Shown piece after piece: positions 1 through 64,000 of a stretch of 64,000 bases of DNA (position 1 is its first letter; each line of letters starts with the position of its first letter). The stretch is from the NCBI RefSeq assembly GCF_000190595.1, contig NC_015167.1:1291501-1355500 (forward strand), read 5' to 3'. The stretch comes from Cellulophaga lytica DSM 7489 (GTDB lineage Bacteria > Bacteroidota > Bacteroidia > Flavobacteriales > Flavobacteriaceae). Position numbers and translations under genes: made by a program. The notes under the pieces are model-generated. The model made no database searches. It was given only the letters and a program-made list of their open reading frames with translations, and was not told the DNA's origin.

Positions 1-2
1 CT

Positions 3-1034
3 GTAGATATAGATGCTGCCAGAGCTTTAGCAATGTGGATGACTTGGAAAACCTCTTTAGCTGGCTTACCTTATGGTGGTGCAAAAGGTGGCATTCAGTT
101 AGACCCTAGCAAGTACTCCCAAGCAGAGTTAGAGCGTATTACTAGGAGATTTACATATGCCTTAGGAGATAATATTGGCCCAGAATTAGATATTCCTGCA
201 CCAGATGTTAATACAAATCCGCAAACAATGGCGTGGATTTTAGATACGTACATGTCTACAAAAGCACCATCAGAACGCTCTAAAAATATGCACGTTGTAA
301 CAGGAAAACCTGTGGGTGCTGGTGGCTCTGAGGGTAGAGACAGAGCTACAGGTTATGGTGTGTTTTTAAGTATAAAATTTTGGGCAGAAAACAAAAAAGT
401 AAGCCTAAAAGACAAAAAATATATTGTACAAGGCTTTGGAAATGTTGGTTACTGGACTTCTCATTTTTTAGAAAATGAAGGTGCCATTTTAGTTGGCGTA
501 CAAGATGCATCTGGCTCTATTATAAATGAAAACGGAATATCTGTTGAAGATTTATACAAGCACACTATGCAGCACAAAGGTGCTGTTGCTGGCTTTAACG
601 ATGCTACACCAATATTAAACGAAAACTTTTTTGGAATTAATTGCGACATATGTGTACCAGCCGCTTTGGGAAACCAAATAACAGCAAATAACGCAGATAG
701 TATTAAGGCTTTTTTAATTGCTGAAGGTGCAAATGGGCCAACAGATGTTGAAGCTGAAAAAATACTGTTAGAAAAGGGTGTTGCTATTATACCAGACATT
801 TTATGCAACTCTGGAGGGGTAATTGGTAGTTATTACGAGTGGTTGCAAAATAGAAACGGAGAAATTTGGCAGTTAGATGAAGTGCTAGAAAAAATGCACA
901 AAAAACTAAAAGAATCTTTTAATAAGGTAATGAAAACTGCTTTAGAAAAAGATATAGATATGCGTACTGCTGCTTTTAATATTGCCATAGAGCGTTTAGA
1001 ACAGGCATATGTACAAAGAGGAATTTTTCCATAA
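3..1034 (+). CDS. Glutamate dehydrogenase, 5' end outside window
   Basis: The reading frame is open from the window edge, so the N-terminus is missing; the first ATG inside (33) is not the real start because the frame continues upstream with conserved sequence (VDIDAARALAMWMTWK). The family interconverts glutamate and 2-oxoglutarate plus ammonia using NAD(P). Visible motifs: the substrate-binding loop LPYGGAKGGI with its lysine near the start of the visible part, the catalytic-aspartate segment IPAPDVNTNP, the Rossmann motif VQGFGNVG and the conserved EGANGPT. An acidic residue at the end of the second strand (VGVQDAS) suggests NAD preference, which is inference. Leucine dehydrogenase is less likely because it is shorter and has a different glycine-lysine loop. 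A GreA/Rnk-like gene follows 14 bases downstream and may be co-transcribed. Confidence 0.9.
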   Translation, partial: VDIDAARALAMWMTWKTSLAGLPYGGAKGGIQLDPSKYSQAELERITRRFTYALGDNIGPELDIPAPDVNTNPQTMAWILDTYMSTKAPSERSKNMHVVTGKPVGAGGSEGRDRATGYGVFLSIKFWAENKKVSLKDKKYIVQGFGNVGYWTSHFLENEGAILVGVQDASGSIINENGISVEDLYKHTMQHKGAVAGFNDATPILNENFFGINCDICVPAALGNQITANNADSIKAFLIAEGANGPTDVEAEKILLEKGVAIIPDILCNSGGVIGSYYEWLQNRNGEIWQLDEVLEKMHKKLKESFNKVMKTALEKDIDMRTAAFNIAIERLEQAYVQRGIFP

Positions 1035-1048
1035 ATAATTGTAAAAAA

Positions 1049-1468
1049 ATGAAATACGGAGGCTTAATTATTGAAAAAAAAGAATATGTGTTGCTTAAAA
1101 AGTTGATGAACCTGTCTGGTTACCATAAAGATGCAACATATAAAAAATCTATTGCTAAGCTTAATAATGAGCTAAAGACTGCTGCTGTAAAAGACGAAAA
1201 AGATATGCCTACAGATGTTATTAGGTTTAACTCTATTGTTACAGTTACAGCAGATGAAGGATGGCAAAAGAGTTTTCAGTTAGTTAAGCCATCTGATAGT
1301 GATTTAAAAAACAAAAAATTATCTATTTTAACTCCTATGGGCACTGCTGTAATTGGTTACGCAAAGGGCGATAAACTTTTATGGGAGTTCCCAGCAGGAG
1401 AAAAAACCCTTACGGTAAACAACGTAGAACAAAAAAATAATTACATAGATATAAATACATTGGTATGA
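1049..1468 (+). CDS. GreA/GreB C-terminal-domain (Rnk-like) protein
   Basis: This 139-residue protein has, at about residues 60-139, the FKBP-like domain found at the C-terminus of transcript-cleavage factors GreA/GreB and in Rnk. The segment LTPMGTAVIGYAKGDKLLWEFPAGEKTLTV matches the family pattern of a small beta-rich domain that binds RNA polymerase. It lacks the long N-terminal coiled coil with acidic tip that Gre factors insert in the polymerase channel, so transcript cleavage is unlikely; a Rnk-like regulatory role at the secondary channel is inferred. It follows glutamate dehydrogenase by 14 bases and overlaps the next gene by four bases (ATGA), so all three may form one unit. Confidence 0.75.
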   Translation: MKYGGLIIEKKEYVLLKKLMNLSGYHKDATYKKSIAKLNNELKTAAVKDEKDMPTDVIRFNSIVTVTADEGWQKSFQLVKPSDSDLKNKKLSILTPMGTAVIGYAKGDKLLWEFPAGEKTLTVNNVEQKNNYIDINTLV

Positions 1469-1851
1469 ATACAAAATTGTTTTACAACCACGAGGAAGAC
1501 CGCAGTATAATGATGAAAAAAGACAAAGAAGAGCTGCGTAATTGGATAAGTAATTTAGAGTTTATTGCTGAAGAATTAGGGTATTTAATAGAGATTGAAA
1601 GTCGTATTGCCAATCAAAAAACTATAAAACAAGAGCTGCATAATTTACAAAAAGAAAATGCAGAAATGGTAGTAGAAATGCGTAGATATAACAATACTAC
1701 ACTTGGCAATTTAGAATGTGACACTGTAGAGTGTGATGCTTTTTATCTTGAAAATCACGAAAGAAAAAGAAATGAATATTTAGCTCATATACGCAAATAC
1801 AGAAAAACAAAAACCAAAACTTTTTCTCTGATTTTACTTAAAACCGCATAA
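1465..1851 (+). CDS. Hypothetical coiled-coil protein
   Basis: I do not recognise a family. The 128-residue product is highly charged, with a predicted coiled coil around residues 18-75 (repeating hydrophobics among Glu and Lys), a CDTVECDAFYLENHERKR segment with two cysteines, and a strongly basic C-terminus (RKYRKTKTKT). There is no signal peptide or membrane segment, so it is probably cytoplasmic. The start at 1465 overlaps the upstream stop as ATGA, which suggests translational coupling; a second in-frame ATG pair lies at 1510/1513, giving a protein about 15 residues shorter. The arrangement after the Rnk-like gene suggests a functional link, but nothing more can be claimed. Confidence 0.6.
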   Translation: MNTKLFYNHEEDRSIMMKKDKEELRNWISNLEFIAEELGYLIEIESRIANQKTIKQELHNLQKENAEMVVEMRRYNNTTLGNLECDTVECDAFYLENHERKRNEYLAHIRKYRKTKTKTFSLILLKTA

Positions 1852-1925
1852 ATTATATAAGAAGGTTTTTATATATAAGTTGATCCTTCTTACTATAACT
1901 AGGTTTTTGCATTTAGGCCTAGATA

Positions 1926-1960
1926 GAACACAACAGTGGGGGCTGTTGTGTTCTTTTTTT
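1926..1960 (+). terminator. Rho-independent terminator
   Basis: An 11-bp perfect stem (GAACACAACAG at 1926-1936 with its complement at 1943-1953), a six-base G-rich loop and a run of seven T. The T-run is on the + strand only, so it ends the rightward transcript of the three genes above and sits just before the convergent ABC transporter genes. Confidence 0.9.
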
Positions 1961-1967
1961 ATAGCTT

Positions 1968-2630
1968 TTATACTTGTCTCCCGTCTAATAAATGTAAGGT
2001 TCTAGACCCATAAGCTGCATTTTTTTCTGAGTGTGTAACCTGTATAATTGTTACGCCTTCTTTATTTAATTCTTTAAAAATCTCCATTATTTCTTCACCT
2101 TGTTTAGAGTTTAAATTACCTGTTGGCTCATCTGCTAAAATAAGTTTTGGATTAGATATTAATGCCCTAGCAATACCTACCAATTGTTGTTGACCTCCAC
2201 TAAGCTGACTAGGAAATAGGTTTTGCTTACCTACAATATTAAATTTATCTAGCATATCTGCAACCAATGCTTTACGCTCAGACGAGCTGTACTTTTTGTA
2301 CAACAAGGGCATTTCTAAATTTTCATACACGGTAAGCTCATCTAATAAATGATAGGCCTGAAAAACAAAACCAATGTACTGTTTATACAAGTTAGAGCGG
2401 TGTTTTTCCTTTAAATTGTGCACAGAATCTTCTAAAAAATTATATTCACCCTCATTAAATACATCTAACATACCTATAATATTTAACAAGGTAGATTTTC
2501 CTGAGCCAGACGGCCCCATAATAGAAATAAACTCGCCTTCTTCTACTTTTAAATTGATGTCTTTTAGCAAAAATATTTTTTGGCCTCCAGACTGTACCCA
2601 TTTGTATATATTGTTTAATTCTAATAACAT
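1968..2630 (-). CDS. ABC transporter ATPase, LolD/MacB type, divergent
   Basis: A 220-residue nucleotide-binding subunit of the LolD/MacB (FtsE-like) class. Visible are Walker A GPSGSGKST near residue 39, Q-loop FVFQ, signature LSGGQQQ, Walker B LILADEP and H-loop VTHS. Compared with the second ATPase of the island (18367-19068), two conserved positions differ: the signature reads LSGGQQQLVGIAR rather than LSGGQQQRVAIAR, and the D-loop is NLNS instead of NLDS. It lies 12 bases after a permease and is the last gene of the leftward unit starting at 7498. It presumably energises one or more of the six permeases; which ones cannot be told from sequence. Confidence 0.93.
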   Translation of the reverse strand: MLLELNNIYKWVQSGGQKIFLLKDINLKVEEGEFISIMGPSGSGKSTLLNIIGMLDVFNEGEYNFLEDSVHNLKEKHRSNLYKQYIGFVFQAYHLLDELTVYENLEMPLLYKKYSSSERKALVADMLDKFNIVGKQNLFPSQLSGGQQQLVGIARALISNPKLILADEPTGNLNSKQGEEIMEIFKELNKEGVTIIQVTHSEKNAAYGSRTLHLLDGRQV

Positions 2631-2642
2631 AATTTGTATTTT

Positions 2643-5087
2643 TTACTCTGTTCGTAAACTTTTTATTGGATTTTTAGTAGATGATATGTAGGTGCGCACG
2701 CCCATAATTAACATTGCAACTATTAGCATAATAACACCACTAATTGCAAAAACCCACCAACTTAAACTAGTTTTATTTGCAAAGTCTTGCAACCAATAAT
2801 CTATACCAAAATAGGCTATTGGCGCAGCAATTATAAATGCAATAGCAACCAAGCTTAAAAACTCTTTACTTAGCAACAGATTTAGCTCTAATAAAGAGGC
2901 TCCTAATACTTTACGTATACCTATTTCTTTGGTTCTGCGTTCTGTAGTATAAACCACAAGACCAAGCAAACCTAAACAGCTAATTGCAATAGCTAAACCT
3001 GTTGCCCAATTTAACAATACAGCAGTTTTACGCTCTTGGGTATAAAAACGTTTTATAGTGTCATCCATAAAAATAAGCTCAAAAGGCTCTTCTGTATATA
3101 CGCTTTTCCAAGCATTTTCTAACTTTTTAGTTGCATTGGGTAAATTTTCTCCGTTTACATTGGCAAAAGAAATGTGAAACGTTTTAAAACTTCTGTTTGT
3201 ACCTCCTGTACCCATAAATGCTAATGGGTTAATAGCAGTTTTTAATGAACGCTGATTAAAATCTTTCATAACACCAACTATTTGGTGTTCTTCACCTTCA
3301 CTTTTAATCATTTCTCCCAAAGCATCTTCAGGGTTTTTAAAACCCAATAAACGCAAGTACGTTTCATTAATCACAAACTCTTTAATACTATCATTGTTTT
3401 GCTTTCTACCGGCAAGCAATTCAATTCCGTAAAGGTCTAAATAGTTTTTATCGCCGTATAATAATTGTAATTCTGTATGTATTGGTGCGTTAGCATCACC
3501 ATAGTAGCTAACGTTTGTTGCACTGGTACTAAAAGAAGCCGGAGGATACTCTGCCAAACTTATTTTGTTTACCTCTGGTATTGCTTCAATTTTAGTTAAT
3601 AGTCGTTGTTGTTTTGCTGGCGTCATAGAATACCAAGGAGCTCTAACAGATGCTATGGCTTCTGTTTTAAAACCCATATCTTTTTGTAATAAAAATGATA
3701 TTTGCTTCCCCACCAAAAGCGTAGCTATTATAAAAATCTGTGCTATTATAAACTGAAAAACAGTTAAGTATTTACGTAATGATGTTTTATCATTAGACGC
3801 TACAATTTGATTTTTTAATACTGCTATTGGCTTAAAATGAGAGAGTACTACTGCCGGATAAAAACCAGATAATAATGTAACAACTAAAAGCAATACAATA
3901 ATGAATACAATAACTGTAGGCTCCGCAAATAGCTCTGAACTTAGACCTGCTGGTATATAGTTTGCAAATATATTTAACAGCCAAAAAGAAAGTGCTATAG
4001 ACACAATTGCAGCACAAATGGTTAGTAAAAAAGTTTCTCCTAAAAACTGATAAATTAGTTGTTTTTTAGAGCCTCCTAGTGTTTTTCTAACACCAATTTC
4101 TTTTGCTCTTTGCGTTGCCTGTGCTGTATTTAAATTTACAAAATTAATACTACCTAGCAGCAGTAAAAAAAGAGCAACACAACCTAAACTTACTAATACC
4201 GATTTGCTCGCTGGCTCCGAGTCAAAATCAAAAGTGTAATAGTTAGTATCAAAATGCAATTCTTCTAGCGGCTGCATATAAAACTTACGCTCATTTCCAA
4301 ACTCTTCTTCATTAGGGTCTTTATGCTCTTTTGCCAACTTATTTAATGTAAGCTGTACATTTTTGGCTTTAGTATTTTTACTTGTCTTTATAAATAATTG
4401 TGAGGCCGAGTTTGTTCCGTTCCAATTACTGCTTAATACAGCACTTGTCATATCAGACTGGTGAGCTGTTTTTAATGAAATAAACTCTTCAAAAACAATA
4501 TCTGTACGCTCTGTAAAATTAGCCACCACACCAGTTACTTGCATATTTATGGTATCATTATACACCATATGAGCACCAATTATATCTGTAAAAGCAGTAT
4601 TTGGGAAATATTTTTTAGCCCTTTTTTCTGATAGTACTAACTGATTTGGACTCTCTAGCGCACTTTCTTTAGAGCCAGCCAACCATCTATATTTAAATAC
4701 ATTAAAAAAACCTTTATCGGCATAAATAACATAATCCGGATTTTTAAATGTTTTATCTGTAACTGTATTTTTTATGTGTAACGGATACGTAGTTAAAAAA
4801 GGGGCAACAGCAGCCAAACTAGCCGAGTTTTGTTTTAAGGCATCACCCAAAGGAAATGAAACTCCCGGATTGTAAAAACTCCCTTCTGGTGTTACAAACT
4901 CTGTTGTTACTCTGTATATATAATCTTTATCTGGATGAAATTTATCAAAAGTAAAATCGTAATACACCATTAAACCTATAACAAAAGACACGCTTAGGCC
5001 AATAGCCAAACTACTAATCTTAATTAAAGAAAAGAGCTTATTATTCCATAGATTTCTAAACGCTATTTTAAAATAATTCTTAATCAT
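2643..5087 (-). CDS. Double-length ABC permease (FtsX/MacB type), copy 1
   Basis: The 814-residue protein is built as two MacB-like halves with eight membrane helices: TM1 about 25-43, then a large periplasmic core, TM2-4 about 297-425, TM5 about 445-468, a second periplasmic core, and TM6-8 in the last 130 residues. The FtsX signature appears twice, as RAKEIGVRKTLGGSK near 327-341 and as RTKEIGIRKVLGAS near the C-terminal half. MacB-type permeases do not carry substrate through the membrane but transmit ATPase motion to the periplasm. It follows copy 2 by 23 bases and precedes an ATPase by 12, so the three are one operon. The substrate is unknown. It ends with the shared tail NPIKSLRTE. Confidence 0.92.
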   Translation of the reverse strand: MIKNYFKIAFRNLWNNKLFSLIKISSLAIGLSVSFVIGLMVYYDFTFDKFHPDKDYIYRVTTEFVTPEGSFYNPGVSFPLGDALKQNSASLAAVAPFLTTYPLHIKNTVTDKTFKNPDYVIYADKGFFNVFKYRWLAGSKESALESPNQLVLSEKRAKKYFPNTAFTDIIGAHMVYNDTINMQVTGVVANFTERTDIVFEEFISLKTAHQSDMTSAVLSSNWNGTNSASQLFIKTSKNTKAKNVQLTLNKLAKEHKDPNEEEFGNERKFYMQPLEELHFDTNYYTFDFDSEPASKSVLVSLGCVALFLLLLGSINFVNLNTAQATQRAKEIGVRKTLGGSKKQLIYQFLGETFLLTICAAIVSIALSFWLLNIFANYIPAGLSSELFAEPTVIVFIIVLLLVVTLLSGFYPAVVLSHFKPIAVLKNQIVASNDKTSLRKYLTVFQFIIAQIFIIATLLVGKQISFLLQKDMGFKTEAIASVRAPWYSMTPAKQQRLLTKIEAIPEVNKISLAEYPPASFSTSATNVSYYGDANAPIHTELQLLYGDKNYLDLYGIELLAGRKQNNDSIKEFVINETYLRLLGFKNPEDALGEMIKSEGEEHQIVGVMKDFNQRSLKTAINPLAFMGTGGTNRSFKTFHISFANVNGENLPNATKKLENAWKSVYTEEPFELIFMDDTIKRFYTQERKTAVLLNWATGLAIAISCLGLLGLVVYTTERRTKEIGIRKVLGASLLELNLLLSKEFLSLVAIAFIIAAPIAYFGIDYWLQDFANKTSLSWWVFAISGVIMLIVAMLIMGVRTYISSTKNPIKSLRTE

Positions 5088-5110
5088 AATTATTATTTAT
5101 AGGTTATAAT

Positions 5111-7498
5111 TTACTCTGCTTTTAAGCTTTTAACTGGGTTTGCAGCTGCTGCTTTAATAGCTTGAAAACTTACTGTTATTAGCGCTATAATAACGGCACA
5201 CATACCTGCTACAAAAAATACAAGCCATCCTATACTTACTCTAAAGGCAAACGTTTCTAACCATTTTTGCATAATAAAATACGCTACAGGAAAGGCAACA
5301 ATTATAGATACTACAATTAGCTTTAAAAAATCTGCCGACAACATTTTTGTTATACCTAACACACTTGCGCCTAAAACTTTACGCACTCCTATTTCTTTTT
5401 TACGCTGTTCTGCCGTAAACGCTGCTAGCCCAAATAACCCTAAACAAGCAACAAAAATAGCAAGCAAGCAAAATAGTAGTCCTACCTTTGCAGTTTTACG
5501 GTCTTGCTCATACAATTGCTCCATATTTTTATCTAAAAAAGTATAGTCAAAACTAGAGTCTGGTGAAACTTTAGCATAGGCACCTTCTAACTGTTGCATT
5601 GTACTAGTTACAGATGCACTATTAAAACGAACAAGCAAGTAAGGTTTGCCTTCAAACCTACTGTTATGAAAAGCATAAGCACCAATTGGCTTGTGTAAAG
5701 ACTCAAAATTAAAATCGTCTACAACACCAATTATTGTAGCATCGTCTCCCAACTGCATATCTACTTTTTTACCAATAGCTTCTTCTGGTGTTAATCCTAA
5801 ATAGGTAATTGCTTTTTTATTTAAAACCACATCTACAAGCGTATCTCCTTCTTGTTTTACACTTGGTAATGTTTTACCTGCTAAAAGCTTCAATTGCAAT
5901 ACATCTAAAACGCTAGCATCTGCTACATTGGTTTGTATACTTTTTCCGTTTTCATCTTGGTCGTTTTTATGTAAAGATCTTCCGCTAACATCCATACCAG
6001 GGAAGCCTTGTGCAGCGCCTACTTCTATAACCGAGCTTAATTTTTTAACCTCGTTAGCTAAAGCTTGTTTTTTATTATAAGTTTTAATTGCAGCCGTAGA
6101 AACAGCTACAACGTTTTGTGGCTTGTACCCTAAGTCTTTATTTTTCATAAACTCTAACTGTTGGTACACCACTAATACACCCACAATTAAAACCACAGAA
6201 GCTGTAAACTGAAATACAACCAATGCTTTTCTAATAACTGCGTTACTTACGGTTCTGTTTGCTGGTTTTAATATAGCGCTAGGTGAAAAACCCGATAAGT
6301 AAAAAGCAGGGTAAGAACCCGCAACCAAGGTAGTAACCAACCAAACAATACATACACCAATTATAAAGCTTGGAGCCATAAGAAACTTATAATCTAAACT
6401 AGCACCTGTTATAGTATTAAAAATAGGAATAATTGCAATAGATAATACTACACCAATACACAATGCAATTAAAGTTAGTAAACCTGTTTCTGCATAAAAC
6501 CTGCCAACTAAGCTTTTAGATGATGCACCAAGTGTTTTATTTATACCCACATCTTTTGCTCTTTTTTGAGAACGTGCAGTCATTAAATTCATATAATTAA
6601 CGCAAGCAATAAGTAAAATAAGTAATGCTAAAAACGATAAGTTTTTAATTTCAGAAATACTACCAATTCTAGATGTATATGTACTTGTGTAATCTTTAGA
6701 ATATAAATGTACCTCTGATAATGGTTGTAATGAAAGTGTATACCATTGTCCTTGCTTGTCTACATTTTTATCTAAAATTTGCTGTATTTGATTTTCAGAA
6801 GCCACTTTAGATGCATTGTCTTTTAACTGAACATACGTTTCAAAACTAGAGTTACTCCAGCTTGGTTCTTTAAAAAAGTATGTTGTACTAAATGATGCTA
6901 TTAAGTTACAATCTATAGTACTGTTTTTGGCAAAGTCTTCAAAAACACCCGTTACTTCTAATTCTGTTTTATCATCTACTTTTATGGTTTTCCCCATAGG
7001 GTCTATAGTGCCAAAGTATTTTTGTGCAGCACTTTTAGATAATACAACAGTATTTGGTCTTGTAATTGCAGAAGCAGGATCTCCTTTTATAAATTTAGTA
7101 TCAAAAATTGAAAACAATTCTTGGTCACACCAAAACAATCTTTTTTCTAAAAAATTATTATTGTTTGCTTTTATAAAGGCTGTTTCGCCAAAACTGTGTT
7201 GCAACATTCTGGCAGCATATTTTACTGCAGGCAATTCTTCTTTTAAAGCTGGCGCAACTGCAGCTGGTGCTGTTGCCATAATTTCTTTATCAAAAGCATC
7301 TCCGGTAGTATTAACTAATACTCTGTATATATCTGCATAATTTTTATACTGTGTATTATAACTTTTCTCAAAAGTAATAAATGCAAAAAGTAAAATGGCA
7401 ATTGTTAAACCAATAGATAACCCTAAAACATTTAATGCCGAAAACATTTTGTCCATTTTAAGACTTCTCCATGCTATTTTAATATGGTTTTTAAACAT
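5111..7498 (-). CDS. Double-length ABC permease (FtsX/MacB type), copy 2
   Basis: A 795-residue homologue of the neighbouring permeases, starting with the island's common N-terminus MFKNHIKIAWRSLK and ending NPVKSLKAE. Eight hydrophobic segments are visible (TM1 about 22-42, TM2-5 in the middle third, TM6-8 at the end), with FtsX motifs RAKDVGINKTLGASS and RKKEIGVRKVLGAS flanking the central and C-terminal helices. It is the first gene of the leftward permease-permease-ATPase unit. The upstream gap (7499-7675) holds a -24 promoter element, an ATCAATCA leader motif and two palindromic sites, which is the basis for proposing sigma-54 control. The exported substrate is unknown. Confidence 0.92.
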   Translation of the reverse strand: MFKNHIKIAWRSLKMDKMFSALNVLGLSIGLTIAILLFAFITFEKSYNTQYKNYADIYRVLVNTTGDAFDKEIMATAPAAVAPALKEELPAVKYAARMLQHSFGETAFIKANNNNFLEKRLFWCDQELFSIFDTKFIKGDPASAITRPNTVVLSKSAAQKYFGTIDPMGKTIKVDDKTELEVTGVFEDFAKNSTIDCNLIASFSTTYFFKEPSWSNSSFETYVQLKDNASKVASENQIQQILDKNVDKQGQWYTLSLQPLSEVHLYSKDYTSTYTSRIGSISEIKNLSFLALLILLIACVNYMNLMTARSQKRAKDVGINKTLGASSKSLVGRFYAETGLLTLIALCIGVVLSIAIIPIFNTITGASLDYKFLMAPSFIIGVCIVWLVTTLVAGSYPAFYLSGFSPSAILKPANRTVSNAVIRKALVVFQFTASVVLIVGVLVVYQQLEFMKNKDLGYKPQNVVAVSTAAIKTYNKKQALANEVKKLSSVIEVGAAQGFPGMDVSGRSLHKNDQDENGKSIQTNVADASVLDVLQLKLLAGKTLPSVKQEGDTLVDVVLNKKAITYLGLTPEEAIGKKVDMQLGDDATIIGVVDDFNFESLHKPIGAYAFHNSRFEGKPYLLVRFNSASVTSTMQQLEGAYAKVSPDSSFDYTFLDKNMEQLYEQDRKTAKVGLLFCLLAIFVACLGLFGLAAFTAEQRKKEIGVRKVLGASVLGITKMLSADFLKLIVVSIIVAFPVAYFIMQKWLETFAFRVSIGWLVFFVAGMCAVIIALITVSFQAIKAAAANPVKSLKAE

Positions 7499-7520
7499 AA
7501 TTTTAAATTGTTAGCTGTAG

Positions 7521-7534
7521 TTTTTTTGATTGAT
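7521..7534 (-). promoter_or_regulatory. Shared leader motif ATCAATCAAAAAAA
   Basis: Read leftward, this sequence sits about 23 bases before the ATG at 7498, one base after the transcription start predicted from the -24 element. Near-identical copies precede other genes of the island at 10866-10878, 13335-13347 and 15930-15942, with expanded or altered forms at 18320-18338 and about 19073-19087. Confidence 0.5.
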
Positions 7535-7545
7535 ACAATATTGTT

Positions 7546-7562
7546 TTCTAATTCTGTGCCAA
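7546..7562 (-). promoter_or_regulatory. Sigma-54-like promoter, weak -12
   Basis: Read leftward: TTGGCACAGAATTAGAA. The -24 half (TTGGCAC) matches the sigma-54 consensus exactly; at the -12 half only the G is conserved (GA instead of GC). The predicted start is near 7535, giving a leader of about 37 bases to the permease ATG at 7498. The -24 half and the distance to the upstream paired sites are shared with the promoters at 13359 and 21821. Confidence 0.5.
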
Positions 7563-7625
7563 AAAAGACAACAATCTAATTATCAGTTATTTATATTGAT
7601 AGAATAAAATTAACTAAAATTAAAG

Positions 7626-7664
7626 TGTAAAAATATTTTACATAACCTGTCCATTATTTGTACG
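7626..7664. promoter_or_regulatory. Paired activator sites (proposed UAS)
   Basis: Two 17-bp sites: TGTAAAAATATTTTACA (7626-7642, a perfect palindrome with arms TGTAAAA/TTTTACA) and TGTCCATTATTTGTACG (7648-7664, weaker palindrome). Centres are 22 bp apart; the nearer one is 99 bp upstream of the predicted start at 7535. The same pair with the same spacing occurs at 13438-13476 and 21900-21938. They are proposed binding sites for the NtrC-family regulator at 22010. Confidence 0.6.
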
Positions 7665-7675
7665 TTAAAAAAGAA

Positions 7676-10090
7676 CTAATCTGCTCTTAAACTCTTTAAC
7701 GGCTTTAATAAAGCAGCGCCTATTGCTTGATAACTTATGGTTACTACTGCAACTGATAAAGCAATACAGCCAGCACCTACAAAAATTCCCCAACTTAAAT
7801 TTATTTTATAAGCAAAATCTTGCAGCCAGTTACTCATTAAATACCAGCCTATTGGTGTAGCTATTAGCATAGCTATAAAAATAAGCTTTAAAAAATCTAG
7901 TGTAATTAATTTATAAATGCTTTTAAAAGGAGCGCCTAGAACCAATCTTATACTTATTTCCTTTTGGCGTTGCTCTACCATAAAAGCAGACAAGGCAAAT
8001 AGCCCTAAACAAGCAACCATAATGGCAAATAAGGCAAAGCTGTTAAAAATTTTACCCATACGTTTAACATCTTGGTGCATTTGAGCAAATTTCTGATCTA
8101 GAAAAGTATAATTAAAAGCTTGGTTGGGCACATTTTTATCCCAAACTGCACCAATTTCGGTTAAAGCTTCATTAACGGTAGTGCCACTTAATTTTAAAGA
8201 AATTATACCTGTATCTTTACCAATAACAAGTGCTAAAGGTGTAATATCTTCTTTTAATGATTTAAAATGAAAATCTGAAACGACACCAACAATCGTCCAA
8301 TTTTCACCATTAGAAATTTGCTTCCCTATTGGGTTTTTATACCCAAGTTCAGTTGCCATTTTTTCATTAATAATAATAGAATTTATAGCATCTGAGGCAT
8401 AGTCTTCAGAAAAATCTCTACCATTATTTACTTCCATACCTAGAGTTGAAATGTAATCATAATCTACACGCCATATTTGTGCCGCAATTCCTTTTTCTTC
8501 ATTACCTGCTGTAGATTTTCTAAATGTATTTCCATTTCTTTTTGTTCCTTCAATAGGCAAATAACTACTAACAGTAGCCTTTTTTACAGAAGGTAGCTGT
8601 ACCAATTGATTTTTAAAGCTCTCTGTTTTATTTCCTAATATTGATGCTCCTTCTAAAACAACTATTTGCTCTTTATTATACCCTAATTCTTTAGTGAGTA
8701 TAAAGTTCATTTGTTTGTAAATAATTAGCGTACCTATTATTAGTACTACAGATGTTGCAAACTGAAAAATAACCAACCCACTACGTAATCTACCGCTTTT
8801 ACTACCTATACTTAGGTTGCCTTTTAATACTGCTATTGGTCTAAAACCAGACAAATAAAATGCAGGATAAAGTCCTGCCAATAAACCTACTATAACCGCA
8901 AACAAAACTATTATTGGTATAAACCAAATAGATTGCCAAGGCATACTTACATTTTTTAATGCTATAGCATTAAAAGAAGGTAATAATACCCAGGCCAAAA
9001 GCACTCCTAACGCAAATGAAATAACACTAAATAAAACAGACTCTGTTAAAAATTGAGAAACCAAGTTACTTTTATAAGCCCCTATAGTTTTGCGTAGTCC
9101 AACTTCTTTAGCTCTGTTAGCAGATTTTGCTGTAGATAAATTTATAAAGTTAATACAAGCTAATATTAAAATAAAGCCAGAAATAGCCCCAAAAAGCCAT
9201 ACAAATCTAATATCTCCGTGTTGCAAACCGTCTCCCATTTTTAGGTCGGACTTTAAATATATATCCTCTACAGGCTGTAGTTTATATTTTATAGTTTTTA
9301 GTACTTCTAAAAAATCTGGTGCTCTTCCTCTTTCTTTTTGTGCTGGTATTACATAGTTTTCCATTATAGAAAACATCTTCTTTTCTAGTTCTTTTATATT
9401 TGTTTTTTTATCTACCAAGATATATGTAAAATAGTTCTGGTTTGTCCAGTTCATATTTGTATCTTCAATAGGTAGTAAAAAATCAAATTTTAAGTGGGTG
9501 TTTGGGGGTCTATTTGCCATTACAGCACTAATAGTATAGGGCTTAGACGTGTTATTGTCTAAAATAATATTTTTTCCTATTGGATCTCCATTAGGGAAAA
9601 AAATATCGGCTTTACTTTTTGAAATCACCAATTTTCCTGGAGCGCTTAATGCAGTACCACTATTGCCTTGTACTATATCAATTTCTAAAACATCTATTAA
9701 ATCTTGATTTGCAAATATAAAACCGTCTTCTAACTTATTTTGAGATTCACCGGCAATTTTAAGGCCTCTTTTTCCTGCTCCAAAAAGCTCACTCGCATTT
9801 ACTTTTGCTGCCTTTTTAATTTCTGGAAAATCTGATACTAAAGCATCTGCAAATGGCAATTGAAAATGAACACTTTTCATTACCTCACCGTTAAATTTTC
9901 CTTCCAGAACAACTCTGTATATTACATCTTTGTTTTTATAGTGTTGATCATATCCTAACTCATCTTTAATAAAAAGAGTTATTAACAAGCAAGCTGCAAT
10001 ACCAACAGCAAAACCTCCAACTTTAATTGCAGTAAAAAGTTTTTCATTTTTAAGACTTCTCCAGGCTATTTTAATATGGTTTTTAAACAT
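7676..10090 (-). CDS. Double-length ABC permease (FtsX/MacB type), copy 3
   Basis: The start is set at the ATG ending at 10090 (MFKNHIKIAWRSLKNEKLF, 804 residues), because this matches the conserved N-terminus of the sister permeases; a longer frame would overlap the upstream gene. Features: TM1 about 20-40, FtsX motif RAKEVGLRKTIGAYK after TM2 near residue 320, a second motif RQKEISIRLVLGAP near the C-terminal helices (RLVLGAP in place of the usual RKVLGAS), and final LKPLKSLRAD. It follows the GIN-domain gene by ten bases, so it belongs to the permease-GIN-permease unit. Its stop is 12 bases from the paired sites that are proposed to control the next unit. Confidence 0.9.
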   Translation of the reverse strand: MFKNHIKIAWRSLKNEKLFTAIKVGGFAVGIAACLLITLFIKDELGYDQHYKNKDVIYRVVLEGKFNGEVMKSVHFQLPFADALVSDFPEIKKAAKVNASELFGAGKRGLKIAGESQNKLEDGFIFANQDLIDVLEIDIVQGNSGTALSAPGKLVISKSKADIFFPNGDPIGKNIILDNNTSKPYTISAVMANRPPNTHLKFDFLLPIEDTNMNWTNQNYFTYILVDKKTNIKELEKKMFSIMENYVIPAQKERGRAPDFLEVLKTIKYKLQPVEDIYLKSDLKMGDGLQHGDIRFVWLFGAISGFILILACINFINLSTAKSANRAKEVGLRKTIGAYKSNLVSQFLTESVLFSVISFALGVLLAWVLLPSFNAIALKNVSMPWQSIWFIPIIVLFAVIVGLLAGLYPAFYLSGFRPIAVLKGNLSIGSKSGRLRSGLVIFQFATSVVLIIGTLIIYKQMNFILTKELGYNKEQIVVLEGASILGNKTESFKNQLVQLPSVKKATVSSYLPIEGTKRNGNTFRKSTAGNEEKGIAAQIWRVDYDYISTLGMEVNNGRDFSEDYASDAINSIIINEKMATELGYKNPIGKQISNGENWTIVGVVSDFHFKSLKEDITPLALVIGKDTGIISLKLSGTTVNEALTEIGAVWDKNVPNQAFNYTFLDQKFAQMHQDVKRMGKIFNSFALFAIMVACLGLFALSAFMVEQRQKEISIRLVLGAPFKSIYKLITLDFLKLIFIAMLIATPIGWYLMSNWLQDFAYKINLSWGIFVGAGCIALSVAVVTISYQAIGAALLKPLKSLRAD

Positions 10091-10100
10091 AACTTTAGTA

Positions 10101-10853
10101 TTACTGTATTTTCTGAATAGTTGCTTCGCCAATAATTAGACCTTTATTTAACTCTGGATTTCCTTGGTAAGCAACGGTTGCCTCACCATAAGCTGTAACT
10201 TTTAATTTTTTTGAAACCTGTACACGGTAACTACCCTCACCGTAAGCTGTAATTTTTGTGTTGTCATTTTTTATGCCTAAAGTGTTAATTTTAGTTTCTC
10301 CGTAAGCTGTAATTTTTAGGTTTTCTACACTACCTTTTTTAAGTTCTAAAAAACTTTCTCCGTATATAGTGGCGTGTAATTCTTTAAGGTCTGTATCATT
10401 TATAAACACTTGTGATTCACCATAAATTTTTAATCGTAATTTGTTTTGGGCAAACTGACTTTTACACACTATAGTTTCTTCTCCCCTTAAAGACAATTCT
10501 TCTATTTTTTTATAGGTAACAATTGCCTTTACAACGGTGCCTTTGTAAATAGACTTACGTTGTTTGTATCCGTTTTTTGTTACCTTTTCGCTTTTTGTAA
10601 ACTCTTTTGCCCCTTCTAAATACAAGCGCAAAGTTTTTCCAGAAACCTCAACATTTATTTTGTTTTCTGCTACCGTGCTACTTTCTATTATTACACTTTC
10701 TGTTTCTCCTTCTATAAAAGTTACTTGCACATGCGGACTAACAATTACTTTGTTAAACGATGCTACTTTTTTTTCACTTACTTGTGCCCTAACACTCATA
10801 GTCATTACTACTAAAAAAAGTGCTGTTACTATTTTAATTTGATTGATTTTCAT
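10101..10853 (-). CDS. GIN-domain (DUF2807) secreted protein
   Basis: A 250-residue protein with an N-terminal signal peptide (hydrophobic stretch from about residue 9, cleavage probably after VRA near residue 23). The remainder resembles the head GIN domain, a putative auto-transporter-like beta-helix domain common in Bacteroidetes. Evenly spaced rungs are visible in the C-terminal half: IYGESQ, IYGESF, AYGETK, AYGEGS and AYGEAT, about 18-20 residues apart, consistent with a parallel beta-helix. It is sandwiched between two permeases (30 bases after copy 4, ten before copy 3), so it should be co-expressed and may act in the periplasm or at the outer membrane with the exporter, or be a cargo. 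The partner is not known. Confidence 0.8.
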   Translation of the reverse strand: MKINQIKIVTALFLVVMTMSVRAQVSEKKVASFNKVIVSPHVQVTFIEGETESVIIESSTVAENKINVEVSGKTLRLYLEGAKEFTKSEKVTKNGYKQRKSIYKGTVVKAIVTYKKIEELSLRGEETIVCKSQFAQNKLRLKIYGESQVFINDTDLKELHATIYGESFLELKKGSVENLKITAYGETKINTLGIKNDNTKITAYGEGSYRVQVSKKLKVTAYGEATVAYQGNPELNKGLIIGEATIQKIQ

Positions 10854-10865
10854 AGATTCTATTTA

Positions 10866-10878
10866 TTTTTTGATTGAT
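10866..10878 (-). promoter_or_regulatory. Shared leader motif ATCAATCAAAAAA
   Basis: It lies between the stop of permease copy 4 (10883) and the ATG of the GIN gene (10853), 12 bases before that ATG. No -24 element accompanies it here, so the motif is not tied only to promoters; a role in translation or RNA stability is possible. Confidence 0.45.
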
Positions 10879-10882
10879 GATT

Positions 10883-13312
10883 TTATTCTGTTCGTAAGCT
10901 TTTTACTGGGTTAGATATTGCTGCTTTTATACTTTGATAGCTTACTGTTACAATAGAAATTATAAGCACCAACACTGCAATTAAAATAAAAGACCATCCG
11001 TTAATTTCTATTCGGTATGAAAAATCTTCTAACCACTTTGTCATAACAAACCAAGCCAATGGTATAGCAATTACTATAGATATTGCTACTAGTTTTAAAA
11101 AGTCTAATGTTAATTTGTATACAATGTTACTTATACTTGCTCCTAGCACTTTGCGTACTCCTATTTCTTTAATTCGCTTTTCTGCGTTAAATGTTGCTAA
11201 ACCAAATAACCCCAAACAAGCTATTAAAATTGATAAAATGGTAAAAGCAATAAATATTTTACCTAAACGCTCTTCTGCTTTATAAACATCATTAAAAGAA
11301 TCGTCTAAAAAATAATAATTAAATGGTTGTTCTGAGGCTACATTTGCCCACAAACCAGCCATACTTGCTATAGATTTAGCAAAATCTCCTTGACTTAGCT
11401 TTACTACTAATTTGCTACTTACTCTACGACTTAGCCTAAAGCTTACAGGGTCTATTGTATTACGTAATGTAGAGATATGAAAATCTTTAACCACGCCAAT
11501 AACTTTATATTCTATATTATCAGAATCATCTACCAATGCCATTCCAATAGCATCCGTTGGGTTAATTCCCAATCTGTTTAATGTTGTTTCATTTACTATA
11601 ATAGCAGTAGAGTCTGTTTTGTACTTAGGGTCAAAGTTTCTTCCTGCTAATAAATTTATATTTAGTGTAGAAATATAATCTTCATCTACATCCCATTTTT
11701 GCATTTGTACTACAGCATCTTCAACAGCTCTTCCTTTTACCGTAAAAGATTGGTCTGTTCTGTTAGATGGCGTTGGTAAAAAACTTGTTAACGACACACT
11801 TTTTACACTTGCTAGTTTCTCTATTTCTTGCTTAAAAGATGTTACTTGCTCACCAGCAGCATATACATCATCTAAAACCAAAACCTGTTCTTTGGTGTAA
11901 CCAATATCTTTCCCTTTTATATATTGTAATTGTTGAAAAACCACTAATGTACTACCCATTAAAAACACAGAGATTGCAAATTGAAAAACGACTAATCCGT
12001 TTCTTATTTTTCCGCCAGTACCTGTTGTTTTACCTCCTCCTTTTAATACCGTTACTGGTTTAAATTTTGACATAAAAAATGCTGGATAACTACCAGAAAG
12101 TAATCCTAAAAACAGTGTGAAAACCAAAAGTGAAATCCAAAAAAAGGGATTTAAAAACGGAATTTCTATACTTTTATTTGCTAACTCATTAAAATATGGC
12201 AATGCTAAAAAAGTAACCAAGACAGCAAAAATTAATGCTATAAAAGCCACCAAACCAGACTCTATTAAAAATTGCTTTATTAAATGGTATTTAGAAGAAC
12301 CTAATGTTTTACGAACACCAACTTCTTTAGCTCTTTTAAGAGATTGAGCTGTAGAAAGATTCATAAAATTTACACTGGCCAAAACCACTAAAAACAAGCC
12401 TATAAATGATAAAATATAAATATTTTGTATGCTATTGTTTGGGTTTAATTCTGCTACACGGTCTGAGTGTAAGTGTATTTTACGTAATGGTATAGTGCTA
12501 AAAACATAAGAGTTACCCTCGCTTTTAAAGCGTTCTACCGTCATTGTAGGCGCAAATGTTTTTTGAGCATAGGGCACAACATAACTTGTAAAAACATTTT
12601 GCAACCTTTTATTAAAACTAGCTATGTTAGTATTAGGATTTAACTTTACAAAAGTGCTAAAGTTGTTGCTGCCCCAAGTAACTTCTTTTGCATTTGGGTT
12701 ACTAGCCATAGACATAAGCATACTATAATCTCTTAAAAACGAGTTTTTAGGAAAATCTTTTATAACTCCTGTTACCGTATATACCTCATCATTATCTAAA
12801 ACTATTTGTTTACCTATTACTTGTTCTTCTGTAAAAAGTGTTTTTGCTGTAGATTCACTAATTACAATAGTATTTGGCTCTTGCAATGCTGTTTCTGTAT
12901 TACCTTGTAATAAGCCTAGTCCAAACATTTTAAAAAAGGAAGGATCTGCAAAAGCATTGCCATTAACTTTTATATTTTTAGTAGAATTTGTTTGGCGCAC
13001 CAACATTCCGCCCCAACCTCTTAACCTTGTTGCCAGCTGTACTTCTGAGTATTCTTTTTCTAAAACTGATGCCATTGGTGGCGTTACAACAGCTAAATTA
13101 TTAGAAGATGTCCCAAATTTTATATCTGCATTTATTCTATGAATTAGCGCTTCATCTGCAAACATTTTATCATAACTAAGCTCATCATAAATATATAATG
13201 AAATTAGTAGCGCACCTCCAACACCTATAGCTAAGCCAAATACATTTAAAAATGTAAAAAACAGGTTATTTTTTAAATTACGCCATGCTATTTTTAATTG
13301 ATTTTTAAACAT
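10883..13312 (-). CDS. Double-length ABC permease (FtsX/MacB type), copy 4
   Basis: 809 residues with the shared N-terminus MFKNQLKIAWRNLK and C-terminus NPVKSLRTE. TM1 lies about 20-43, TM2-4 about 297-420 with the FtsX motif RAKEVGVRKTLGSSK, TM5 about 440-460, and TM6-8 in the last 130 residues with RIKEIGVRKVLGAS. Two periplasmic MacB-like cores fill the gaps. It heads the second leftward unit; the preceding gap (13313-13487) has the -24 element, leader motif and paired sites. The gene is distinct from but clearly paralogous to the neighbours; the array looks like a product of repeated duplication. Confidence 0.92.
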   Translation of the reverse strand: MFKNQLKIAWRNLKNNLFFTFLNVFGLAIGVGGALLISLYIYDELSYDKMFADEALIHRINADIKFGTSSNNLAVVTPPMASVLEKEYSEVQLATRLRGWGGMLVRQTNSTKNIKVNGNAFADPSFFKMFGLGLLQGNTETALQEPNTIVISESTAKTLFTEEQVIGKQIVLDNDEVYTVTGVIKDFPKNSFLRDYSMLMSMASNPNAKEVTWGSNNFSTFVKLNPNTNIASFNKRLQNVFTSYVVPYAQKTFAPTMTVERFKSEGNSYVFSTIPLRKIHLHSDRVAELNPNNSIQNIYILSFIGLFLVVLASVNFMNLSTAQSLKRAKEVGVRKTLGSSKYHLIKQFLIESGLVAFIALIFAVLVTFLALPYFNELANKSIEIPFLNPFFWISLLVFTLFLGLLSGSYPAFFMSKFKPVTVLKGGGKTTGTGGKIRNGLVVFQFAISVFLMGSTLVVFQQLQYIKGKDIGYTKEQVLVLDDVYAAGEQVTSFKQEIEKLASVKSVSLTSFLPTPSNRTDQSFTVKGRAVEDAVVQMQKWDVDEDYISTLNINLLAGRNFDPKYKTDSTAIIVNETTLNRLGINPTDAIGMALVDDSDNIEYKVIGVVKDFHISTLRNTIDPVSFRLSRRVSSKLVVKLSQGDFAKSIASMAGLWANVASEQPFNYYFLDDSFNDVYKAEERLGKIFIAFTILSILIACLGLFGLATFNAEKRIKEIGVRKVLGASISNIVYKLTLDFLKLVAISIVIAIPLAWFVMTKWLEDFSYRIEINGWSFILIAVLVLIISIVTVSYQSIKAAISNPVKSLRTE

Positions 13313-13334
13313 AATTTTTATTCTTTACTGTTCG

Positions 13335-13347
13335 TTTTTTGATTGAT
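13335..13347 (-). promoter_or_regulatory. Shared leader motif ATCAATCAAAAAA
   Basis: Located 23 bases before the ATG at 13312 and starting one base after the transcription start predicted from the -24 element at 13359-13375, exactly as in the copy at 7521-7534. Confidence 0.5.
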
Positions 13348-13358
13348 GCTTACTAATA

Positions 13359-13375
13359 CCCTAATTCTATGCCAA
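13359..13375 (-). promoter_or_regulatory. Sigma-54-like promoter, weak -12
   Basis: Read leftward: TTGGCATAGAATTAGGG. The -24 part TTGGCA is kept and the following AGAATTAG is identical to the promoter at 7546-7562; the -12 C is replaced by G. The predicted start is near 13348, 36 bases before the ATG of permease copy 4. Confidence 0.5.
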
Positions 13376-13437
13376 AATATCAAAATGCTAATATACAAGT
13401 ACTTACGTATTATTTTTAACTGAAAAATTGATACAAC

Positions 13438-13476
13438 TGTAAAAAAAATTTACACAGACTGTCCATATTTTGTACG
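13438..13476. promoter_or_regulatory. Paired activator sites (proposed UAS)
   Basis: TGTAAAAAAAATTTACA (13438-13454; palindromic arms TGTAAA/TTTACA) and TGTCCATATTTTGTACG (13460-13476). Centres are 22 bp apart, the nearer one 98 bp upstream of the predicted start at 13348. The second site differs by only two bases from that at 7648-7664. Confidence 0.6.
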
Positions 13477-13487
13477 TTAAAAAAGAA

Positions 13488-15920
13488 CTATTCCGTACGT
13501 AGGCTTTTAACTGGGTTTGCTATTGCAGACTTTATAGACTGAAAACCAACAGTTACAATTGTTATTAGCATTGCAAAACCACCTGCTAATAAAAACACCC
13601 ACCATTTAATTTCAATTTTATAGGTAAAATCTTGTAACCAATTTTGCATAAAATAGTATGCTATAGGAGATGCAATTACAAACGCAACCAATACTAGCTT
13701 TAAAAAATCTTTGGTTAATAACTGTACAACAGATTTTACACTGGCACCTAAAACTTTACGTATCCCAATTTCTTTCTTCTTTTGTTCTGCAACATAAGAC
13801 ACCAAACCAAATAACCCTAGACAACTAATTAAAATGGCCAATATGGTAAATGCTATAGATATTTTAGATAATTTTTGTTCTTCTGCGTATAACTTTTCGG
13901 TTTCTTTATCCACAAAAACATACTCAAATGGCGCATACGGATTCACTTTTTTCCAGTTGGCCTCTAAACCACTCAAAACACTTTTTAAATTGTTGGTTTC
14001 TAACTTAGCAACTATCCAATCTGGTTCTGTTTCACTATACATAAGCATAGGTGAAATTGCTTGTTTAAAATCTTCAAAATGAAAATTCTCTGTTACACCC
14101 ACAATTTCATAATTCTCTGTTTCACTACCATAACTGCTAACAATTGTAGCTGCTAAGGCGTTTTCTATATCAATATTAAAAGCATTTAGCGTTGCCATAT
14201 TTACCAATATACCTGTAGAGTCTGTTTCTCTAAGCTTACGACCTTTAATCATTTTGGTTCCAATGGTTTCTAAATAATTAGGAGTAATACCATTGTAAAA
14301 AACAGAGGTTAGGTTATTATCATCTTGACTAGGTAAACGCATTGCCAAATCGCCCATAATAGATCTAGATGGGTAATTATTACTCCCTGTAACAGAACTA
14401 ACACCAGATACTCCTTGTAGTTGTGATTTTATGGCACTAAAATTTTGTTGTAACTCTTGGGTACCTAAACGTATTGCTAGCAAATTGTCTTTGTTAAAGC
14501 CTAAATCTTTTTGCTTAGCAAATTTTAGTTGTTGTGACACTATTATAACACTTACTGTTAAAACTATTGATACTACAAACTGAAAAACAACCAAACCACG
14601 CCTTAACAAACCATTGCTAGATTGTAGTTCTGTTGCCCCTTTTAGCACTTTAGATGGCTTAAAAGAAGACAACACCAATGCAGGGTAAATACCTGCTATT
14701 AAACCTGTTAACAAACCCATAGATCCCAACAATAATAAAATTTTAAGGTTTAGTATGTGTTCTGGCTCTATGTTGCCACCTGTTAATACATTAGCTACCG
14801 GAAGCAACAATAAAACTATAGGTATACTAATAAATACTGCTAAAAATGCTATTAAAATAGACTCACTTAAAAATTGTTGTACCAATGAGCTTTTTTGTGC
14901 TCCAATGGCTTTTCTAACACCTATTTCTTTTGCTCTTTTACTAGCTCTGGCTGTACTTAAATTAATAAAGTTTACACAGGCAACTAGTTGTACTATAAAT
15001 GCTAAAAACAATAATGCATACAAGTATTCTATATTAGATACTTCTTCTATTTGCTTATCTATACCTTTAGAGTGCAAATGAATATCTGTAACAGATTGCA
15101 ATAGTAATTTTTTATCAAAACCCATATCAGCCAAATCAATTCCTCCACGATCTAGTAAAAACTTCGGTAACTTTTTTTCTAAACTGGTTTTGCTAACATT
15201 GGCTCCTAGTTTTATATAACTGTACGCAAAGTTTTGCGTTGCAAAATTGCTAATATTGTTAGTGTATTCACCAATGCCAGGCGAGTTCATACACAATATA
15301 TAATTAGGATTTAAGTGGGTTGGAGTGGTTGGTTCATTAAAAACTCCTGTTACAGTTGCGTTAAATTGGTTTTCACCTGCACCAATAACCAATGTTTTAT
15401 TAATAATTTGATTTTCATTTTTAAATAATTTTGAAGCTAGTTTTTTAGATAAAACAATACTATTTGGTTTTTCTAAGGCTGTAGCCAAATTACCTTCTGC
15501 GGCTGTATAATTAAAAAATTTAAAAAAGGTAGAATCGGCTACATACCCCTTACTCTCATAATAACTTTGATTGTTTTTAGGGTTACGAATGAGAGCTTCT
15601 TCTCCTGAACCAAAATAAACAACTCTACAAGCATCTACCACCTCAGGAAAATCTTCTTTTAAAGCAAAAGCTATTGGAGGGCTACTTGTAGCTACATCTG
15701 CATTTATACTGTTGTTACTTATTGACTTTATTTTAGTACGTATTCTGTATACAGAAGCAACATCGTTATGGTGCGTATCATACCCAAATTGTGCGTTAAC
15801 ATAAGATATTATAATTAAGCAACATATTGTACCTACAGTAAGACTAAGAATATTTATACCTGTTTGTAACGGATTTTTTTTAAGACTACGCCACGCTATT
15901 TTTAATTGATTTTTAAACAT
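13488..15920 (-). CDS. Double-length ABC permease (FtsX/MacB type), copy 5
   Basis: 810 residues, N-terminus MFKNQLKIAWRSLKKNPLQ and C-terminus NPVKSLRTE. TM1 is about 22-44; FtsX motifs RAKEIGVRKAIGAQK and KKKEIGIRKVLGAS follow TM2 and TM6. Two periplasmic cores lie between the helices. It is the last gene of the unit that starts with tolC, 28 bases downstream of permease copy 6. The 14 bases after its stop are identical to those after permease copy 3, extending past the proposed regulator site, which points to duplication of a permease end together with the following promoter. Confidence 0.92.
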   Translation of the reverse strand: MFKNQLKIAWRSLKKNPLQTGINILSLTVGTICCLIIISYVNAQFGYDTHHNDVASVYRIRTKIKSISNNSINADVATSSPPIAFALKEDFPEVVDACRVVYFGSGEEALIRNPKNNQSYYESKGYVADSTFFKFFNYTAAEGNLATALEKPNSIVLSKKLASKLFKNENQIINKTLVIGAGENQFNATVTGVFNEPTTPTHLNPNYILCMNSPGIGEYTNNISNFATQNFAYSYIKLGANVSKTSLEKKLPKFLLDRGGIDLADMGFDKKLLLQSVTDIHLHSKGIDKQIEEVSNIEYLYALLFLAFIVQLVACVNFINLSTARASKRAKEIGVRKAIGAQKSSLVQQFLSESILIAFLAVFISIPIVLLLLPVANVLTGGNIEPEHILNLKILLLLGSMGLLTGLIAGIYPALVLSSFKPSKVLKGATELQSSNGLLRRGLVVFQFVVSIVLTVSVIIVSQQLKFAKQKDLGFNKDNLLAIRLGTQELQQNFSAIKSQLQGVSGVSSVTGSNNYPSRSIMGDLAMRLPSQDDNNLTSVFYNGITPNYLETIGTKMIKGRKLRETDSTGILVNMATLNAFNIDIENALAATIVSSYGSETENYEIVGVTENFHFEDFKQAISPMLMYSETEPDWIVAKLETNNLKSVLSGLEANWKKVNPYAPFEYVFVDKETEKLYAEEQKLSKISIAFTILAILISCLGLFGLVSYVAEQKKKEIGIRKVLGASVKSVVQLLTKDFLKLVLVAFVIASPIAYYFMQNWLQDFTYKIEIKWWVFLLAGGFAMLITIVTVGFQSIKSAIANPVKSLRTE

Positions 15921-15929
15921 AACTACTTG

Positions 15930-15942
15930 TTTTTTGATTGAT
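15930..15942 (-). promoter_or_regulatory. Shared leader motif ATCAATCAAAAAA
   Basis: It lies inside the 28-base gap between permease copy 6 (stop at 15949) and copy 5 (ATG at 15920), about nine bases before the ATG. No room for an independent sigma-54 promoter is present. Confidence 0.45.
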
Positions 15943-15948
15943 GATGTG

Positions 15949-18306
15949 TTACTCTGTACGCAAGCTTTTTACAGGGTTATTTACAGCTGCTTTTATTGCC
16001 TGAAAACTTACAGTTAACATAGCAATTGTAATGGCTCCTAAGCCTGCCAAAGCAAACATCCACCATTGTATGTTTATGCGGTAAGCATAACTTTGTAACC
16101 AGCTAGACATTGCCCACCAAGCCAGCGGTATGGCTATAGCAATAGACAAAATAACTAGTCTTATAAAATCTTTAGAAAGTAGGTTTACTATATTAGCTAC
16201 GCTAGCACCTAAAACTTTACGTACTCCAATTTCTTTGCTTCTTTGTTCTGATGTGTATGCGGCTAAACCAAACAAGCCTAAACAAGAAATAAGTATTGCT
16301 AATATTGCAAATAGTTTAGATAATGTACCTACCAACATTTCGCTTTTAAACTTTTGGTTAAACGCATCGTCTACAAACTCATACTCAAACGGAAAAGCTG
16401 CATTGTTTTTTTGCATAACACTTGCCATTGCTGTTATTGCATTTTTAGTGTCTGCAGTTTTAGCAATACGCACATACATATATTGTGCCTCTGTAGGTGC
16501 ATTAAGAAAAATTACAGGATCGCTTTTACCGTACATATCACCATATAAAAAGTCTTTAACTACACCAACAACATTATACCTATCCTCTCCAAAATAAATG
16601 CTTTTACCAACTGCAGAAACAGGATCTATTAGTTTTGCAAATGACTCTGTAATTATAAAATTTACACTGTCTAATTCTGGTTTTGGCTTAAAGTTTCTGC
16701 CATCAATAATCTCCATACCTGCAGTAGAAAGAAAATCTGAATTTATATACCTAAATGATATAAGCATTTCATTATTTTCATCTGCCATACCAGACCAAGT
16801 TGCTCCAGATCCATTATTACCTATAGACAGTGTGTTGTAACTGTTTAAACCCACATTATCTATTAAACCTGTAGCAAGCATCTCTTGTTTTATAGCGGTA
16901 TAATTTTTAACCATATCACCCCTTACATTCATTGTTATAAGGTTAGATTTGTTATACCCTAACTGTCTGTTTTTTACGTGCTGTACTTGCTTGTACACCA
17001 CTATAGTGCATATTATTAGTACTATTGAAGCTGCAAACTGGGTTACAACCAATCCTTTTCTAATAAAAACAGAACCTTTTTGGTTGCTACTAATACCTTT
17101 TAAAACTGTTACAGGTAAAAATGAAGACAAATAAAATGCTGGGTAGCAGCCTGCAAAAACACCACAAAAAATAGTTATACCAAGTAAAACTAACCAGTGT
17201 ATAGGATTAGTTAACCCCATTCCCAATTGTTTTTCTATAATGATATTAAATTGTGGCAATACTAAAAACACTAACAATATGCTTACCAACGTTGCTATAC
17301 TTGCAATAACTAAAGATTCTGTTATAAATTGAAAAATTAAGCGTTTACGACCAGCGCCTAAAACTTTACGCACACCAACCTCATTAGCTCTTTTAGCGCT
17401 ACGTGCTGTAGAAAGGTTCATAAAATTAATGCAGGCAATTATTAAAATAATCCAAGCAATTACAGAGAATAAATTTACATACACTATTCTACCACCAACC
17501 TGTACTCCGCCTTCAAAATTATCTCGTAAACGCCAGTCTAGCATACTATGCATAAAAGCATAGGTATCACTATCCTCTACTTTAGTTTGCAAAAACTTTT
17601 TTACAGTAGTATTTACTACTGCTGCATCTACTTTTTTATCTAATTGTATATAGGTATCTACTGAGTTATTTTCCCACTCTTGCAAATACTCTTTATCTTT
17701 TGCATACGGCTCAAAAGGTGCAAGCCAATTAAATTTTACGGTAACATTTTCCGGAAAATCTGCTACTACACCTGTTACCGTATACGTTGTTGTTTGGTCT
17801 ACTTTTAAAATTCTGCCTATAGCATTATTGCCTTCTCCAAAAAATTGTGATGCAGTTTCATTGGTAAGTATTATGGCATTTGTACGGCCAAATGCTGTTT
17901 GCGCATTACCTTGTATAAAACTTAAACTAAATATGTTTATAAAGTCGTTATCTGCGTAATATCCTTTTTTGTAAAACGATTTTTCATCTATGGTAAAAAG
18001 ATGCTCTTCATCTCTAACTCTTGTTGCATTTACTATGCCTGGCACTTCTTTTTTTAAAGCTTCTGCCATAGGTCCTGGAGTAGATGTAAACGTACGCCAC
18101 TCACCATTATATTGCTGGTTTGTTGGCAAATAGTACACCTGTTCTTTATTAGGGAAAATTGCATCGTAGTTTACCTCATCTTCTACCCATAAAAAAATAA
18201 GACTAGCACAGGTTATGCCCATTGCTAACCCAAATATGTTGAGAAAACTATAGCCTTTATTTTTTAATAAGCTCCTAAATGCAATTTTAAAATAATTTTT
18301 GAACAT
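15949..18306 (-). CDS. Double-length ABC permease (FtsX/MacB type), copy 6
   Basis: 785 residues, the shortest of the six, starting MFKNYFKIAFRSLLKNKGYS and ending NPVKSLRTE. TM1 is about 20-42, TM2 follows at about 280-300 with RANEVGVRKVLGAGRK, and the C-terminal helices carry RSKEIGVRKVLGAS. It sits 60 bases after the ATPase gene (18367-19068). With the ATPase, adaptor and TolC it forms the most complete part of the island, a MacAB-TolC-like set, although MacB normally has a fused ATPase and only four helices. The start is supported by the sister permeases. Confidence 0.92.
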   Translation of the reverse strand: MFKNYFKIAFRSLLKNKGYSFLNIFGLAMGITCASLIFLWVEDEVNYDAIFPNKEQVYYLPTNQQYNGEWRTFTSTPGPMAEALKKEVPGIVNATRVRDEEHLFTIDEKSFYKKGYYADNDFINIFSLSFIQGNAQTAFGRTNAIILTNETASQFFGEGNNAIGRILKVDQTTTYTVTGVVADFPENVTVKFNWLAPFEPYAKDKEYLQEWENNSVDTYIQLDKKVDAAVVNTTVKKFLQTKVEDSDTYAFMHSMLDWRLRDNFEGGVQVGGRIVYVNLFSVIAWIILIIACINFMNLSTARSAKRANEVGVRKVLGAGRKRLIFQFITESLVIASIATLVSILLVFLVLPQFNIIIEKQLGMGLTNPIHWLVLLGITIFCGVFAGCYPAFYLSSFLPVTVLKGISSNQKGSVFIRKGLVVTQFAASIVLIICTIVVYKQVQHVKNRQLGYNKSNLITMNVRGDMVKNYTAIKQEMLATGLIDNVGLNSYNTLSIGNNGSGATWSGMADENNEMLISFRYINSDFLSTAGMEIIDGRNFKPKPELDSVNFIITESFAKLIDPVSAVGKSIYFGEDRYNVVGVVKDFLYGDMYGKSDPVIFLNAPTEAQYMYVRIAKTADTKNAITAMASVMQKNNAAFPFEYEFVDDAFNQKFKSEMLVGTLSKLFAILAILISCLGLFGLAAYTSEQRSKEIGVRKVLGASVANIVNLLSKDFIRLVILSIAIAIPLAWWAMSSWLQSYAYRINIQWWMFALAGLGAITIAMLTVSFQAIKAAVNNPVKSLRTE

Positions 18307-18319
18307 GGTGATTGGCTAT

Positions 18320-18360
18320 TTTGATTGATTGATTGATAGATGATTTTGATTGATGATGAA
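18320..18360 (-). repeat. Expanded ATCA-type leader repeat
   Basis: Read leftward, the gap before permease copy 6 contains repeated ATCA units, two blocks (18344-18360 and 18320-18338), each a version of the ATCAATCAAAA leader motif; the second has four ATCA units in a row. It is non-coding, about 15-50 bases before the ATG at 18306. Confidence 0.5.
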
Positions 18361-18366
18361 CTCTAC

Positions 18367-19068
18367 TTATTTTGATGCTACTGCCTCAAAAGGTTTGTTG
18401 TGACTTTCGGTTACTATTTGGCCGTCAAAAAGGTTTACTACCCTGTGTGCGTAATGCGAGTCTCTGTCTGAGTGTGTTACCATTACTATTGTTGTACCTT
18501 CTTGGTTTAACTCGGTTAACAGGTTCATTACCTCTATACCGTTTTTAGAGTCTAAGTTACCTGTTGGCTCATCTGCAAGTATTAGTTTTGGGTTTGTAAC
18601 TACTGCTCTGGCAATGGCTACACGTTGTTGCTGACCACCAGATAATTGCTGCGGAAAGTGTTTTTCTCTGTGTGCAATTTTCATACGCTCTAAAACTTCT
18701 GTTACTTTTTGCTTGCGTTCTGCTTTGTTCATTTTTAAATAGATAAGTGGTAATTCTACGTTTTCAAAAACAGTAAGCTCATCTATTAAATTAAAACTCT
18801 GAAAAACAAAACCTAAGTTGCCTTTACGCAAACCGGTACGTTGGTTTTCTTTTAAACCACCTACTTCATGACCTGCAAATTGGTAACTACCCTCTGATGG
18901 GTTGTCTAACATACCTATTATATTTAGTAAGGTAGATTTACCACAACCAGATGGCCCCATTATGGCAACAAACTCTCCTTGACCCACATTTAGGTTTACA
19001 CTATTTAGTGCTAAGGTTTCTACTTCTTCTGTTCTAAAACTTTTTTTAAGGTCTTTAATTTGTATCAT
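18367..19068 (-). CDS. ABC transporter ATPase, LolD/MacB type
   Basis: 233 residues starting MIQIKDLKKSFRTEEVETL; the frame is open 38 codons further upstream, but that part crosses the 82-bp non-coding repeat and lacks family resemblance, so the ATG at 19068 is preferred. Walker A GPSGCGKST, Q-loop FVFQ, signature LSGGQQQRVAIAR, Walker B LILADEP, D-loop NLDS and H-loop VTHS are all intact. This is probably the main energy source for the island's permeases, in contrast to the divergent ATPase at 1968-2630. It lies between the adaptor gene (19184) and permease copy 6. Confidence 0.94.
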   Translation of the reverse strand: MIQIKDLKKSFRTEEVETLALNSVNLNVGQGEFVAIMGPSGCGKSTLLNIIGMLDNPSEGSYQFAGHEVGGLKENQRTGLRKGNLGFVFQSFNLIDELTVFENVELPLIYLKMNKAERKQKVTEVLERMKIAHREKHFPQQLSGGQQQRVAIARAVVTNPKLILADEPTGNLDSKNGIEVMNLLTELNQEGTTIVMVTHSDRDSHYAHRVVNLFDGQIVTESHNKPFEAVASK

Positions 19069-19102
19069 TTTGTTGATTGATTTTTTTAATGTGATTATAT
19101 CT

Positions 19103-19184
19103 TGTGTTAGGGATTGTAGTGTAAATCCTTTTTTATTTTTCTTAAAAAAGATTGCAACGTAAAGCCCGCCCGTAGGGAACACCC
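19103..19184 (-). repeat. 82-bp dispersed repeat, copy A
   Basis: About 95 percent identical to 29108-29189. Orientation is given in the sense of the upstream gene: the element begins at the last base of the adaptor stop codon. As leftward RNA it can fold a ten-pair hairpin (AAUCUUUUUU with AAAAAAGGAUU, containing one G-U pair) and ends ACAAUCCCUAACACA. No coding potential is apparent. Confidence 0.85.
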
Positions 19185-20434
19185 TATTTTAAAACTATTT
19201 TTTCTGCTTCTCCAAAAGTGTCGTAATTAGAGGTAATTACTTTTTCACCAGCTTGCAGCCCTTCTAAAACTTCGTAATATTTAGAGTTTTGCTTGCCTAT
19301 TCTAATGTTACGTTTTAATGCCTCTGTACCGTTTGGGCTTACTACAAAAATCCACTGGCCTCCTGTGCTTTGAAAAAAGCTACCTTTAGATACTAAAAGT
19401 GCATCTGATGAGGCCCCTAATTGTAGTTTTACATTAAAACTTTGTCCGGCACGTATATTTTCTGGTTTTTCTGCCGTAAATACTAGATCTACTTTAAACT
19501 TACCGCCACGAACTTCTGGGTACACTTTGCGTAAACGCAGGTTGTATGTTTTACCGTTACGCTCAAAAGAGGCGTTTAAATCTCTTTTTACACGGTCTAT
19601 ATAGTGCTCATCTATTTCTGCTTCTATTTTATAGTCTGTTAGTACGTTTATTTGTCCTATACGCTGACCTTGGTTTATGCTTTGCCCAATTTCTGCATCT
19701 AAAAATCCTAATTGACCGTCTGCTGGCGCACGTACATTTAAATGGTCTAAACGCTCATAAACCATAGATAAGGTTTTTTGCATTCTGTTTAAATCTGTAT
19801 CTAAACCAGCTAATGATGTTCTCCTCATTTTATCATCTTGCTCTGTTTGTATTTTTACAATGTTATGCTGTTTTAAAGATAACTCGTAATTTTCTTTTGC
19901 GGTTAAAAAAGCTTCTTTAGAGATTAAACCGTCTTTGTAAAGCTCTTGGTTTTGCTCATAATTACGTTTTAAACGTGTTAGCTCGTAAGAGGCTGTTGCT
20001 AAAGATTTACGCCCTTCTACTTGCCTAGAGTCAAAGGTTAATTTGGTAGACCTTAAATCGTTTTGTTTTAGTGCTAGGTTACTTTCACTAGCTAAAATTT
20101 GTTCGTAAAGGTTACTATTTTCTAGTTTTAAAATAATATCTCCTTTTTTTACCATTGCACCTTCTTCTATCAGCTTTTCTGTAACTCTACCACCTTCATA
20201 AGCATCCATATAAATAGTTGCTATTGGTGCTGCACTACCGTTAATGGTTATGTAATCATCAAACTTACCTTGTGTAACTGCACTTATAGATAGTTTGTCT
20301 TTTTCTGTTCTAAACGTAGACACAGAACTGCTCCATATTATTTTATATGCTGCAAAAGCTACTACTAGCCCAATTGCAATGTATGCGTAGTGTTTTGGGC
20401 GTAATCCTTTTTTCTTTTCTAATTGAATATCCAT
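19184..20434 (-). CDS. HlyD/MacA-type periplasmic adaptor
   Basis: 416 residues. One N-terminal membrane helix (about 15-33, YAYIAIGLVVAFAAYKIIW) anchors it in the inner membrane; next come a lipoyl-like half domain (KGDIILKLENSNLYEQ), a long alpha-hairpin coiled coil (about 100-215, rich in Leu, Lys, Glu), the second lipoyl half (VRAPADGQLGFLDAEIGQSINQGQ) and beta-barrel/membrane-proximal domains to the end. Such membrane-fusion proteins bridge an inner-membrane transporter to TolC. It lies 14 bases after tolC and before the ATPase, so it belongs to a tripartite exporter. The substrate is unknown. Confidence 0.92.
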   Translation of the reverse strand: MDIQLEKKKGLRPKHYAYIAIGLVVAFAAYKIIWSSSVSTFRTEKDKLSISAVTQGKFDDYITINGSAAPIATIYMDAYEGGRVTEKLIEEGAMVKKGDIILKLENSNLYEQILASESNLALKQNDLRSTKLTFDSRQVEGRKSLATASYELTRLKRNYEQNQELYKDGLISKEAFLTAKENYELSLKQHNIVKIQTEQDDKMRRTSLAGLDTDLNRMQKTLSMVYERLDHLNVRAPADGQLGFLDAEIGQSINQGQRIGQINVLTDYKIEAEIDEHYIDRVKRDLNASFERNGKTYNLRLRKVYPEVRGGKFKVDLVFTAEKPENIRAGQSFNVKLQLGASSDALLVSKGSFFQSTGGQWIFVVSPNGTEALKRNIRIGKQNSKYYEVLEGLQAGEKVITSNYDTFGEAEKIVLK

Positions 20435-20448
20435 TTATGTTGTAATTG

Positions 20449-21795
20449 TTAGTTTATAGTAAATACGGGCAAACCGTTGTAAAAATCTAATGTACTCTGG
20501 TTTACTTTTAATCTTATTTGTACTTGTAAATTCTCGTTTTGTGCTGTAGTGTACAGTACTTTTGCTTGGTACAATTCCACTGCAGAAATCATTTCTTTTT
20601 CGTATTTTTTTTGAGCTATAGAAAAACTTAGTTCTTGTGCTTTTAACTTTTTTAAGCTTTGTAAATTTTCTACTTCTAAAGCATTTTTTTCTTGTACCAA
20701 TTGCTGTATTAATTTATACAGCTCTTGCTCCTGAATTTTTAAATTATTTTCTGCCTGTTGCAACGCTATTTTTTGTTGTTTAATTTCTGATCTACCAGAC
20801 CATTTGTTACTAATAGGAATATTCATAGACAAACCTATAGACCTAGATGCGTTGTCTCTTATTTGATTTTTAAATGATATTATTTCGTTAGTAATATCAT
20901 CTACATTAGTTTCATAATATCCTGTACCATAGCCTGCAAACAAAGATAATGATGGGTACAAACCTCCTTTTGCAATAGCTACTTGTTTTTGTGCGGCCTT
21001 TACCTTTAATTGCCCTGCTTTTATACTTGGCAAAAATGTTTGAGCCTTGCTGTAAACTGTATTGGTTTGCAATGTAGTATCTGCCACTTTTTTTAGGTCT
21101 AAAGCATCTGCTTTTAGGGTTATGGTAGACACGTTTTCTAAATTCATTTCTTGTATTAAATTTAGTTTAGCTGCTGCCAATTGGTTTTCTGCTTGGGTTA
21201 CTGCTAACTTATCTGTTAACAATACAGATTCTGCCTCATACATATCTGCCTGTGCAATTAAACCCAACTCTAATTGTTTTTTTACAAATGAATAATTTGT
21301 ATCTGATATACTTACTTGCTCCTTAGCAATTTTTAATGCGCCTTGAAAAAAACGAATATCATAAAAGGCAGACATTACCCTAAATGCCAACAAGTATTTT
21401 TGTTGTTGCGCATCTTCTTGCACTGCTTTATAAATATACTTTGTTGCTTTTATACTATTTATTCTCTGAAAACCTCTAAAAATATCTAAGGAAGAATTTA
21501 AATTGTAATTGTTAGAGAAAAAATCTGTGTCTATTATATTATTGTTATTTGGATCTACAGACCTACCATATCTAACATCATAACTTGCAGAACCATTTAT
21601 ACTTGGCAACAAATTACGTACAGCTTGCTTATGGGTTTCTTTACTTGATGCAACTGTATACTCCTGATTTTTTAATTCTAAATTATGCGTTATAGCATAG
21701 TTTATACACTCATCTAAAGACCAGCTTTGTTGTGCACTACTTGGCAAGCTTACCAAGAGTAACAAAAATAGAATATGTTTAATTTTTATGTTCAT
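20449..21795 (-). CDS. TolC-family outer-membrane efflux protein
   Basis: 448 residues with a signal peptide (IKHILFLLLLVSLPSSAQQ) and the duplicated outer-membrane efflux domain: long amphipathic helices rich in Ala, Gln, Lys, Leu (about 170-215 and 330-410) separated by strands such as SLSLFAGYGTGYY. The family forms trimeric channels with a periplasmic tunnel. It is the first gene of the leftward unit, facing the regulator gene across a 214-base gap. The best sigma-54 promoter of the window lies 26-42 bases upstream of its ATG. Confidence 0.93.
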   Translation of the reverse strand: MNIKIKHILFLLLLVSLPSSAQQSWSLDECINYAITHNLELKNQEYTVASSKETHKQAVRNLLPSINGSASYDVRYGRSVDPNNNNIIDTDFFSNNYNLNSSLDIFRGFQRINSIKATKYIYKAVQEDAQQQKYLLAFRVMSAFYDIRFFQGALKIAKEQVSISDTNYSFVKKQLELGLIAQADMYEAESVLLTDKLAVTQAENQLAAAKLNLIQEMNLENVSTITLKADALDLKKVADTTLQTNTVYSKAQTFLPSIKAGQLKVKAAQKQVAIAKGGLYPSLSLFAGYGTGYYETNVDDITNEIISFKNQIRDNASRSIGLSMNIPISNKWSGRSEIKQQKIALQQAENNLKIQEQELYKLIQQLVQEKNALEVENLQSLKKLKAQELSFSIAQKKYEKEMISAVELYQAKVLYTTAQNENLQVQIRLKVNQSTLDFYNGLPVFTIN

Positions 21796-21820
21796 AATTT
21801 TTATTGTGTGCCAAAACTAA

Positions 21821-21837
21821 AGCCATTGTTGTGCCAA
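21821..21837 (-). promoter_or_regulatory. Sigma-54 promoter of the tolC unit
   Basis: Read leftward: TTGGCACAACAATGGCT, matching 15 of 17 positions of YTGGCACGRNNNTTGCW, with GG and GC exactly ten bases apart. The predicted start near 21810 gives a short, A-rich leader of about 15 bases. It is the complete member of three related promoters in the island. Confidence 0.75.
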
Positions 21838-21899
21838 AAACATAATTTACTAATTATCAATTACTTACAATTAAACACCTGTTAAAACCAAAAAGCAAG

Positions 21900-21938
21900 T
21901 GTAAAATATATATACAAATAATGTCTAATTTTTTTACA
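21900..21938. promoter_or_regulatory. Paired activator sites (proposed UAS)
   Basis: TGTAAAATATATATACA (21900-21916) and TGTCTAATTTTTTTACA (21922-21938), centres 22 bp apart; the nearer centre is 98 bp from the predicted tolC start. Located in the gap shared with the divergent regulator gene, so binding could also affect the regulator's own promoter. Confidence 0.6.
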
Positions 21939-21939
21939 C

Positions 21940-21966
21940 TTGTAAAATTGTAATGTATAACATTTG
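21940..21966 (+). promoter_or_regulatory. Possible vegetative promoter of the regulator gene
   Basis: TTG at 21940-21942 and TAACATTTG at 21958-21966, a near match to the Bacteroidetes -33/-7 pattern (TTG ... TAnnTTTG) but with three bases between TA and TTTG and slightly short spacing. It lies 44 bases before the ATG at 22010 and abuts the paired activator sites. Confidence 0.3.
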
Positions 21967-22009
21967 TAGTTTTAATGCATAAACCTTCCTCAACCCAAAC
22001 AACTTTATA

Positions 22010-23380
22010 ATGCAAAAAGGTAAAGTATTAATTGTAGATGATAACAAAAGTGTACTAAGTGCATTAGAGATTTTATTACAGTTTGAATATGAAAAAGTAG
22101 ACACACTAGGAAATCCTAACTTATTATCTTCATTTGAAAATTTAAGTGATTATGACATTGTTCTGTTAGATATGAACTTTTCTGCCGGTGTAAATACTGG
22201 TAATGAAGGTTTGTATTGGAATAGAGAAATTAAAAAACGTGCTCCGCATATTTCTGTTATTATGATGACCGCCTATGGGGCAATAGACCTTGCTGTACAA
22301 GCATTAAAAGAAGGTGCAACAGATTTTATTTTAAAACCGTGGAATAATGATAAGCTGCTAGCCACATTAAAATCTGCATACCAATTACGCAAGTCTCAAA
22401 AAGAAGTTTCTAAATTAAAAGAGAAAGAGAGTTCTTTAAAACAGGTTATTAACCAAAATAAAAACTACATAATTGGCAACTCTAAAGCATTAACTTCTGT
22501 ATTAAACTTGGTACAAAAAGTAGCTAAAACCGACGTAAATGTACTAGTTACTGGTGAAAACGGAACAGGAAAGGAATTAATTGCAAGAGAGTTACACAAC
22601 TTATCTAACCGTAAAAATGAGGTTTTTATTGGTGTAGATATGGGCTCTATATCTGAAACCTTATTTGAAAGCGAACTTTTTGGACACACAAAAGGAGCTT
22701 TTACAGATGCCAAGGAAGACAGAGCTGGTAAGTTTGAAGCCGCAAACGGTGGAACTTTATTTTTAGATGAAATAGGTAATCTAAGCTTACAAACTCAGGC
22801 TAAATTACTATCTGCCATACAAAACAGAGTTGTAGTGCGTGTAGGCTCTAACAAACCAATACTTGTAGACATTAGGCTGGTTTGTGCTACAAATTGCAAT
22901 TTAGAAAAAATGGTTGCAGATGGCTTGTTTAGAGAGGATTTATTGTACCGTATTAATACCATACACGTGCAAGTACCTGCACTAAGAGAGCGAGATGGTG
23001 ATGTGTTAATTTTAGCTGAATTTTACTTGAACAAGTTTATGACTAAATATGGTAAGCTTGGTTTGCGTATTAATAATCAGGCTCAAGAAAAATTACTTGC
23101 TTATAGCTGGCCTGGTAATATTAGAGAATTACAACACACTATGGAAAGAGCTGTTATTTTATGCGATGGAAATGTGCTTAAACCAACAGATTTTATTTTA
23201 AATGAAAAAGGAACTCCTACGTTAGATACTACTAATGTTACCTTATCTGAAATGGAATTGCTATTGATTAATGATGCTTTAAAAAAGCACGATGGTAATT
23301 ATAGTGCCGCTGCAAACCAATTGGGCATATCTAGACAAACATTATATAACAAAATTAAAAAGACAGGAAATGGCGAGTAA
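22010..23380 (+). CDS. Sigma-54-dependent response regulator (NtrC family)
   Basis: 456 residues in three parts. Receiver domain (1-125): acid pocket D10/D11, phospho-acceptor D54 (IVLLDMNF), T87 and K109. AAA+ domain (about 153-390): Walker A GENGTGKE at 182-189, the sigma-54 contact loop reading GAFTDA at 229-234 (canonical GAFTGA), Walker B GGTLFLDEIGN near 246-256. C-terminal Fis-type helix-turn-helix (GNYSAAANQLGISRQTLYNKIK). It activates transcription by remodelling sigma-54 polymerase when phosphorylated. The histidine kinase gene overlaps its end by 11 bases. Its likely targets are the three units of the adjacent export island. Confidence 0.95.
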   Translation: MQKGKVLIVDDNKSVLSALEILLQFEYEKVDTLGNPNLLSSFENLSDYDIVLLDMNFSAGVNTGNEGLYWNREIKKRAPHISVIMMTAYGAIDLAVQALKEGATDFILKPWNNDKLLATLKSAYQLRKSQKEVSKLKEKESSLKQVINQNKNYIIGNSKALTSVLNLVQKVAKTDVNVLVTGENGTGKELIARELHNLSNRKNEVFIGVDMGSISETLFESELFGHTKGAFTDAKEDRAGKFEAANGGTLFLDEIGNLSLQTQAKLLSAIQNRVVVRVGSNKPILVDIRLVCATNCNLEKMVADGLFREDLLYRINTIHVQVPALRERDGDVLILAEFYLNKFMTKYGKLGLRINNQAQEKLLAYSWPGNIRELQHTMERAVILCDGNVLKPTDFILNEKGTPTLDTTNVTLSEMELLLINDALKKHDGNYSAAANQLGISRQTLYNKIKKTGNGE

Positions 23381-24719
23381 AAGCTTCTATTTTCAATTAG
23401 TGTTAAGGGTTGTTTTTATTACACTTTCTGCTGTTGGACTAGCCTATTTTGGCTTACAAAAAAATTACATAGTTTCTGGTGCTTTTTTTATTGCATTGAT
23501 TTTGCTTACCGTTTTTTTAATTAATTATGTAAACCATACCAACCGTAAAATTGCTTATTTTTTTCAGTCTATTAAAAATGAAGATTTTACACTACGCTTT
23601 CCTGAGTACGAAAATGTAAAATCTTTAAAAGAACTAAATCGTAGTCTTAATATGCTTAATGCTATGATTCATAAAATACACGTGAAAAATCAGGTTCAGG
23701 AAAAGTACTACCAAGAAATATTAAAACACGCTGATATTGGTATTTTAACTATTAATGATAAAGGACATATACTTTTTGCCAACCCAAGAGTAGAACATTT
23801 GTTAAACTACAAACCACTAAACCACATTAAGCAATTGCAGCAGGTAGATACTAATTTGTATAATTTATTTGCCAAACTAGAGCCTTTTCAGCGTAAATTA
23901 ATAGAGTTAACCAACGAAAGAGAAAGAATACAACTTACTTTAAAATCTACTACCGTTACACTAGACAATAAAAACTTATTACTAGTTGTAGTACAAGATA
24001 TACAAAGAGAACTAGAAGAAAAAGAAGCAGATTCTTGGGAAAAACTTATACGAGTTTTAACCCACGAAATTATGAATACTATAGCGCCAATAACATCAAT
24101 ATCTGAGTCTATTTTAAATTATTACAAAAAAGAAGACGGATTAATACCGCTTGAAGAATTAACCGAAAAGCACATACAAAATACCTCTAAAGGCTTAGCT
24201 GTTGTAAAAGAACAAGGTAATAACCTAATGGACTTTGTACAAAGCTACCGTAGCTTTTTAAGTATTCCGGCACCAGACAAAAGTCTTGTGAAAGCAGAAC
24301 AATTAATACACAAAGTGTTTGTTTTAATAGACCAAGAAAACCAGAATACCAATATTAATTTTGCATCTAATTTAACAACAGAAAACTTAGCCTTTTTTAT
24401 AGATGAAAAACAAATTACACAGGTACTTTTAAACTTGTGTAAAAATGCAGTACAGTCTATAGGCGAACAAGAGAACGGAAATATTACTGTTACCGCTGGC
24501 ATCACAGATGAAAAAGAAAAATTTATTACTGTTGCAGATAATGGTCCTGGTATACCTCCGGAATTAATAGATGAGATTTTTATTCCGTTTTTTACAACCA
24601 AAAATACCGGAACAGGAATTGGTCTTAGCTTGTCTAAACAAATATTAAGATTACACGGCGGAAGCTTAAAATTAAGAAGTACTCCAAACCACGAAACCGT
24701 TTTTACATTGTTGTTTTAA
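23370..24719 (+). CDS. Membrane histidine kinase, partner of the regulator
   Basis: 449 residues from the ATG at 23370, overlapping the regulator gene by 11 bases; this start gives two N-terminal membrane helices directly (about 8-28 and 33-53), while a longer frame is internal to the regulator gene. A short HAMP-like linker and a PAS-like domain (about 115-215) follow, then the H-box LTHEIMNTIAP with His232, and an ATPase domain with N-box NLCKNAVQS, G1 DNGPGIP and G2 GTGIGLSLS. Almost no periplasmic loop lies between the helices, so the signal is probably sensed in the membrane or cytoplasm. It should phosphorylate the regulator at D54. Confidence 0.93.
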   Translation: MASKSFYFQLVLRVVFITLSAVGLAYFGLQKNYIVSGAFFIALILLTVFLINYVNHTNRKIAYFFQSIKNEDFTLRFPEYENVKSLKELNRSLNMLNAMIHKIHVKNQVQEKYYQEILKHADIGILTINDKGHILFANPRVEHLLNYKPLNHIKQLQQVDTNLYNLFAKLEPFQRKLIELTNERERIQLTLKSTTVTLDNKNLLLVVVQDIQRELEEKEADSWEKLIRVLTHEIMNTIAPITSISESILNYYKKEDGLIPLEELTEKHIQNTSKGLAVVKEQGNNLMDFVQSYRSFLSIPAPDKSLVKAEQLIHKVFVLIDQENQNTNINFASNLTTENLAFFIDEKQITQVLLNLCKNAVQSIGEQENGNITVTAGITDEKEKFITVADNGPGIPPELIDEIFIPFFTTKNTGTGIGLSLSKQILRLHGGSLKLRSTPNHETVFTLLF

Positions 24720-24725
24720 GTGTTG

Positions 24726-25130
24726 CTACTCTAAACTTGGCTTTTTACGATTTGCTTTTTTTAAGGCCGATTTCTTTTTAGTGTTCAATCGTTTTTCAAT
24801 AGCAGACCTAGATGGTTTTGTTTTTTTGCGTTTTTTAGGCACAATTAGGGCCGACTTTATAAGCTCTAAAAAGCGTTTTATAGCCAAGTCTTTGTTTTTA
24901 TGCTGACTTCTAGAATCATCACACTGTAACAACAAAACATTTTCTTTTGTAAGCCTATTACTTAGTTTTAATAATAGTCGTTCTTTTTCTTTATCTGTAA
25001 CTGCTGTAGAGTTTTGCAAATCATAAGTAAGCTCTATTTTAGTAGAAACTTTATTTACGTGCTGGCCACCAGCACCACTACTGCGCACTGCTTTAAATTG
25101 CAACTCCTGTACTATTTGTGCTGTATCCAA
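24726..25130 (-). CDS. arfB: ArfB-type peptide release factor
   Basis: 134 residues, the usual length of ArfB/YaeJ. The catalytic motif GGQ is in RSSGAGGQHVNKVSTKIEL (about residues 16-34), as in class I release factors, but the stop-codon recognition domains are absent. The C-terminus is a basic tail (KKRKKTKPSR ... KKSALKKANRKK) that in ArfB enters the empty mRNA channel of stalled ribosomes. It hydrolyses peptidyl-tRNA on stalled ribosomes. It ends seven bases from the convergent kinase gene and lies four bases after an ABC ATPase gene, so it may be transcribed with it. Confidence 0.93.
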   Translation of the reverse strand: MDTAQIVQELQFKAVRSSGAGGQHVNKVSTKIELTYDLQNSTAVTDKEKERLLLKLSNRLTKENVLLLQCDDSRSQHKNKDLAIKRFLELIKSALIVPKKRKKTKPSRSAIEKRLNTKKKSALKKANRKKPSLE

Positions 25131-25134
25131 AACC

Positions 25135-26106
25135 TTATTCTATTCTTTTATTTATTATTTCTAAAGAAACATTTAAGAACACTTTTTTGCCTACTTCTAT
25201 ACTTTTAGGATGCGTAAAAAATAAGCTTTGCTCCTCTGTTACACCTTCCATTAAATAATAAGATCCCATTGCATAACTATTAATTACACGTACTTGTATT
25301 CCAGAAGTTTCAGATACCTTAAACTCGTGTGCATACACAACAATCTGTTTTTTTGTATCTGTATTCTCTTTTATAGTAGAAACAGGAACTAAGTTTGCCT
25401 CTGCAAATAAACTTGCTATGTACAATGACTTTGGGTTGTTGTATAGTGTTTCTGTCTTTTCATTTGCAATTATTTCTTCATCTTTTATTACTAAAATACG
25501 ATCTGCAAATGGCAGTACTTCTTTTTCATCATGTGTAGCAACAATACATGTAATTTTTTTCATTTTTAAGTAACCAAAAAGTCGCCTACGCAAGCTGTTT
25601 TTTCTAAAATTATCTATGTGGCTAAAAGGTTCGTCTAATAATAACAACTCTGGTTCTTGCGCTAATACTCTAGCCAAAGCAACACGTTGTTGCTGACCAC
25701 CACTTAACAATTTCACTTTTGTTTTAGCAAAACTGGTCATTTCTACCATTTCTAAAAGCTCTTCTGTTCTGGCCTTTAATTCTTCTGGATAAAAAACAGA
25801 TAAGTACTGACTCACATTTTCTTCAACAGTAAGAAAAGGCATTAAGTCAAAATCCTGAGATAGGTATTTCATATACTTTTCTCCTGGAATTAAATTGTAA
25901 TCTGGCCCTAAAACTTGGTTGTCTTTCCAAAAAATAGTCCCTTCCTTTAACTGAAGAAGACCATATATAATTTTTAAAAGTGTACTTTTTCCGCTGCCAC
26001 TTTCTCCTAAAACTGCTAGGTATTCGCCTTCATTTACTGTAAAGTCTATGTTTTTTAAAACTGGCGTTGTGTTGTATGAAAATGATATATTGTTTACGTG
26101 TAACAT
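25135..26106 (-). CDS. ABC ATPase with C-terminal TOBE-like domain, orphan
   Basis: 323 residues. The ATPase domain (1-220) has Walker A GESGSGKST, Q-loop LSQDFD, signature LSGGQQQRVALAR, Walker B LLLLDEP and H-loop ATHD. The last 100 residues, rich in strands, resemble the regulatory domain of importer ATPases such as PotA or FbpC. This class usually works with a two-helix-bundle permease and binding protein for small solutes, but no such genes are nearby, so the partner is unknown. The upstream terminator at 26115-26150 separates it from the peptidase gene. Confidence 0.88.
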   Translation of the reverse strand: MLHVNNISFSYNTTPVLKNIDFTVNEGEYLAVLGESGSGKSTLLKIIYGLLQLKEGTIFWKDNQVLGPDYNLIPGEKYMKYLSQDFDLMPFLTVEENVSQYLSVFYPEELKARTEELLEMVEMTSFAKTKVKLLSGGQQQRVALARVLAQEPELLLLDEPFSHIDNFRKNSLRRRLFGYLKMKKITCIVATHDEKEVLPFADRILVIKDEEIIANEKTETLYNNPKSLYIASLFAEANLVPVSTIKENTDTKKQIVVYAHEFKVSETSGIQVRVINSYAMGSYYLMEGVTEEQSLFFTHPKSIEVGKKVFLNVSLEIINKRIE

Positions 26107-26114
26107 AAATAGAT

Positions 26115-26150
26115 AAAAAAATCCGTTTCTAGTAAGAAACGGATTTTTTT
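26115..26150. terminator. Strong bidirectional terminator
   Basis: A 16-bp perfect stem (26115-26130 with 26135-26150) with loop AGTA; a core ATCCGTTTCT is flanked by seven A and seven T, so it can work on both strands. Its natural user is the leftward peptidase gene, which ends 15 bases before it. Confidence 0.9.
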
Positions 26151-26164
26151 GAAATTAATAGTTC

Positions 26165-28312
26165 TTATTCTTTAAAATCTTTTAAAACTGCCTTATTTGG
26201 CAACTCTGTATATCCCATATTAAATAATGTAAATGCTTGTACATCTACCTGCTCATTAATTATAGCTTCGGTAGATTTACCCGCTCCGTGACCTGCGTTA
26301 ATATCTATTCTAATTAATGTTGGGTTGTTACCAGATTGCTTTTCTTGCAACTCTGCCGCAAATTTAAAACTGTGAGCAGGCACTACACGGTCGTCATGAT
26401 CTCCTGTAGTTATTAAAGTTGCAGGGTATGCTACTCCCTTTTTAACATTGTGTACTGGTGAGTAGTCTAATAAATAATTAAACATTTCTTTGTTGTCTTC
26501 TGCTGTCCCGTAGTCATAAGCCCAACCTGCACCTGCTGTAAATGTATGGTAGCGTAACATATCTAAAACACCTACTGCAGGCAATGCTACTTTAGCTAAA
26601 TCTGGACGCTGCGTCATTGTTGCACCAACCAGTAAACCTCCGTTAGAGCCACCTCTAAGTGCCAAATACTCTGGTGTTGTGTACTTATTTTCTATTAAAT
26701 ACTCTGCTGCTGCAATAAAATCGTCAAAGACGTTTTGCTTTTGCTGCTTTGTACCTGCATCATGCCATTTTTTACCATACTCACCACCACCTCTTAAATT
26801 AGGTACTGCATATACTCCGCCTTGCTCCATCCAAACAGCATTACTAATACTAAAACTAGGAGTTAAGCTTACATTAAAACCACCATATCCATAAAGTATA
26901 GTTGGGTTTTTACCGTTTAATTCTAATCCTTTTTTATAGGTAATTATCATTGGTATTTTAGTACCATCCTTAGAGGTATAAAATACTTGTTTAGACTCAT
27001 AATCTTCTGAGTTAAAATCTATGTTTGGACTCCAATATTGTTTGTATTTTCCTGTTTCTACATTATAACTGTAAGATGATCCTGGTGTATTGTAGTTGGT
27101 AAAAGAAAAGTAAAACTCTTTTTCTTCTTTTTTACCTCCAAAACCTGAAGCTGTACCAACACCCGGAAGCTCAATAGTACGTACCAAATCTCCATTGTAA
27201 TTATATTGTAATACTTTAGAAATAGCATCTACCATATAATTGGCAAAAAAGTAACCACCACCTGTACCTGCAGTAAGCACATTTTCAGTTTCTGGTATAA
27301 AATCTACCCAATTTTCTGGTGTTGGATTACTAAAATCTGTAACAACTACCTTTTGGTTAGGTGCGTTTAAGTTGGTTACTACATATAGCTTAGTGCCAAC
27401 ATTATCTATTACATAAGTATCAGATTTTGTGTGTTCAACTACTGTTTTTACCTCATTAGTTTCTAAGTCTTTTAAAAATAATTTATTGCCAGATGTAGAT
27501 ACTGCTGCTGTAATTTGCAAATATTTACCATCCTCGGTAACACTACCGCCAACATACCTATGTTTTTCTTCTGGTGTGCCTCCAAAAACCAGCTCATCTG
27601 CGCTTTGTGGTGTTTTTAGTTTATGGTAGTATAGTTTGTGCTGATCTGTTTTTGCAGACAACTCGCTCCCTTTTGGCTTGTCATAACTAGAGTAAAAGAA
27701 GCCCTCGTTACCTTTCCAAGATAAGCCACTAAATTTTACATCTACTAAGGTATCTTCTACTATATTTTTTGTTTTTGCGTCTAAAACAATTATTTTTCTC
27801 CAGTCGCTACCACCTTCAGATATTAAGTACGCTGCCAAAGAACCATCTTTAGAAAAACTTAAACCTGCTAATGATGTTGTACCATCTTCTGAAAACTTGT
27901 TAGGATCTAGAAAAACCTCTTCTTCGCCATCTTTTTTTCTATAGATTACGGATTGATTTTGTAATCCATTATTTTTTGAAAAATAGGTGTAATCTCCTTC
28001 CTTATAAGGAGCTCCTAGTTTCTCATAATTCCAAAGTTTTTCTAATCTTTGTTTTAGGCTTTCTCTAAACGGAATTTGATCTAAATACCCAAAGGTTGTA
28101 TTATTTTGCTCTTTAACCCAAGACTCTGTTTCTGTACTGCGGTCATCTTCTAACCAGCGGTAAGGATCTGCTACAGTTGTGCCAAAATAATTTGTAACTG
28201 TATCTACCTTTTTGGTTGATGGATATGAGATCATAATTGCTTCTTTTTTTGAGGGTGATTTACAAGCTACAAAAGTAATAGCCGTAAAAATAAATATGCT
28301 TAAATGTTTCAT
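26165..28312 (-). CDS. Prolyl oligopeptidase family lipoprotein (S9A)
   Basis: 715 residues. The N-terminus ([19 protein letters not shown]) has a lipobox ending at Cys17, so the enzyme is lipid-anchored. The N-terminal two thirds are a beta-propeller (repeating strand patterns such as [28 protein letters not shown]); the C-terminal alpha/beta-hydrolase has the catalytic Ser in [10 protein letters not shown], Asp in [11 protein letters not shown] and His in NAGHGAG. S9A enzymes cut after proline in peptides up to about 30 residues. It stands alone between LysE and a strong terminator. Confidence 0.95.
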
Positions 28313-28344
28313 AAGAATTTGTTTATTTTAGGTTGATAAAACTT

Positions 28345-28364
28345 AACTGTTTTGTGTAACAGTT
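28345..28364 (-). terminator. Weak terminator-like hairpin
   Basis: Seven-bp stem (AACTGTT with AACAGTT), six-base loop, only a short T-run in the leftward sense. It follows the stop of the LysE gene by one base and precedes the peptidase gene. Confidence 0.35.
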
Positions 28365-28365
28365 T

Positions 28366-28998
28366 TTATTTTGCTTTTGCCAATGCCATTTTTATGGCAA
28401 GTCCGGTTAATACAGAAGCCATAAACCACTTCTGTATTCTTAACCATATTGGCTTTTTGGAGAACCAACTTGCCATTTTAGCAGCTGATATGACAATCAA
28501 AAAATTAACTGAAAAACTTATTATTATTTGTATAATTCCAAGTTGAAAACTTTGACCTAATATAGAGCCATATTTAGGTTTTATAAATTGAGGAAAAAAT
28601 GAAAGATAAAATACTGCCATTTTAGGGTTCAATATATTTGTTAAAAAACCAATATTAAAGAGTTTAAGAGGTTTGTCTGATTTAAGACCTTGGTCAGCGT
28701 CAAATATTTTGTTTTTGGATTTAACAGTTTTATAAGCTAAATATAATAAATAAGCTACTCCAAGAAATTTAACCACTATAAATGCATATGGAACCGCAAA
28801 AAATATTGCCGTAAGTCCAAAAGACACCATAAGTATATGAAATAAAAATCCGCACATTACTCCTAAAAGAGAAATGACTCCAGCTTTTTTTCCTTGCGAT
28901 AAAGACCTTGAGATTAAATAAATCATATTTGGACCAGGCGAAAGCACCATTATCAATGCCGCTAATCCAAATATTAGTAAATCATTAATTGGTATCAT
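28366..28998 (-). CDS. LysE/RhtB-family exporter
   Basis: 210 residues with six hydrophobic segments, matching the usual length of the LysE/RhtB amino-acid exporter family. The family-typical N-terminal segment is visible (LSPGPNMIYLISRSLSQGKKAGVISLLGVMCGF, about 19-51), as is NPKMAVFYLSFFPQFI near the middle. Members export amino acids or related metabolites such as homoserine lactones; the substrate cannot be assigned. It is preceded by the palindromic terminator of asd, so it has its own promoter, possibly the TATAGTTTG about 20-30 bases upstream. Confidence 0.88.
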   Translation of the reverse strand: MIPINDLLIFGLAALIMVLSPGPNMIYLISRSLSQGKKAGVISLLGVMCGFLFHILMVSFGLTAIFFAVPYAFIVVKFLGVAYLLYLAYKTVKSKNKIFDADQGLKSDKPLKLFNIGFLTNILNPKMAVFYLSFFPQFIKPKYGSILGQSFQLGIIQIIISFSVNFLIVISAAKMASWFSKKPIWLRIQKWFMASVLTGLAIKMALAKAK

Positions 28999-29066
28999 AT
29001 TTTTTGGCTTTAAGCTGTTGCAAACTATATCACATTTAGCGCTTTATGTTTTTAAAAATAATACAA

Positions 29067-29102
29067 AAAAACCTTTAAGAAGAATTCTTCTTAAAGGTTT
29101 TT
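29067..29102. terminator. Perfect 36-bp palindrome, terminator
   Basis: Two 18-base arms without spacer, centred on GAATTC (core ACCTTTAAGAAGAA and its complement, flanked by A and T runs). It works in either direction and lies downstream of asd, just beyond the 82-bp repeat. Confidence 0.85.
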
Positions 29103-29107
29103 ATTTT

Positions 29108-29189
29108 TGTGTTAGGGATTGTAATGAAAATCCTTTTTTATTTTTCTTAAAAAAGATTGCAATGTAAAGCCCGCCCGTTAGGAACACCC
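29108..29189 (-). repeat. 82-bp dispersed repeat, copy B
   Basis: Second copy of the element at 19103-19184, same orientation, starting 17 bases after the asd stop. Four or five substitutions separate the copies; one pair (G to A on the 5' side, C to U on the 3' side of the RNA) is compensatory in a possible extension of the hairpin stem. It is followed at once by the palindromic terminator. Confidence 0.85.
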
Positions 29190-29206
29190 AAAACTAAAAC
29201 TGCGTA

Positions 29207-30196
29207 TTACAGTAACTTATTATTGTTAAGGTATTCTGCAATTTGCACTGCATTTGTTGCTGCTCCTTTACGTAGGTTATCTGCAACTATCCACATATTT
29301 AATGTGTTTGCTTGCGACTCATCTCTACGTATACGCCCTACAAAAACATCGTCTTTATTATGTGCGTAAACTGGCATTGGGTAGGTGTTTGTATCTGGAT
29401 TATCTTGTACAACTACGCCTGCTGCTTTGCTTAATACTTGCCTTACCTCGCTAACGTCTGCATCATTATAAAACTCTACGTTTACAGACTCTGAGTGGCC
29501 ACCTGCTGTTGGTATACGCACTGCTGTTGCTGTTAATGAGAAGGTACGGTCGTTAAATATTTTTTGTGGTTCACGAGATAGTTTCATCTCTTCTTTTGTG
29601 TAGCCGTTATCCATAAAAACGTCACAATGTGGTAACGCATTTCTGCTAATTGGATAAGGATAAGCCATTTCTCCTTTTATGCCAGCCGTTTCATTTTCTA
29701 GTTGCTTTACAGCTTTTACGCCTGTACCTGAAACAGATTGGTAGGTAGAAACTACTACACGTTTCATTTTATATTTTTTATGCAAAGGTGCCAAAACCAT
29801 TACCAACTGTATGGTAGAGCAGTTTGGATTTGCAATAATTTTATCTTCTTTGGTTAGTTCACTTGCATTAATTTCTGGAACTATTAATTTTTTTGTAGGA
29901 TCCATACGCCACGCAGAAGAATTGTCTACTACGGTTGTGCCTACTTCTGCAAATTTTGGAGCCCATTCTAAAGAGGTGTCTCCGCCTGCAGAAAAAATTG
30001 CTAAATCTGGTTTTGCTGCAACAGCATCTGCCAAGCCAATAACGGTATGTTCTTTGCCGTTATAGGTCATTTTTTTACCTACAGAACGTTCTGAGGCTAC
30101 TAATAATAACTCTGTTAATGGAAAATTACGTTCTTGTAATACGTTAAGCATTACTTCTCCTACCATTCCTGTGGCACCAACTACGGCTACTTTCAT
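29207..30196 (-). CDS. asd: Aspartate-semialdehyde dehydrogenase
   Basis: 329 residues, full length for the bacterial enzyme. It reduces aspartyl phosphate to aspartate semialdehyde with NADPH, feeding lysine/diaminopimelate, threonine and methionine synthesis. The nucleotide-binding motif VVGATGMVGEVML is at 4-16; the catalytic cysteine is in ANPNCSTIQ (about residue 126); AGGHSESVNVEF holds the conserved histidine near 235. It is a monocistronic gene with its own promoter at 30217-30247 and a terminator about 100 bases after the stop. Confidence 0.96.
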   Translation of the reverse strand: MKVAVVGATGMVGEVMLNVLQERNFPLTELLLVASERSVGKKMTYNGKEHTVIGLADAVAAKPDLAIFSAGGDTSLEWAPKFAEVGTTVVDNSSAWRMDPTKKLIVPEINASELTKEDKIIANPNCSTIQLVMVLAPLHKKYKMKRVVVSTYQSVSGTGVKAVKQLENETAGIKGEMAYPYPISRNALPHCDVFMDNGYTKEEMKLSREPQKIFNDRTFSLTATAVRIPTAGGHSESVNVEFYNDADVSEVRQVLSKAAGVVVQDNPDTNTYPMPVYAHNKDDVFVGRIRRDESQANTLNMWIVADNLRKGAATNAVQIAEYLNNNKLL

Positions 30197-30216
30197 TTTT
30201 ATAATATTTAGAATAA

Positions 30217-30247
30217 CAAATGTAGTTTAATGTAGTTTAACCGCCAA
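30217..30247 (-). promoter_or_regulatory. Vegetative promoter of asd
   Basis: Read leftward, TTGG (30244-30247), 19 bases, then TACATTTG (30217-30224), a full match to the Bacteroidetes -7 box TAnnTTTG. It overlaps a tandem 10-bp repeat (TGTAGTTTAA twice, 30221-30240). The leader to the ATG at 30196 would be about 15 bases. Confidence 0.7.
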
Positions 30248-30313
30248 GCAAGTTTTAATAGAATAAAATAAATATAACAAATTGTTTTATTTATAACATT
30301 TTAAAAAAGAAAT

Positions 30314-30352
30314 AAAAAAACCGCCAAGCTTACTGGTAAGCTTAGCGGCTTT
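30314..30352 (-). terminator. Terminator of mscL
   Basis: Stem CCGCcAAGCTTAC / GTAAGCTTaGCGG (one mismatch) with a two-base gap between the arms, followed in the leftward sense by seven T. It begins 18 bases after the mscL stop. Confidence 0.85.
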
Positions 30353-30369
30353 ATATAATTATTAGGGAA

Positions 30370-30771
30370 TTACTTTTTTAGTAAGTCTCTAATTTGTGCT
30401 AATAACTCTTCTTGTGTTGGTCCTGCTGGTGCAGCTGGAGCCGGAGGAGTTTTTGTTTTGTTGTAAGCTTTTACGATTAAGAACAACACAAAACCAACAA
30501 TAATAAGGTTAATTATAGCATTAATCCATTTACCATATAATATTGCGTTTTCTGGCTTAGTAACAGTACCATCTGTAGCAACTACTGCTTCATCTAGAAC
30601 AACTTTCATATCTGCAAAATCAATTCCTCCAGAGAAGTGACCTACAAGAGGCATCATAATATCGCTAACGAAACCGCTAACTACAAGCCCCATTGCGCCT
30701 GCCAATAATACTGCAACCGCTAAGTCTATAACGTTGCCAGTCATAATAAAATTCTTAAATTCTTTAAACAT
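30370..30771 (-). CDS. mscL: Large-conductance mechanosensitive channel
   Basis: 133 residues, typical for MscL. TM1 with the pore constriction (VIDLAVAVLLAGAMGLVVSGFVSDIMMPLVG, about 14-44), a periplasmic loop longer than in E. coli (about 45-80), TM2 (about 85-105) and a cytoplasmic C-terminal helix after an Ala/Pro-rich linker (PPAPAAPAGPTQEELLAQIRDLLKK). It opens under membrane tension to release solutes on osmotic downshock. It is read alone, between alr and asd. Confidence 0.96.
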   Translation of the reverse strand: MFKEFKNFIMTGNVIDLAVAVLLAGAMGLVVSGFVSDIMMPLVGHFSGGIDFADMKVVLDEAVVATDGTVTKPENAILYGKWINAIINLIIVGFVLFLIVKAYNKTKTPPAPAAPAGPTQEELLAQIRDLLKK

Positions 30772-30835
30772 GTTTAGTGTATTTATTTAGTTAATACCTG
30801 CAATATACTAAAAATTACAGTTTCTTAAAATTATC

Positions 30836-31942
30836 TTAAAAAATAAAAACTCGGTTAACACGCTGTGATATTCCCGTTACCAATTCATAAGAGATTGTAC
30901 CTGCTGCTGTAGCTAATGCATCTGCAGTATGCACTTCATTAAAAACAATAACCTCATCGCCTTCTTTACAGTTTATATTGGTTACGTCTACCATAATCAT
31001 ATCCATACAGGTATTGCCAACTATTGGTGCTTTTTTGCCGTTAATAAATACAAATCCTTTTTGGTTGCCATAAATTCTATAAATACCATCTGCGTGACCT
31101 AAAGGTAGTGTTGCTGTTACCATTTTATGGGTGGCTTTGTATGCCATATTATACCCTACACTTTGGTTTGGGTCTAGGTTATGCAACTGAGAAATTACTG
31201 TTTTTAAACTAGCTATTGGTTTTAAATACACATCATACTTTGCATCGTTACCAAAACCATACAACCCTATACCACTACGTACCATATTAAAGTGAGCGTC
31301 TGGATAATTTAAAATACCAGATGTATTACACATGTGTTTTATAGGTGAATAGCAAAGTAAACCATCTAGTGTGTTACTTATACTTTTAAACTTTTGTATT
31401 TGCTGCTCTGTAAACTCTTTTTCTGTTAAATCTTCTGACGCTGCCATATGAGAAAAAGCAGAAGCAACTTTAATTGTTGTTGTTTCTTGTATTTTTTGAA
31501 CAATTTGTGGCACATCAGCCTTTAAAAAACCCAACCTATTTAATCCTGTATTAAATTTTAAATGTACAGGATAATCTTCTTTATTTATTGATGAAGTATA
31601 TTTTATAAACTGATCTAAAATTCTGGCAGAATAAATACTTGGCTCTAAATTATAAGCCACAATTTCTTCAAAATTTACTTCTTGCGGATGCAGTACTAAT
31701 ATAGGTGTTTGTATGCCTGCTTTGCGTATTGCAACACCTTCACTAGTATATGCAACAGCTAAATAATCTGCACCTAGTTCTGTAATTTTTTTGGCAATTT
31801 GCACTTGATCACTACCATATGCAAATGCTTTAACCACAGCCAAAAACATTGTGTTTGGTGCTAGTTTAGATTTTAGGTATTTGTAGTTTTGCTCTAAATA
31901 ATTTAAGTTAATTTCTAGAACAGTTTCTGTTGCCTTAGGCAT
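30836..31942 (-). CDS. alr: Alanine racemase
   Basis: 368 residues. PLP lysine K38 in [11 protein letters not shown] (family consensus VVKANAYGHG, so Asn is Phe here), and the tyrosine-bearing motif [10 protein letters not shown] around the second catalytic site. It converts L- to D-alanine for peptidoglycan. The gene overlaps thymidine kinase by eight bases and should be translated from the same mRNA. In many Bacteroidetes racemases are fused to MurF; this one is free-standing. Confidence 0.94.
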
Positions 31943-32579
31943 TACTATCTTTTTTTGGGTCTTTTATTTGCTCTGCGTCTACGTCTATAGTTTTTACCTT
32001 TTCTTTAAGCATTGCTTTGTAATATGCTGCTCTACTTAGTGGCTCATACTCTTCGGTTTCACCTAGCATTACTAAATTATCATTATTAGATTTTCTAAAA
32101 CTATAATTGGCTAAGTTACCCGTACGTGTACAAATTGCATGCACTTTAGTTACATACTCGGCTGTAGCCATTAAGGCTGGCATTGGCCCAAATGGATTTC
32201 CTTTAAAGTCCATATCTAGACCTGCTACCAATACACGTATGCCTTTGTTAGCTAAATCATTACAAACTGTAACAATTTCGTCATCAAAAAACTGAGCTTC
32301 ATCTATACCTACAACATCACAACCATCTGCCAACAACCGTATATTTGCAGCAGCAGGCACAGGCGTAGACCTTATTTCATTAGCATCATGAGACACTACC
32401 ATTTCTTCATGGTAGCGCGTATCTACAATAGGCTTAAAAATTTCAACTTTTTGCTTTGCAAACTGCGCACGTTTAAGTCTTCTAATTAATTCTTCTGTCT
32501 TACCAGAGAACATAGATCCGCAAATAACCTCTATCCAGCCAAATTGTTCTTTGGGGTTAACCGTATTTTCAAGAAACAT
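31935..32579 (-). CDS. tdk: Thymidine kinase
   Basis: 214 residues. P-loop GSMFSGKT at about 21-28 and DEAQFF (about 94-99) mark a type II thymidine kinase, which phosphorylates thymidine in the salvage pathway. The usual lasso-domain zinc site (two CxxC-type pairs) is reduced to one cysteine: [14 protein letters not shown] replaces CxxC, and the C-terminal CRxCH is SRAAYY. I recall this form from other flavobacteria, so it is probably a lineage trait, not decay. It heads a leftward tdk-alr pair. Confidence 0.94.
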
Positions 32580-32682
32580 TTTGTATTTTTAGACGAAAAT
32601 AAAGCGTTTTTCGTTCTTATTTAGTAGATCGATTAAAATTATTGAAAATTTTAACCAGATAAGGTTTTAAAATATTAGGGAG

Positions 32683-33360
32683 ATGAAGGAAAAATTAAAA
32701 CAAGAATTAATGAAAATGTCTACGGACATACTAACTTCCAATGAATTAGATAATATTTCTGATTTATATGAAACTGCTAAAGAGTTATATGAGAAATTAG
32801 CAGTACTAAAATTTATTGAAGAAAAATTACACGACGTAGAAGTAGATGTTACAAAAAATATTATTGCAGAAAAATTTGAAAAATTAGCAAACGCTGTAAT
32901 TTATGAGAATACATCTGTACCAGAAAGTAATCCTCACCAAGAAGATATTATTACTCCTGGGATTAATACCATTATGGATATGATGCCAGAAATGGGTGAG
33001 CCAATACCTACAGATGATATGCTTAATGAGTTTGCACAAAAACCTGAGTACGCTAAAAACGACCAAGAACTTTTTGTGCCAGATACTAAAACTGCTGCTA
33101 CACAAGAAAAAACAGCAAGTAAAATTGTAAATGGAGAAATAAAAATTGGTTTAAATGACAGACTTGCTTTTGTAAAACACCTATTTAATAATAGTAATGA
33201 AGATTACCAAAGAGTATTGTCTCAGCTTAGTACTATAGATACCGAGGAGCGTTCTGTTTCATTTATAAATAATATGGTAAAACCAGATTATAACAATTGG
33301 ATAGGAAAAGAAGAGTATGAAGAACGTTTTATGGCAATTATTGAACGTAAATTTGCATAA
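32683..33360 (+). CDS. Conserved hypothetical coiled-coil protein
   Basis: 225 residues, no signal peptide. The first 95 residues are an acidic helical region with coiled-coil character; the middle (about 95-145) is Pro/Met-rich and probably disordered (DMMPEMGEPIPTDDM); the C-terminal 80 residues form a well-conserved-looking domain (LNDRLAFVKHLFNNSNEDYQRVLSQLSTIDT ... VKPDYNNWIGKEEYEERFMAIIERKF). I associate this C-terminal pattern with an uncharacterised flavobacterial family. It begins a rightward run with DoxX and rsmI. A GGGAG just before the ATG is a rare Shine-Dalgarno-like site here. Confidence 0.75.
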   Translation: MKEKLKQELMKMSTDILTSNELDNISDLYETAKELYEKLAVLKFIEEKLHDVEVDVTKNIIAEKFEKLANAVIYENTSVPESNPHQEDIITPGINTIMDMMPEMGEPIPTDDMLNEFAQKPEYAKNDQELFVPDTKTAATQEKTASKIVNGEIKIGLNDRLAFVKHLFNNSNEDYQRVLSQLSTIDTEERSVSFINNMVKPDYNNWIGKEEYEERFMAIIERKFA

Positions 33361-33369
33361 AACTTTTTT

Positions 33370-33726
33370 ATGAATAGTACTAAAATACTTTATTGGATTG
33401 GCACATTATTGCTTACTGCAATTATGTGCTTTTCTGTTTACAACTATTTTTTTAACCACAATGCCATATCTGGGTATTTTACACACTTAGGCTACCCTAC
33501 ATATTTGATATACCCACTAGCAATTGCTAAAATTTTGGGCTTAGTAGCTATTTGGGGTAATTTTTCTAAAACACTTAAAGAGTGGGCTTACTTTGGTTTT
33601 TTCCTAAATACAACAATGGCATTTGCCGCACATTATATTACAGATAATGGTGGTTACCTATTTGCTGCTATAGCCTTTGTAGGTGCTGCACTATCTTACT
33701 ACTTTGGTAAAAACCAAAGACCTTAA
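33370..33726 (+). CDS. DoxX-family membrane protein
   Basis: 118 residues with four membrane helices (about 7-27, 47-63, 70-90 and 95-113). The segment YPTYLIYPLAIAKILGLVAIWG is typical of DoxX-like proteins, whose function in most bacteria is unknown (some take part in quinone-linked oxidation or stress). It follows the coiled-coil gene by nine bases and precedes rsmI by 14, so they are probably co-transcribed. Confidence 0.85.
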   Translation: MNSTKILYWIGTLLLTAIMCFSVYNYFFNHNAISGYFTHLGYPTYLIYPLAIAKILGLVAIWGNFSKTLKEWAYFGFFLNTTMAFAAHYITDNGGYLFAAIAFVGAALSYYFGKNQRP

Positions 33727-33740
33727 TTATACTTTTTACA

Positions 33741-34412
33741 ATGGGAAAATTATATTTGGTACCTACACCAATTGGTAACTTAGAGGATATTACTTTTAGA
33801 GCTATTAAAGTTTTAAAAGAAGTAGATTTAATTTTAGCTGAAGATACACGTACTAGCGGAAAACTATTACATCATTTTGAGATAGACACGCAAATGCACA
33901 GCCACCATATGCATAACGAGCATAAAACGGTAGACGGCATTGTTAAACGCATACAAGCAGGAGAAAATATTGCTTTAATTTCTGATGCAGGAACTCCTGC
34001 CATATCAGATCCTGGTTTTTTATTAACTCGCGCTTGTGTAGAAAATAATTTAGAGGTAGACTGCCTACCAGGAGCTACAGCTTTTGTGCCAGCACTGGTT
34101 AATAGCGGATTACCTAATGATAAATTTGTTTTTGAGGGTTTTTTACCTGTTAAAAAAGGAAGACAAACACGTTTAAAGCTATTGGCTGAAGAAACTAGAA
34201 CTATTATTTTTTATGAGTCGCCACACAAGCTTATTAAAACTTTAGGACATTTTGTGGAATATTTTGGCACAGACAGGCCCGTTTCTGTTTCTAGGGAACT
34301 TACTAAAATGTTTGAAGAAACAATACGTGGTACTGCACAAGAAGTTTTAGAACACTACACAGCAAAACCTCCTAAAGGGGAAATTGTGATTATTGTTGGT
34401 GGTAAAAAATAA
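33741..34412 (+). CDS. rsmI: 16S rRNA (cytidine1402-2'-O)-methyltransferase
   Basis: 223 residues of the tetrapyrrole-methylase fold. Diagnostic motifs are LVPTPIGNLEDITFRA (6-21), LAEDTRTSGKLL (about 34-45), ISDAGTPAISDPGF (about 86-99), FVFEGFLPVKKGRQ and ISFYESPH-like IIFYESPHKL. It modifies C1402 in the decoding centre using SAM. The protein is shorter than the approximately 286-residue E. coli enzyme, lacking its C-terminal extension, which is usual for this phylum as I recall. Confidence 0.95.
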   Translation: MGKLYLVPTPIGNLEDITFRAIKVLKEVDLILAEDTRTSGKLLHHFEIDTQMHSHHMHNEHKTVDGIVKRIQAGENIALISDAGTPAISDPGFLLTRACVENNLEVDCLPGATAFVPALVNSGLPNDKFVFEGFLPVKKGRQTRLKLLAEETRTIIFYESPHKLIKTLGHFVEYFGTDRPVSVSRELTKMFEETIRGTAQEVLEHYTAKPPKGEIVIIVGGKK

Positions 34413-34440
34413 AACCAAAAAACCTGTAAGTCTCATTTGT

Positions 34441-36183
34441 ATGTATAAAAAAATTATATCACTCCTAATTTTTATAGCTTTTACAGCTTGCAAAACTAGA
34501 CCTACAACTACTTTTACAAACAAAGTAGAAACAAAAAATACTACTGTAGACTATAGCAAATTAGTTGTTAATGAGTTTACAGGAGACTTAGCTTACAACA
34601 CTACCGCCTTTGTAGAAAAGTATTGGCGTGTAGTAGGTAATACTGGTTTTAACAAAAGCATACATAAAGTTGCTGAAGAGCTAGAAAAGGCTGGTTTTAT
34701 TAAAGAAGAAAAGACGAATAGCTCTACCATTTTAACTTATAGAATAGAAGAAAGGCCATTAAAAAAAACCACTTGGGAATCTGTAGCAGCTAGCCTAACA
34801 ATACAAGGTGAAAAATTGCCTTTATTGCAAAATAGCACCAATAGTAATATGATTGCTTTAAACTCTTACAGCACACCAAAAAAAGGTGTAACTGCAGAGG
34901 TGATTTATATTGCAGATGTTTCTAAACTAAAAGATACTAACGTAAAAGGTAAAATTGTTTTTGTAGAAACTAGTCCGGCTAGAGTTTTTAATACTGCCGT
35001 AGTTAAAGGTGGCGCAGCAGGAATATTATCATACAGCAACCCAAGCTATTTACAACCAGAAAAAAACACAACATCTATACAGTTTAGGTCTATACCACAA
35101 AATAAAGATGTTAAAGGCTGGGCAATAGCACTGTCTTACCACGCCAAACAAAGACTTAAAAAGAAATTGCAAAAAGAAAAAGTAATTGTTACTGCAAATA
35201 TTAAAACCAACATTTACCCATCTACAGAATTAACGTTAGTTGCAGATATTAAAGGAGCAGTTGCCCCAGAACAAAGACTTGTATATAGCGCACACGTACA
35301 AGAACCTGGTGCAAACGATAATGCTACAGGTGTTGGCGTTGCTTTAGAGATGGCCACATTAACAGCCAAATTTATTAAAGAAGGTAAATTAAGCCCAAAA
35401 AGAACATTAACCTTTTTATGGGGAGATGAAATTGTATCTACCAGAAGGTATGTGCAAGAAGATAAAGCAAGAGCTAAAAATATAAAATGGGGAATTAGTT
35501 TAGATATGGTTGGCGAAAATACCGCTATTACAGGAGGTTCGTTTTTAATTGAAAAAATGCCAGATCCAAGTGCAATTTGGACAAGAGGAAACGATAAACA
35601 TACAGAATGGGGCGGCAGCGTTTTGTCTTTAGAACAAATGAAACCACATTATTTAAATGATTTTGTACTAAAAATATTTAAAGAACAAGGCAAACGTACA
35701 AACTGGGAGGTAAATACAAATCCTTATGAAGGTGGTAGTGACCATACCCCGTTTTTAGCTGCAGATATTCCTGGAGTATTATTTTGGCATTTTACAGATC
35801 AATTTTATCACACAGATAATGACAGACTAGATAAGGTTTCTAAAACTACACTTAAAAACGTAGGCACAGCAGCTTTAATTAGTGCTTATACTCTTTTAAA
35901 CGCAAATAAACATACCGCAAAAATTATTATTTCTGATATTGAAAAAGCTGCTATTACTCGCCTAAACGAAGAGCTAAAACAAGGAAAGCTAGCATTAGCA
36001 AAAGGAGGTAAACTACAAACACAAATAAACATTATAAATGCTTGGCAAAATTGGTATACTAAAGCTATTAATTCAACTTTAGATATGGTTACTAGCACAT
36101 CATCCATAAATGCTACCATTGTTAATGCCCAAGCAACAATAAAGCTAACTGCAGAACATTGCATTGCTGAGCTAAAAAGGTAA
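34441..36183 (+). CDS. M28-family metallopeptidase lipoprotein
   Basis: 580 residues from the ATG at 34441, which directly opens a lipoprotein signal (MYKKIISLLIFIAFTACK, lipid Cys near 17). A PA-like domain (GKIVFVETSPARVFNTAVVKGGAAGILSY) precedes the peptidase domain. Likely zinc ligands: His in YSAHVQEPGANDNATG with the bridging Asp, Glu in LWGDEIVS, Asp in SLDMVG and His in GGSDHTPF. Two positions differ from the usual motifs: HxD reads HVQ, and the general-base Glu of GEE/AEE is Asp (GDE). Probably an aminopeptidase at the envelope; activity should be regarded as likely but unproven. Confidence 0.82.
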   Translation: MYKKIISLLIFIAFTACKTRPTTTFTNKVETKNTTVDYSKLVVNEFTGDLAYNTTAFVEKYWRVVGNTGFNKSIHKVAEELEKAGFIKEEKTNSSTILTYRIEERPLKKTTWESVAASLTIQGEKLPLLQNSTNSNMIALNSYSTPKKGVTAEVIYIADVSKLKDTNVKGKIVFVETSPARVFNTAVVKGGAAGILSYSNPSYLQPEKNTTSIQFRSIPQNKDVKGWAIALSYHAKQRLKKKLQKEKVIVTANIKTNIYPSTELTLVADIKGAVAPEQRLVYSAHVQEPGANDNATGVGVALEMATLTAKFIKEGKLSPKRTLTFLWGDEIVSTRRYVQEDKARAKNIKWGISLDMVGENTAITGGSFLIEKMPDPSAIWTRGNDKHTEWGGSVLSLEQMKPHYLNDFVLKIFKEQGKRTNWEVNTNPYEGGSDHTPFLAADIPGVLFWHFTDQFYHTDNDRLDKVSKTTLKNVGTAALISAYTLLNANKHTAKIIISDIEKAAITRLNEELKQGKLALAKGGKLQTQINIINAWQNWYTKAINSTLDMVTSTSSINATIVNAQATIKLTAEHCIAELKR

Positions 36184-36253
36184 GAGCTTCCCTTCTTATT
36201 TTTTCACTGTAAAACGGGATAAACATATTAAAAATCAATTATACTTTTACCAT

Positions 36254-36598
36254 ATGACTTTAGATCAATTTAAAGAAAAACTAAAAAACAACCCAACTGC
36301 TATTGCTTTTACAGATACAATGCAGGTTATAGAAGATAATTACACCTTTACACCAACTGCTTTTAAAAATGGCAGCTTAGAGAATAAAGAGGGGGAAAAC
36401 TCTGGTTCTTGTAAATTGTTTGCTTTTGCTTTAAAACAAGAATTATCCAAAGAAGAAACTTTGGCTTGTTTTGGAGATTACTATAGAAAAGATGTGTTAC
36501 AAGACCCGGAGGGAAACGGACACTTAAACATTAGAAATTTTATAAAAACTGGTTTTAGCGGCTTAGCTTTTGATACTGAAGCTTTAATAAAAAAATAA
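36254..36598 (+). CDS. HopJ-type domain protein
   Basis: 114 residues that match the HopJ family, named after a Pseudomonas type III effector but widespread in non-pathogens. Characteristic segments: VIEDNYTFTPTAFKNG, NSGSCKLFAFALKQELSKEETLACFGDYYRKDVL and DPEGNGHLNIRNFIKTGFSGLAF. No secretion signal or type III system is visible here, so an effector role is not supported; the family's function in such bacteria is unknown. A lipoprotein gene follows after two bases. Confidence 0.85.
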   Translation: MTLDQFKEKLKNNPTAIAFTDTMQVIEDNYTFTPTAFKNGSLENKEGENSGSCKLFAFALKQELSKEETLACFGDYYRKDVLQDPEGNGHLNIRNFIKTGFSGLAFDTEALIKK

Positions 36599-36600
36599 AG

Positions 36601-37152
36601 ATGAAAATCAATTTTAAAGCAATTAACTATACCATATTATTTGCTTTTAGTGTAAGCATATTAAGTTGTAAAAGCAATACACAAGAAAGTACTACCGAAA
36701 AAAGCTCGGTTTTACCAAATGGTATGCGATTAACTGTTTTTAAAACCAATAAAGACAAAACATCTATAGGTATATTAACAGGCACAAATTACGGTACTAC
36801 GCACACCTACAAATACAATGTTTTACTACATGAACCAGATGTTAACTGGAGTTTGGGCAGCGGAGAACCTAAAAACTTTTTGTTTTGTAAGGACACTATT
36901 TATATACACTACGCAAATAAAAACAACTACCCTATAACTGTTACCGATTCTGTTACAAACTCCACCACTACAAAAAACAATTATAAGATGGAAAGTATGT
37001 ATCAAAAGCACGTTGATAACAGGTACTTTTTTAATCTTTTTGGTGATGATTTCTGGTTAGATGTTTCCCCTAAACGCTACAACGAAATTAAAAATTCTTG
37101 TGAAGAATATGCCATTCCTAATGATGGTGAACTTACTGTTACAAGCAAATAG
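36601..37152 (+). CDS. Hypothetical lipoprotein
   Basis: 183 residues with a lipoprotein signal (FAFSVSILSCKSN, lipid Cys about 23) and a mostly beta-rich, Lys/Asn-rich mature part without recognisable domain. It starts two bases after the HopJ-type gene and so is probably translated from the same mRNA. No function can be assigned. Confidence 0.65.
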   Translation: MKINFKAINYTILFAFSVSILSCKSNTQESTTEKSSVLPNGMRLTVFKTNKDKTSIGILTGTNYGTTHTYKYNVLLHEPDVNWSLGSGEPKNFLFCKDTIYIHYANKNNYPITVTDSVTNSTTTKNNYKMESMYQKHVDNRYFFNLFGDDFWLDVSPKRYNEIKNSCEEYAIPNDGELTVTSK

Positions 37153-37170
37153 TACATCAATCTAAAACAA

Positions 37171-37195
37171 TAAAACCCCACCAAAATGGCAGGGC
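37171..37195 (-). terminator. Terminator of the AhpD-like gene
   Basis: In the leftward sense CCCUGCC AUUUU GGUGGGG, a seven-bp stem with two G-U pairs, then UUUUAUU. It lies between the convergent lipoprotein and AhpD-like genes. Confidence 0.55.
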
Positions 37196-37220
37196 TTATA
37201 AATAGTATGCGGGTTTCTTT

Positions 37221-37823
37221 TTAGTAAGCACTTCCGTTGTGTTTACCTTCTTCCCAACCGTGTTTACCTAAATATTGATTTCCACTTTCTACAGCGCCTT
37301 CTTCAATAGAAGTTCCCATAGAGTCATTCCATCTATTTAAATATCCAAATAAAGAAATAACACCTAACATTTCTACAATTTCACCTTCGTTCCAATACTT
37401 GTATAAATTCTCTTTAATTTCTGCATTTACAGCATTTGGCACTTGAGATGCTGCTAAAGAAAAATCTAGGGCTGCACGTTCTGCATCAGAAAAAGCAGCG
37501 TGAGTTCTGTACTCCCAAATATTATCTAACTGCTCTTGCTCTGCTCCGTAACGTTCTGCTGCTCTAATAGCATGTGCTTGGCAATATCTACAACCAGTAG
37601 CGTTACTACTAACCCAAGCAATCATACGTTTTAATGCAGATGTTACATTACCCTCATTAGCCATAACAGCTTTATTTAAGTTTATAAAAGCCTTGGATAT
37701 TGCTGGTCTGTGCTGCATTGTTAAAACAGAATTAGGACAAAAGCCTAAGGTCTCATTAAAAAATTCTGCCAATTCTTTTGTTTCAGAATCGTGATTAGGA
37801 TCTAAAGGGTTTACTAAAGCCAT
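37221..37823 (-). CDS. AhpD-like carboxymuconolactone decarboxylase-family protein
   Basis: 200 residues from the ATG at 37823; a longer frame would run into the divergent OsmC gene. The conserved redox motif is CRYCQAHAIRAAERYG (about 82-97), CxxC followed by a histidine, as in AhpD-like peroxidase-related proteins. The helical pattern NEGNVTSALKRMIAWVSSNATG before it is also typical. Such proteins reduce peroxides or support peroxiredoxins. Its divergent partner OsmC is likewise peroxide-related, which supports an oxidative-stress role. Confidence 0.85.
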   Translation of the reverse strand: MALVNPLDPNHDSETKELAEFFNETLGFCPNSVLTMQHRPAISKAFINLNKAVMANEGNVTSALKRMIAWVSSNATGCRYCQAHAIRAAERYGAEQEQLDNIWEYRTHAAFSDAERAALDFSLAASQVPNAVNAEIKENLYKYWNEGEIVEMLGVISLFGYLNRWNDSMGTSIEEGAVESGNQYLGKHGWEEGKHNGSAY

Positions 37824-37844
37824 AGTTATTTTTATATTTAGTTG

Positions 37845-37852
37845 TATTTTTG
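37845..37852 (+). promoter_or_regulatory. -7 box of the osmC gene
   Basis: TATTTTTG, a full match to TAnnTTTG, 25 bases before the ATG at 37878. No clear -33 box is seen upstream in the 54-base gap shared with the divergent gene. Confidence 0.45.
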
Positions 37853-37877
37853 AATCTACAAGAAACGAAAAAAAATT

Positions 37878-38306
37878 ATGAGTACAACAAATCATATTAC
37901 AACCAAATGGTTGGGCAACATGGCTTTTGAAAGTAACAACCCGTCTGGGAATAACCTAACTATAGATATTGCCAAAGAAGATGGTGGTGACGGACAAGGT
38001 TACAGACCTAAAGCGCTTATGCTTGCTGGCTTAGCAGGTTGTTCTGGTTTAGACGTTGCATCTTTAATGAAAAAAATGAAGTTAGATGTAGATGAGTTTA
38101 CAATTGAAACTATTGCAAACTTAACAGATGAGCACCCTAAGTATTATGATGCTGTTACTATAGAATACCATTTTCACGGCAGTAATTTAGATGAAAAAAA
38201 ATTGCAACGTGCGGTAGATTTATCAGTTGAAAAATACTGTGGTGTTATGGAAATGTTTAGACGTTTTGCAACATTAGATATTAAAACTATTTTTCATCAC
38301 GCTTAA
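37878..38306 (+). CDS. OsmC/Ohr-family protein
   Basis: 142 residues, matching OsmC-family length. Both conserved cysteines are present: the first in LAGLAGCSGLDVASLMKK (about residue 55) and the second in VEKYCGVMEMF (about 117). These form the catalytic thiol pair that reduces organic hydroperoxides, or in some members bind other small molecules. It faces the AhpD-like gene across 54 bases and is followed by the four-helix-bundle cassette. Confidence 0.88.
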   Translation: MSTTNHITTKWLGNMAFESNNPSGNNLTIDIAKEDGGDGQGYRPKALMLAGLAGCSGLDVASLMKKMKLDVDEFTIETIANLTDEHPKYYDAVTIEYHFHGSNLDEKKLQRAVDLSVEKYCGVMEMFRRFATLDIKTIFHHA

Positions 38307-38364
38307 ATTAACTGTTGTAGATTATAAACTAAAGCTCAAAAAAAATAAGTTTAAAGTTCTTTTA

Positions 38365-38392
38365 TCTTGACTCTTGCTTCTTGGCTCTTAAA
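38365..38392 (+). repeat. Seven-base tandem repeats, left block
   Basis: Units TCTTGAC, TCTTGCT, TCTTGGC, TCTTAAA in succession. They are 66 bases upstream of the four-helix-bundle gene. Confidence 0.65.
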
Positions 38393-38457
38393 AGTTATAA
38401 ATTTAAGCTCAAGAAACAAGTTCAAATTAAAAGCATTAGCTTTAGCAAAACATAAGA

Positions 38458-38811
38458 ATGTCCGAGAAAAAATTTGATATTGAAGATAGGCTAGTTGAAT
38501 TTGCCTCAGAAATAATACTTTTTTGTAAAGATTTACCAACAGATATGACTGGTCAATATTATGGAAATCAACTTTTACGTTCTGGAGGGAGTTCTGCACT
38601 TAACTTTGGAGAAGCGCAAGGAACAAATTCTAATAGAGATTATATTTTTAAAGCAAGTCTATCACTTAAAGAATTAAAAGAATCTAGAGTTAATCTAAAA
38701 ATTTTGACAAAAGTAAATTATGGCAATGAAAAAAGAAGAGCTTTGTTATTAAATGAAGTTGAACAACTAATTAAAATTATTGCTACTATTATTAAAAATA
38801 AGAAGAAATAA
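38458..38811 (+). CDS. Four-helix-bundle protein (S23/IVP family)
   Basis: 117 residues, a typical size for the small all-helical family first seen encoded in intervening sequences of 23S rRNA and related to the Avd protein of diversity-generating retroelements. Conserved features: FASEIILFCKDLP (helix 1), YYGNQLLRSGGSSALNFGEAQGTNSNRDYIFKASLSLKELKESR and the helical C-terminus with poly-Lys end. It is free-standing, not inside rRNA, and no reverse transcriptase is nearby. The family's cellular role is unknown; binding of nucleic acid is inferred from its basic surface in relatives. Confidence 0.88.
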   Translation: MSEKKFDIEDRLVEFASEIILFCKDLPTDMTGQYYGNQLLRSGGSSALNFGEAQGTNSNRDYIFKASLSLKELKESRVNLKILTKVNYGNEKRRALLLNEVEQLIKIIATIIKNKKK

Positions 38812-38864
38812 CTATTGAGCTTTAGGTTGATTCTTTGTGCTTGAATTTCAACTTAATTTTTTCA

Positions 38865-38899
38865 TCTTGATTCTTGACTCTTGACTCTTGATTCTTAAA
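38865..38899 (+). repeat. Seven-base tandem repeats, right block
   Basis: Units TCTTGAT, TCTTGAC, TCTTGAC, TCTTGAT, TCTTAAA. They end 15 bases before the recJ ATG at 38915, so they fill its leader and may affect its expression. Confidence 0.7.
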
Positions 38900-38914
38900 T
38901 ACAAAAAACACTAC

Positions 38915-40603
38915 ATGCGCTGGACCATAAAACCTAAACCTGATGCTGCTAAAGTAGCCGAACTACAAAATGCATTACAGGTTGATGAAATTGTGGCTAA
39001 ACTATTACTACAACGCGGTATAACAACTTTTGAAGAGGCTAAAAAATACTTTAGACCACAACTATCAGATTTACACGACCCATATTTATTAAAAGATATG
39101 GATTTGGCTATTGCTCGTATAGAGCAAGCTATTGCCAATGAAGAAAATATTATGGTTTTTGGCGATTATGATGTAGATGGCACAACTTCTGTTGCGTTAG
39201 TATCATCTTATTTACAAAGTTACTACCCTAATGTTACTACATATATTCCGGATAGATATAAAGAAGGTTATGGTGTGTCTTATGCCGGTATTGACTATGC
39301 AGATGATAATGATATTAGTCTAATTATTGCATTAGATTGTGGTGTAAAAGCGGTAGATAAAGTTGCTTATGCAAAAGAAAAAGGTGTAGATTTTATTATT
39401 TGTGACCACCACAGACCTGGTGCTACGTTACCAAATGCTGTTGCTGTTTTAGATGCCAAAAGGAACGATTGCAATTACCCGTATGATGAGCTTTGTGGTT
39501 GTGGTGTTGGTTTTAAATTGATACAAGCTTTAGGTAGCAAAAGAGGACAAACTATAGAGGATTTAGTACCTTATTTAGACTTGGTTGCTACGGCAATTGG
39601 TGCAGATATTGTCCCTATTACTGGCGAAAATAGGGTGCTTGCCTATTATGGATTACAGGTTATTAATAGTACGCCTAGAGCTGGTTTTAAAGCTATTATA
39701 AATCAGATTAAAAAAGATGTACTTACTATTACAGATGTTGTTTTTGTAATTGCTCCTCGTATAAATGCTGCGGGACGTATGGTACACGGTTTGCACGCTG
39801 TTAATTTACTTACCGAAACAAATTTGGAGCAGGCAGAAGAATTTGCTGCTGCCATTGAACAGTACAATGCAGATAGGCGAGAACTAGACCAAGAAATTAC
39901 CAAAGAAGCTTTAGTACAAATTACAGATAACAAAGAAGAAAAACATTTTACCTCTGTAGTTTATAATGAAAATTGGCACAAAGGTGTTATTGGCATTGTA
40001 GCATCTAGACTAACAGAAACGTATTACAGACCTACTTTAGTTTTCACTAAAAGCGGCGAAAAACTAGCTGCATCTGCACGCTCTGTAAAAGGTTTTGATG
40101 TTTACAATGCACTTGAAGCTTGTGCAGACCACATAGAACAATTTGGAGGCCATAAATATGCTGCTGGTTTAACCTTATCTGAAGCACAGTATGATGGGTT
40201 TAAAAAAGAATTTGAAAAAGTTGTTACAAAAACTATAGATCCCAACCTTTTAACTCCTGAAATTACTATAGATGCAGAGCTTAATTTTAATGAAATAAGT
40301 CCAAAATTAATGCGAATTATTAAACAAATGGAACCTTTTGGCCCAGGTAATATGTCGCCTGTATTTATGGCAGAAAACCTACAAGACACAGGTTATGCCA
40401 AAGGCGTAGGGCAAGAAGAAGCGCATTTAAAATTAGCTGCTGTACAAAACGGTTCTAACCCAATTGGAGCTATTGGTTTTAATTTAGGAAATAAATTGCC
40501 TTTAGTACAAAACAAAAAGCCTTTTAGCGCTGTTTTTTCTTTAGACGAAAATGAGTGGCAAGGGGTTGTTAGCTTACAATTAAAACTTAGGGATATTAGA
40601 TAA
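38915..40603 (+). CDS. recJ: Single-stranded-DNA exonuclease RecJ
   Basis: 562 residues from the ATG at 38915 (MRWTIKPKPDAAK); a TTG at 38888 is rejected because it lies in the seven-base repeat. DHH-family motifs: MVFGDYDVDGTTS, LIIALDCGV, IICDHHRPG and CGVGFKL; the DHHA1 part follows with GHKYAAGLTL, then the OB-like domain at the end. RecJ degrades single strands 5' to 3' in RecFOR recombination and mismatch repair. The gene is closed by a terminator. Confidence 0.95.
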   Translation: MRWTIKPKPDAAKVAELQNALQVDEIVAKLLLQRGITTFEEAKKYFRPQLSDLHDPYLLKDMDLAIARIEQAIANEENIMVFGDYDVDGTTSVALVSSYLQSYYPNVTTYIPDRYKEGYGVSYAGIDYADDNDISLIIALDCGVKAVDKVAYAKEKGVDFIICDHHRPGATLPNAVAVLDAKRNDCNYPYDELCGCGVGFKLIQALGSKRGQTIEDLVPYLDLVATAIGADIVPITGENRVLAYYGLQVINSTPRAGFKAIINQIKKDVLTITDVVFVIAPRINAAGRMVHGLHAVNLLTETNLEQAEEFAAAIEQYNADRRELDQEITKEALVQITDNKEEKHFTSVVYNENWHKGVIGIVASRLTETYYRPTLVFTKSGEKLAASARSVKGFDVYNALEACADHIEQFGGHKYAAGLTLSEAQYDGFKKEFEKVVTKTIDPNLLTPEITIDAELNFNEISPKLMRIIKQMEPFGPGNMSPVFMAENLQDTGYAKGVGQEEAHLKLAAVQNGSNPIGAIGFNLGNKLPLVQNKKPFSAVFSLDENEWQGVVSLQLKLRDIR

Positions 40604-40640
40604 AAAAGCCCAAACACAAATTAAATGCTTGGACTTTTTA
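40603..40640 (+). terminator. Terminator of recJ
   Basis: Stem AAAAAGCCCAA (40603-40613) with TTGGACTTTTT (40629-40639), one mismatch, overlapping the recJ stop codon. Confidence 0.6.
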
Positions 40641-40710
40641 GAAAAAAACTAACTCAAAACTTAACTTTGCTATTAACTCCTTTTTTAGGGGTAAATAATT
40701 GTTTATTCTT

Positions 40711-41796
40711 TTACTTTAATAATGAATACACAAACTCTGGGTGACCACGTTCACCGTCTGCATTTGTAAGTGCTAAAAACTTAATTTTGTATAGGTTTCC
40801 GTCGGTATCAGACATCACATAAAAAACATTATCTTTTAAAGAAGGTAGAGCGCCTGGTCCACCACCATTTCTCCAACTACTTCCTACACCTCTTTGGTCA
40901 TTAATAAATTTAGAAGCATCAACATTTGCTAACGTAAAGTTGTCATAATTTAAATCGGTTTCAACTTCTGTATCTATCATATATACTTGTGCATTGGCTT
41001 TTACGTTATTAACCACAAAATCAGAATACCCATAAGACCCATAACCTTCTATCTCATTAGTGAAAACAGTAAAATTTAAATCCCAATTCTCTTTTTCTGG
41101 TTCAACAGTAACTTCTGTCTCTGTATCAAAACTAAAAAATGTAAAATTATGGTCGCCATTTTTAGAAATAGTTACTTCTTTATGTGTTGTATCATCTAAA
41201 TCTGCATATTGTAAAACATAATTACTACCATTTCTTAGAATTCTAATTTTTTTCCAGCCTCTAGACTCTCCACTAACAGCAACACTACCTGTACCAGGAA
41301 CTTCTGTACCAACTTTAAAACCTAAGTTTACAAGGTATACTGAGTTATTGGCATCTGTACTAGAAATTTCATCTAAAGCAGTTTCTAAAATGTTACCATC
41401 TGGGGCATCAACAAATTCAGAATTTGCAGGATCAAAAGTACCAATAGCTACCTGTGGCTGTAAATCTTTAATTTCTTGTGAAGTGGAGTTTATAGCATCA
41501 ATATCTATAACAGAAAGTTTAGCTGTTGCCATATATATTGAACCATTAAGCACTACTCTAAAATTTTCACCAGAGAAAAATCCTAAATCCCAAGTATCTC
41601 TTTGTACTACTGAAGATGTATTGGCACTTAAATCTACATATACTTGGTTTGGCTCGTTTGGTCCTCCTACATTTGGAGCTATTGACGCTCCTTCTATAAC
41701 AACTTTAATAGCTTCGCCAGGCTCGTCATCCTTACTACAGCTAGTAAAAGCTATAACTGTAGCACATAGTGTAATAGTTAATAATTTGTTTAACAT
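40711..41796 (-). CDS. hmuY: HmuY-family haem-binding lipoprotein
   Basis: 361 residues with a lipoprotein signal (CATVIAFTSCSKDD, lipid Cys about 20). The conserved start of the HmuY domain is seen in VYVDLSANTSSVVQRDTWDLGFFSGENFRVVLNGSIYMATAKL (about 51-93), and the C-terminal half has the other strand motifs (ENWDLNFTVFTNEI, SSWRNGG). HmuY proteins of Bacteroidetes bind haem at the surface and pass it to the TonB receptor HmuR. The receptor gene lies ten bases upstream in the same operon. It is longer than the P. gingivalis protein (about 216), consistent with a two-part version. Confidence 0.85.
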   Translation of the reverse strand: MLNKLLTITLCATVIAFTSCSKDDEPGEAIKVVIEGASIAPNVGGPNEPNQVYVDLSANTSSVVQRDTWDLGFFSGENFRVVLNGSIYMATAKLSVIDIDAINSTSQEIKDLQPQVAIGTFDPANSEFVDAPDGNILETALDEISSTDANNSVYLVNLGFKVGTEVPGTGSVAVSGESRGWKKIRILRNGSNYVLQYADLDDTTHKEVTISKNGDHNFTFFSFDTETEVTVEPEKENWDLNFTVFTNEIEGYGSYGYSDFVVNNVKANAQVYMIDTEVETDLNYDNFTLANVDASKFINDQRGVGSSWRNGGGPGALPSLKDNVFYVMSDTDGNLYKIKFLALTNADGERGHPEFVYSLLK

Positions 41797-41806
41797 AATT
41801 GTAATT

Positions 41807-43939
41807 TTAAAATTTAAGGTTATATAATAGTTTTAAGTAATAAGATCGTCCGTAACCAAGTAAAATACCATTGCTAGCAGAAGAATGAGTTCCCTCTCCT
41901 ACAGGGCCATTAACATCTACAGTAGTAACATCTAATAAGTTTCTGGCTCCTAGAGTAACCTGAAAGGTATTCTCTAAAAAAGATTTTTTAAATGAGGCAT
42001 CTACCCAATTGTAAGCATTGGTAGTTGTTTTGGAAAACGTTGGGTTTCCGTTAGCATCAGTTCCTGTAGCGCTATAGTTTTGTTGTTCTCCCGTGTGTTT
42101 TAAAAGTACAGTTACTGCTGTATTCCATTTTTCTATCTGGTATGTACTACTTGTATTTAATTGAAAAGAATAAAGAAATTTATCTCCTGAGTTTGCCTCA
42201 TCATTAGCAACCTGAGAAATACCTTGTATTGTAGCACCTAAATTAAGCGTCCAATTATCTGTTTTTAAGCTATTATCTAATGTTACACCCCACAACTTAT
42301 ACTCATTAATATTTATGTATTGATACTGTAATGGCGTTTGGTTTACAATGGCTAAATCAATTTTATCTTTTACGTCTATATAGGTAAATTTTAATGTGTT
42401 TAAAAGCGACGTATTTTTAATCCAGCTACGTTTTTTTAAATTTAAAAAAGACGTAAAACCGTTTTCTGGCTTCAAATTTTCATTACCTCTAACATCATGA
42501 TTGCTATCTACAAAATAATAGTACAATTCTTCAAAATTTGGTGTACGGTAGGAGTTCCCTAGGTTTGCTCTTAACTCAAACCCATTTTTTATAAGGTAGC
42601 GTGCGCTTAAAGAACCTAAAAGTTTTGATTTAAAAATTGAATTGTATTCATAGCGTAAACCAGGGCGTAAAAGAATTTTATCTAAAGCATTTATTTCTGA
42701 AGATCCAAATACTGCATAATTACTTTGAGACTGTTCTTTGTCTTGCTCTGTTACCTCTCCAGAAGCCTGGGTATCAAAACCTTTAATAAAACGAGATTCA
42801 TAACCCAATTGAAAATTATAAGAATCACTTTTAATTAGGTTGTTAATACTTCCTTTAGAGAAAAACACACTACTAGATTGGTAAACCTCATCAGTTTCAT
42901 TACTTCTCTGGTTTGTAATTATATAATTATTAAACTCATTTAGGTTGCGCTTTTGTTTTTGATAAGATGCAGAAGCCTTGTAATTAGCGCCAGAATTTAA
43001 TCTTCCGTTTACACTTAAATTATTAACAAATCTATTGGTTGTAAAAATTCTATCTGTTGCAGACGGGTTACTAGTTTGCGATTGTGTATCTATATTAGCT
43101 CTAACAGCTGCATCATAGTAATTAACAACTTCATTTAGGTATTCAAACTTATAAAAAAGCTTAAAGTTATTTTTAGTATAATTTAATAATGCGTTAGTGT
43201 TTATTTGTGTTTTAGGCAACCAATCATACCCTCTTAAACCATCATTTTTATAATAGTTTTTACCTTGCCTGCCATTATAAAAACCTGCAAATTGATTTCT
43301 ATTTACTCCTAATCTAGTATACCAGTTGTTGTTTATATTATGACCAATATTTAGTCCTTGTATGTGCTTACCTTTATTAAACCAAGCATACTCATCACTA
43401 ATTGTTTCTTCTTGTAAAATTGCTTGTACTTTCCAATCACTATCACTAGATTTTTTGGTGATAATATTAATAACTCCAGAAACAGCATTAGCTCCATACT
43501 CAACTCCCATTGCTCCTTCTACAATTTCAATACGCTCAACGTCATCAAGATTTATTTGTGTTAAATCTATATTATTACCTAGTCCGCTGTCGCTAACAAG
43601 AGGAATATTGTCAACCAAAATATTGAAGTATTGTGCATCTAAACCAAAAAAAGAAATTGTAGATTTTCCTGTTTGCCCATTAGGAACTATTGTTAGGTTT
43701 AAATTAAAGTTTAATATATCTGCCAAATTATTGGCTGCCTGGTTTTCTATTTGCTCTCTGTTTATTACAATAACATTATGTACCGATTTTTTTATTGATT
43801 GCGGATTATACTGTCCCGTAACAACTACCTCTTCTAACTTATTTAAGTTTATTGAGTCTTTTTTTAACTCTTGTGAGAACACAAAAACAGAGAAAAAAAG
43901 CATAAAATAAATAGATAAATATTTACTATTTAGAATCAT
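41807..43939 (-). CDS. TonB-dependent receptor, HmuR-like
   Basis: 710 residues from the ATG at 43939, which opens a signal peptide (YLSIYFMLFFSVFVFSQ). The plug domain shows LEEVVVTGQYNPQSIKKSVHNVIVINREQIENQ and VERIEIVEGAMGVEYGANAVSGVINIITKK; the rest is a 22-strand barrel. The C-terminus YGRSYYLKLLYNLKF ends in Phe, as expected for outer-membrane proteins. No SusC-type carboxypeptidase-like N-terminal domain is present. Pairing with hmuY indicates haem or haemoprotein uptake; the promoter at 43956 is its own. Confidence 0.92.
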   Translation of the reverse strand: MILNSKYLSIYFMLFFSVFVFSQELKKDSINLNKLEEVVVTGQYNPQSIKKSVHNVIVINREQIENQAANNLADILNFNLNLTIVPNGQTGKSTISFFGLDAQYFNILVDNIPLVSDSGLGNNIDLTQINLDDVERIEIVEGAMGVEYGANAVSGVINIITKKSSDSDWKVQAILQEETISDEYAWFNKGKHIQGLNIGHNINNNWYTRLGVNRNQFAGFYNGRQGKNYYKNDGLRGYDWLPKTQINTNALLNYTKNNFKLFYKFEYLNEVVNYYDAAVRANIDTQSQTSNPSATDRIFTTNRFVNNLSVNGRLNSGANYKASASYQKQKRNLNEFNNYIITNQRSNETDEVYQSSSVFFSKGSINNLIKSDSYNFQLGYESRFIKGFDTQASGEVTEQDKEQSQSNYAVFGSSEINALDKILLRPGLRYEYNSIFKSKLLGSLSARYLIKNGFELRANLGNSYRTPNFEELYYYFVDSNHDVRGNENLKPENGFTSFLNLKKRSWIKNTSLLNTLKFTYIDVKDKIDLAIVNQTPLQYQYININEYKLWGVTLDNSLKTDNWTLNLGATIQGISQVANDEANSGDKFLYSFQLNTSSTYQIEKWNTAVTVLLKHTGEQQNYSATGTDANGNPTFSKTTTNAYNWVDASFKKSFLENTFQVTLGARNLLDVTTVDVNGPVGEGTHSSASNGILLGYGRSYYLKLLYNLKF

Positions 43940-43955
43940 TCCTAATAATTTTCGA

Positions 43956-43963
43956 CAAATATA
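43956..43963 (-). promoter_or_regulatory. -7 box of the receptor-hmuY operon
   Basis: Read leftward TATATTTG, a full TAnnTTTG match, 17 bases before the receptor ATG. It lies 33 bases from the divergent -7 box at 43997, so the two upstream regions overlap. Confidence 0.55.
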
Positions 43964-43996
43964 TGTGTTATTTTTAATCAATCTAAATAAATTTAA

Positions 43997-44004
43997 TATT
44001 TTTG
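43997..44004 (+). promoter_or_regulatory. -7 box of the DUF6607-like gene
   Basis: TATTTTTG, a full TAnnTTTG match, 37 bases before the ATG at 44042. The -33 region would fall in the segment shared with the leftward promoter. Confidence 0.5.
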
Positions 44005-44041
44005 TAGGAACAAAACAGACATTACATACAAATACACAATT

Positions 44042-44965
44042 ATGAAAAAAGTACTTTTTTTAGCCATAGTAATAGTTGGCTTTAGTTTGCAAGGAGTTGC
44101 ACAAGACAAAAAACAATTAGACAAAGAATCTATTAAAGATATGTGTGGTTGTTTTAAAGTGAATTTTAAGTACACAGAAACTTTTGCACCAGAAATTGAT
44201 TATGAAAAGCATTTAGATTATACCTCTGGAGCTTTAGAATGGGCAGAGTTAATTGAAGATGAAAACAACAAACTGTCTATACAGCACCTATTGGTTATAA
44301 AAGATACTATGGTAATTAAGCATTGGAGGCAAGATTGGTTGTATGAAAACAATCGTGTTTTTCATTACGATAAAGACAAAAAGTGGGTATTTACAGAGTT
44401 ACCGGAAAATGAAGTAAAAGGACAATGGACACAATTGGTTTACCAAGTAGATGATAGCCCTAGATACTCTGGATCTGCAACTTGGATACATGCAGATGGC
44501 AAAAATTACTGGGAAAACAAATCAGATTCTCCATTACCAAGAAGAGAATACTCTAAAAGAAGTGATTACAATGTTATGGCAAGAGGCAACCGCCAAGAAA
44601 TTACAGATTATGGCTGGTTACACGAACAAGACAATGATAAAATTATTAGAGAAACCGGAAAAAAAGATGTGCTTTTAGCTCAAGAAAAAGGATATAACAC
44701 CTATGTAAGAGTACCAGATGAGCAATGTAAAGCTGCAAAAGATTGGTGGAAAAATAATAAGAAATTTTGGGCAAAAGTTAGATCTGCTTGGAATAAAGTA
44801 TACACTAAAAACAGTAAAATAGAACTTGCTAAAGCTGTAGATAAAAAACCATTATTTATGCATTTTTATGAGTTAGAAAAAAAGAATGCTAACGAAAAAG
44901 AAATCCTTGCTTTAATACAAAAATTTGCATCAACCAAAACAACAGAAAATGCACCAGGAAAATAA
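44042..44965 (+). CDS. DUF6607-like secreted protein
   Basis: 307 residues with a cleavable signal peptide (FLAIVIVGFSLQGVAQ). The mature part begins with DMCGCFKVNFKYTETFAPE and is rich in Trp and Tyr, with lipocalin-like alternating strands (YSGSATWIHADGKNYWENKSDSPLPRREYSKRSDYNVM). I associate the sequence with DUF6607, which often lies near haem TonB receptors; function unknown. The gene faces the receptor-hmuY operon and overlaps the FMN-binding gene by 17 bases, so a haem-related role is inferred. Confidence 0.72.
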   Translation: MKKVLFLAIVIVGFSLQGVAQDKKQLDKESIKDMCGCFKVNFKYTETFAPEIDYEKHLDYTSGALEWAELIEDENNKLSIQHLLVIKDTMVIKHWRQDWLYENNRVFHYDKDKKWVFTELPENEVKGQWTQLVYQVDDSPRYSGSATWIHADGKNYWENKSDSPLPRREYSKRSDYNVMARGNRQEITDYGWLHEQDNDKIIRETGKKDVLLAQEKGYNTYVRVPDEQCKAAKDWWKNNKKFWAKVRSAWNKVYTKNSKIELAKAVDKKPLFMHFYELEKKNANEKEILALIQKFASTKTTENAPGK

Positions 44966-45473
44966 AAGAACTACCCTACTATGTATTGCTTTTACATTTT
45001 TGTTACTGGCGTTTACTACCCCTCAACTACCAGAAAAATTACAAAAAAAAGTAGATGCAGCTATAAGCTTTGCTTACGGTACAGAATCTTTTAGTTTAAA
45101 CGGAATCACAAGTGATGTGATTCCGCCTAAAGATTATGTTTTTAAAATTAACACAGATGCAGAGTTGCTAGGTTACGCATACGTTGGACAAGCAAATAGT
45201 ATGAAAAATGTATTTGACTATGTGGTGTTTGTAAACAAGGATTTAAGCATTAAAAAAACAAAAGTTTTAATTTACAGAGAAGACCACGGCAGGCAAATAG
45301 GCGCACAGCGTTGGCTAAAACAATTTATTGGTTTATCTGTAAACAAAAAACCAGTGTATGGTGAAAATGTAGACGCTATTTCTGGTGCAACTATTTCTGC
45401 AAAAAGTATGACAATTGCGGTTAAAGATGTGCTAGAAACTATTCAGAAATTAAACAATAAAAAACTTCTTTAA
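44949..45473 (+). CDS. FMN-binding-domain protein
   Basis: 174 residues from the ATG at 44949 (MHQENKRTTLL), overlapping the previous gene by 17 bases. A hydrophobic N-terminal segment (LLCIAFTFLLLAFTTP) acts as signal or anchor. The C-terminal FMN-binding domain has the covalent-flavin motif in DAISGATISAKSM; the acceptor position is Ser where Thr is usual. Such proteins carry electrons outside the cytoplasm. Next to a haem receptor, reduction or release of haem iron is plausible, but this is inference. Confidence 0.82.
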   Translation: MHQENKRTTLLCIAFTFLLLAFTTPQLPEKLQKKVDAAISFAYGTESFSLNGITSDVIPPKDYVFKINTDAELLGYAYVGQANSMKNVFDYVVFVNKDLSIKKTKVLIYREDHGRQIGAQRWLKQFIGLSVNKKPVYGENVDAISGATISAKSMTIAVKDVLETIQKLNNKKLL

Positions 45474-45484
45474 CCTATACGATT

Positions 45485-45841
45485 ATGAGAGACATAGACG
45501 CTATTTATTATAATGATTTTGGAATTGCCTTTCATTGGAAAAAAGAGACTAAAAATTACCGAAGTAAAATACAAGTGGTGTTTAGAGATACTGGTTTTTT
45601 ACTTACTCATAAGGAGTTAATACGTTTTGCAGAGCATGTACAAAACACTATGAACTCTAATGCCGTTTGCAGTTGTTGCGCTAAAAAAAAATCGTGCAGA
45701 GCCATGTTATTAGAAACACCAGTACCACAAGTTAGTTTGGCTGTTAGCGTTAATGAGTTAACAGCGATAAACGACTTAATAGAGGGCACTATTTTTCAGT
45801 TAAACATAGATAATTTTTTAAGTGACATCTGTAACAATTAA
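45485..45841 (+). CDS. Small Cys-rich protein (DUF6686-like)
   Basis: 118 residues, no signal peptide. A cysteine cluster NAVCSCCAKKKSCRAM (about residues 58-73) could bind a metal or form disulfides. The surrounding sequence (YNDFGIAFHWKKETKNYRSKIQVVFRDTGFLLTHKEL) resembles a flavobacterial family I recall as DUF6686, often near iron or haem genes. It lies 11 bases after the FMN-binding gene. Function unknown. Confidence 0.65.
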   Translation: MRDIDAIYYNDFGIAFHWKKETKNYRSKIQVVFRDTGFLLTHKELIRFAEHVQNTMNSNAVCSCCAKKKSCRAMLLETPVPQVSLAVSVNELTAINDLIEGTIFQLNIDNFLSDICNN

Positions 45842-45896
45842 GTTTAGTAACTCTTTGTTAATTGTAATACATTTACACTAACTAAACAGTTATAAA

Positions 45897-47156
45897 ATGG
45901 ATCCGTACGCAGCACTACGCTACAAAGAATTTAATACTTTTTTACTAGTTAGGTTTGCTATGGTTTTTGCGTGGTCTATGCAATTTATAGTTATAGAGTG
46001 GCAAGTGTACTCCTTAACTAAAGATCCGCTTTCGTTAGGTATAATTGGACTTATGGAGGTTATTCCTGCAGTGTCTATGGCGCTATTTGCAGGGCATATT
46101 GTAGACCAAAAAGAAAAAAGAAACCTTTTAATTAAATGCATTTTAGGTTTTTCTGTAATTAGCTTTGGCTTATTTGTTATTAGTATGCCAAGTGTTATAG
46201 CACAAACTACTACCAAGACAATTTTATACACTACCTATTTTTTAGTTTTTTTAGGGGGCTTAGTACGTGCGTTTTTAGGCCCTACTATTTTTTCGTTAAT
46301 TGCCTTAATTGTTCCAAAAAAAATATACCCAAATGCTGCTACGTGGAGTAGTACTACTTGGCAAATGGCATCTGTTTTAGGTCCTGCTTTAGCTGGCTTT
46401 TTTATAAGTTGGATTGGTGTTCACTGGTCTATGTGTGTAATTTTTGGGTTTTCGTTATTTGCTTTAATTGTATTACTGAAAATTCCTAAAAAACCCATTC
46501 TTAATCCTAAAATAGGCGAGCCAGTTTTTAAGAGTTTAAAAGAAGGACTAACCTTTGTTTTTAAAACTAAAGCTGTATTAGGCGCATTAACTTTAGATAT
46601 GATTGCCGTACTATTTGGTGGCGCTGTTGCTCTATTGCCTGTTTTTGCACAAGATATTTTACAAGTAGGCTCAGAAGGCTTTGGAGTATTAAGAGCCGCG
46701 CCAGCTGTTGGCGCAGCGTTAATGATGTTAATGTCTACCCGTTTTCCGCTACACAAATTTGCTGGTAAAAAACTACTACTTGCTGTATTTGCTTTTGGTA
46801 TTTGTATAATTGTTTTTGGATTGTCTACCTATTTTTGGGTGTCTGTTGCTGCCTTATTTTTTAGTGGTGCTGTAGACGGTGTGTCTATGATTATAAGGCA
46901 AACTATTTTACAATTAAAAACACCAGATCATATGCGTGGCAGAGTAGCCTCTGTAAATTCTATGTTTGTAGGCTCTTCTAATGAGCTTGGTGCTTTTGAA
47001 AGCGGACTTACAGCTAAATTAATGGGTACTGTAACCGCAGTGGTTTTTGGCGGAACAATGACGTTGATTACCGTTGGTGCCACTGCTATTTTTTCTCCTA
47101 GCTTTAGAAAATTAGACCTTAGCAAGGATGTAGAAGAACACGAAAAAGAGGAATAA
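45897..47156 (+). CDS. MFS transporter, EntS-like
   Basis: 419 residues, 12 membrane helices. The first loop has GHIVDQKEKRNLL and the pattern is that of the MFS-3 (EntS-type) group, with YPNAATWSSTTWQMASVLGPALAGFFISW and HMRGRVASVNSMFVGSSNELGAFESGL as family-like segments. EntS exports enterobactin in E. coli; here export of a siderophore or of haem-derived compounds is only suggested by the adjacent haem locus. It is 55 bases after the Cys-rich gene, so it may be transcribed separately. Confidence 0.88.
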   Translation: MDPYAALRYKEFNTFLLVRFAMVFAWSMQFIVIEWQVYSLTKDPLSLGIIGLMEVIPAVSMALFAGHIVDQKEKRNLLIKCILGFSVISFGLFVISMPSVIAQTTTKTILYTTYFLVFLGGLVRAFLGPTIFSLIALIVPKKIYPNAATWSSTTWQMASVLGPALAGFFISWIGVHWSMCVIFGFSLFALIVLLKIPKKPILNPKIGEPVFKSLKEGLTFVFKTKAVLGALTLDMIAVLFGGAVALLPVFAQDILQVGSEGFGVLRAAPAVGAALMMLMSTRFPLHKFAGKKLLLAVFAFGICIIVFGLSTYFWVSVAALFFSGAVDGVSMIIRQTILQLKTPDHMRGRVASVNSMFVGSSNELGAFESGLTAKLMGTVTAVVFGGTMTLITVGATAIFSPSFRKLDLSKDVEEHEKEE

Positions 47157-47281
47157 TCAATTTTAAATATTCTACTCTTTAAACAAAATAAAACCCTATA
47201 TTTTTACGTTTAATACACGATAAAAACTAGCTGATTTTGCACTACAGCTCATAAAGAGGCAGTTATCAACCTATAAAAAAA

Positions 47282-48400
47282 ATGAGAATATTATTTGCGG
47301 TATGTTTAGTACTTAGTAGTGCAATTGGCTCTGCACAAAACCTTGTTAAAAACTCTAGTTTTGAAGATTATAAACATTGCCCAGAAGACATTGGCAGGTT
47401 TACAAACAATGTAGTAGATTGGTCTACACTACAAGGCACTACAGATTACTTAAATTCTTGTAGTAGAACTGTTGGTTTTTTTAACCACAACGGCAAACAA
47501 ATAGCTCGTAGCGGTTTTGCTTACGCTGGCATTTTTACATACTCTAATAAAGATTATAGAGAATATATACAAGGCTCTTTAAATGAAAAGCTAGAAAAAG
47601 ACAAAAAATATATTGTTACCTTTTATGTAAGCTTAGCGGATTATGCTACGCTTGCAATTTCTGATTTTAGTATTGTTTTTAGCAACAAACCTATTGCTGG
47701 CTCTACTATAACAAACAGCAAAAAAACCTTAGTTACACACAAAACACTGTCTAAAATTAATGGTTTAGTGTACGACCATTATATGCAACCAGATCCTATT
47801 TTTTATAAGAGCAAACAAATTTGGATGCAAGTTTACATTCCTTTTACCGCTAAAGGATACGAAACTAATTTTACCATTGGAAATTTTGCTAGCAATAGTA
47901 GAACCCAAAAAATGAAAGTCTCTGAGGTAAACGAAAAAGATTTCTCATACTATTACATAGATGATGTTAGTGTTGAAGCAAAAGACCGAGAATTGCCTCC
48001 TTTGTATGCTGAAACTGTACCACAAAAAGCAGATGCTACACCAAAAATAGAGCGCAATAAAGTATACACGTTTAAAAATGTTTTATTTGAGTTTAATAAG
48101 GCTGATTTACTAACTGCTTCTGAAGAAGAAATAAATGTATTAACTACAATTTTACGCAACAACAACAAGCTTTCTATAGAGATTTATGGGCATACCGATG
48201 CTGTTGGTTCTAAAGAACGTAACTTAGAACTTAGTAACCAACGTGCTAAAGCTGTGGCGAGCTATTTAATTGATAGTGGAATTGATGAAAACCGTGTAAA
48301 ATGGATAGGATATGGCAGTAGCAAACCTGTAGCTGATAACACTACTGAAGAAGGCCGTACACAAAACAGAAGGGTAGAGTTTAAGATGCTAGAAAATTAA
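47282..48400 (+). CDS. OmpA-family outer-membrane protein
   Basis: 372 residues with signal peptide (FAVCLVLSSAIGSAQ). The N-terminal 240 residues form a beta-rich domain starting NLVKNSSFEDYKHCPED, which resembles carbohydrate-binding-like modules of Bacteroidetes surface proteins. The C-terminal OmpA domain (about 262-372) has VLFEFNKADL, IEIYGHTDAVGSKERNLELSNQRAKAV and GSSKPVADNTTEEGRTQNRRVEF, which bind peptidoglycan. The last four bases overlap the convergent lpxH gene. Confidence 0.92.
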   Translation: MRILFAVCLVLSSAIGSAQNLVKNSSFEDYKHCPEDIGRFTNNVVDWSTLQGTTDYLNSCSRTVGFFNHNGKQIARSGFAYAGIFTYSNKDYREYIQGSLNEKLEKDKKYIVTFYVSLADYATLAISDFSIVFSNKPIAGSTITNSKKTLVTHKTLSKINGLVYDHYMQPDPIFYKSKQIWMQVYIPFTAKGYETNFTIGNFASNSRTQKMKVSEVNEKDFSYYYIDDVSVEAKDRELPPLYAETVPQKADATPKIERNKVYTFKNVLFEFNKADLLTASEEEINVLTTILRNNNKLSIEIYGHTDAVGSKERNLELSNQRAKAVASYLIDSGIDENRVKWIGYGSSKPVADNTTEEGRTQNRRVEFKMLEN

Positions 48401-49164
48401 TTTTCTAACTTTTCTAAACTTAGTTGTTCGCCATTAAAAACTGCGTAGGTATAGTAACCAATCCAGTCGCCAAGGTTAATGTAGGTAGATTTTCCGTTTA
48501 GGTCTATAGTCATTGGTAAATGGCGGTGTCCAAAAACAAAATAATCATAATGTTTGGTTTCTAATTTGCGTTTTGCATATTGCACCAACCACTCATTATC
48601 TTCGCCTAAAAACTTTACATCATCATCACCTGAAATTGCTTTGTTTTTTACTGAAAAATATTGAGCTAAAGATACCCCAATATCTGGGTGCAACCACCTG
48701 TAAAACCATTTAGAAACAGGGTTTGTAAACACCTTTTTCATTCTTTTGTACCCCTTATCATGTGGTCCTAGACCATCTCCGTGACCAATAAAAAATGACG
48801 TATTGTTAAATAAAAATTGCTGAGGTGTGTGGTAAACTGGTATGTTTAATTCTTCTTCAAAATAACCATCCATCCAAAGATCATGATTACCTACAAAATA
48901 ATACACAGGTATGCCAGCATCAGTAAGCTCTGCAAGTTTACCTAAGGTCCTTGTAAAACCTTTAGGCACTACAGTTTTATACTCAAACCAAAAATCGAAT
49001 AAATCTCCTAACAAAAAAATTGCAGCAGCATCTTCTTTAGCCTTATCTAACCAAGCAACAAACTTTTTCTCTCTTGGCTTGCTTTCTGCCATAGTAGGCG
49101 CACCCAAGTGGTTGTCACTTGCAAAGTATACTTTTTTACCTTTAGGAATTGTAATTTTTTTCAT
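48397..49164 (-). CDS. lpxH: UDP-2,3-diacylglucosamine pyrophosphatase
   Basis: 255 residues of the calcineurin-like phosphoesterase fold. Metal motifs: FASDNHLG (D17, H19), LLGDLFDFWFEYK (D54), YFVGNHDLWMDG and FIGHGDGLG, with FGHRHLP near the end. LpxH hydrolyses UDP-diacylglucosamine to lipid X in lipid A synthesis. It is 29 bases downstream of queD and convergent with the OmpA-family gene. Confidence 0.93.
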   Translation of the reverse strand: MKKITIPKGKKVYFASDNHLGAPTMAESKPREKKFVAWLDKAKEDAAAIFLLGDLFDFWFEYKTVVPKGFTRTLGKLAELTDAGIPVYYFVGNHDLWMDGYFEEELNIPVYHTPQQFLFNNTSFFIGHGDGLGPHDKGYKRMKKVFTNPVSKWFYRWLHPDIGVSLAQYFSVKNKAISGDDDVKFLGEDNEWLVQYAKRKLETKHYDYFVFGHRHLPMTIDLNGKSTYINLGDWIGYYTYAVFNGEQLSLEKLEN

Positions 49165-49193
49165 TGCTAGTAAAGATACGTAAACAGATTTTT

Positions 49194-49643
49194 TTAGTTA
49201 TCTGCCGCGTACCATTCTGCAAAAGAAGAGTCTGTTTCTTGCAGTTTTAATGAGTGCAAACTAATGTTTTCTGGCAATCTGGCTTTAATTTTTGCAGCAA
49301 AATCTATCACCATATTTTCACTAGTTGGTTGGTAATCTGCAAGTATTACACTGTGCCCTCTTTGCATTAACTCATTTGCCAACTCTATATGTGGTGTGTT
49401 TTTATTAAAAACCGTAGCATGGTCATACACATCTACAATTTCTTCTTTAACTATTTTTTTAAGATCGCCAAAGTCTATAACCATTCCCCATTTTACATTA
49501 GTATTATCTGCTATTGGAGCCCCAATTACGGTAACAGATAATTTATAACTATGTCCGTGTACATTTCTACATTTTCCATCATAACCATATAATGCGTGAC
49601 CGGTTTCAAAACTAAACTGTTTTGTTATTCTAATATTACTCAT
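49194..49643 (-). CDS. queD: 6-carboxytetrahydropterin synthase
   Basis: 149 residues. Zinc histidines are seen in FETGHALYGYDGKCRNVHGHSYKL (His16, His29, His31) with the catalytic cysteine between them, and the second half has YDHATVFNK and PTSENMVIDFAAKI. It makes 6-carboxytetrahydropterin for queuosine synthesis; 6-pyruvoyltetrahydropterin synthase activity is the related alternative. A promoter lies 19-26 bases upstream. Confidence 0.93.
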   Translation of the reverse strand: MSNIRITKQFSFETGHALYGYDGKCRNVHGHSYKLSVTVIGAPIADNTNVKWGMVIDFGDLKKIVKEEIVDVYDHATVFNKNTPHIELANELMQRGHSVILADYQPTSENMVIDFAAKIKARLPENISLHSLKLQETDSSFAEWYAADN

Positions 49644-49661
49644 AGTTACTTATTTGCACTG

Positions 49662-49669
49662 CAAAGGTA
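49662..49669 (-). promoter_or_regulatory. -7 box of queD
   Basis: Read leftward TACCTTTG followed by CA, a full match to the Bacteroidetes box and its usual context, 19 bases before the ATG at 49643. The -33 box is not clear. The rest of the gap to 49831 shows no recognisable feature. Confidence 0.65.
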
Positions 49670-49831
49670 TTATTTTACGGCAGATGTTTTTACTTAAGAA
49701 CAAATAAAATCTCTACCAAATAGCTAATTAAGACAAAACAATTGCCTTTTTAACTAATGATAGAGATTTATACGTTTGCCTTTTTACTAGATTAACGCTA
49801 TAAAGCTTAGTGTTGTGGCTATTTATAGTTT

Positions 49832-50461
49832 TTACTCAAAAAAAGTAACAGCACCAGAGTTAATATCATACATAGCGCCAACTATTTTAATTTCTCCTTT
49901 ACTTTGCATATCTGCTAAAACTTCACTTTCTGCAACAATCCTGTCTATAGTAAGTTGTACGTTTTTAGCAGCTACATTATCTACAAATTCTAAGTTTTTA
50001 GAGTTACGTAAGCTTTCATCTGCTGGTTCTGATACTGCTTCTACTGCAGGCTTAATTTTGCTTAACATTGCTGTTAAGTTTCCTAATTCTGCATTATCAC
50101 AAGCTCCTTTTACTGCACCACAGCTAGTATGTCCTAAAACTACAATTAGTTTTGTGCCTGCTAGTTTACAGCCAAACTCCATACTACCTAAAATATCTTC
50201 GTTTACAAAGTTACCTGCAATACGTACACTAAAAATATCTCCTAAACCCTGATCAAAAACCAATTCTGCAGATACTCTAGAGTCTATACAGCTTAATATT
50301 GTTGCAAAAGGAAACTGGCCTTCACTAGTGTCATTAACTTGCTCTAGTAAGTTACGATTTGCTTTTAAGTTGCTTTGAAATCTTTGGTTTCCTTCTTTTA
50401 AAAATTGCAATGACTTTTCTGGTGTCATTGTAGCTTGTGTTTCTTTTGTATGTGCTTTCAT
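49832..50461 (-). CDS. Beta-class carbonic anhydrase
   Basis: 209 residues. Zinc ligands and catalytic dyad: C58, D60 and R62 in ILSCIDSRVSAE, H111 and C114 in VLGHTSCGAVKGAC. The enzyme interconverts CO2 and bicarbonate. No signal peptide is seen, so it is cytoplasmic. It ends an operon with the universal stress protein and the SulP transporter, which suggests linkage of bicarbonate uptake and use. Confidence 0.95.
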   Translation of the reverse strand: MKAHTKETQATMTPEKSLQFLKEGNQRFQSNLKANRNLLEQVNDTSEGQFPFATILSCIDSRVSAELVFDQGLGDIFSVRIAGNFVNEDILGSMEFGCKLAGTKLIVVLGHTSCGAVKGACDNAELGNLTAMLSKIKPAVEAVSEPADESLRNSKNLEFVDNVAAKNVQLTIDRIVAESEVLADMQSKGEIKIVGAMYDINSGAVTFFE

Positions 50462-50496
50462 ATATTATATTTTAGTTATTATTTTTTTAATGTTTA

Positions 50497-51270
50497 CTAC
50501 GCGTTAGCATATAAGAGTAAAGAAACATTTGTTTTATCTATTACACTATTTATACCTCTAGTAGCCCTATTTACACACAGTAGGTTAATGTTACTTTTTG
50601 TTAAGTAATTAGCTATGTTTTGTATGGCATTGTCTCCTTGCTCAAAAACATATGTTACTGCATTTTTAGAGTTTTGCATATCAGTTAAATTGCTTCCTTT
50701 TTCTACTACAGAAAAAGAAGTTAATGGCTGCTGACTGTGCTTAATTAAATCTTGCGTAAATTTTAAATTTAGTGGTTCTTCATTTTTATTTAAAACTCCC
50801 AATGCTAATGTATCTATGGGTTTAACAGCGCCATCATTAGCAGCTATCATAATTACTCCTTTGTAATTTTTAAGCACAAAGTCTGTAACATGATCACCAA
50901 TTACATTTATCATCTTAGGTTTTCTTTTTCCTAGAACAATAATATCTGGTTGCTGTTCTTCTATTTGTTTAGCTATTTCGTTTTTAACGTTTCCAAAAGA
51001 AAAACTATATTTAATTTTTATGTTTTGTACTTTAGAAATTGGTTTAATTATAGCACTAATTATACGGTCTGTACTATTGTACTGCTCATTAATAGCACGC
51101 ATAGCAGACAGTTGGTTGTCTCTAACAACTACATCAGATGCTTTTTTCACATGAAAAAAAGATACATCTCCGTTTATCATTTTTGCAAGGTTAACAGTAC
51201 TTTTTACAGTAGATACTGTTGTCTTTTTTAAATCTGATAATACAAGAATTTTATATTTCTTTTTTAACAT
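50497..51270 (-). CDS. Universal stress protein family
   Basis: 257 residues, two tandem USP-like halves. The first (LKKKYKILVLSDLKKTTVSTVKSTVNLAKMIN ... DIIVLGKRKPKMINVIGDHVTDFVLKNYKGVIMIA) is well preserved, the second (VKPIDTLALGVLNKNEEPLNLKFTQDL ... LLCVNRATRGINSVIDKTNVSLLL) is divergent, without the usual G-x2-G-x9-G-S ATP loop. It sits between SulP (five bases) and carbonic anhydrase (35 bases). Its position suggests regulation of the transporter, which is inference. Confidence 0.8.
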   Translation of the reverse strand: MLKKKYKILVLSDLKKTTVSTVKSTVNLAKMINGDVSFFHVKKASDVVVRDNQLSAMRAINEQYNSTDRIISAIIKPISKVQNIKIKYSFSFGNVKNEIAKQIEEQQPDIIVLGKRKPKMINVIGDHVTDFVLKNYKGVIMIAANDGAVKPIDTLALGVLNKNEEPLNLKFTQDLIKHSQQPLTSFSVVEKGSNLTDMQNSKNAVTYVFEQGDNAIQNIANYLTKSNINLLCVNRATRGINSVIDKTNVSLLLYANA

Positions 51271-51275
51271 AGTAA

Positions 51276-52874
51276 TTAGCTTAAACTAATTTTAGATTTT
51301 GGTCTTAGTTTAAAAAATTCTATAAAACTATCTGGGTTCTCTACTATACCTCTTTTAGAAATTAGCTTAATATCAATATTACGTTCTTTTGCTTTAAAGG
51401 CAAAATCTTCTAATATTTCAATAATATCATAGTCTAAGTATCTAGTTTTAGTAACATCAAACTCTAAGTATGTATCTCTTGGCAAACTATCTAATTCTTT
51501 TAAAATAGCTCCTTTGTTAAAGAAAGTAACTTCTTCTGCAAGAGACATTTTAATTTTGTGTTTACCATTACTGTTATCCTCTATGTGTAAAAAGTGAGAA
51601 TTTTGGTAACTTTTAAGTAAAATTACAACTATACCAACAGCTAAACCTAAACCTATACCTACTAGTAAATCTGTAAAAACAATACCAGCTACTGTAACAA
51701 AAAATGGGATAGACTGTTTCCAACCTAGTTTGTACATTTTAGCAAATAAAGCTGGTTTAGCCAACTTATAACCTACAATTAATAAAATTGCAGCTAATAC
51801 AGATAACGGAATTTTATTAAGTAACGTTGGTATAAGTATTACAGAAATTAATAACAAAAATCCATGTAAAATTGCAGACATTTTTGTTTTTGCGTTAGAC
51901 TGTATGTTTGCAGAACTTCTTACAATAACCTGTGTAATTGGCAAACCACCAATTAAACCAGAAATAATATTACCTGTTCCTTGCGCTAATAACTCTCTAT
52001 TTGTAGGAGTTACGCTTTTTTCTGGGTCTAGTTTATCTGTAGCTTCTACACACAATAAAGTTTCTAAACTTGCTACTAAAGCTATAGTAAAAGCTGTAAC
52101 CCAAATTGCAGGATTAGTAATTGCTGAAAAATTAGGAAAACTAAACTGACCAAGAAAAGAGTCAAAACTATCTGGCACAGGTACACTTACTAAATGCGCA
52201 GGTGAAATTGCCAAAGCATCATTAGTTTGTGTTACTACGTAAAATATAATACCAACAGCAACAGCTACTAAAGGACCTTGTATTACTTCAAAAAACTTTC
52301 CTTTTTTAACAAGAACATTGCTCCAAAGTAATAATATACCTAAACTTATAAGACCTACTACTGTAGGACCAACTGCTATATTATCAAAAATATTAAAGAT
52401 AGCAGAAAAGGTATTTTCACCAGAAGCCTCTATAAAACTATCTGCTCCTTCTGGTTCTGCATCATACCCAAAAAAGTGTGGAATTTGTTTTAAAATAATA
52501 ATGATACCAATACCTGTTAGCATCCCTTTAATTACTGAAGAAGGAAAGTAATACCCAATAATACCAGCTTTTAAAAACCCAAAAACCAATTGTATTATAC
52601 CTCCTAAAACAACGGCTACTAAAAAGTTTTCATAACCTCCTAATGAGCCAATTGCAGTTAGTACAATAGCTGCTAAACCTGCTGCAGGTCCACTAACCCC
52701 AACTCTAGAGCCACTTAAGCCTCCTACTATAATACCACCAATTATACCGGCAATTAAACCTGAAAAAAGTGGTGCTCCACTAGCCAATGCAATACCTAAA
52801 CATAATGGTAATGCAACAAAGAATACGACAATACTCGCTGGTAAGTCGCTTTTTAAATTTTTAAACATAAACAT
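51276..52874 (-). CDS. SulP-family anion transporter with STAS domain
   Basis: 532 residues; about 12-14 membrane helices up to residue 430, including GVSGPAAGLAAIVLTAIGSLGG and SLETLLCVEATDKLDPEKSVTPTNRELLAQGTGN, then a cytoplasmic STAS domain. SulP members move sulfate or bicarbonate; the carbonic anhydrase in the same operon favours bicarbonate (BicA-like use), by inference. Two ATGs (52874 and 52868) are possible starts (MFMFKNL). A hairpin lies in the leader. Confidence 0.92.
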   Translation of the reverse strand: MFMFKNLKSDLPASIVVFFVALPLCLGIALASGAPLFSGLIAGIIGGIIVGGLSGSRVGVSGPAAGLAAIVLTAIGSLGGYENFLVAVVLGGIIQLVFGFLKAGIIGYYFPSSVIKGMLTGIGIIIILKQIPHFFGYDAEPEGADSFIEASGENTFSAIFNIFDNIAVGPTVVGLISLGILLLWSNVLVKKGKFFEVIQGPLVAVAVGIIFYVVTQTNDALAISPAHLVSVPVPDSFDSFLGQFSFPNFSAITNPAIWVTAFTIALVASLETLLCVEATDKLDPEKSVTPTNRELLAQGTGNIISGLIGGLPITQVIVRSSANIQSNAKTKMSAILHGFLLLISVILIPTLLNKIPLSVLAAILLIVGYKLAKPALFAKMYKLGWKQSIPFFVTVAGIVFTDLLVGIGLGLAVGIVVILLKSYQNSHFLHIEDNSNGKHKIKMSLAEEVTFFNKGAILKELDSLPRDTYLEFDVTKTRYLDYDIIEILEDFAFKAKERNIDIKLISKRGIVENPDSFIEFFKLRPKSKISLS

Positions 52875-52885
52875 AGTAAATTTTG

Positions 52886-52912
52886 CCTCTTGAGCATATT
52901 TTTATCAAGAGG
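52886..52912 (-). promoter_or_regulatory. Leader hairpin or operator before the SulP gene
   Basis: Inverted repeat CCTCTTGA / TCAAGAGG, eight bp with an 11-base spacer, ending 12 bases before the ATG at 52874. There is no T-run, so it is not a terminator for a preceding gene; it may be an operator or a structured leader. Confidence 0.45.
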
Positions 52913-52932
52913 GTATTAAAATAAATTAATAA

Positions 52933-52956
52933 TAACTACACTACAGTGCGTAGTTA
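52933..52956 (-). terminator. Weak hairpin after the small secreted protein gene
   Basis: TAACTAC / GTAGTTA, seven bp, ten-base loop, followed in the leftward sense by TTATTAATTTATTTT. A poor terminator; it lies nine bases after the stop of the gene at 52965. Confidence 0.3.
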
Positions 52957-52964
52957 AAGCCTAA

Positions 52965-53249
52965 TTATACTATGTGGTACTCGGGAGGGGGCGAAACAAG
53001 GTTAATAAGAGGTCTAGGGTATTTTTTATCTGAATACCCTTGTTTTTCTCTTTTTAAAACGTAAGAAACGTTTGTTTCAGAAAAACTGTCTACGCTTAAA
53101 TATTTTTTAGCGCAATTATCTTCTTCTTCAGAAATGGAATAAAAAGCAGAAATATCTACAGAATCATTCACCATAGTAATTATGGTTGGCGCAGATAAAA
53201 ACGCCAAGAATAATACGGTAAAAAATATAGAAATAATCTTTTTATACAT
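52965..53249 (-). CDS. Small secreted or membrane protein of unknown function
   Basis: 94 residues. An N-terminal hydrophobic stretch (IISIFFTVLFLAFLSAPTIITMV, about 5-27) serves as signal or anchor. The mature part contains SISEEEDNCAKKY with one cysteine and ends LINLVSPPPEYHIV. I do not recognise a named family. It lies upstream of the SulP gene in the same orientation, so it may be part of that operon or sense the same condition. Confidence 0.6.
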   Translation of the reverse strand: MYKKIISIFFTVLFLAFLSAPTIITMVNDSVDISAFYSISEEEDNCAKKYLSVDSFSETNVSYVLKREKQGYSDKKYPRPLINLVSPPPEYHIV

Positions 53250-53372
53250 TTCTTTTAATAATCAGAAGTTTACAAATATAAAACCAAAACGCTTTATATA
53301 AAATAGCTAATCCTTAAAAAAATGTTAACAAAAACATTTTTAAGTAATTAACCATATTTATTCTTTATATAA

Positions 53373-53396
53373 TATACAGGTCTTTAAACCTGTATA
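53373..53396 (-). terminator. Hairpin closing the DUF4199 operon
   Basis: TATACAGGT / ACCTGTATA, nine bp with a six-base loop, four bases after the stop of the small ORF at 53401. The T-run is poor. The 53250-53372 stretch also holds an imperfect A/T-rich inverted repeat (53313-53344). Confidence 0.5.
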
Positions 53397-53400
53397 CTAT

Positions 53401-53499
53401 TTACTTTCTTTTATACTTTTTGCTATTTCTAACTCTGTTAAACACATAAACTCCTACTACAAATAGTGCTAGTAATGGAAATACAATATCACCTCCCAT
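53401..53499 (-). CDS. Predicted 32-residue membrane peptide
   Basis: Too short for usual gene finders. It encodes an acidic-free N-terminus with MGGDIVFPLL, one membrane helix (IVFPLLALFVVGVYVF, about 5-20) and a strongly basic tail (NRVRNSKKYKRK), a positive-inside single-pass topology. The ATG is four bases after the DUF4199 stop, which suggests translational coupling, and a terminator hairpin follows its stop. No function is assignable. Confidence 0.55.
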   Translation of the reverse strand: MGGDIVFPLLALFVVGVYVFNRVRNSKKYKRK

Positions 53500-53503
53500 A
53501 TTT

Positions 53504-53986
53504 TTATTTTTTTTTATTTTTAATGATAAAAGACACAATTGCTGCCGTTACCACTCCCATAGATAACGATGTAAATATGCCTTGTCGTATATAATTATTA
53601 ATGTTAAAATATTCTTCTGCGTTTTCTTGAGTCATTTTTCCTGCTCCTACAATGTACTCTGTAATGTTAGAAAAATACTCAGGAGATATGTAAACGTACG
53701 TAATGTATTGCGTAGCTGGACTTAATATAGCTATTACTGCACTTAAAACAATACCGCTAATAAAACCTTCCTTCCAAGTAATTACACCTTTATAATCTGT
53801 TTGTTTTTTATCTTTTAAAGCAAAAACATATATAGCAATAGCAACTACACCAAACAAGTTGGTATATATTAAATGTTCACTAACTTGGTCTGTATGCCAT
53901 CCCAATTGTTTTTCTATGTATGCCCATAAAAGTGCAAAACCAGTAAAGATAAAACCCCATTTTATCTCTGTTTTAAACTTATTCAT
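53504..53986 (-). CDS. DUF4199 membrane protein
   Basis: 160 residues, four membrane helices (about 10-26, 42-58, 72-92 and 136-154). The motif KGVITWKEGFISGIVLSAVIA and the charged segment between helices 3 and 4 (EYIVGAGKMTQENAEEYFNI) are typical of this Bacteroidetes family, whose function is unknown. It follows the enoyl-CoA hydratase gene by six bases. Confidence 0.82.
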   Translation of the reverse strand: MNKFKTEIKWGFIFTGFALLWAYIEKQLGWHTDQVSEHLIYTNLFGVVAIAIYVFALKDKKQTDYKGVITWKEGFISGIVLSAVIAILSPATQYITYVYISPEYFSNITEYIVGAGKMTQENAEEYFNINNYIRQGIFTSLSMGVVTAAIVSFIIKNKKK

Positions 53987-53992
53987 AAAAGC

Positions 53993-54760
53993 TTATTTTC
54001 TATATTTTGATAATGCATTTTTAGTAAAATCTGACAATACTAACTTACCAGAAATTATTGCTCTTTCTTTTAACAATGCATCCCAATTTTCTGTTCCTTG
54101 CCACAATATTGTTTTCATTTCTTGCAAGGCTTCTGGGTTGTATGATGCCAGTTTTTCTGTGAAAATTTCAATTTCTTTATCCATTTCTTTAATAGAGCCA
54201 AATACTTTTGCAAACAAACCTTTGTCTTTTGCCCAATATGCACTTTGCCAATCTGTAGCAGCTAAAGATAGTTCTGCTAAACCACTTTTACCAACTTTGC
54301 GTTCTACTGCCGGAGCAATTACAAATGGGCCAATACCAATAGATAGTTCTGATAATTTTATGGATGCCGCCTCAGTAGCAAAAGCATAATCACAAGCTGC
54401 AGCTAAACCAACACCGCCACCAACAGTTTTACCTTGTACACGGCCAACAATTAGTTTTTTGCATTTGCGCATGGCGTTAATAACATTTGCAAAACCACTA
54501 AAAAATTGTTGCCCTTCATCTAAGTTTGTAACCTCCATTAACTCATCAAAAGAAGCTCCTGCACAAAAAGCTTTTTCACCTTCAGACTTTAAAACAATAA
54601 CATTTACCGTTTGGTCTTCTGATAATTTTAAAATTTCTTTGGTTAACCTATCTAGCAATTCTGCAACAAATGAATTACTTGCCGGATGACCAAATTCTAC
54701 TGTTGCTATTTTATTATCTATATTGGTATATAAACTACCGTTTGCTCTTGTTGTACCCAT
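53993..54760 (-). CDS. Enoyl-CoA hydratase/isomerase family protein
   Basis: 255 residues of the crotonase fold. The oxyanion-hole segments are KAFCAGASFDEL (about 69-80) and KTVGGGVGLAAACDYAFA (about 111-128). Both catalytic glutamates of enoyl-CoA hydratase are not obvious; the sequence SIKLSELSIGIGPFVIAPAVERKVG has one Glu in the right place. Substrate unknown; related members hydrate 2-enoyl-CoA in fatty-acid or amino-acid breakdown. It lies 30 bases after the MATE gene. Confidence 0.88.
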   Translation of the reverse strand: MGTTRANGSLYTNIDNKIATVEFGHPASNSFVAELLDRLTKEILKLSEDQTVNVIVLKSEGEKAFCAGASFDELMEVTNLDEGQQFFSGFANVINAMRKCKKLIVGRVQGKTVGGGVGLAAACDYAFATEAASIKLSELSIGIGPFVIAPAVERKVGKSGLAELSLAATDWQSAYWAKDKGLFAKVFGSIKEMDKEIEIFTEKLASYNPEALQEMKTILWQGTENWDALLKERAIISGKLVLSDFTKNALSKYRK

Positions 54761-54790
54761 AAAAACCTTTTTATTGTGTAAAATTCAAAA

Positions 54791-56125
54791 TTACGTTTTT
54801 TGCAAGAGCGGACGAAACTTTGTGTTAAATTTAACCACCAATGCACCACCTCTTATTAGCATCCAAACCACAAAAGACAACCAAATTCCTGTAAAGCCCC
54901 AACCTAACTCTTTACTTAGGTATAACATAGGTACAAAACCTAAAAAAGTAGCATCTAAAAGTGTATCTCTTAAATATTTCATTTCACCTAAGCCTTTAAA
55001 TAATCCATCAAAAACAAAAGCTACAGCATTAATTGGTAAACTTAAAATTATAATATAAAAAACAGCGTAAAAAGTATCTAAAGCAACTTGTTCATTAGAA
55101 AAAATTTTACCTATAGGGTAATAAAAAACAAAGCCTAAAACTGCCAAAACCAAACTAACTGTTATTCCATATTGAAGAATTTTTTTAGCCAACAGCCAAA
55201 GGCTATTATAATCTTTAGCACCTAATAATTTACCTCCTAAAATATTACCTGCAGCGCCATAACCATCTATAAAAAAAGCAGAAAACAACCACACATTTAT
55301 AGCTATTGTATGTGCGCCAATAAACCTATCTCCCAAGTCTGTAGCCTCCCTTACCGCTAAAACCAATGCTATATTTAAAGATAAAGCACGTACAAATAAG
55401 TTTAAACTCATAATTACCAAACGTCCCAGCTCTGGGTGTATAGGAAAACGTAGCCTTAAACTAATATCTGTTTTTAAAACCAATAAGAAAAATGCTATTA
55501 TTGCCATAATTGCTTGTGACAGTAAACTTGCCCAGGCAGCACCATCTAAATACATTGGTTCTAAAACGCCTTGTATGCCATACACAAAAATGTAATCTAA
55601 AAATATATTTAATACAGCCCCAATTAGGGCTATTACCATTGGCCAACTTGTATTTTGCAAGCCTCTAAAAATGCCCATTACTGCAAACGTAAATAAGGTT
55701 AAAGGAAAACCCCAAACCCTAATACCGTAATAAGACACGCAAAACTCTAAAATTTTACCTTTTGCCTTTAAAAACACAAATATTTCTTCTATTACAAAAA
55801 CTGTAGAAAGCAGTATAATAATGCTAAGTAGTATATTAAAAAAAATAGCTTGTACAGGTAATGTTTTAACCTCATTTAAACGGCCAGCTCCTAAATACTG
55901 AGAAATTATAGCAGAAATAGCACTTCTGGTTTGCCCAAGAATCCAAATAAGCATAGATAAAAAAGAACCAACAATACCTGCTGCTGCCAAAGACTCTAGC
56001 CCAAACTTAGGAATATTGCCAACAATAGCTGCATCTGTAATAGATAATAATGGCTCTGATATGCCAGCAATTGTAGCCGGTATAGCTAGCTTGTTTATGT
56101 TTTTAAGATTTACAATTTTATTCAA
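54791..56125 (-). CDS. MATE-family efflux transporter
   Basis: 444 residues with 12 membrane helices. The N-terminus LAIPATIAGISEPLLSITDAAIVG and the middle loop GFPLTLFTFAVMGIFRGLQNTSWPM are MATE/DinF motifs. It exports cationic compounds or other drugs using a sodium or proton gradient; DinF-like members also link to oxidative stress. It starts 13 bases after the GNAT gene in the same leftward operon. Confidence 0.92.
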   Translation of the reverse strand: MNKIVNLKNINKLAIPATIAGISEPLLSITDAAIVGNIPKFGLESLAAAGIVGSFLSMLIWILGQTRSAISAIISQYLGAGRLNEVKTLPVQAIFFNILLSIIILLSTVFVIEEIFVFLKAKGKILEFCVSYYGIRVWGFPLTLFTFAVMGIFRGLQNTSWPMVIALIGAVLNIFLDYIFVYGIQGVLEPMYLDGAAWASLLSQAIMAIIAFFLLVLKTDISLRLRFPIHPELGRLVIMSLNLFVRALSLNIALVLAVREATDLGDRFIGAHTIAINVWLFSAFFIDGYGAAGNILGGKLLGAKDYNSLWLLAKKILQYGITVSLVLAVLGFVFYYPIGKIFSNEQVALDTFYAVFYIIILSLPINAVAFVFDGLFKGLGEMKYLRDTLLDATFLGFVPMLYLSKELGWGFTGIWLSFVVWMLIRGGALVVKFNTKFRPLLQKT

Positions 56126-56138
56126 AAAAAAGTGGGTT

Positions 56139-56639
56139 TTATAAAACTAGTTCAAAACAATGAAAAGGATGTTCACTTTGCTTAGGAAAAAATATATCTC
56201 CTAATTGTTTGTAACCTCTGGTTTGGTAAAAATTTACATTTCGTTTGTTTACACTAAAAGTATCTAAACGTACAGATTTAAAGTCATTATTTTTAGCATA
56301 TTCCTCTGCAAAATTCATCAATTTTTGTGCATAACCTTGGCCTTGGTATTCTGGGTGCACAGATAGCCTGTGTATGTACAAGTTAGCTTCATTACTTGTT
56401 AGCCAGGTAATAGGTATGTACTCATCATCCATATGTGTAGACAGTACAATGGTTCCTATTATTTTTTTATCAACTTCTAAAACATATAATTCTTCTTGAG
56501 CAATATCATGTAAAAAAGCCTGTTTACTTGGGTAGTGCTCGTTCCATTGGTAAATACCATTTTTAATCATAAAAGCTGCACAAGCTTTTGTAACGGTAAT
56601 AATTTTATCAATTTCTGATTTTTTTGCTAAACGAATCAT
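56139..56639 (-). CDS. GNAT-family N-acetyltransferase
   Basis: 166 residues. The acetyl-CoA-binding motif A is LYIHRLSVHPEYQGQGYAQKLMNFAEEYA (about 86-114, with Q/RxxGxG/A as QGQGYA), followed by VRLDTFSVNKRNVNFYQTRGYKQLG. Substrate unknown. It is the first gene of the leftward operon that includes MATE, enoyl-CoA hydratase, DUF4199 and a small peptide. Confidence 0.92.
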   Translation of the reverse strand: MIRLAKKSEIDKIITVTKACAAFMIKNGIYQWNEHYPSKQAFLHDIAQEELYVLEVDKKIIGTIVLSTHMDDEYIPITWLTSNEANLYIHRLSVHPEYQGQGYAQKLMNFAEEYAKNNDFKSVRLDTFSVNKRNVNFYQTRGYKQLGDIFFPKQSEHPFHCFELVL

Positions 56640-56773
56640 ACGAGGTATAAATTAAATTGTAAATTTAGAGTATAAAATACAACTGATAAAATGTACTAGT
56701 ATTTTTAATTGGCCATTAACCAAGCCAATAATGTGCATATCTAGTAACCTAATTAAACTGAAAAAAGAGAAAA

Positions 56774-57577
56774 ATGAAGAACATATTGGTTCCTATAGGA
56801 ACATCTACAGAAAGCCATGAAACATTACAATATGCCGTAGATTTTGCTAAAAATTTTGACGCAACTATTTATGTAATGGAAATTTTTAATGTAAAATCTG
56901 CTGGTGCTGGTAGCTTAGCAAATGCTACAGATAAAATTGAAAAAAATAGTAGAGAACAATTGTTAGATGTTGTTAGTAAGGTTGATAAAAAAGGAACTGA
57001 AATAAAAATAGCAACCTACCAAGGTGACATTATTGAAGGATTAAAAAAAATAGACAAACAATTTTTAGGAATAGACCTAATTGTTATGGCTCCAAGAAGT
57101 AATGATATTAATGAGAGTAATTACCTTGGCAACACATCAGGAAAAATTATTAAACAAACAGATATTCCTACACTTATTGTACCTAAAGGATATGTGTTTA
57201 AACCTGTAACTTCTATACTTACAGCTTTTAAATCTGGTATTTTAAAACGAAAAAGAATACTAAACCCTTTAATTACCATTAAAAAGCAATTTAATTGTAC
57301 CGTAAATTTACTATTGGTAAAAACTCCTGGCTACACAGATGACGACTTAAAAGTAGATACTGCTCTTTTAGATATTAGCTCTAAAATGACACTTTCTGAA
57401 AATGCTACTACCTACCTTGGAGTGTTAGAGCACTTTTTAACTAAACAACCAGATATGCTGTGTGTGTTTAGAAGAAAAAGAGGCTTTTTTAAAAAATTAT
57501 GGGAGAAAAATACCATTGCAAAATCTGAATTTTTTGCTCCTGTACCAGTATTGGTTTTAAGTGTTAAAAAAGACTAA
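56774..57577 (+). CDS. Universal stress protein
   Basis: 267 residues; the first half is a clear USP domain (NILVPIGTSTESHETLQYAVDFAKNFDATIYVMEIF, then GIDLIVMAPRSNDINESNYLGNTSGKIIKQTDIPTLIVP), the second half a degenerate copy. The glycine-rich loop GNTSGKI retains the small residues of the ATP site. It stands alone before a tRNA gene, ten bases away, with no terminator between them. It is similar in design to the double-domain USP at 50497. Confidence 0.88.
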   Translation: MKNILVPIGTSTESHETLQYAVDFAKNFDATIYVMEIFNVKSAGAGSLANATDKIEKNSREQLLDVVSKVDKKGTEIKIATYQGDIIEGLKKIDKQFLGIDLIVMAPRSNDINESNYLGNTSGKIIKQTDIPTLIVPKGYVFKPVTSILTAFKSGILKRKRILNPLITIKKQFNCTVNLLLVKTPGYTDDDLKVDTALLDISSKMTLSENATTYLGVLEHFLTKQPDMLCVFRRKRGFFKKLWEKNTIAKSEFFAPVPVLVLSVKKD

Positions 57578-57583
57578 GTTCTT

Positions 57584-57663
<80 letters not shown>

Positions 57664-57678
57664 TATTGCTTTACAAAC

Positions 57679-57712
57679 AAAAACCCCTTTACAGTGCGTA
57701 AAGGGGTTTTTT
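57679..57712. terminator. Terminator after the tRNA gene
   Basis: Thirteen-bp perfect stem AAAAACCCCTTTA / TAAAGGGGTTTTT (seven-base loop), flanked by A and T runs, so it can end both the tRNA transcript and the convergent M16 peptidase transcript. Confidence 0.9.
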
Positions 57713-57731
57713 GTAAGGGAAAAAGGTGGTT

Positions 57732-60548
57732 TTATTTTTCTTTCTGAGGCATTAAAATAAGCTCTACTAGGTTAGACTCATTAAAATAAGTATTTGCCAT
57801 ATTTTTAAATTCATTTGATTTTAACTTATTTATCTCTTCATTAAAATTTAAAATATCACTCATATCTAAATTATTTTCAACTGCGCTTTTAATTTTATAA
57901 GCCCAGTAGGAGTTATACTTAATATTAGAGGTATTATTAGCTATTTCTGCTTCTTTAATCTTATTTAAATCTAATTCAGAAGCGCCATTTTTCTTTATTT
58001 TATTTATTTCTTCATAGACTTTAGCCTTTAATTTATCTACATTTTCTGGAGCACATGTAAACCTGACACTAAGCCTGTACCAACTGTACGGTTTATCAGT
58101 AGCAAAACCAGAAACTTGAACACCATAAACTCCCGACATTTTCTCTCTTAATTCTTGCGTAAGCTTAATTTTTAACAACTTTCCTAATAACATTATTCTT
58201 TTTTGTTTATCTATTGAAAAGTCTAATGTTCCTGTAAAGTTTATATCAACTTTAGCCTTTTGCTCTAATCCTTTGTGAAAAGTTTTTTTAATAATCCCTT
58301 TTGGTCTTCTTAAGCCAAAATCTACCCAATCACTTGATTTATTTATATTAGAAGGTAAGCTACCGAGGTAATGTGTTACAAAATCTTTTAATTTATCAAG
58401 ATTAAAACTACCAACAAAAACAAAGTTAAATTCATTTGCATTTTTAAATCGATCATTATAAAAATTGTAAACCTTATCCAGTGAAAGACCTTTTTGTAGT
58501 TGCTCTTCTGTAAAAGGGGTTCCTCTTAAGTGATTTTGGGACATAATTTGAGCCTTTTTCTTTTCAAAATAGGCATCAGGGTTTACATCTTGGTCTTTAT
58601 ACAAAGCAAGCATTCTATCTTTTTTAGATTTGAAAACGTTATTATCCTTATTAGGACTTGTAAAGTATAAATAAGTTAATTGTAACATAGTTTCTAAATC
58701 TGAAGAGGAGCTTTTACCTGAAAACAACTCATCATAAAAATTTATCCGGGGACGAACAGTTACTGTTTTACCTATATTTAATTTATTTAAATTAATTTCT
58801 GATATCCCATTTACGCCACTGGAAGCAATAATATCAGCAGAATTTCTTGCTGAAATATAATCTTCTGCAGATGATGTAGAACTACCTCCTGGTCTAAAAC
58901 CATTCATAGTAATCATATCATTCTGAAGTTTAGTAGGTTTCGCATAAACCGTAACACCGTTAGATAGTTTCCAAATAGTAACATTTAAATCCTTATTGTA
59001 CTCTGTTTTAACAATTTGCCCTTTTTTTGGTGTTTTATTAAACAGAACCACATCTTCTAACGTGTCTACATAAGGAGCCACACTTTGCTCTTTGCTATTT
59101 TTAAAAATTGACAAAACCTCGTCTTCATTAGGTAGAACTAAACCTTCTTTTTCAGGAGCATTTATTACTATCGATATATTATCTTCTGTAATCCATTTAT
59201 CTGAAATTTTATTTACATCATCAACTGTTATATCTAAAAAAGCATCCTTGTAAAATTTATACAAAAAAGCTTCACTTGGTATAGAAACATTATCTGTAAA
59301 ATTATCTATGTATTGTTCTAAATAAAACTTAGAAGATATTTTTCCTCTTTCCTTTACAATAGTAGAAATATTACTAAGCAATTTAATTTTATATCTTTTT
59401 AACTCTGTTACAGTAAAACCGTGTTTATTGACTCTTTGACTTTCTAATAGTAAGTGTTCTAAGCCTTCTTGTATCTGTTTTTCTTTTAAATTTGCTTTTA
59501 AATAATAACTATCTACATCTCCTAAAAACTTACCTATACCGGCTGTTGCTGATAAAAAAGGAGCATTACCGGATAATGGTACTTCAGATAATCTTTGGCG
59601 AAGCATACCAGAATACAACTTTTGAATTAAATCTTCTTTTAAATCTGCAAGCGTAACCTCGTTATCCTTTTTTCTTTTATAATAAATCGCCACACTTGCT
59701 CCTCTTGCTTCTTTATCTTTTTGTATAGATATTTTTACTCCTTTATTACTTGGGATTTTATAATAAATACGCTCTCTGCCATTTATTGGGGCTTTAAGAG
59801 ATTTAAATGTAGATTTAATTTTATCCTCTACTTCATCCACATTAAAATCACCAACTATTATAATTGCCATTAAGCTGGGTCTATACCAGTCCCTATAAAA
59901 ACGCTTAAGTGCATCATAGTCAGAATTCATAATTACATCTAAAGTACCAATTGGCGACCTATTTGCGTACCTAGAGTTATTTGTTAATACAGGTAAAGAT
60001 TTGTAATACATTCTAGATCCAGCTCCGCTTCTAGACCTTAATTCTTCTGCTACAACACCTCTTTCATTATCTATTTCTTCGTTAGAAAACGTTATACCAT
60101 CTGCCCAGTCTCTAAGTATTTGTATACTAACATCAAAAGCTTCTTTATTATCTGTGGGTACCGCTAATTTATAAACTGTTTCATCAAAACTTGTATGTGC
60201 ATTAAGATCCGCTCCAAACTCTATTCCTAAATTTTGCAAATGATCTATCAATTTATTCTTTTCGAAGTTTTTAGTTCCATTAAATGCCATATGCTCTATA
60301 AAGTGAGCAAGGCCTAATTGATCTTCATCTTCTAAAATAGAACCTGCATTTAACACCAAGCGTAAATCTGCTTTATTTTCTGGTTTAGTATTATGCTTAA
60401 TATAGTATTTAAGTCCGTTTTTTAATACCCCAATTCTAACTGATGGATCTGTAGGTATTGGCTCTTTTAAATTAATTTTTTGTTGAGCACTAAGCGCACA
60501 AAAACTTAAAAATAAAAAAGTAAAAATTGTGCTTACTGTTTTTTTCAT
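57732..60548 (-). CDS. M16-family (insulinase-like) zinc peptidase
   Basis: 938 residues with a signal peptide (IFTFLFLSFCALSAQ). The inverted zinc motif HFIEH is at 82-86 and the third ligand Glu near 162 (NERGVVAEEL); this is the active N-terminal half, while the C-terminal half (from about 470) repeats the fold without the motif and acts as the other half of the clamp. Secreted M16 proteases degrade peptides. Proximity to SusC/SusD genes suggests supply of peptides for uptake, by inference. A 146-base gap separates it from susD. Confidence 0.93.
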   Translation of the reverse strand: MKKTVSTIFTFLFLSFCALSAQQKINLKEPIPTDPSVRIGVLKNGLKYYIKHNTKPENKADLRLVLNAGSILEDEDQLGLAHFIEHMAFNGTKNFEKNKLIDHLQNLGIEFGADLNAHTSFDETVYKLAVPTDNKEAFDVSIQILRDWADGITFSNEEIDNERGVVAEELRSRSGAGSRMYYKSLPVLTNNSRYANRSPIGTLDVIMNSDYDALKRFYRDWYRPSLMAIIIVGDFNVDEVEDKIKSTFKSLKAPINGRERIYYKIPSNKGVKISIQKDKEARGASVAIYYKRKKDNEVTLADLKEDLIQKLYSGMLRQRLSEVPLSGNAPFLSATAGIGKFLGDVDSYYLKANLKEKQIQEGLEHLLLESQRVNKHGFTVTELKRYKIKLLSNISTIVKERGKISSKFYLEQYIDNFTDNVSIPSEAFLYKFYKDAFLDITVDDVNKISDKWITEDNISIVINAPEKEGLVLPNEDEVLSIFKNSKEQSVAPYVDTLEDVVLFNKTPKKGQIVKTEYNKDLNVTIWKLSNGVTVYAKPTKLQNDMITMNGFRPGGSSTSSAEDYISARNSADIIASSGVNGISEINLNKLNIGKTVTVRPRINFYDELFSGKSSSSDLETMLQLTYLYFTSPNKDNNVFKSKKDRMLALYKDQDVNPDAYFEKKKAQIMSQNHLRGTPFTEEQLQKGLSLDKVYNFYNDRFKNANEFNFVFVGSFNLDKLKDFVTHYLGSLPSNINKSSDWVDFGLRRPKGIIKKTFHKGLEQKAKVDINFTGTLDFSIDKQKRIMLLGKLLKIKLTQELREKMSGVYGVQVSGFATDKPYSWYRLSVRFTCAPENVDKLKAKVYEEINKIKKNGASELDLNKIKEAEIANNTSNIKYNSYWAYKIKSAVENNLDMSDILNFNEEINKLKSNEFKNMANTYFNESNLVELILMPQKEK

Positions 60549-60694
60549 TTTATATAAGGTTAAAAATTTTGGATTTCTACTTGACTTATAACCAAGCCAT
60601 AGTAGTATAACTACTCTTAAAGTTTAAGGTATATTAAAACAGGGCTACAGAAAAAGTAACCCTATTATTAAACTAAAAACCAACTCAAATTTTA

Positions 60695-62038
60695 TTATTC
60701 GTAACCAGGATTTTGGTCTGCTAATGTAATGGCTCCATTACTATTAATTTCTTCCTCAGGAATAGGCAATATAAATTGATTAGAGCTTATTATGGTAGAT
60801 TTTAATTCCATAACTTTATTAAAACGTATAGCTGCAAACCATTCACTTCCATTCTCAAAGGCTAGCTCACGAGCTATCTCATCAAAGATGTCGTTTTTTA
60901 ACTCATCTATAGTGGTTGCCTGTGAATCGCCAATTCCAGCTCTATTCCTTATGATATTTAATGGTTTACTACTTTCTTCTAAACTTGCACCACTAAAAGC
61001 TAAACCTTCTGCTTTTAATAAGTACATTTCTGCCAAACGCATAAAGTATGTAGGTCTATAGGTCTCTACATTATTTGTCTTTAAAACCGTAGATCCAGAA
61101 TAAGTAAATTGTTGCCTTGGATCTCCTTCCATTAAATCTGTAAACCAACTGCTTCCAACTCTTCCAAAATAAAAACGTTTACGGTTATTATCCTCACTAT
61201 CTGAGTTTTCATCTCTATAGGTCATTAATATCATTTCAGAAGAATTCAATCCTTTTGCAAAAGCTTCTTCAAAAGTAGGTTCTAAGGTTACAAAACCCTC
61301 ATTAATAACCTCATTTGCTGTTGCTGCTGCTTCTTCATATTTACCCTGAAATAAGAGAACTTTAGCTTTTAATGCTTTTGCTGCTGTTTTTGAACCTCTG
61401 TAAGATACCGAATACTCTGGTGCTTTTTCTAAGGCAATTTCAATATCCGATAAAATCTGATCATATGTTTCTGCTACAGTACTTCTGGCTTTATTTCTTG
61501 TTACAAAATTTGAAGGTTCTGTACGTAAAATTACACCTAAGTTGCTACTAGAATCAAAAAACTGACCAAAATATCTCAAGGCATCAAATGTTGCCATTGC
61601 TCTTAAAAAGTGAGCCTCACCTATAATTTCTTCTTTAGCAGCTCTTGTAATTTGGCTGTCTGTGAGTTGAGAAGTTAGTTTAATTGAATTATTAGCTGCA
61701 TCTATAACTTTATAATAAATCAGCCAAAAATCTCTAACGTAAAAATTATCAAACAAAACATCATTAACAGAAAACTGACCATTTATTGAGCCTCCTCCAG
61801 TTTGACTCATAGAACCTACCATTGCACTTGGTATTAACTCTGAATACATATAATACAGAGCATTAGTACGAGATGTAATAGTAGTATATGCACCATTTAA
61901 TAATGCTTTAGCATCTGTTTCATTCTTTACCACATTTTCTGATACCAAATTATTTGGGGGATCATTGTCTAACACTTCTGTTAATTCACAAGATGTTATT
62001 AAAGATATAATTGATATATATATTATTATTTTTTTCAT
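60695..62038 (-). CDS. SusD/RagB-family outer-membrane lipoprotein
   Basis: 447 residues from the ATG at 62038, which opens a lipoprotein signal (IYISIISLITSCELTE, lipid Cys about 17). TPR-like helices (EEIIGEAHFLRAMATFDALRYFG, KAKVLLFQGKYEEAAATANEVI) and the C-terminal signature YMLKAEGLAFSGA-like YLLKAEGLAFSG are typical. SusD proteins bind substrate at the surface and act as the lid of the SusC channel. The SusC gene is 13 bases upstream. Confidence 0.94.
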   Translation of the reverse strand: MKKIIIYISIISLITSCELTEVLDNDPPNNLVSENVVKNETDAKALLNGAYTTITSRTNALYYMYSELIPSAMVGSMSQTGGGSINGQFSVNDVLFDNFYVRDFWLIYYKVIDAANNSIKLTSQLTDSQITRAAKEEIIGEAHFLRAMATFDALRYFGQFFDSSSNLGVILRTEPSNFVTRNKARSTVAETYDQILSDIEIALEKAPEYSVSYRGSKTAAKALKAKVLLFQGKYEEAAATANEVINEGFVTLEPTFEEAFAKGLNSSEMILMTYRDENSDSEDNNRKRFYFGRVGSSWFTDLMEGDPRQQFTYSGSTVLKTNNVETYRPTYFMRLAEMYLLKAEGLAFSGASLEESSKPLNIIRNRAGIGDSQATTIDELKNDIFDEIARELAFENGSEWFAAIRFNKVMELKSTIISSNQFILPIPEEEINSNGAITLADQNPGYE

Positions 62039-62051
62039 AGCTGTATTTTTT

Positions 62052-64000
62052 TTAAAATCCAATTTTAATACCTGTAGTAAATACTTTAGATATAGGAAAA
62101 CGATTGTTGTCTCTACCTGCACTAATGTCATTATTATACAAGTTTGAAGCCTCTGGATCTGCTCCAGGGTAATCTGTAACTGTAAACAAATTCTGCCCTG
62201 TTACATAAACTGATACGCGGTCTATTCCTTTTAATTGGTTTATTAGTTGTTTAGAGAAATTATAACTTAGATTAACTGTTTTTAATCTTAAATAAGATGC
62301 ATCATAAACATAATGGGTAGAGACTCTATCATTATTGTTTGGATCAAAATATACTGCCCTAGGAATATCTGTATCTGTATTTTCTGGAGACCAAGCGTTT
62401 AGCACAGTGTTAATTTTATTTTCTCCAATAAATGTACTGGCGAAGTTTGTTCCTCTTGCTAAACCAAATGCATCTAAATCATTTCCAATAGAGTAGGTAA
62501 AAAATGTAGACAAAGAAAAACCTTTATATGTAAAAGTATTATTTATACCCCCAAAGAAATCTGGTTGTGTATCTCCAATTACACGTTGATCTAGATTTGT
62601 TATTCTACCATCTGGAACACCATCAGGCCCATTTATGTCTAAAAACTTTATATCTCCTGGAGCCGTTAATGAATTTTGATAGACGCCTGTTTCTGACCCT
62701 TCATTTAGATTATCAATTTCTGATTGTTCTTGAAAAAGACCATCTGCTACATAGCCATAAATAAGTCCAATTGGACTCCCTTCTCTAAGTCTACCTCCTC
62801 CTGGAAAGCCTGTTAAAAATCCATCATCATCTTTAAAATCATCAGATATCTTAGTTAAAGTATTATCGTTTTTACTGATGTTAAATGACACATTCCAAGC
62901 AAAATCTTTTTTTCTAATTATACTTGCTTTTAACTCTAATTCATAGCCTTCATTTTTAGTGTTACCAATATTTGCAATTACTCTATTTACTCCTGTATTA
63001 CCGGGTGTAATAGCTGTAAACAAGGCATCTTTAGTTTCTTTTGTATAGTAACCTAATGTACCTGATAAACGAGAATTGAATAAAGAAAAATCTAATCCTA
63101 AATCAAATTGATCTGTTGTTTCCCATTTCAATTTATCATTACCTAACTGTGTTAATATTATTGATGGGTCTGGTCCATAATCTTCAGTTTCATACAATGT
63201 TCTCCAAGCATAATCTCCAAAATCTTGCTGACCAGTTTTACCTAAACTGGCTCTAATTTTTAATTCATCGATAAACTTATTATTTCTCAAGAAAGGTTCT
63301 CCTGATATTCTCCATGCTAATGCTGCTGCTGGGAAAAATGCATATTGGTTATCTTTTGCAAACTTAGATGAACCATCTACCCTGGCAGACAACGTTAATA
63401 AATACTTATTATCATAATCATAATTTACTCTTCCAAAATAAGATTCTAAGCCAGAACCAGATTCAAAAGATGAAGCGTCTGTAAATACCGTTGCGCTATT
63501 AATATTAGTTAGTACATCATTAAAAAAGCCTTCCCCCCAACCTTTAGTATTAGAGGACTTATTTTTCTCAAAAGATACTCCTACAACGGAGTTTATATTA
63601 TGTTTACCAAAAAAACCTTCATAGGTTAATGTATTTTGCCAAAGTGTATTAGTAAACCTACTCCTACTCTCTTGAGCATAACCGTCTCCATCTCCAGTTA
63701 ATCTTCCCCAACCACCAGTAAATGTGTACGCAGGATAGAAACTTTTTTGGTTTCCGTTATTGTAGTTTAAAGAAAAAAGAGATTTTAATTTTAATCCTTT
63801 CGCCAACTTTATTTGTGTATAAATTGAACCTAACACGAGTAGTGTTACATTACTGTTAGTACCGTTAGACCGTGCTACCGGATTCTCTGAATTAAACTGA
63901 CTAGAAAATGAGTAGTTACCACCCTCATCAAAAACAGTTAAATCTGGTCTAAAATTGTATATTAATTGAGTTAGACCTCCATCTACAGATTCTTGATCTG
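62052..64000 (-). CDS. SusC/RagA-type TonB-dependent receptor, 5' end outside window
   Basis: The reading frame stays open to the window end, so only the C-terminal 650 residues are seen; any start inside is not real. Visible are barrel strands and the SusC-type features DNKYLLTLSARVDGSSKFAKDNQYAFFPAAALAWRIS, DELKIRASLGKTGQQDFGDY, and LDINGPDGVPDGRITNLDQRVIGDTQPDFFGGINNTFTYKGF, ending TGIKIGF with C-terminal Phe. It should form a channel with the SusD protein. The ligand is unknown; a peptide is possible because of the M16 peptidase. Confidence 0.94.
   Translation of the reverse strand, partial: DQESVDGGLTQLIYNFRPDLTVFDEGGNYSFSSQFNSENPVARSNGTNSNVTLLVLGSIYTQIKLAKGLKLKSLFSLNYNNGNQKSFYPAYTFTGGWGRLTGDGDGYAQESRSRFTNTLWQNTLTYEGFFGKHNINSVVGVSFEKNKSSNTKGWGEGFFNDVLTNINSATVFTDASSFESGSGLESYFGRVNYDYDNKYLLTLSARVDGSSKFAKDNQYAFFPAAALAWRISGEPFLRNNKFIDELKIRASLGKTGQQDFGDYAWRTLYETEDYGPDPSIILTQLGNDKLKWETTDQFDLGLDFSLFNSRLSGTLGYYTKETKDALFTAITPGNTGVNRVIANIGNTKNEGYELELKASIIRKKDFAWNVSFNISKNDNTLTKISDDFKDDDGFLTGFPGGGRLREGSPIGLIYGYVADGLFQEQSEIDNLNEGSETGVYQNSLTAPGDIKFLDINGPDGVPDGRITNLDQRVIGDTQPDFFGGINNTFTYKGFSLSTFFTYSIGNDLDAFGLARGTNFASTFIGENKINTVLNAWSPENTDTDIPRAVYFDPNNNDRVSTHYVYDASYLRLKTVNLSYNFSKQLINQLKGIDRVSVYVTGQNLFTVTDYPGADPEASNLYNNDISAGRDNNRFPISKVFTTGIKIGF

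What the first reader, a model, noticed from the sequence alone, without database searches (positions are those of the whole stretch)
7521..21938. Three tandem units of the export island share a -24 element and two activator sites at fixed distance
Seen: upstream of tolC, permease copy 4 and permease copy 2 there is a TTGGCA -24 element (complete sigma-54 site TTGGCACAACAATGGCT at tolC). In each case a 17-bp palindromic site of the form TGTAAAnnnnnTTTACA (one mismatch at tolC) is centred 98-99 bp upstream of the predicted start, and a second site TGTCyAnnnnnTkTACr follows with centres exactly 22 bp apart, two helical turns. Known: NtrC-family regulators bind paired upstream sites on one face of DNA and activate sigma-54 polymerase. 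Inference: the adjacent regulator (22010) controls all three units, giving a coordinated, undescribed regulon that switches on 6 permeases, 2 ATPases, adaptor, TolC and a GIN protein. Weak point: two promoters lack the -12 C.
Basis: partly seen in the sequence, partly recalled or inferred. Interest (0 to 1): 0.88.

Follow-up and report, generated by a model that had tools for sequence, protein, structure and literature searches.

The report
Sigma-54 switch for swappable export permeases
In a marine Cellulophaga bacterium and many of its relatives, one two-component regulator appears to switch on a shared export pump and a changeable set of membrane permeases through an almost rigid promoter design, which suggests how orphan permeases could find a partner ATPase.

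Summary
All three units (tolC, permeases 4 and 2) carry two 17-bp dyads with centres 22 bp apart, then GGCAY-N5-TNG 64-65 bp later; the 39-bp pattern (up to 3 mismatches) is nowhere else in the 3.77-Mb genome. Of 77 testable named loci with this regulator, 76 have the pair upstream of it and the promoter 63-65 bp beyond; 58 of 76 have an IHF-type site between at a fixed place. In 249 family genomes the pair occurs in 38 of 39 with the regulator and 6 of 210 without. Of 43 further copies examined, 37 precede an ~800-aa FtsX/MacB-type permease, in arrays or alone. Strict promoters, found at 31 of 43, lie 62-65 or 52-55 bp away, one helical turn apart, and nowhere else. The missing -12 C is normal here. 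Best reading: an NtrC-type regulator and sigma-54 drive a dedicated regulon of interchangeable permeases plus one TolC-adaptor-ATPase hub. Binding, transcription, signal and cargo are untested; a COG-level sigma-54/FtsX link is in print.

The parts
22010..23380 (+). Response regulator: REC + sigma-54 AAA+ (GAFTDA) + Fis-type HTH; proposed activator
   Evidence: Pfam PF00072, PF00158, PF25601, PF02954; orthologue alignment; recognition helix and GAFTDA in 80 loci
23370..24719 (+). Sensor histidine kinase; two hydrophobic helices with a loop of only a few residues, PAS, HATPase; start at MASKSF
   Evidence: Pfam; hydropathy
21900..21938 (-). Paired 17-bp dyads (UAS) upstream of tolC, centres 21908 and 21930
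   Evidence: conserved
21855..21867 (-). IHF-type site TAAGTAATTGATA
21823..21837 (-). -24/-12 element TTGGCACAACAATGG (tolC)
20449..21795 (-). TolC-type outer-membrane channel
   Evidence: PF02321
19184..20434 (-). MacA/DarC-like periplasmic adaptor
   Evidence: PF13437; TIGR01730 above cut-off, NF038010 below
18367..19068 (-). ABC ATPase 1 (MacB/LolD/DarD-like); ATG start at about 19068 preferred over the listed GTG
   Evidence: PF00005; NF038007 below cut-off
15949..18306 (-). Permease 6, duplicated MacB_PCD + FtsX
13488..15920 (-). Permease 5; predicted model with two MacB-like halves and eight long helices
13438..13476 (-). Paired dyads upstream of permease 4
13393..13405 (-). Weak IHF-type site TAAGTACTTGTAT
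13361..13375 (-). -24/-12 element TTGGCATAGAATTAG (permease 4)
10883..13312 (-). Permease 4
10101..10853 (-). GIN/DUF2807 protein
   Evidence: PF10988
7676..10090 (-). Permease 3 (ATG start MFKNHIK)
7626..7664 (-). Paired dyads upstream of permease 2
7581..7593 (-). IHF-type site TAAATAACTGATA
7548..7562 (-). -24/-12 element TTGGCACAGAATTAG (permease 2)
5111..7498 (-). Permease 2
2643..5087 (-). Permease 1
1968..2630 (-). ABC ATPase 2, far end of the array
   Evidence: an ATPase 2 is also seen beyond the permeases in 7 of the 9 other genomes mapped, not in the stretches fetched from G018 and G028

Best explanation
The adjacent two-component pair controls the island as a sigma-54 regulon. Phosphorylated regulator dimers bind the two dyads side by side, two helical turns apart, and nucleate the AAA+ oligomer. 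An IHF/HU-type protein bends the DNA between. The oligomer contacts sigma-54 polymerase held at GGCAY-N5-TNG at a fixed rotational position and opens the promoter. In this genome three units fire together: tolC-adaptor-ATPase1-P6-P5, P4-GIN-P3, and P2-P1-ATPase2. Across the family the same promoter module also sits in front of lone permease genes with no ATPase nearby, so the regulon's output is one shared TolC-adaptor-ATPase hub plus a lineage-specific set of fused double FtsX permeases. Shown by sequence: sites, spacing, promoter elements, co-occurrence, target genes. Inferred: binding, phosphorylation, bending, sigma-54 dependence, shared ATPase, envelope-stress or peptide signal.
For: Pair at spacing 22 in 76 of 80 named loci (3 of the other 4 cut by contig ends), against 11 pairs in total at all other spacings 17-44 in the same upstream stretches; in the remaining 639 kb of the loci, 8 pairs at 22 and 1 at another spacing. 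GG-N8-T-N-G, searched without demanding CA, starts 63-65 bp after the pair in 76 of 76 and at no other offset in more than 8; all 76 also read GGCAY there (where GGCAY was the search term). IHF-type site starting at -32 or -33 in 58 of 76 tolC promoters. Pair in 38 of 39 genomes with the regulator versus 6 of 210 without; reversed pattern 11 matches in 249 genomes. 37 of 43 extra sites have an FtsX-type permease (733-835 aa) as the longest ORF starting within 600 bp, 0 of 6 in genomes without the regulator. Strict promoter only at 62-65 (24) or 52-55 (7) among 31 hits in 30-100 bp on both strands. Four more distant regulators keep the geometry with altered half-sites and recognition helix. RpoN and two HU/IHF-family genes are in the genome.
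Against: No experiment. The regulator has G[AS]FTDA instead of GAFTGA in 80 of 80 loci, so contact with sigma-54 is assumed. C at -12 is not conserved. The tolC site is lost in one named genome (L120). 12 of 43 extra sites lack a strict promoter and 6 of 43 have no permease. An 8-of-9 IHF-type match occurs somewhere in 18% of shuffled 64-bp stretches, 15 of 76 tolC promoters have none, and in the 52-55-bp class only 6 of 14 have it at -31/-32 and 7 of 14 have none; P4's own match is weak. Three of seven distant loci showed no such pair, and the four that did were read with a loosened pattern and no control. Genomes compared are related, so counts are not independent events.
Confidence: 0.88

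Rival explanations
1. The dyads are bound by an unrelated regulator (a different dimeric repressor or activator) and the adjacent response regulator acts elsewhere.
For: Binding was not measured; two 17-bp dyads are compatible with many dimeric regulators.
Against: Presence of the pair tracks this regulator gene (38 of 39 versus 6 of 210), the pair lies beside it, and the half-site differs in loci whose regulator has a different recognition helix. A sigma-54 promoter needs an AAA+ activator.
Confidence: 0.06
2. The promoters are read by the primary sigma factor (Bacteroidetes -7/-33 type, recalled); TTGGCA and the dyads form an ordinary activator or operator arrangement.
For: -12 C is not conserved; P2's TTGGCA is also part of a 9-of-12 sigma-70-like match, in a scan whose total (55) is at the shuffled expectation of 60.3. 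A -7/-33 scan was not run.
Against: GG-N8-T-N-G at a fixed distance in 76 of 76, helical phasing to the paired site, and an AAA+ sigma-54 activator as neighbour.
Confidence: 0.05
3. Only the tolC promoter is functional; the P4 and P2 sites are by-products of duplicating array segments.
For: P4 and P2 upstream regions share flanking stretches. The site in front of P2 goes with P3: a P3 gene followed by a pair site is in the window, G011 and G007, while in G015, G002 and G005 there is no P3 and P2 follows GIN directly without a site.
Against: The site in front of P4 keeps pair, distance and promoter in five Cellulophaga genomes while much of the DNA between has diverged, and other genera have internal and lone-gene copies in other contexts.
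Confidence: 0.1

Closest known systems
NtrC-type bEBP / sigma-54 / IHF promoters (review PMC7057263, passages read)
   Same: REC-AAA+-Fis HTH activator, upstream sites, -24/-12 promoter, IHF-type bend between
   Different: GAFTDA motif; -12 reduced to TNG; almost fixed pair-promoter distance across genera; targets are FtsX-type permeases
In-silico sigma-54 regulon survey, Carrera-Reyna et al. 2025 (PMC12316311; abstract, section 16 and passages read)
   Same: Reports sigma-54 promoters on COG0577 FtsX-type permeases, including Bacteroidia, as first evidence
   Different: In what I read: no regulator named for them, no upstream sites; the words Cellulophaga, Maribacter and 'upstream activating' do not occur. 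It uses class-specific matrices and says it has limited capacity for promoters far from TGGCACN5-7TTGCT
MacAB-TolC
   Same: TolC channel, MacA-like adaptor, MacB-like permease fold
   Different: ATPase and permease are separate genes; the permease is two fused halves; six permeases for two ATPases here
ADOP duplicated orphan permeases (TIGR03434)
   Same: ~800-aa internally duplicated FtsX permease; full-length match 298 bits. Lack of an adjacent ATPase as a mark of the family is recalled
   Different: Below the family cut-off (622); many copies here are arrayed beside an ATPase
Darobactin exporter DarBCD
   Same: Best-scoring NCBIfam models for the ATPases and the adaptor are DarD and DarC
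   Different: Dar models score below their equivalog cut-offs; no peptide precursor was looked for
Bce-type peptide sensing (BceAB-BceRS)
   Same: Kinase with two hydrophobic helices and a very short loop; permease fold match to BceAB
   Different: Regulator is a sigma-54 activator; permease model has eight long helices and two MacB-like domains

Membership tests
sigma-54 promoter | GG at -25/-24 within TGGCAY | tested here: met
   76 of 76 tolC promoters and the three window units; GGCAY was the search term, GG with T and G alone
sigma-54 promoter | T and G of the -12 element at fixed spacing (T +10, G +12 from the first G) | tested here: met
   76 of 76, not part of the search term
sigma-54 promoter | C at -12 (GC dinucleotide) | tested here: not met
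   11 of 76 tolC promoters; 2 of 47 internal/dispersed
sigma-54 promoter | rpoN present in the genome | tested here: met
   PF04552 hit; full-length match to solved RpoN
sigma-54 promoter | expression depends on rpoN | not testable with these tools
   needs a deletion
NtrC-type bEBP | REC + AAA+ + Fis HTH | tested here: met
NtrC-type bEBP | GAFTGA loop | tested here: inconclusive
   G[AS]FTDA in 80 of 80 loci and FTDA in 8 of 9 more distant regulators
NtrC-type bEBP | paired upstream sites in helical phase | tested here: met
   spacing 22; distances 62-65 or 52-55
IHF-assisted sigma-54 promoter | IHF consensus between UAS and -24 | tested here: met
   fixed-position match in 58 of 76 tolC promoters; consensus recalled; which protein binds not tested
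MacAB-TolC | MacB with fused N-terminal ATPase and one FtsX domain | tested here: not met
   separate ATPase genes; two MacB_PCD and two FtsX stretches in permease 6
ADOP (TIGR03434) | score above curated cut-off | tested here: not met
   permease 5: 297.7 versus 622.3 bits
Darobactin exporter | score above DarB/C/D cut-offs | tested here: not met
   131.8/700, 201.8/450, 294.3/375 bits
Bce-type sensing module | kinase without extracytoplasmic domain | tested here: met
   hydropathy only, window kinase and 7 relatives printed
Bce-type sensing module | 10-TM BceB permease (recalled) | tested here: not met
   eight long helices in the predicted model

The most novel reading that the evidence does not exclude
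A plug-in exporter: one ATPase-adaptor-TolC hub, switched on by an intramembrane-sensing kinase through sigma-54, serves an interchangeable pool of orphan double permeases (6 here, about 27 in tandem plus 10 dispersed with their own site in one relative), and permeases join the pool by carrying the same promoter cassette. This would explain how duplicated orphan permeases work without an ATPase gene of their own.
Probability: 0.4. Interest if true: 0.82.

Novelty: new variant of a known kind. Interest (0 to 1): 0.62.

Why it matters
It gives a nearly diagnostic cis-code (paired dyads, IHF-type bend, relaxed -12, constant distance) that names likely targets of an unnamed regulator in many flavobacterial genomes, suggests that sigma-54 searches demanding TTGC will miss such promoters, and makes the question of which ATPase powers orphan FtsX permeases directly testable.

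Tried and rejected
Single-dyad and loose -24/-12 searches of the window are at or below chance and were not used as evidence. Distant regulators were first scored as lacking the site; reading them showed 16-bp dyads at similar spacing in 4 of 7. Terminator and sigma-70 scans gave numbers at the shuffled expectation. Ten literature searches were answered; only PMC12316311 came close to the topic. A name for G035 was not found; its regulator is closest to Maribacter-type loci. In one search only the 6 best candidates per genome were scored, so an orthologue could have been missed. The Fisher value (2.4e-37 for 38/1 versus 6/204) ignores relatedness and is not used; the first table printed there was mistyped (210 for 204). 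Dropped before the count of 43: three further listed sites, namely the window's own P4 and P2 sites and one in G007 (L038:7858-7896) that lies before the GIN gene, not before a permease; with them the count is 39 of 46.

Full report
What is there. The window lies in a 3.77-Mb genome whose nearest named relatives are Cellulophaga. A response regulator (REC, sigma-54 AAA+, Fis HTH) and a histidine kinase are divergent from tolC, an adaptor, an ABC ATPase, six ~800-aa permeases, a GIN/DUF2807 protein and a second ATPase; permease 6 has two MacB_PCD and two FtsX stretches. The three upstream regions each contain two 17-bp dyads with centres 22 bp apart and a GGCAY-N5-TNG element 64, 64 and 65 bases further on. 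With up to 3 mismatches the 39-bp pattern occurs at these three places only in the whole genome, reversed control 0.

Conservation. In nine other genomes with an orthologous regulator (76-99% identity) the pair is upstream of tolC in nine of nine. Of the other four, three are cut by a contig end 38-72 bp before the regulator and one, L120, lacks it in 21 kb. All 76 have GGCAY 63 (13), 64 (59) or 65 (4) bases after the pair. GGCAY was the search term; T at +10 and G at +12 were not, and both are 76 of 76, whereas the canonical -12 C is A23 C11 G10 T32. Searching only GG-N8-T-N-G gives the same 13, 59 and 4, and 1 to 8 hits at six other offsets. The RpoN residue that aligns with E. coli R383 is kept in this genome (the role of R383 in reading the -12 element is recalled).

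A third element. Between pair and promoter the DNA is little conserved except for TAAnnnnYTGATW-WTCAR starting at -32 and a T-rich run before GG (59 loci with distance 64: TAA 58, 58, 55; TG 59 and 56). TAAnnnnYTGATW is the reverse complement of the E. coli IHF consensus (recalled). An 8-of-9 match starts at -32 or -33 in 58 of 76 tolC promoters and is absent in 15; any position in a shuffled 64-mer gives one in 18%. Among internal and dispersed promoters it is at -32 or -33 in 28 of 33 of the 62-65-bp class but at -31 or -32 in only 6 of 14 of the 52-55-bp class. In the window tolC has a full match, P2 nearly full, P4 weak. Two HU/IHF-family genes exist. IHF often assists looping at sigma-54 promoters (PMC7057263, passages).

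Link to the regulator. Among 60 relatives the pattern with at most 1 mismatch is in 10 of 10 genomes with the orthologue and 2 of 50 without; the reversed pattern gives 7 matches in all. In 249 family genomes, which overlap the first set, it is in 38 of 39 genomes with the regulator (E <= 1e-150) and 6 of 210 without; reversed control 11 matches in 11 genomes (overlap recounted). The single miss, G077, has only 72 bases of contig upstream of its regulator. Five of the six matches without regulator have a mismatch; the sixth, G265, has a promoter at 64 bp before an 834-aa protein unlike the permeases. More distant regulators (45-50% identity) have 16-bp dyads 21-22 bp apart and 64-66 bp from GGCAY in 4 of 7 loci inspected, with half-sites such as TGTTCG and a different recognition helix, for example TRAALYRRLEK against SRQTLYNKIKK; this was read with a loosened pattern and has no control.

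The wider regulon. Searches list 46 pair sites outside the regulator-tolC gap in regulator-bearing genomes of the family sample. Three are the window's own two and one in G007 before its GIN gene. The other 43 (13 in G035, 30 in other genomes) were fetched: in 37 the longest ORF starting within 600 bp is an FtsX-type permease of 733-835 aa, 99-347 bp after the pair. The other six are ATPase 2, a Zn-protease/GldB-like lipoprotein, a GIN/DUF2807 protein 402 bp away, a PF00144 serine hydrolase, and two without a clear gene. Of six sites in genomes without the regulator none has a permease. A strict [TCA]GGCAYN5TNG is found at 31 of 43, at 62-65 bp (24) or 52-55 bp (7) and at no other distance between 30 and 100 bp on either strand; the same DNA read backwards gives 2 in the full 140 bp. 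The two classes differ by one helical turn. Twelve sites have no strict promoter. In none of the 12 stretches around G035's dispersed sites (12-20 kb each) is a relative of the island's ABC ATPases found at E <= 1e-12, so those permeases would need an ATPase encoded elsewhere.

Array turnover. Regulator, kinase, TolC, adaptor and ATPase 1 are conserved while permeases are gained, lost and replaced among seven Cellulophaga genomes mapped. A P3 gene followed by a pair site is in the window, G011 and G007; in G015, G002 and G005 P3 is absent and P2 follows GIN directly, without a site. In G035 an array of 25 complete permease genes plus two cut by my piece ends (seen as MacB_PCD hits) spans 67 kb between ATPase 1 and ATPase 2, median pairwise identity 30%, with one pair site backed by a promoter, at tolC.

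Mechanism. Shown: sites, spacing, promoter elements, co-occurrence, target class. Inferred: the regulator binds the two dyads as neighbouring dimers, an IHF/HU protein bends the DNA, the AAA+ ring contacts sigma-54 polymerase on a fixed face, and tolC, P4 and P2 units fire together. Further inference: the kinase, with two hydrophobic helices and a loop of a few residues, reads its signal in the membrane, possibly from a permease as in Bce systems (recalled), and the permeases share the hub ATPase. A predicted model of P5 (mean pLDDT 82.5) has two MacB-like halves and eight long helices that I read as transmembrane; best fold matches include YbbAP, MacB, LolCDE, YtrEF and BceAB.

Relation to the known. 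The control logic is the textbook sigma-54 enhancer type. A survey of predicted sigma-54 promoters reports FtsX-like permeases (COG0577) as new sigma-54 targets (PMC12316311; abstract, section 16 and passages read), without regulator or upstream sites in what I read; the terms Cellulophaga, Maribacter and 'upstream activating' do not occur in its main text. The permeases resemble ADOP duplicated orphan permeases and the darobactin exporter but score below those families' cut-offs. A species description reports 28 and 33 ADOP-annotated copies in two Dyadobacter genomes (PMC11573002, one passage), so expansion as such has been seen in Bacteroidota.

Noticed in passing
L265-L267, L049, L040 (G035:C2:753439-825163): A 67-kb tandem array of about 27 different FtsX-type permeases on one strand, between ATPase 1-adaptor-TolC and ATPase 2.
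   Followed up: partly
window 21808-21812 (second GGCAC, minus strand) and the same place in named loci: A second GGCAY lies exactly 23 bp after the -24 GG, about where transcription should start, in 52 of 76 tolC promoters; role unknown.
   Followed up: partly
L263:2979-3017 (G265): A genome without the regulator orthologue has an exact paired site with GGCAC at 64 bp, in front of an 834-aa protein unlike the permeases; perhaps another regulator of the same type.
   Followed up: no
window 22010-23380: All 80 orthologues and 8 of 9 distant regulators have FTDA in place of FTGA in the sigma-54 contact loop.
   Followed up: partly
window 23370-24719: The kinase has two hydrophobic helices with a loop of only a few residues, like intramembrane-sensing kinases.
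   Followed up: partly
33 bases on the regulator side of the pair, named loci: AAMTAC at exactly 33 bases from the pair in 38 of 76 loci, not found in 35; toward the regulator gene it reads GTAGTTT, perhaps a promoter box.
   Followed up: no
L257:3028-3066 (G256): A paired site in front of a 420-aa PF00144 (serine beta-lactamase family) lipoprotein-like gene instead of a permease.
   Followed up: partly
L165:5760 and L165:14262 (G035): Two paired sites near a Zn-protease/GldB-like lipoprotein and a second GIN/DUF2807 protein; the GIN link recalls the GIN gene inside the island.
   Followed up: partly
G000:C1:1289469-1290794, just before the window: A second response regulator of the same class (39% identity) lies 0.7 kb before the window start.
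   Followed up: no
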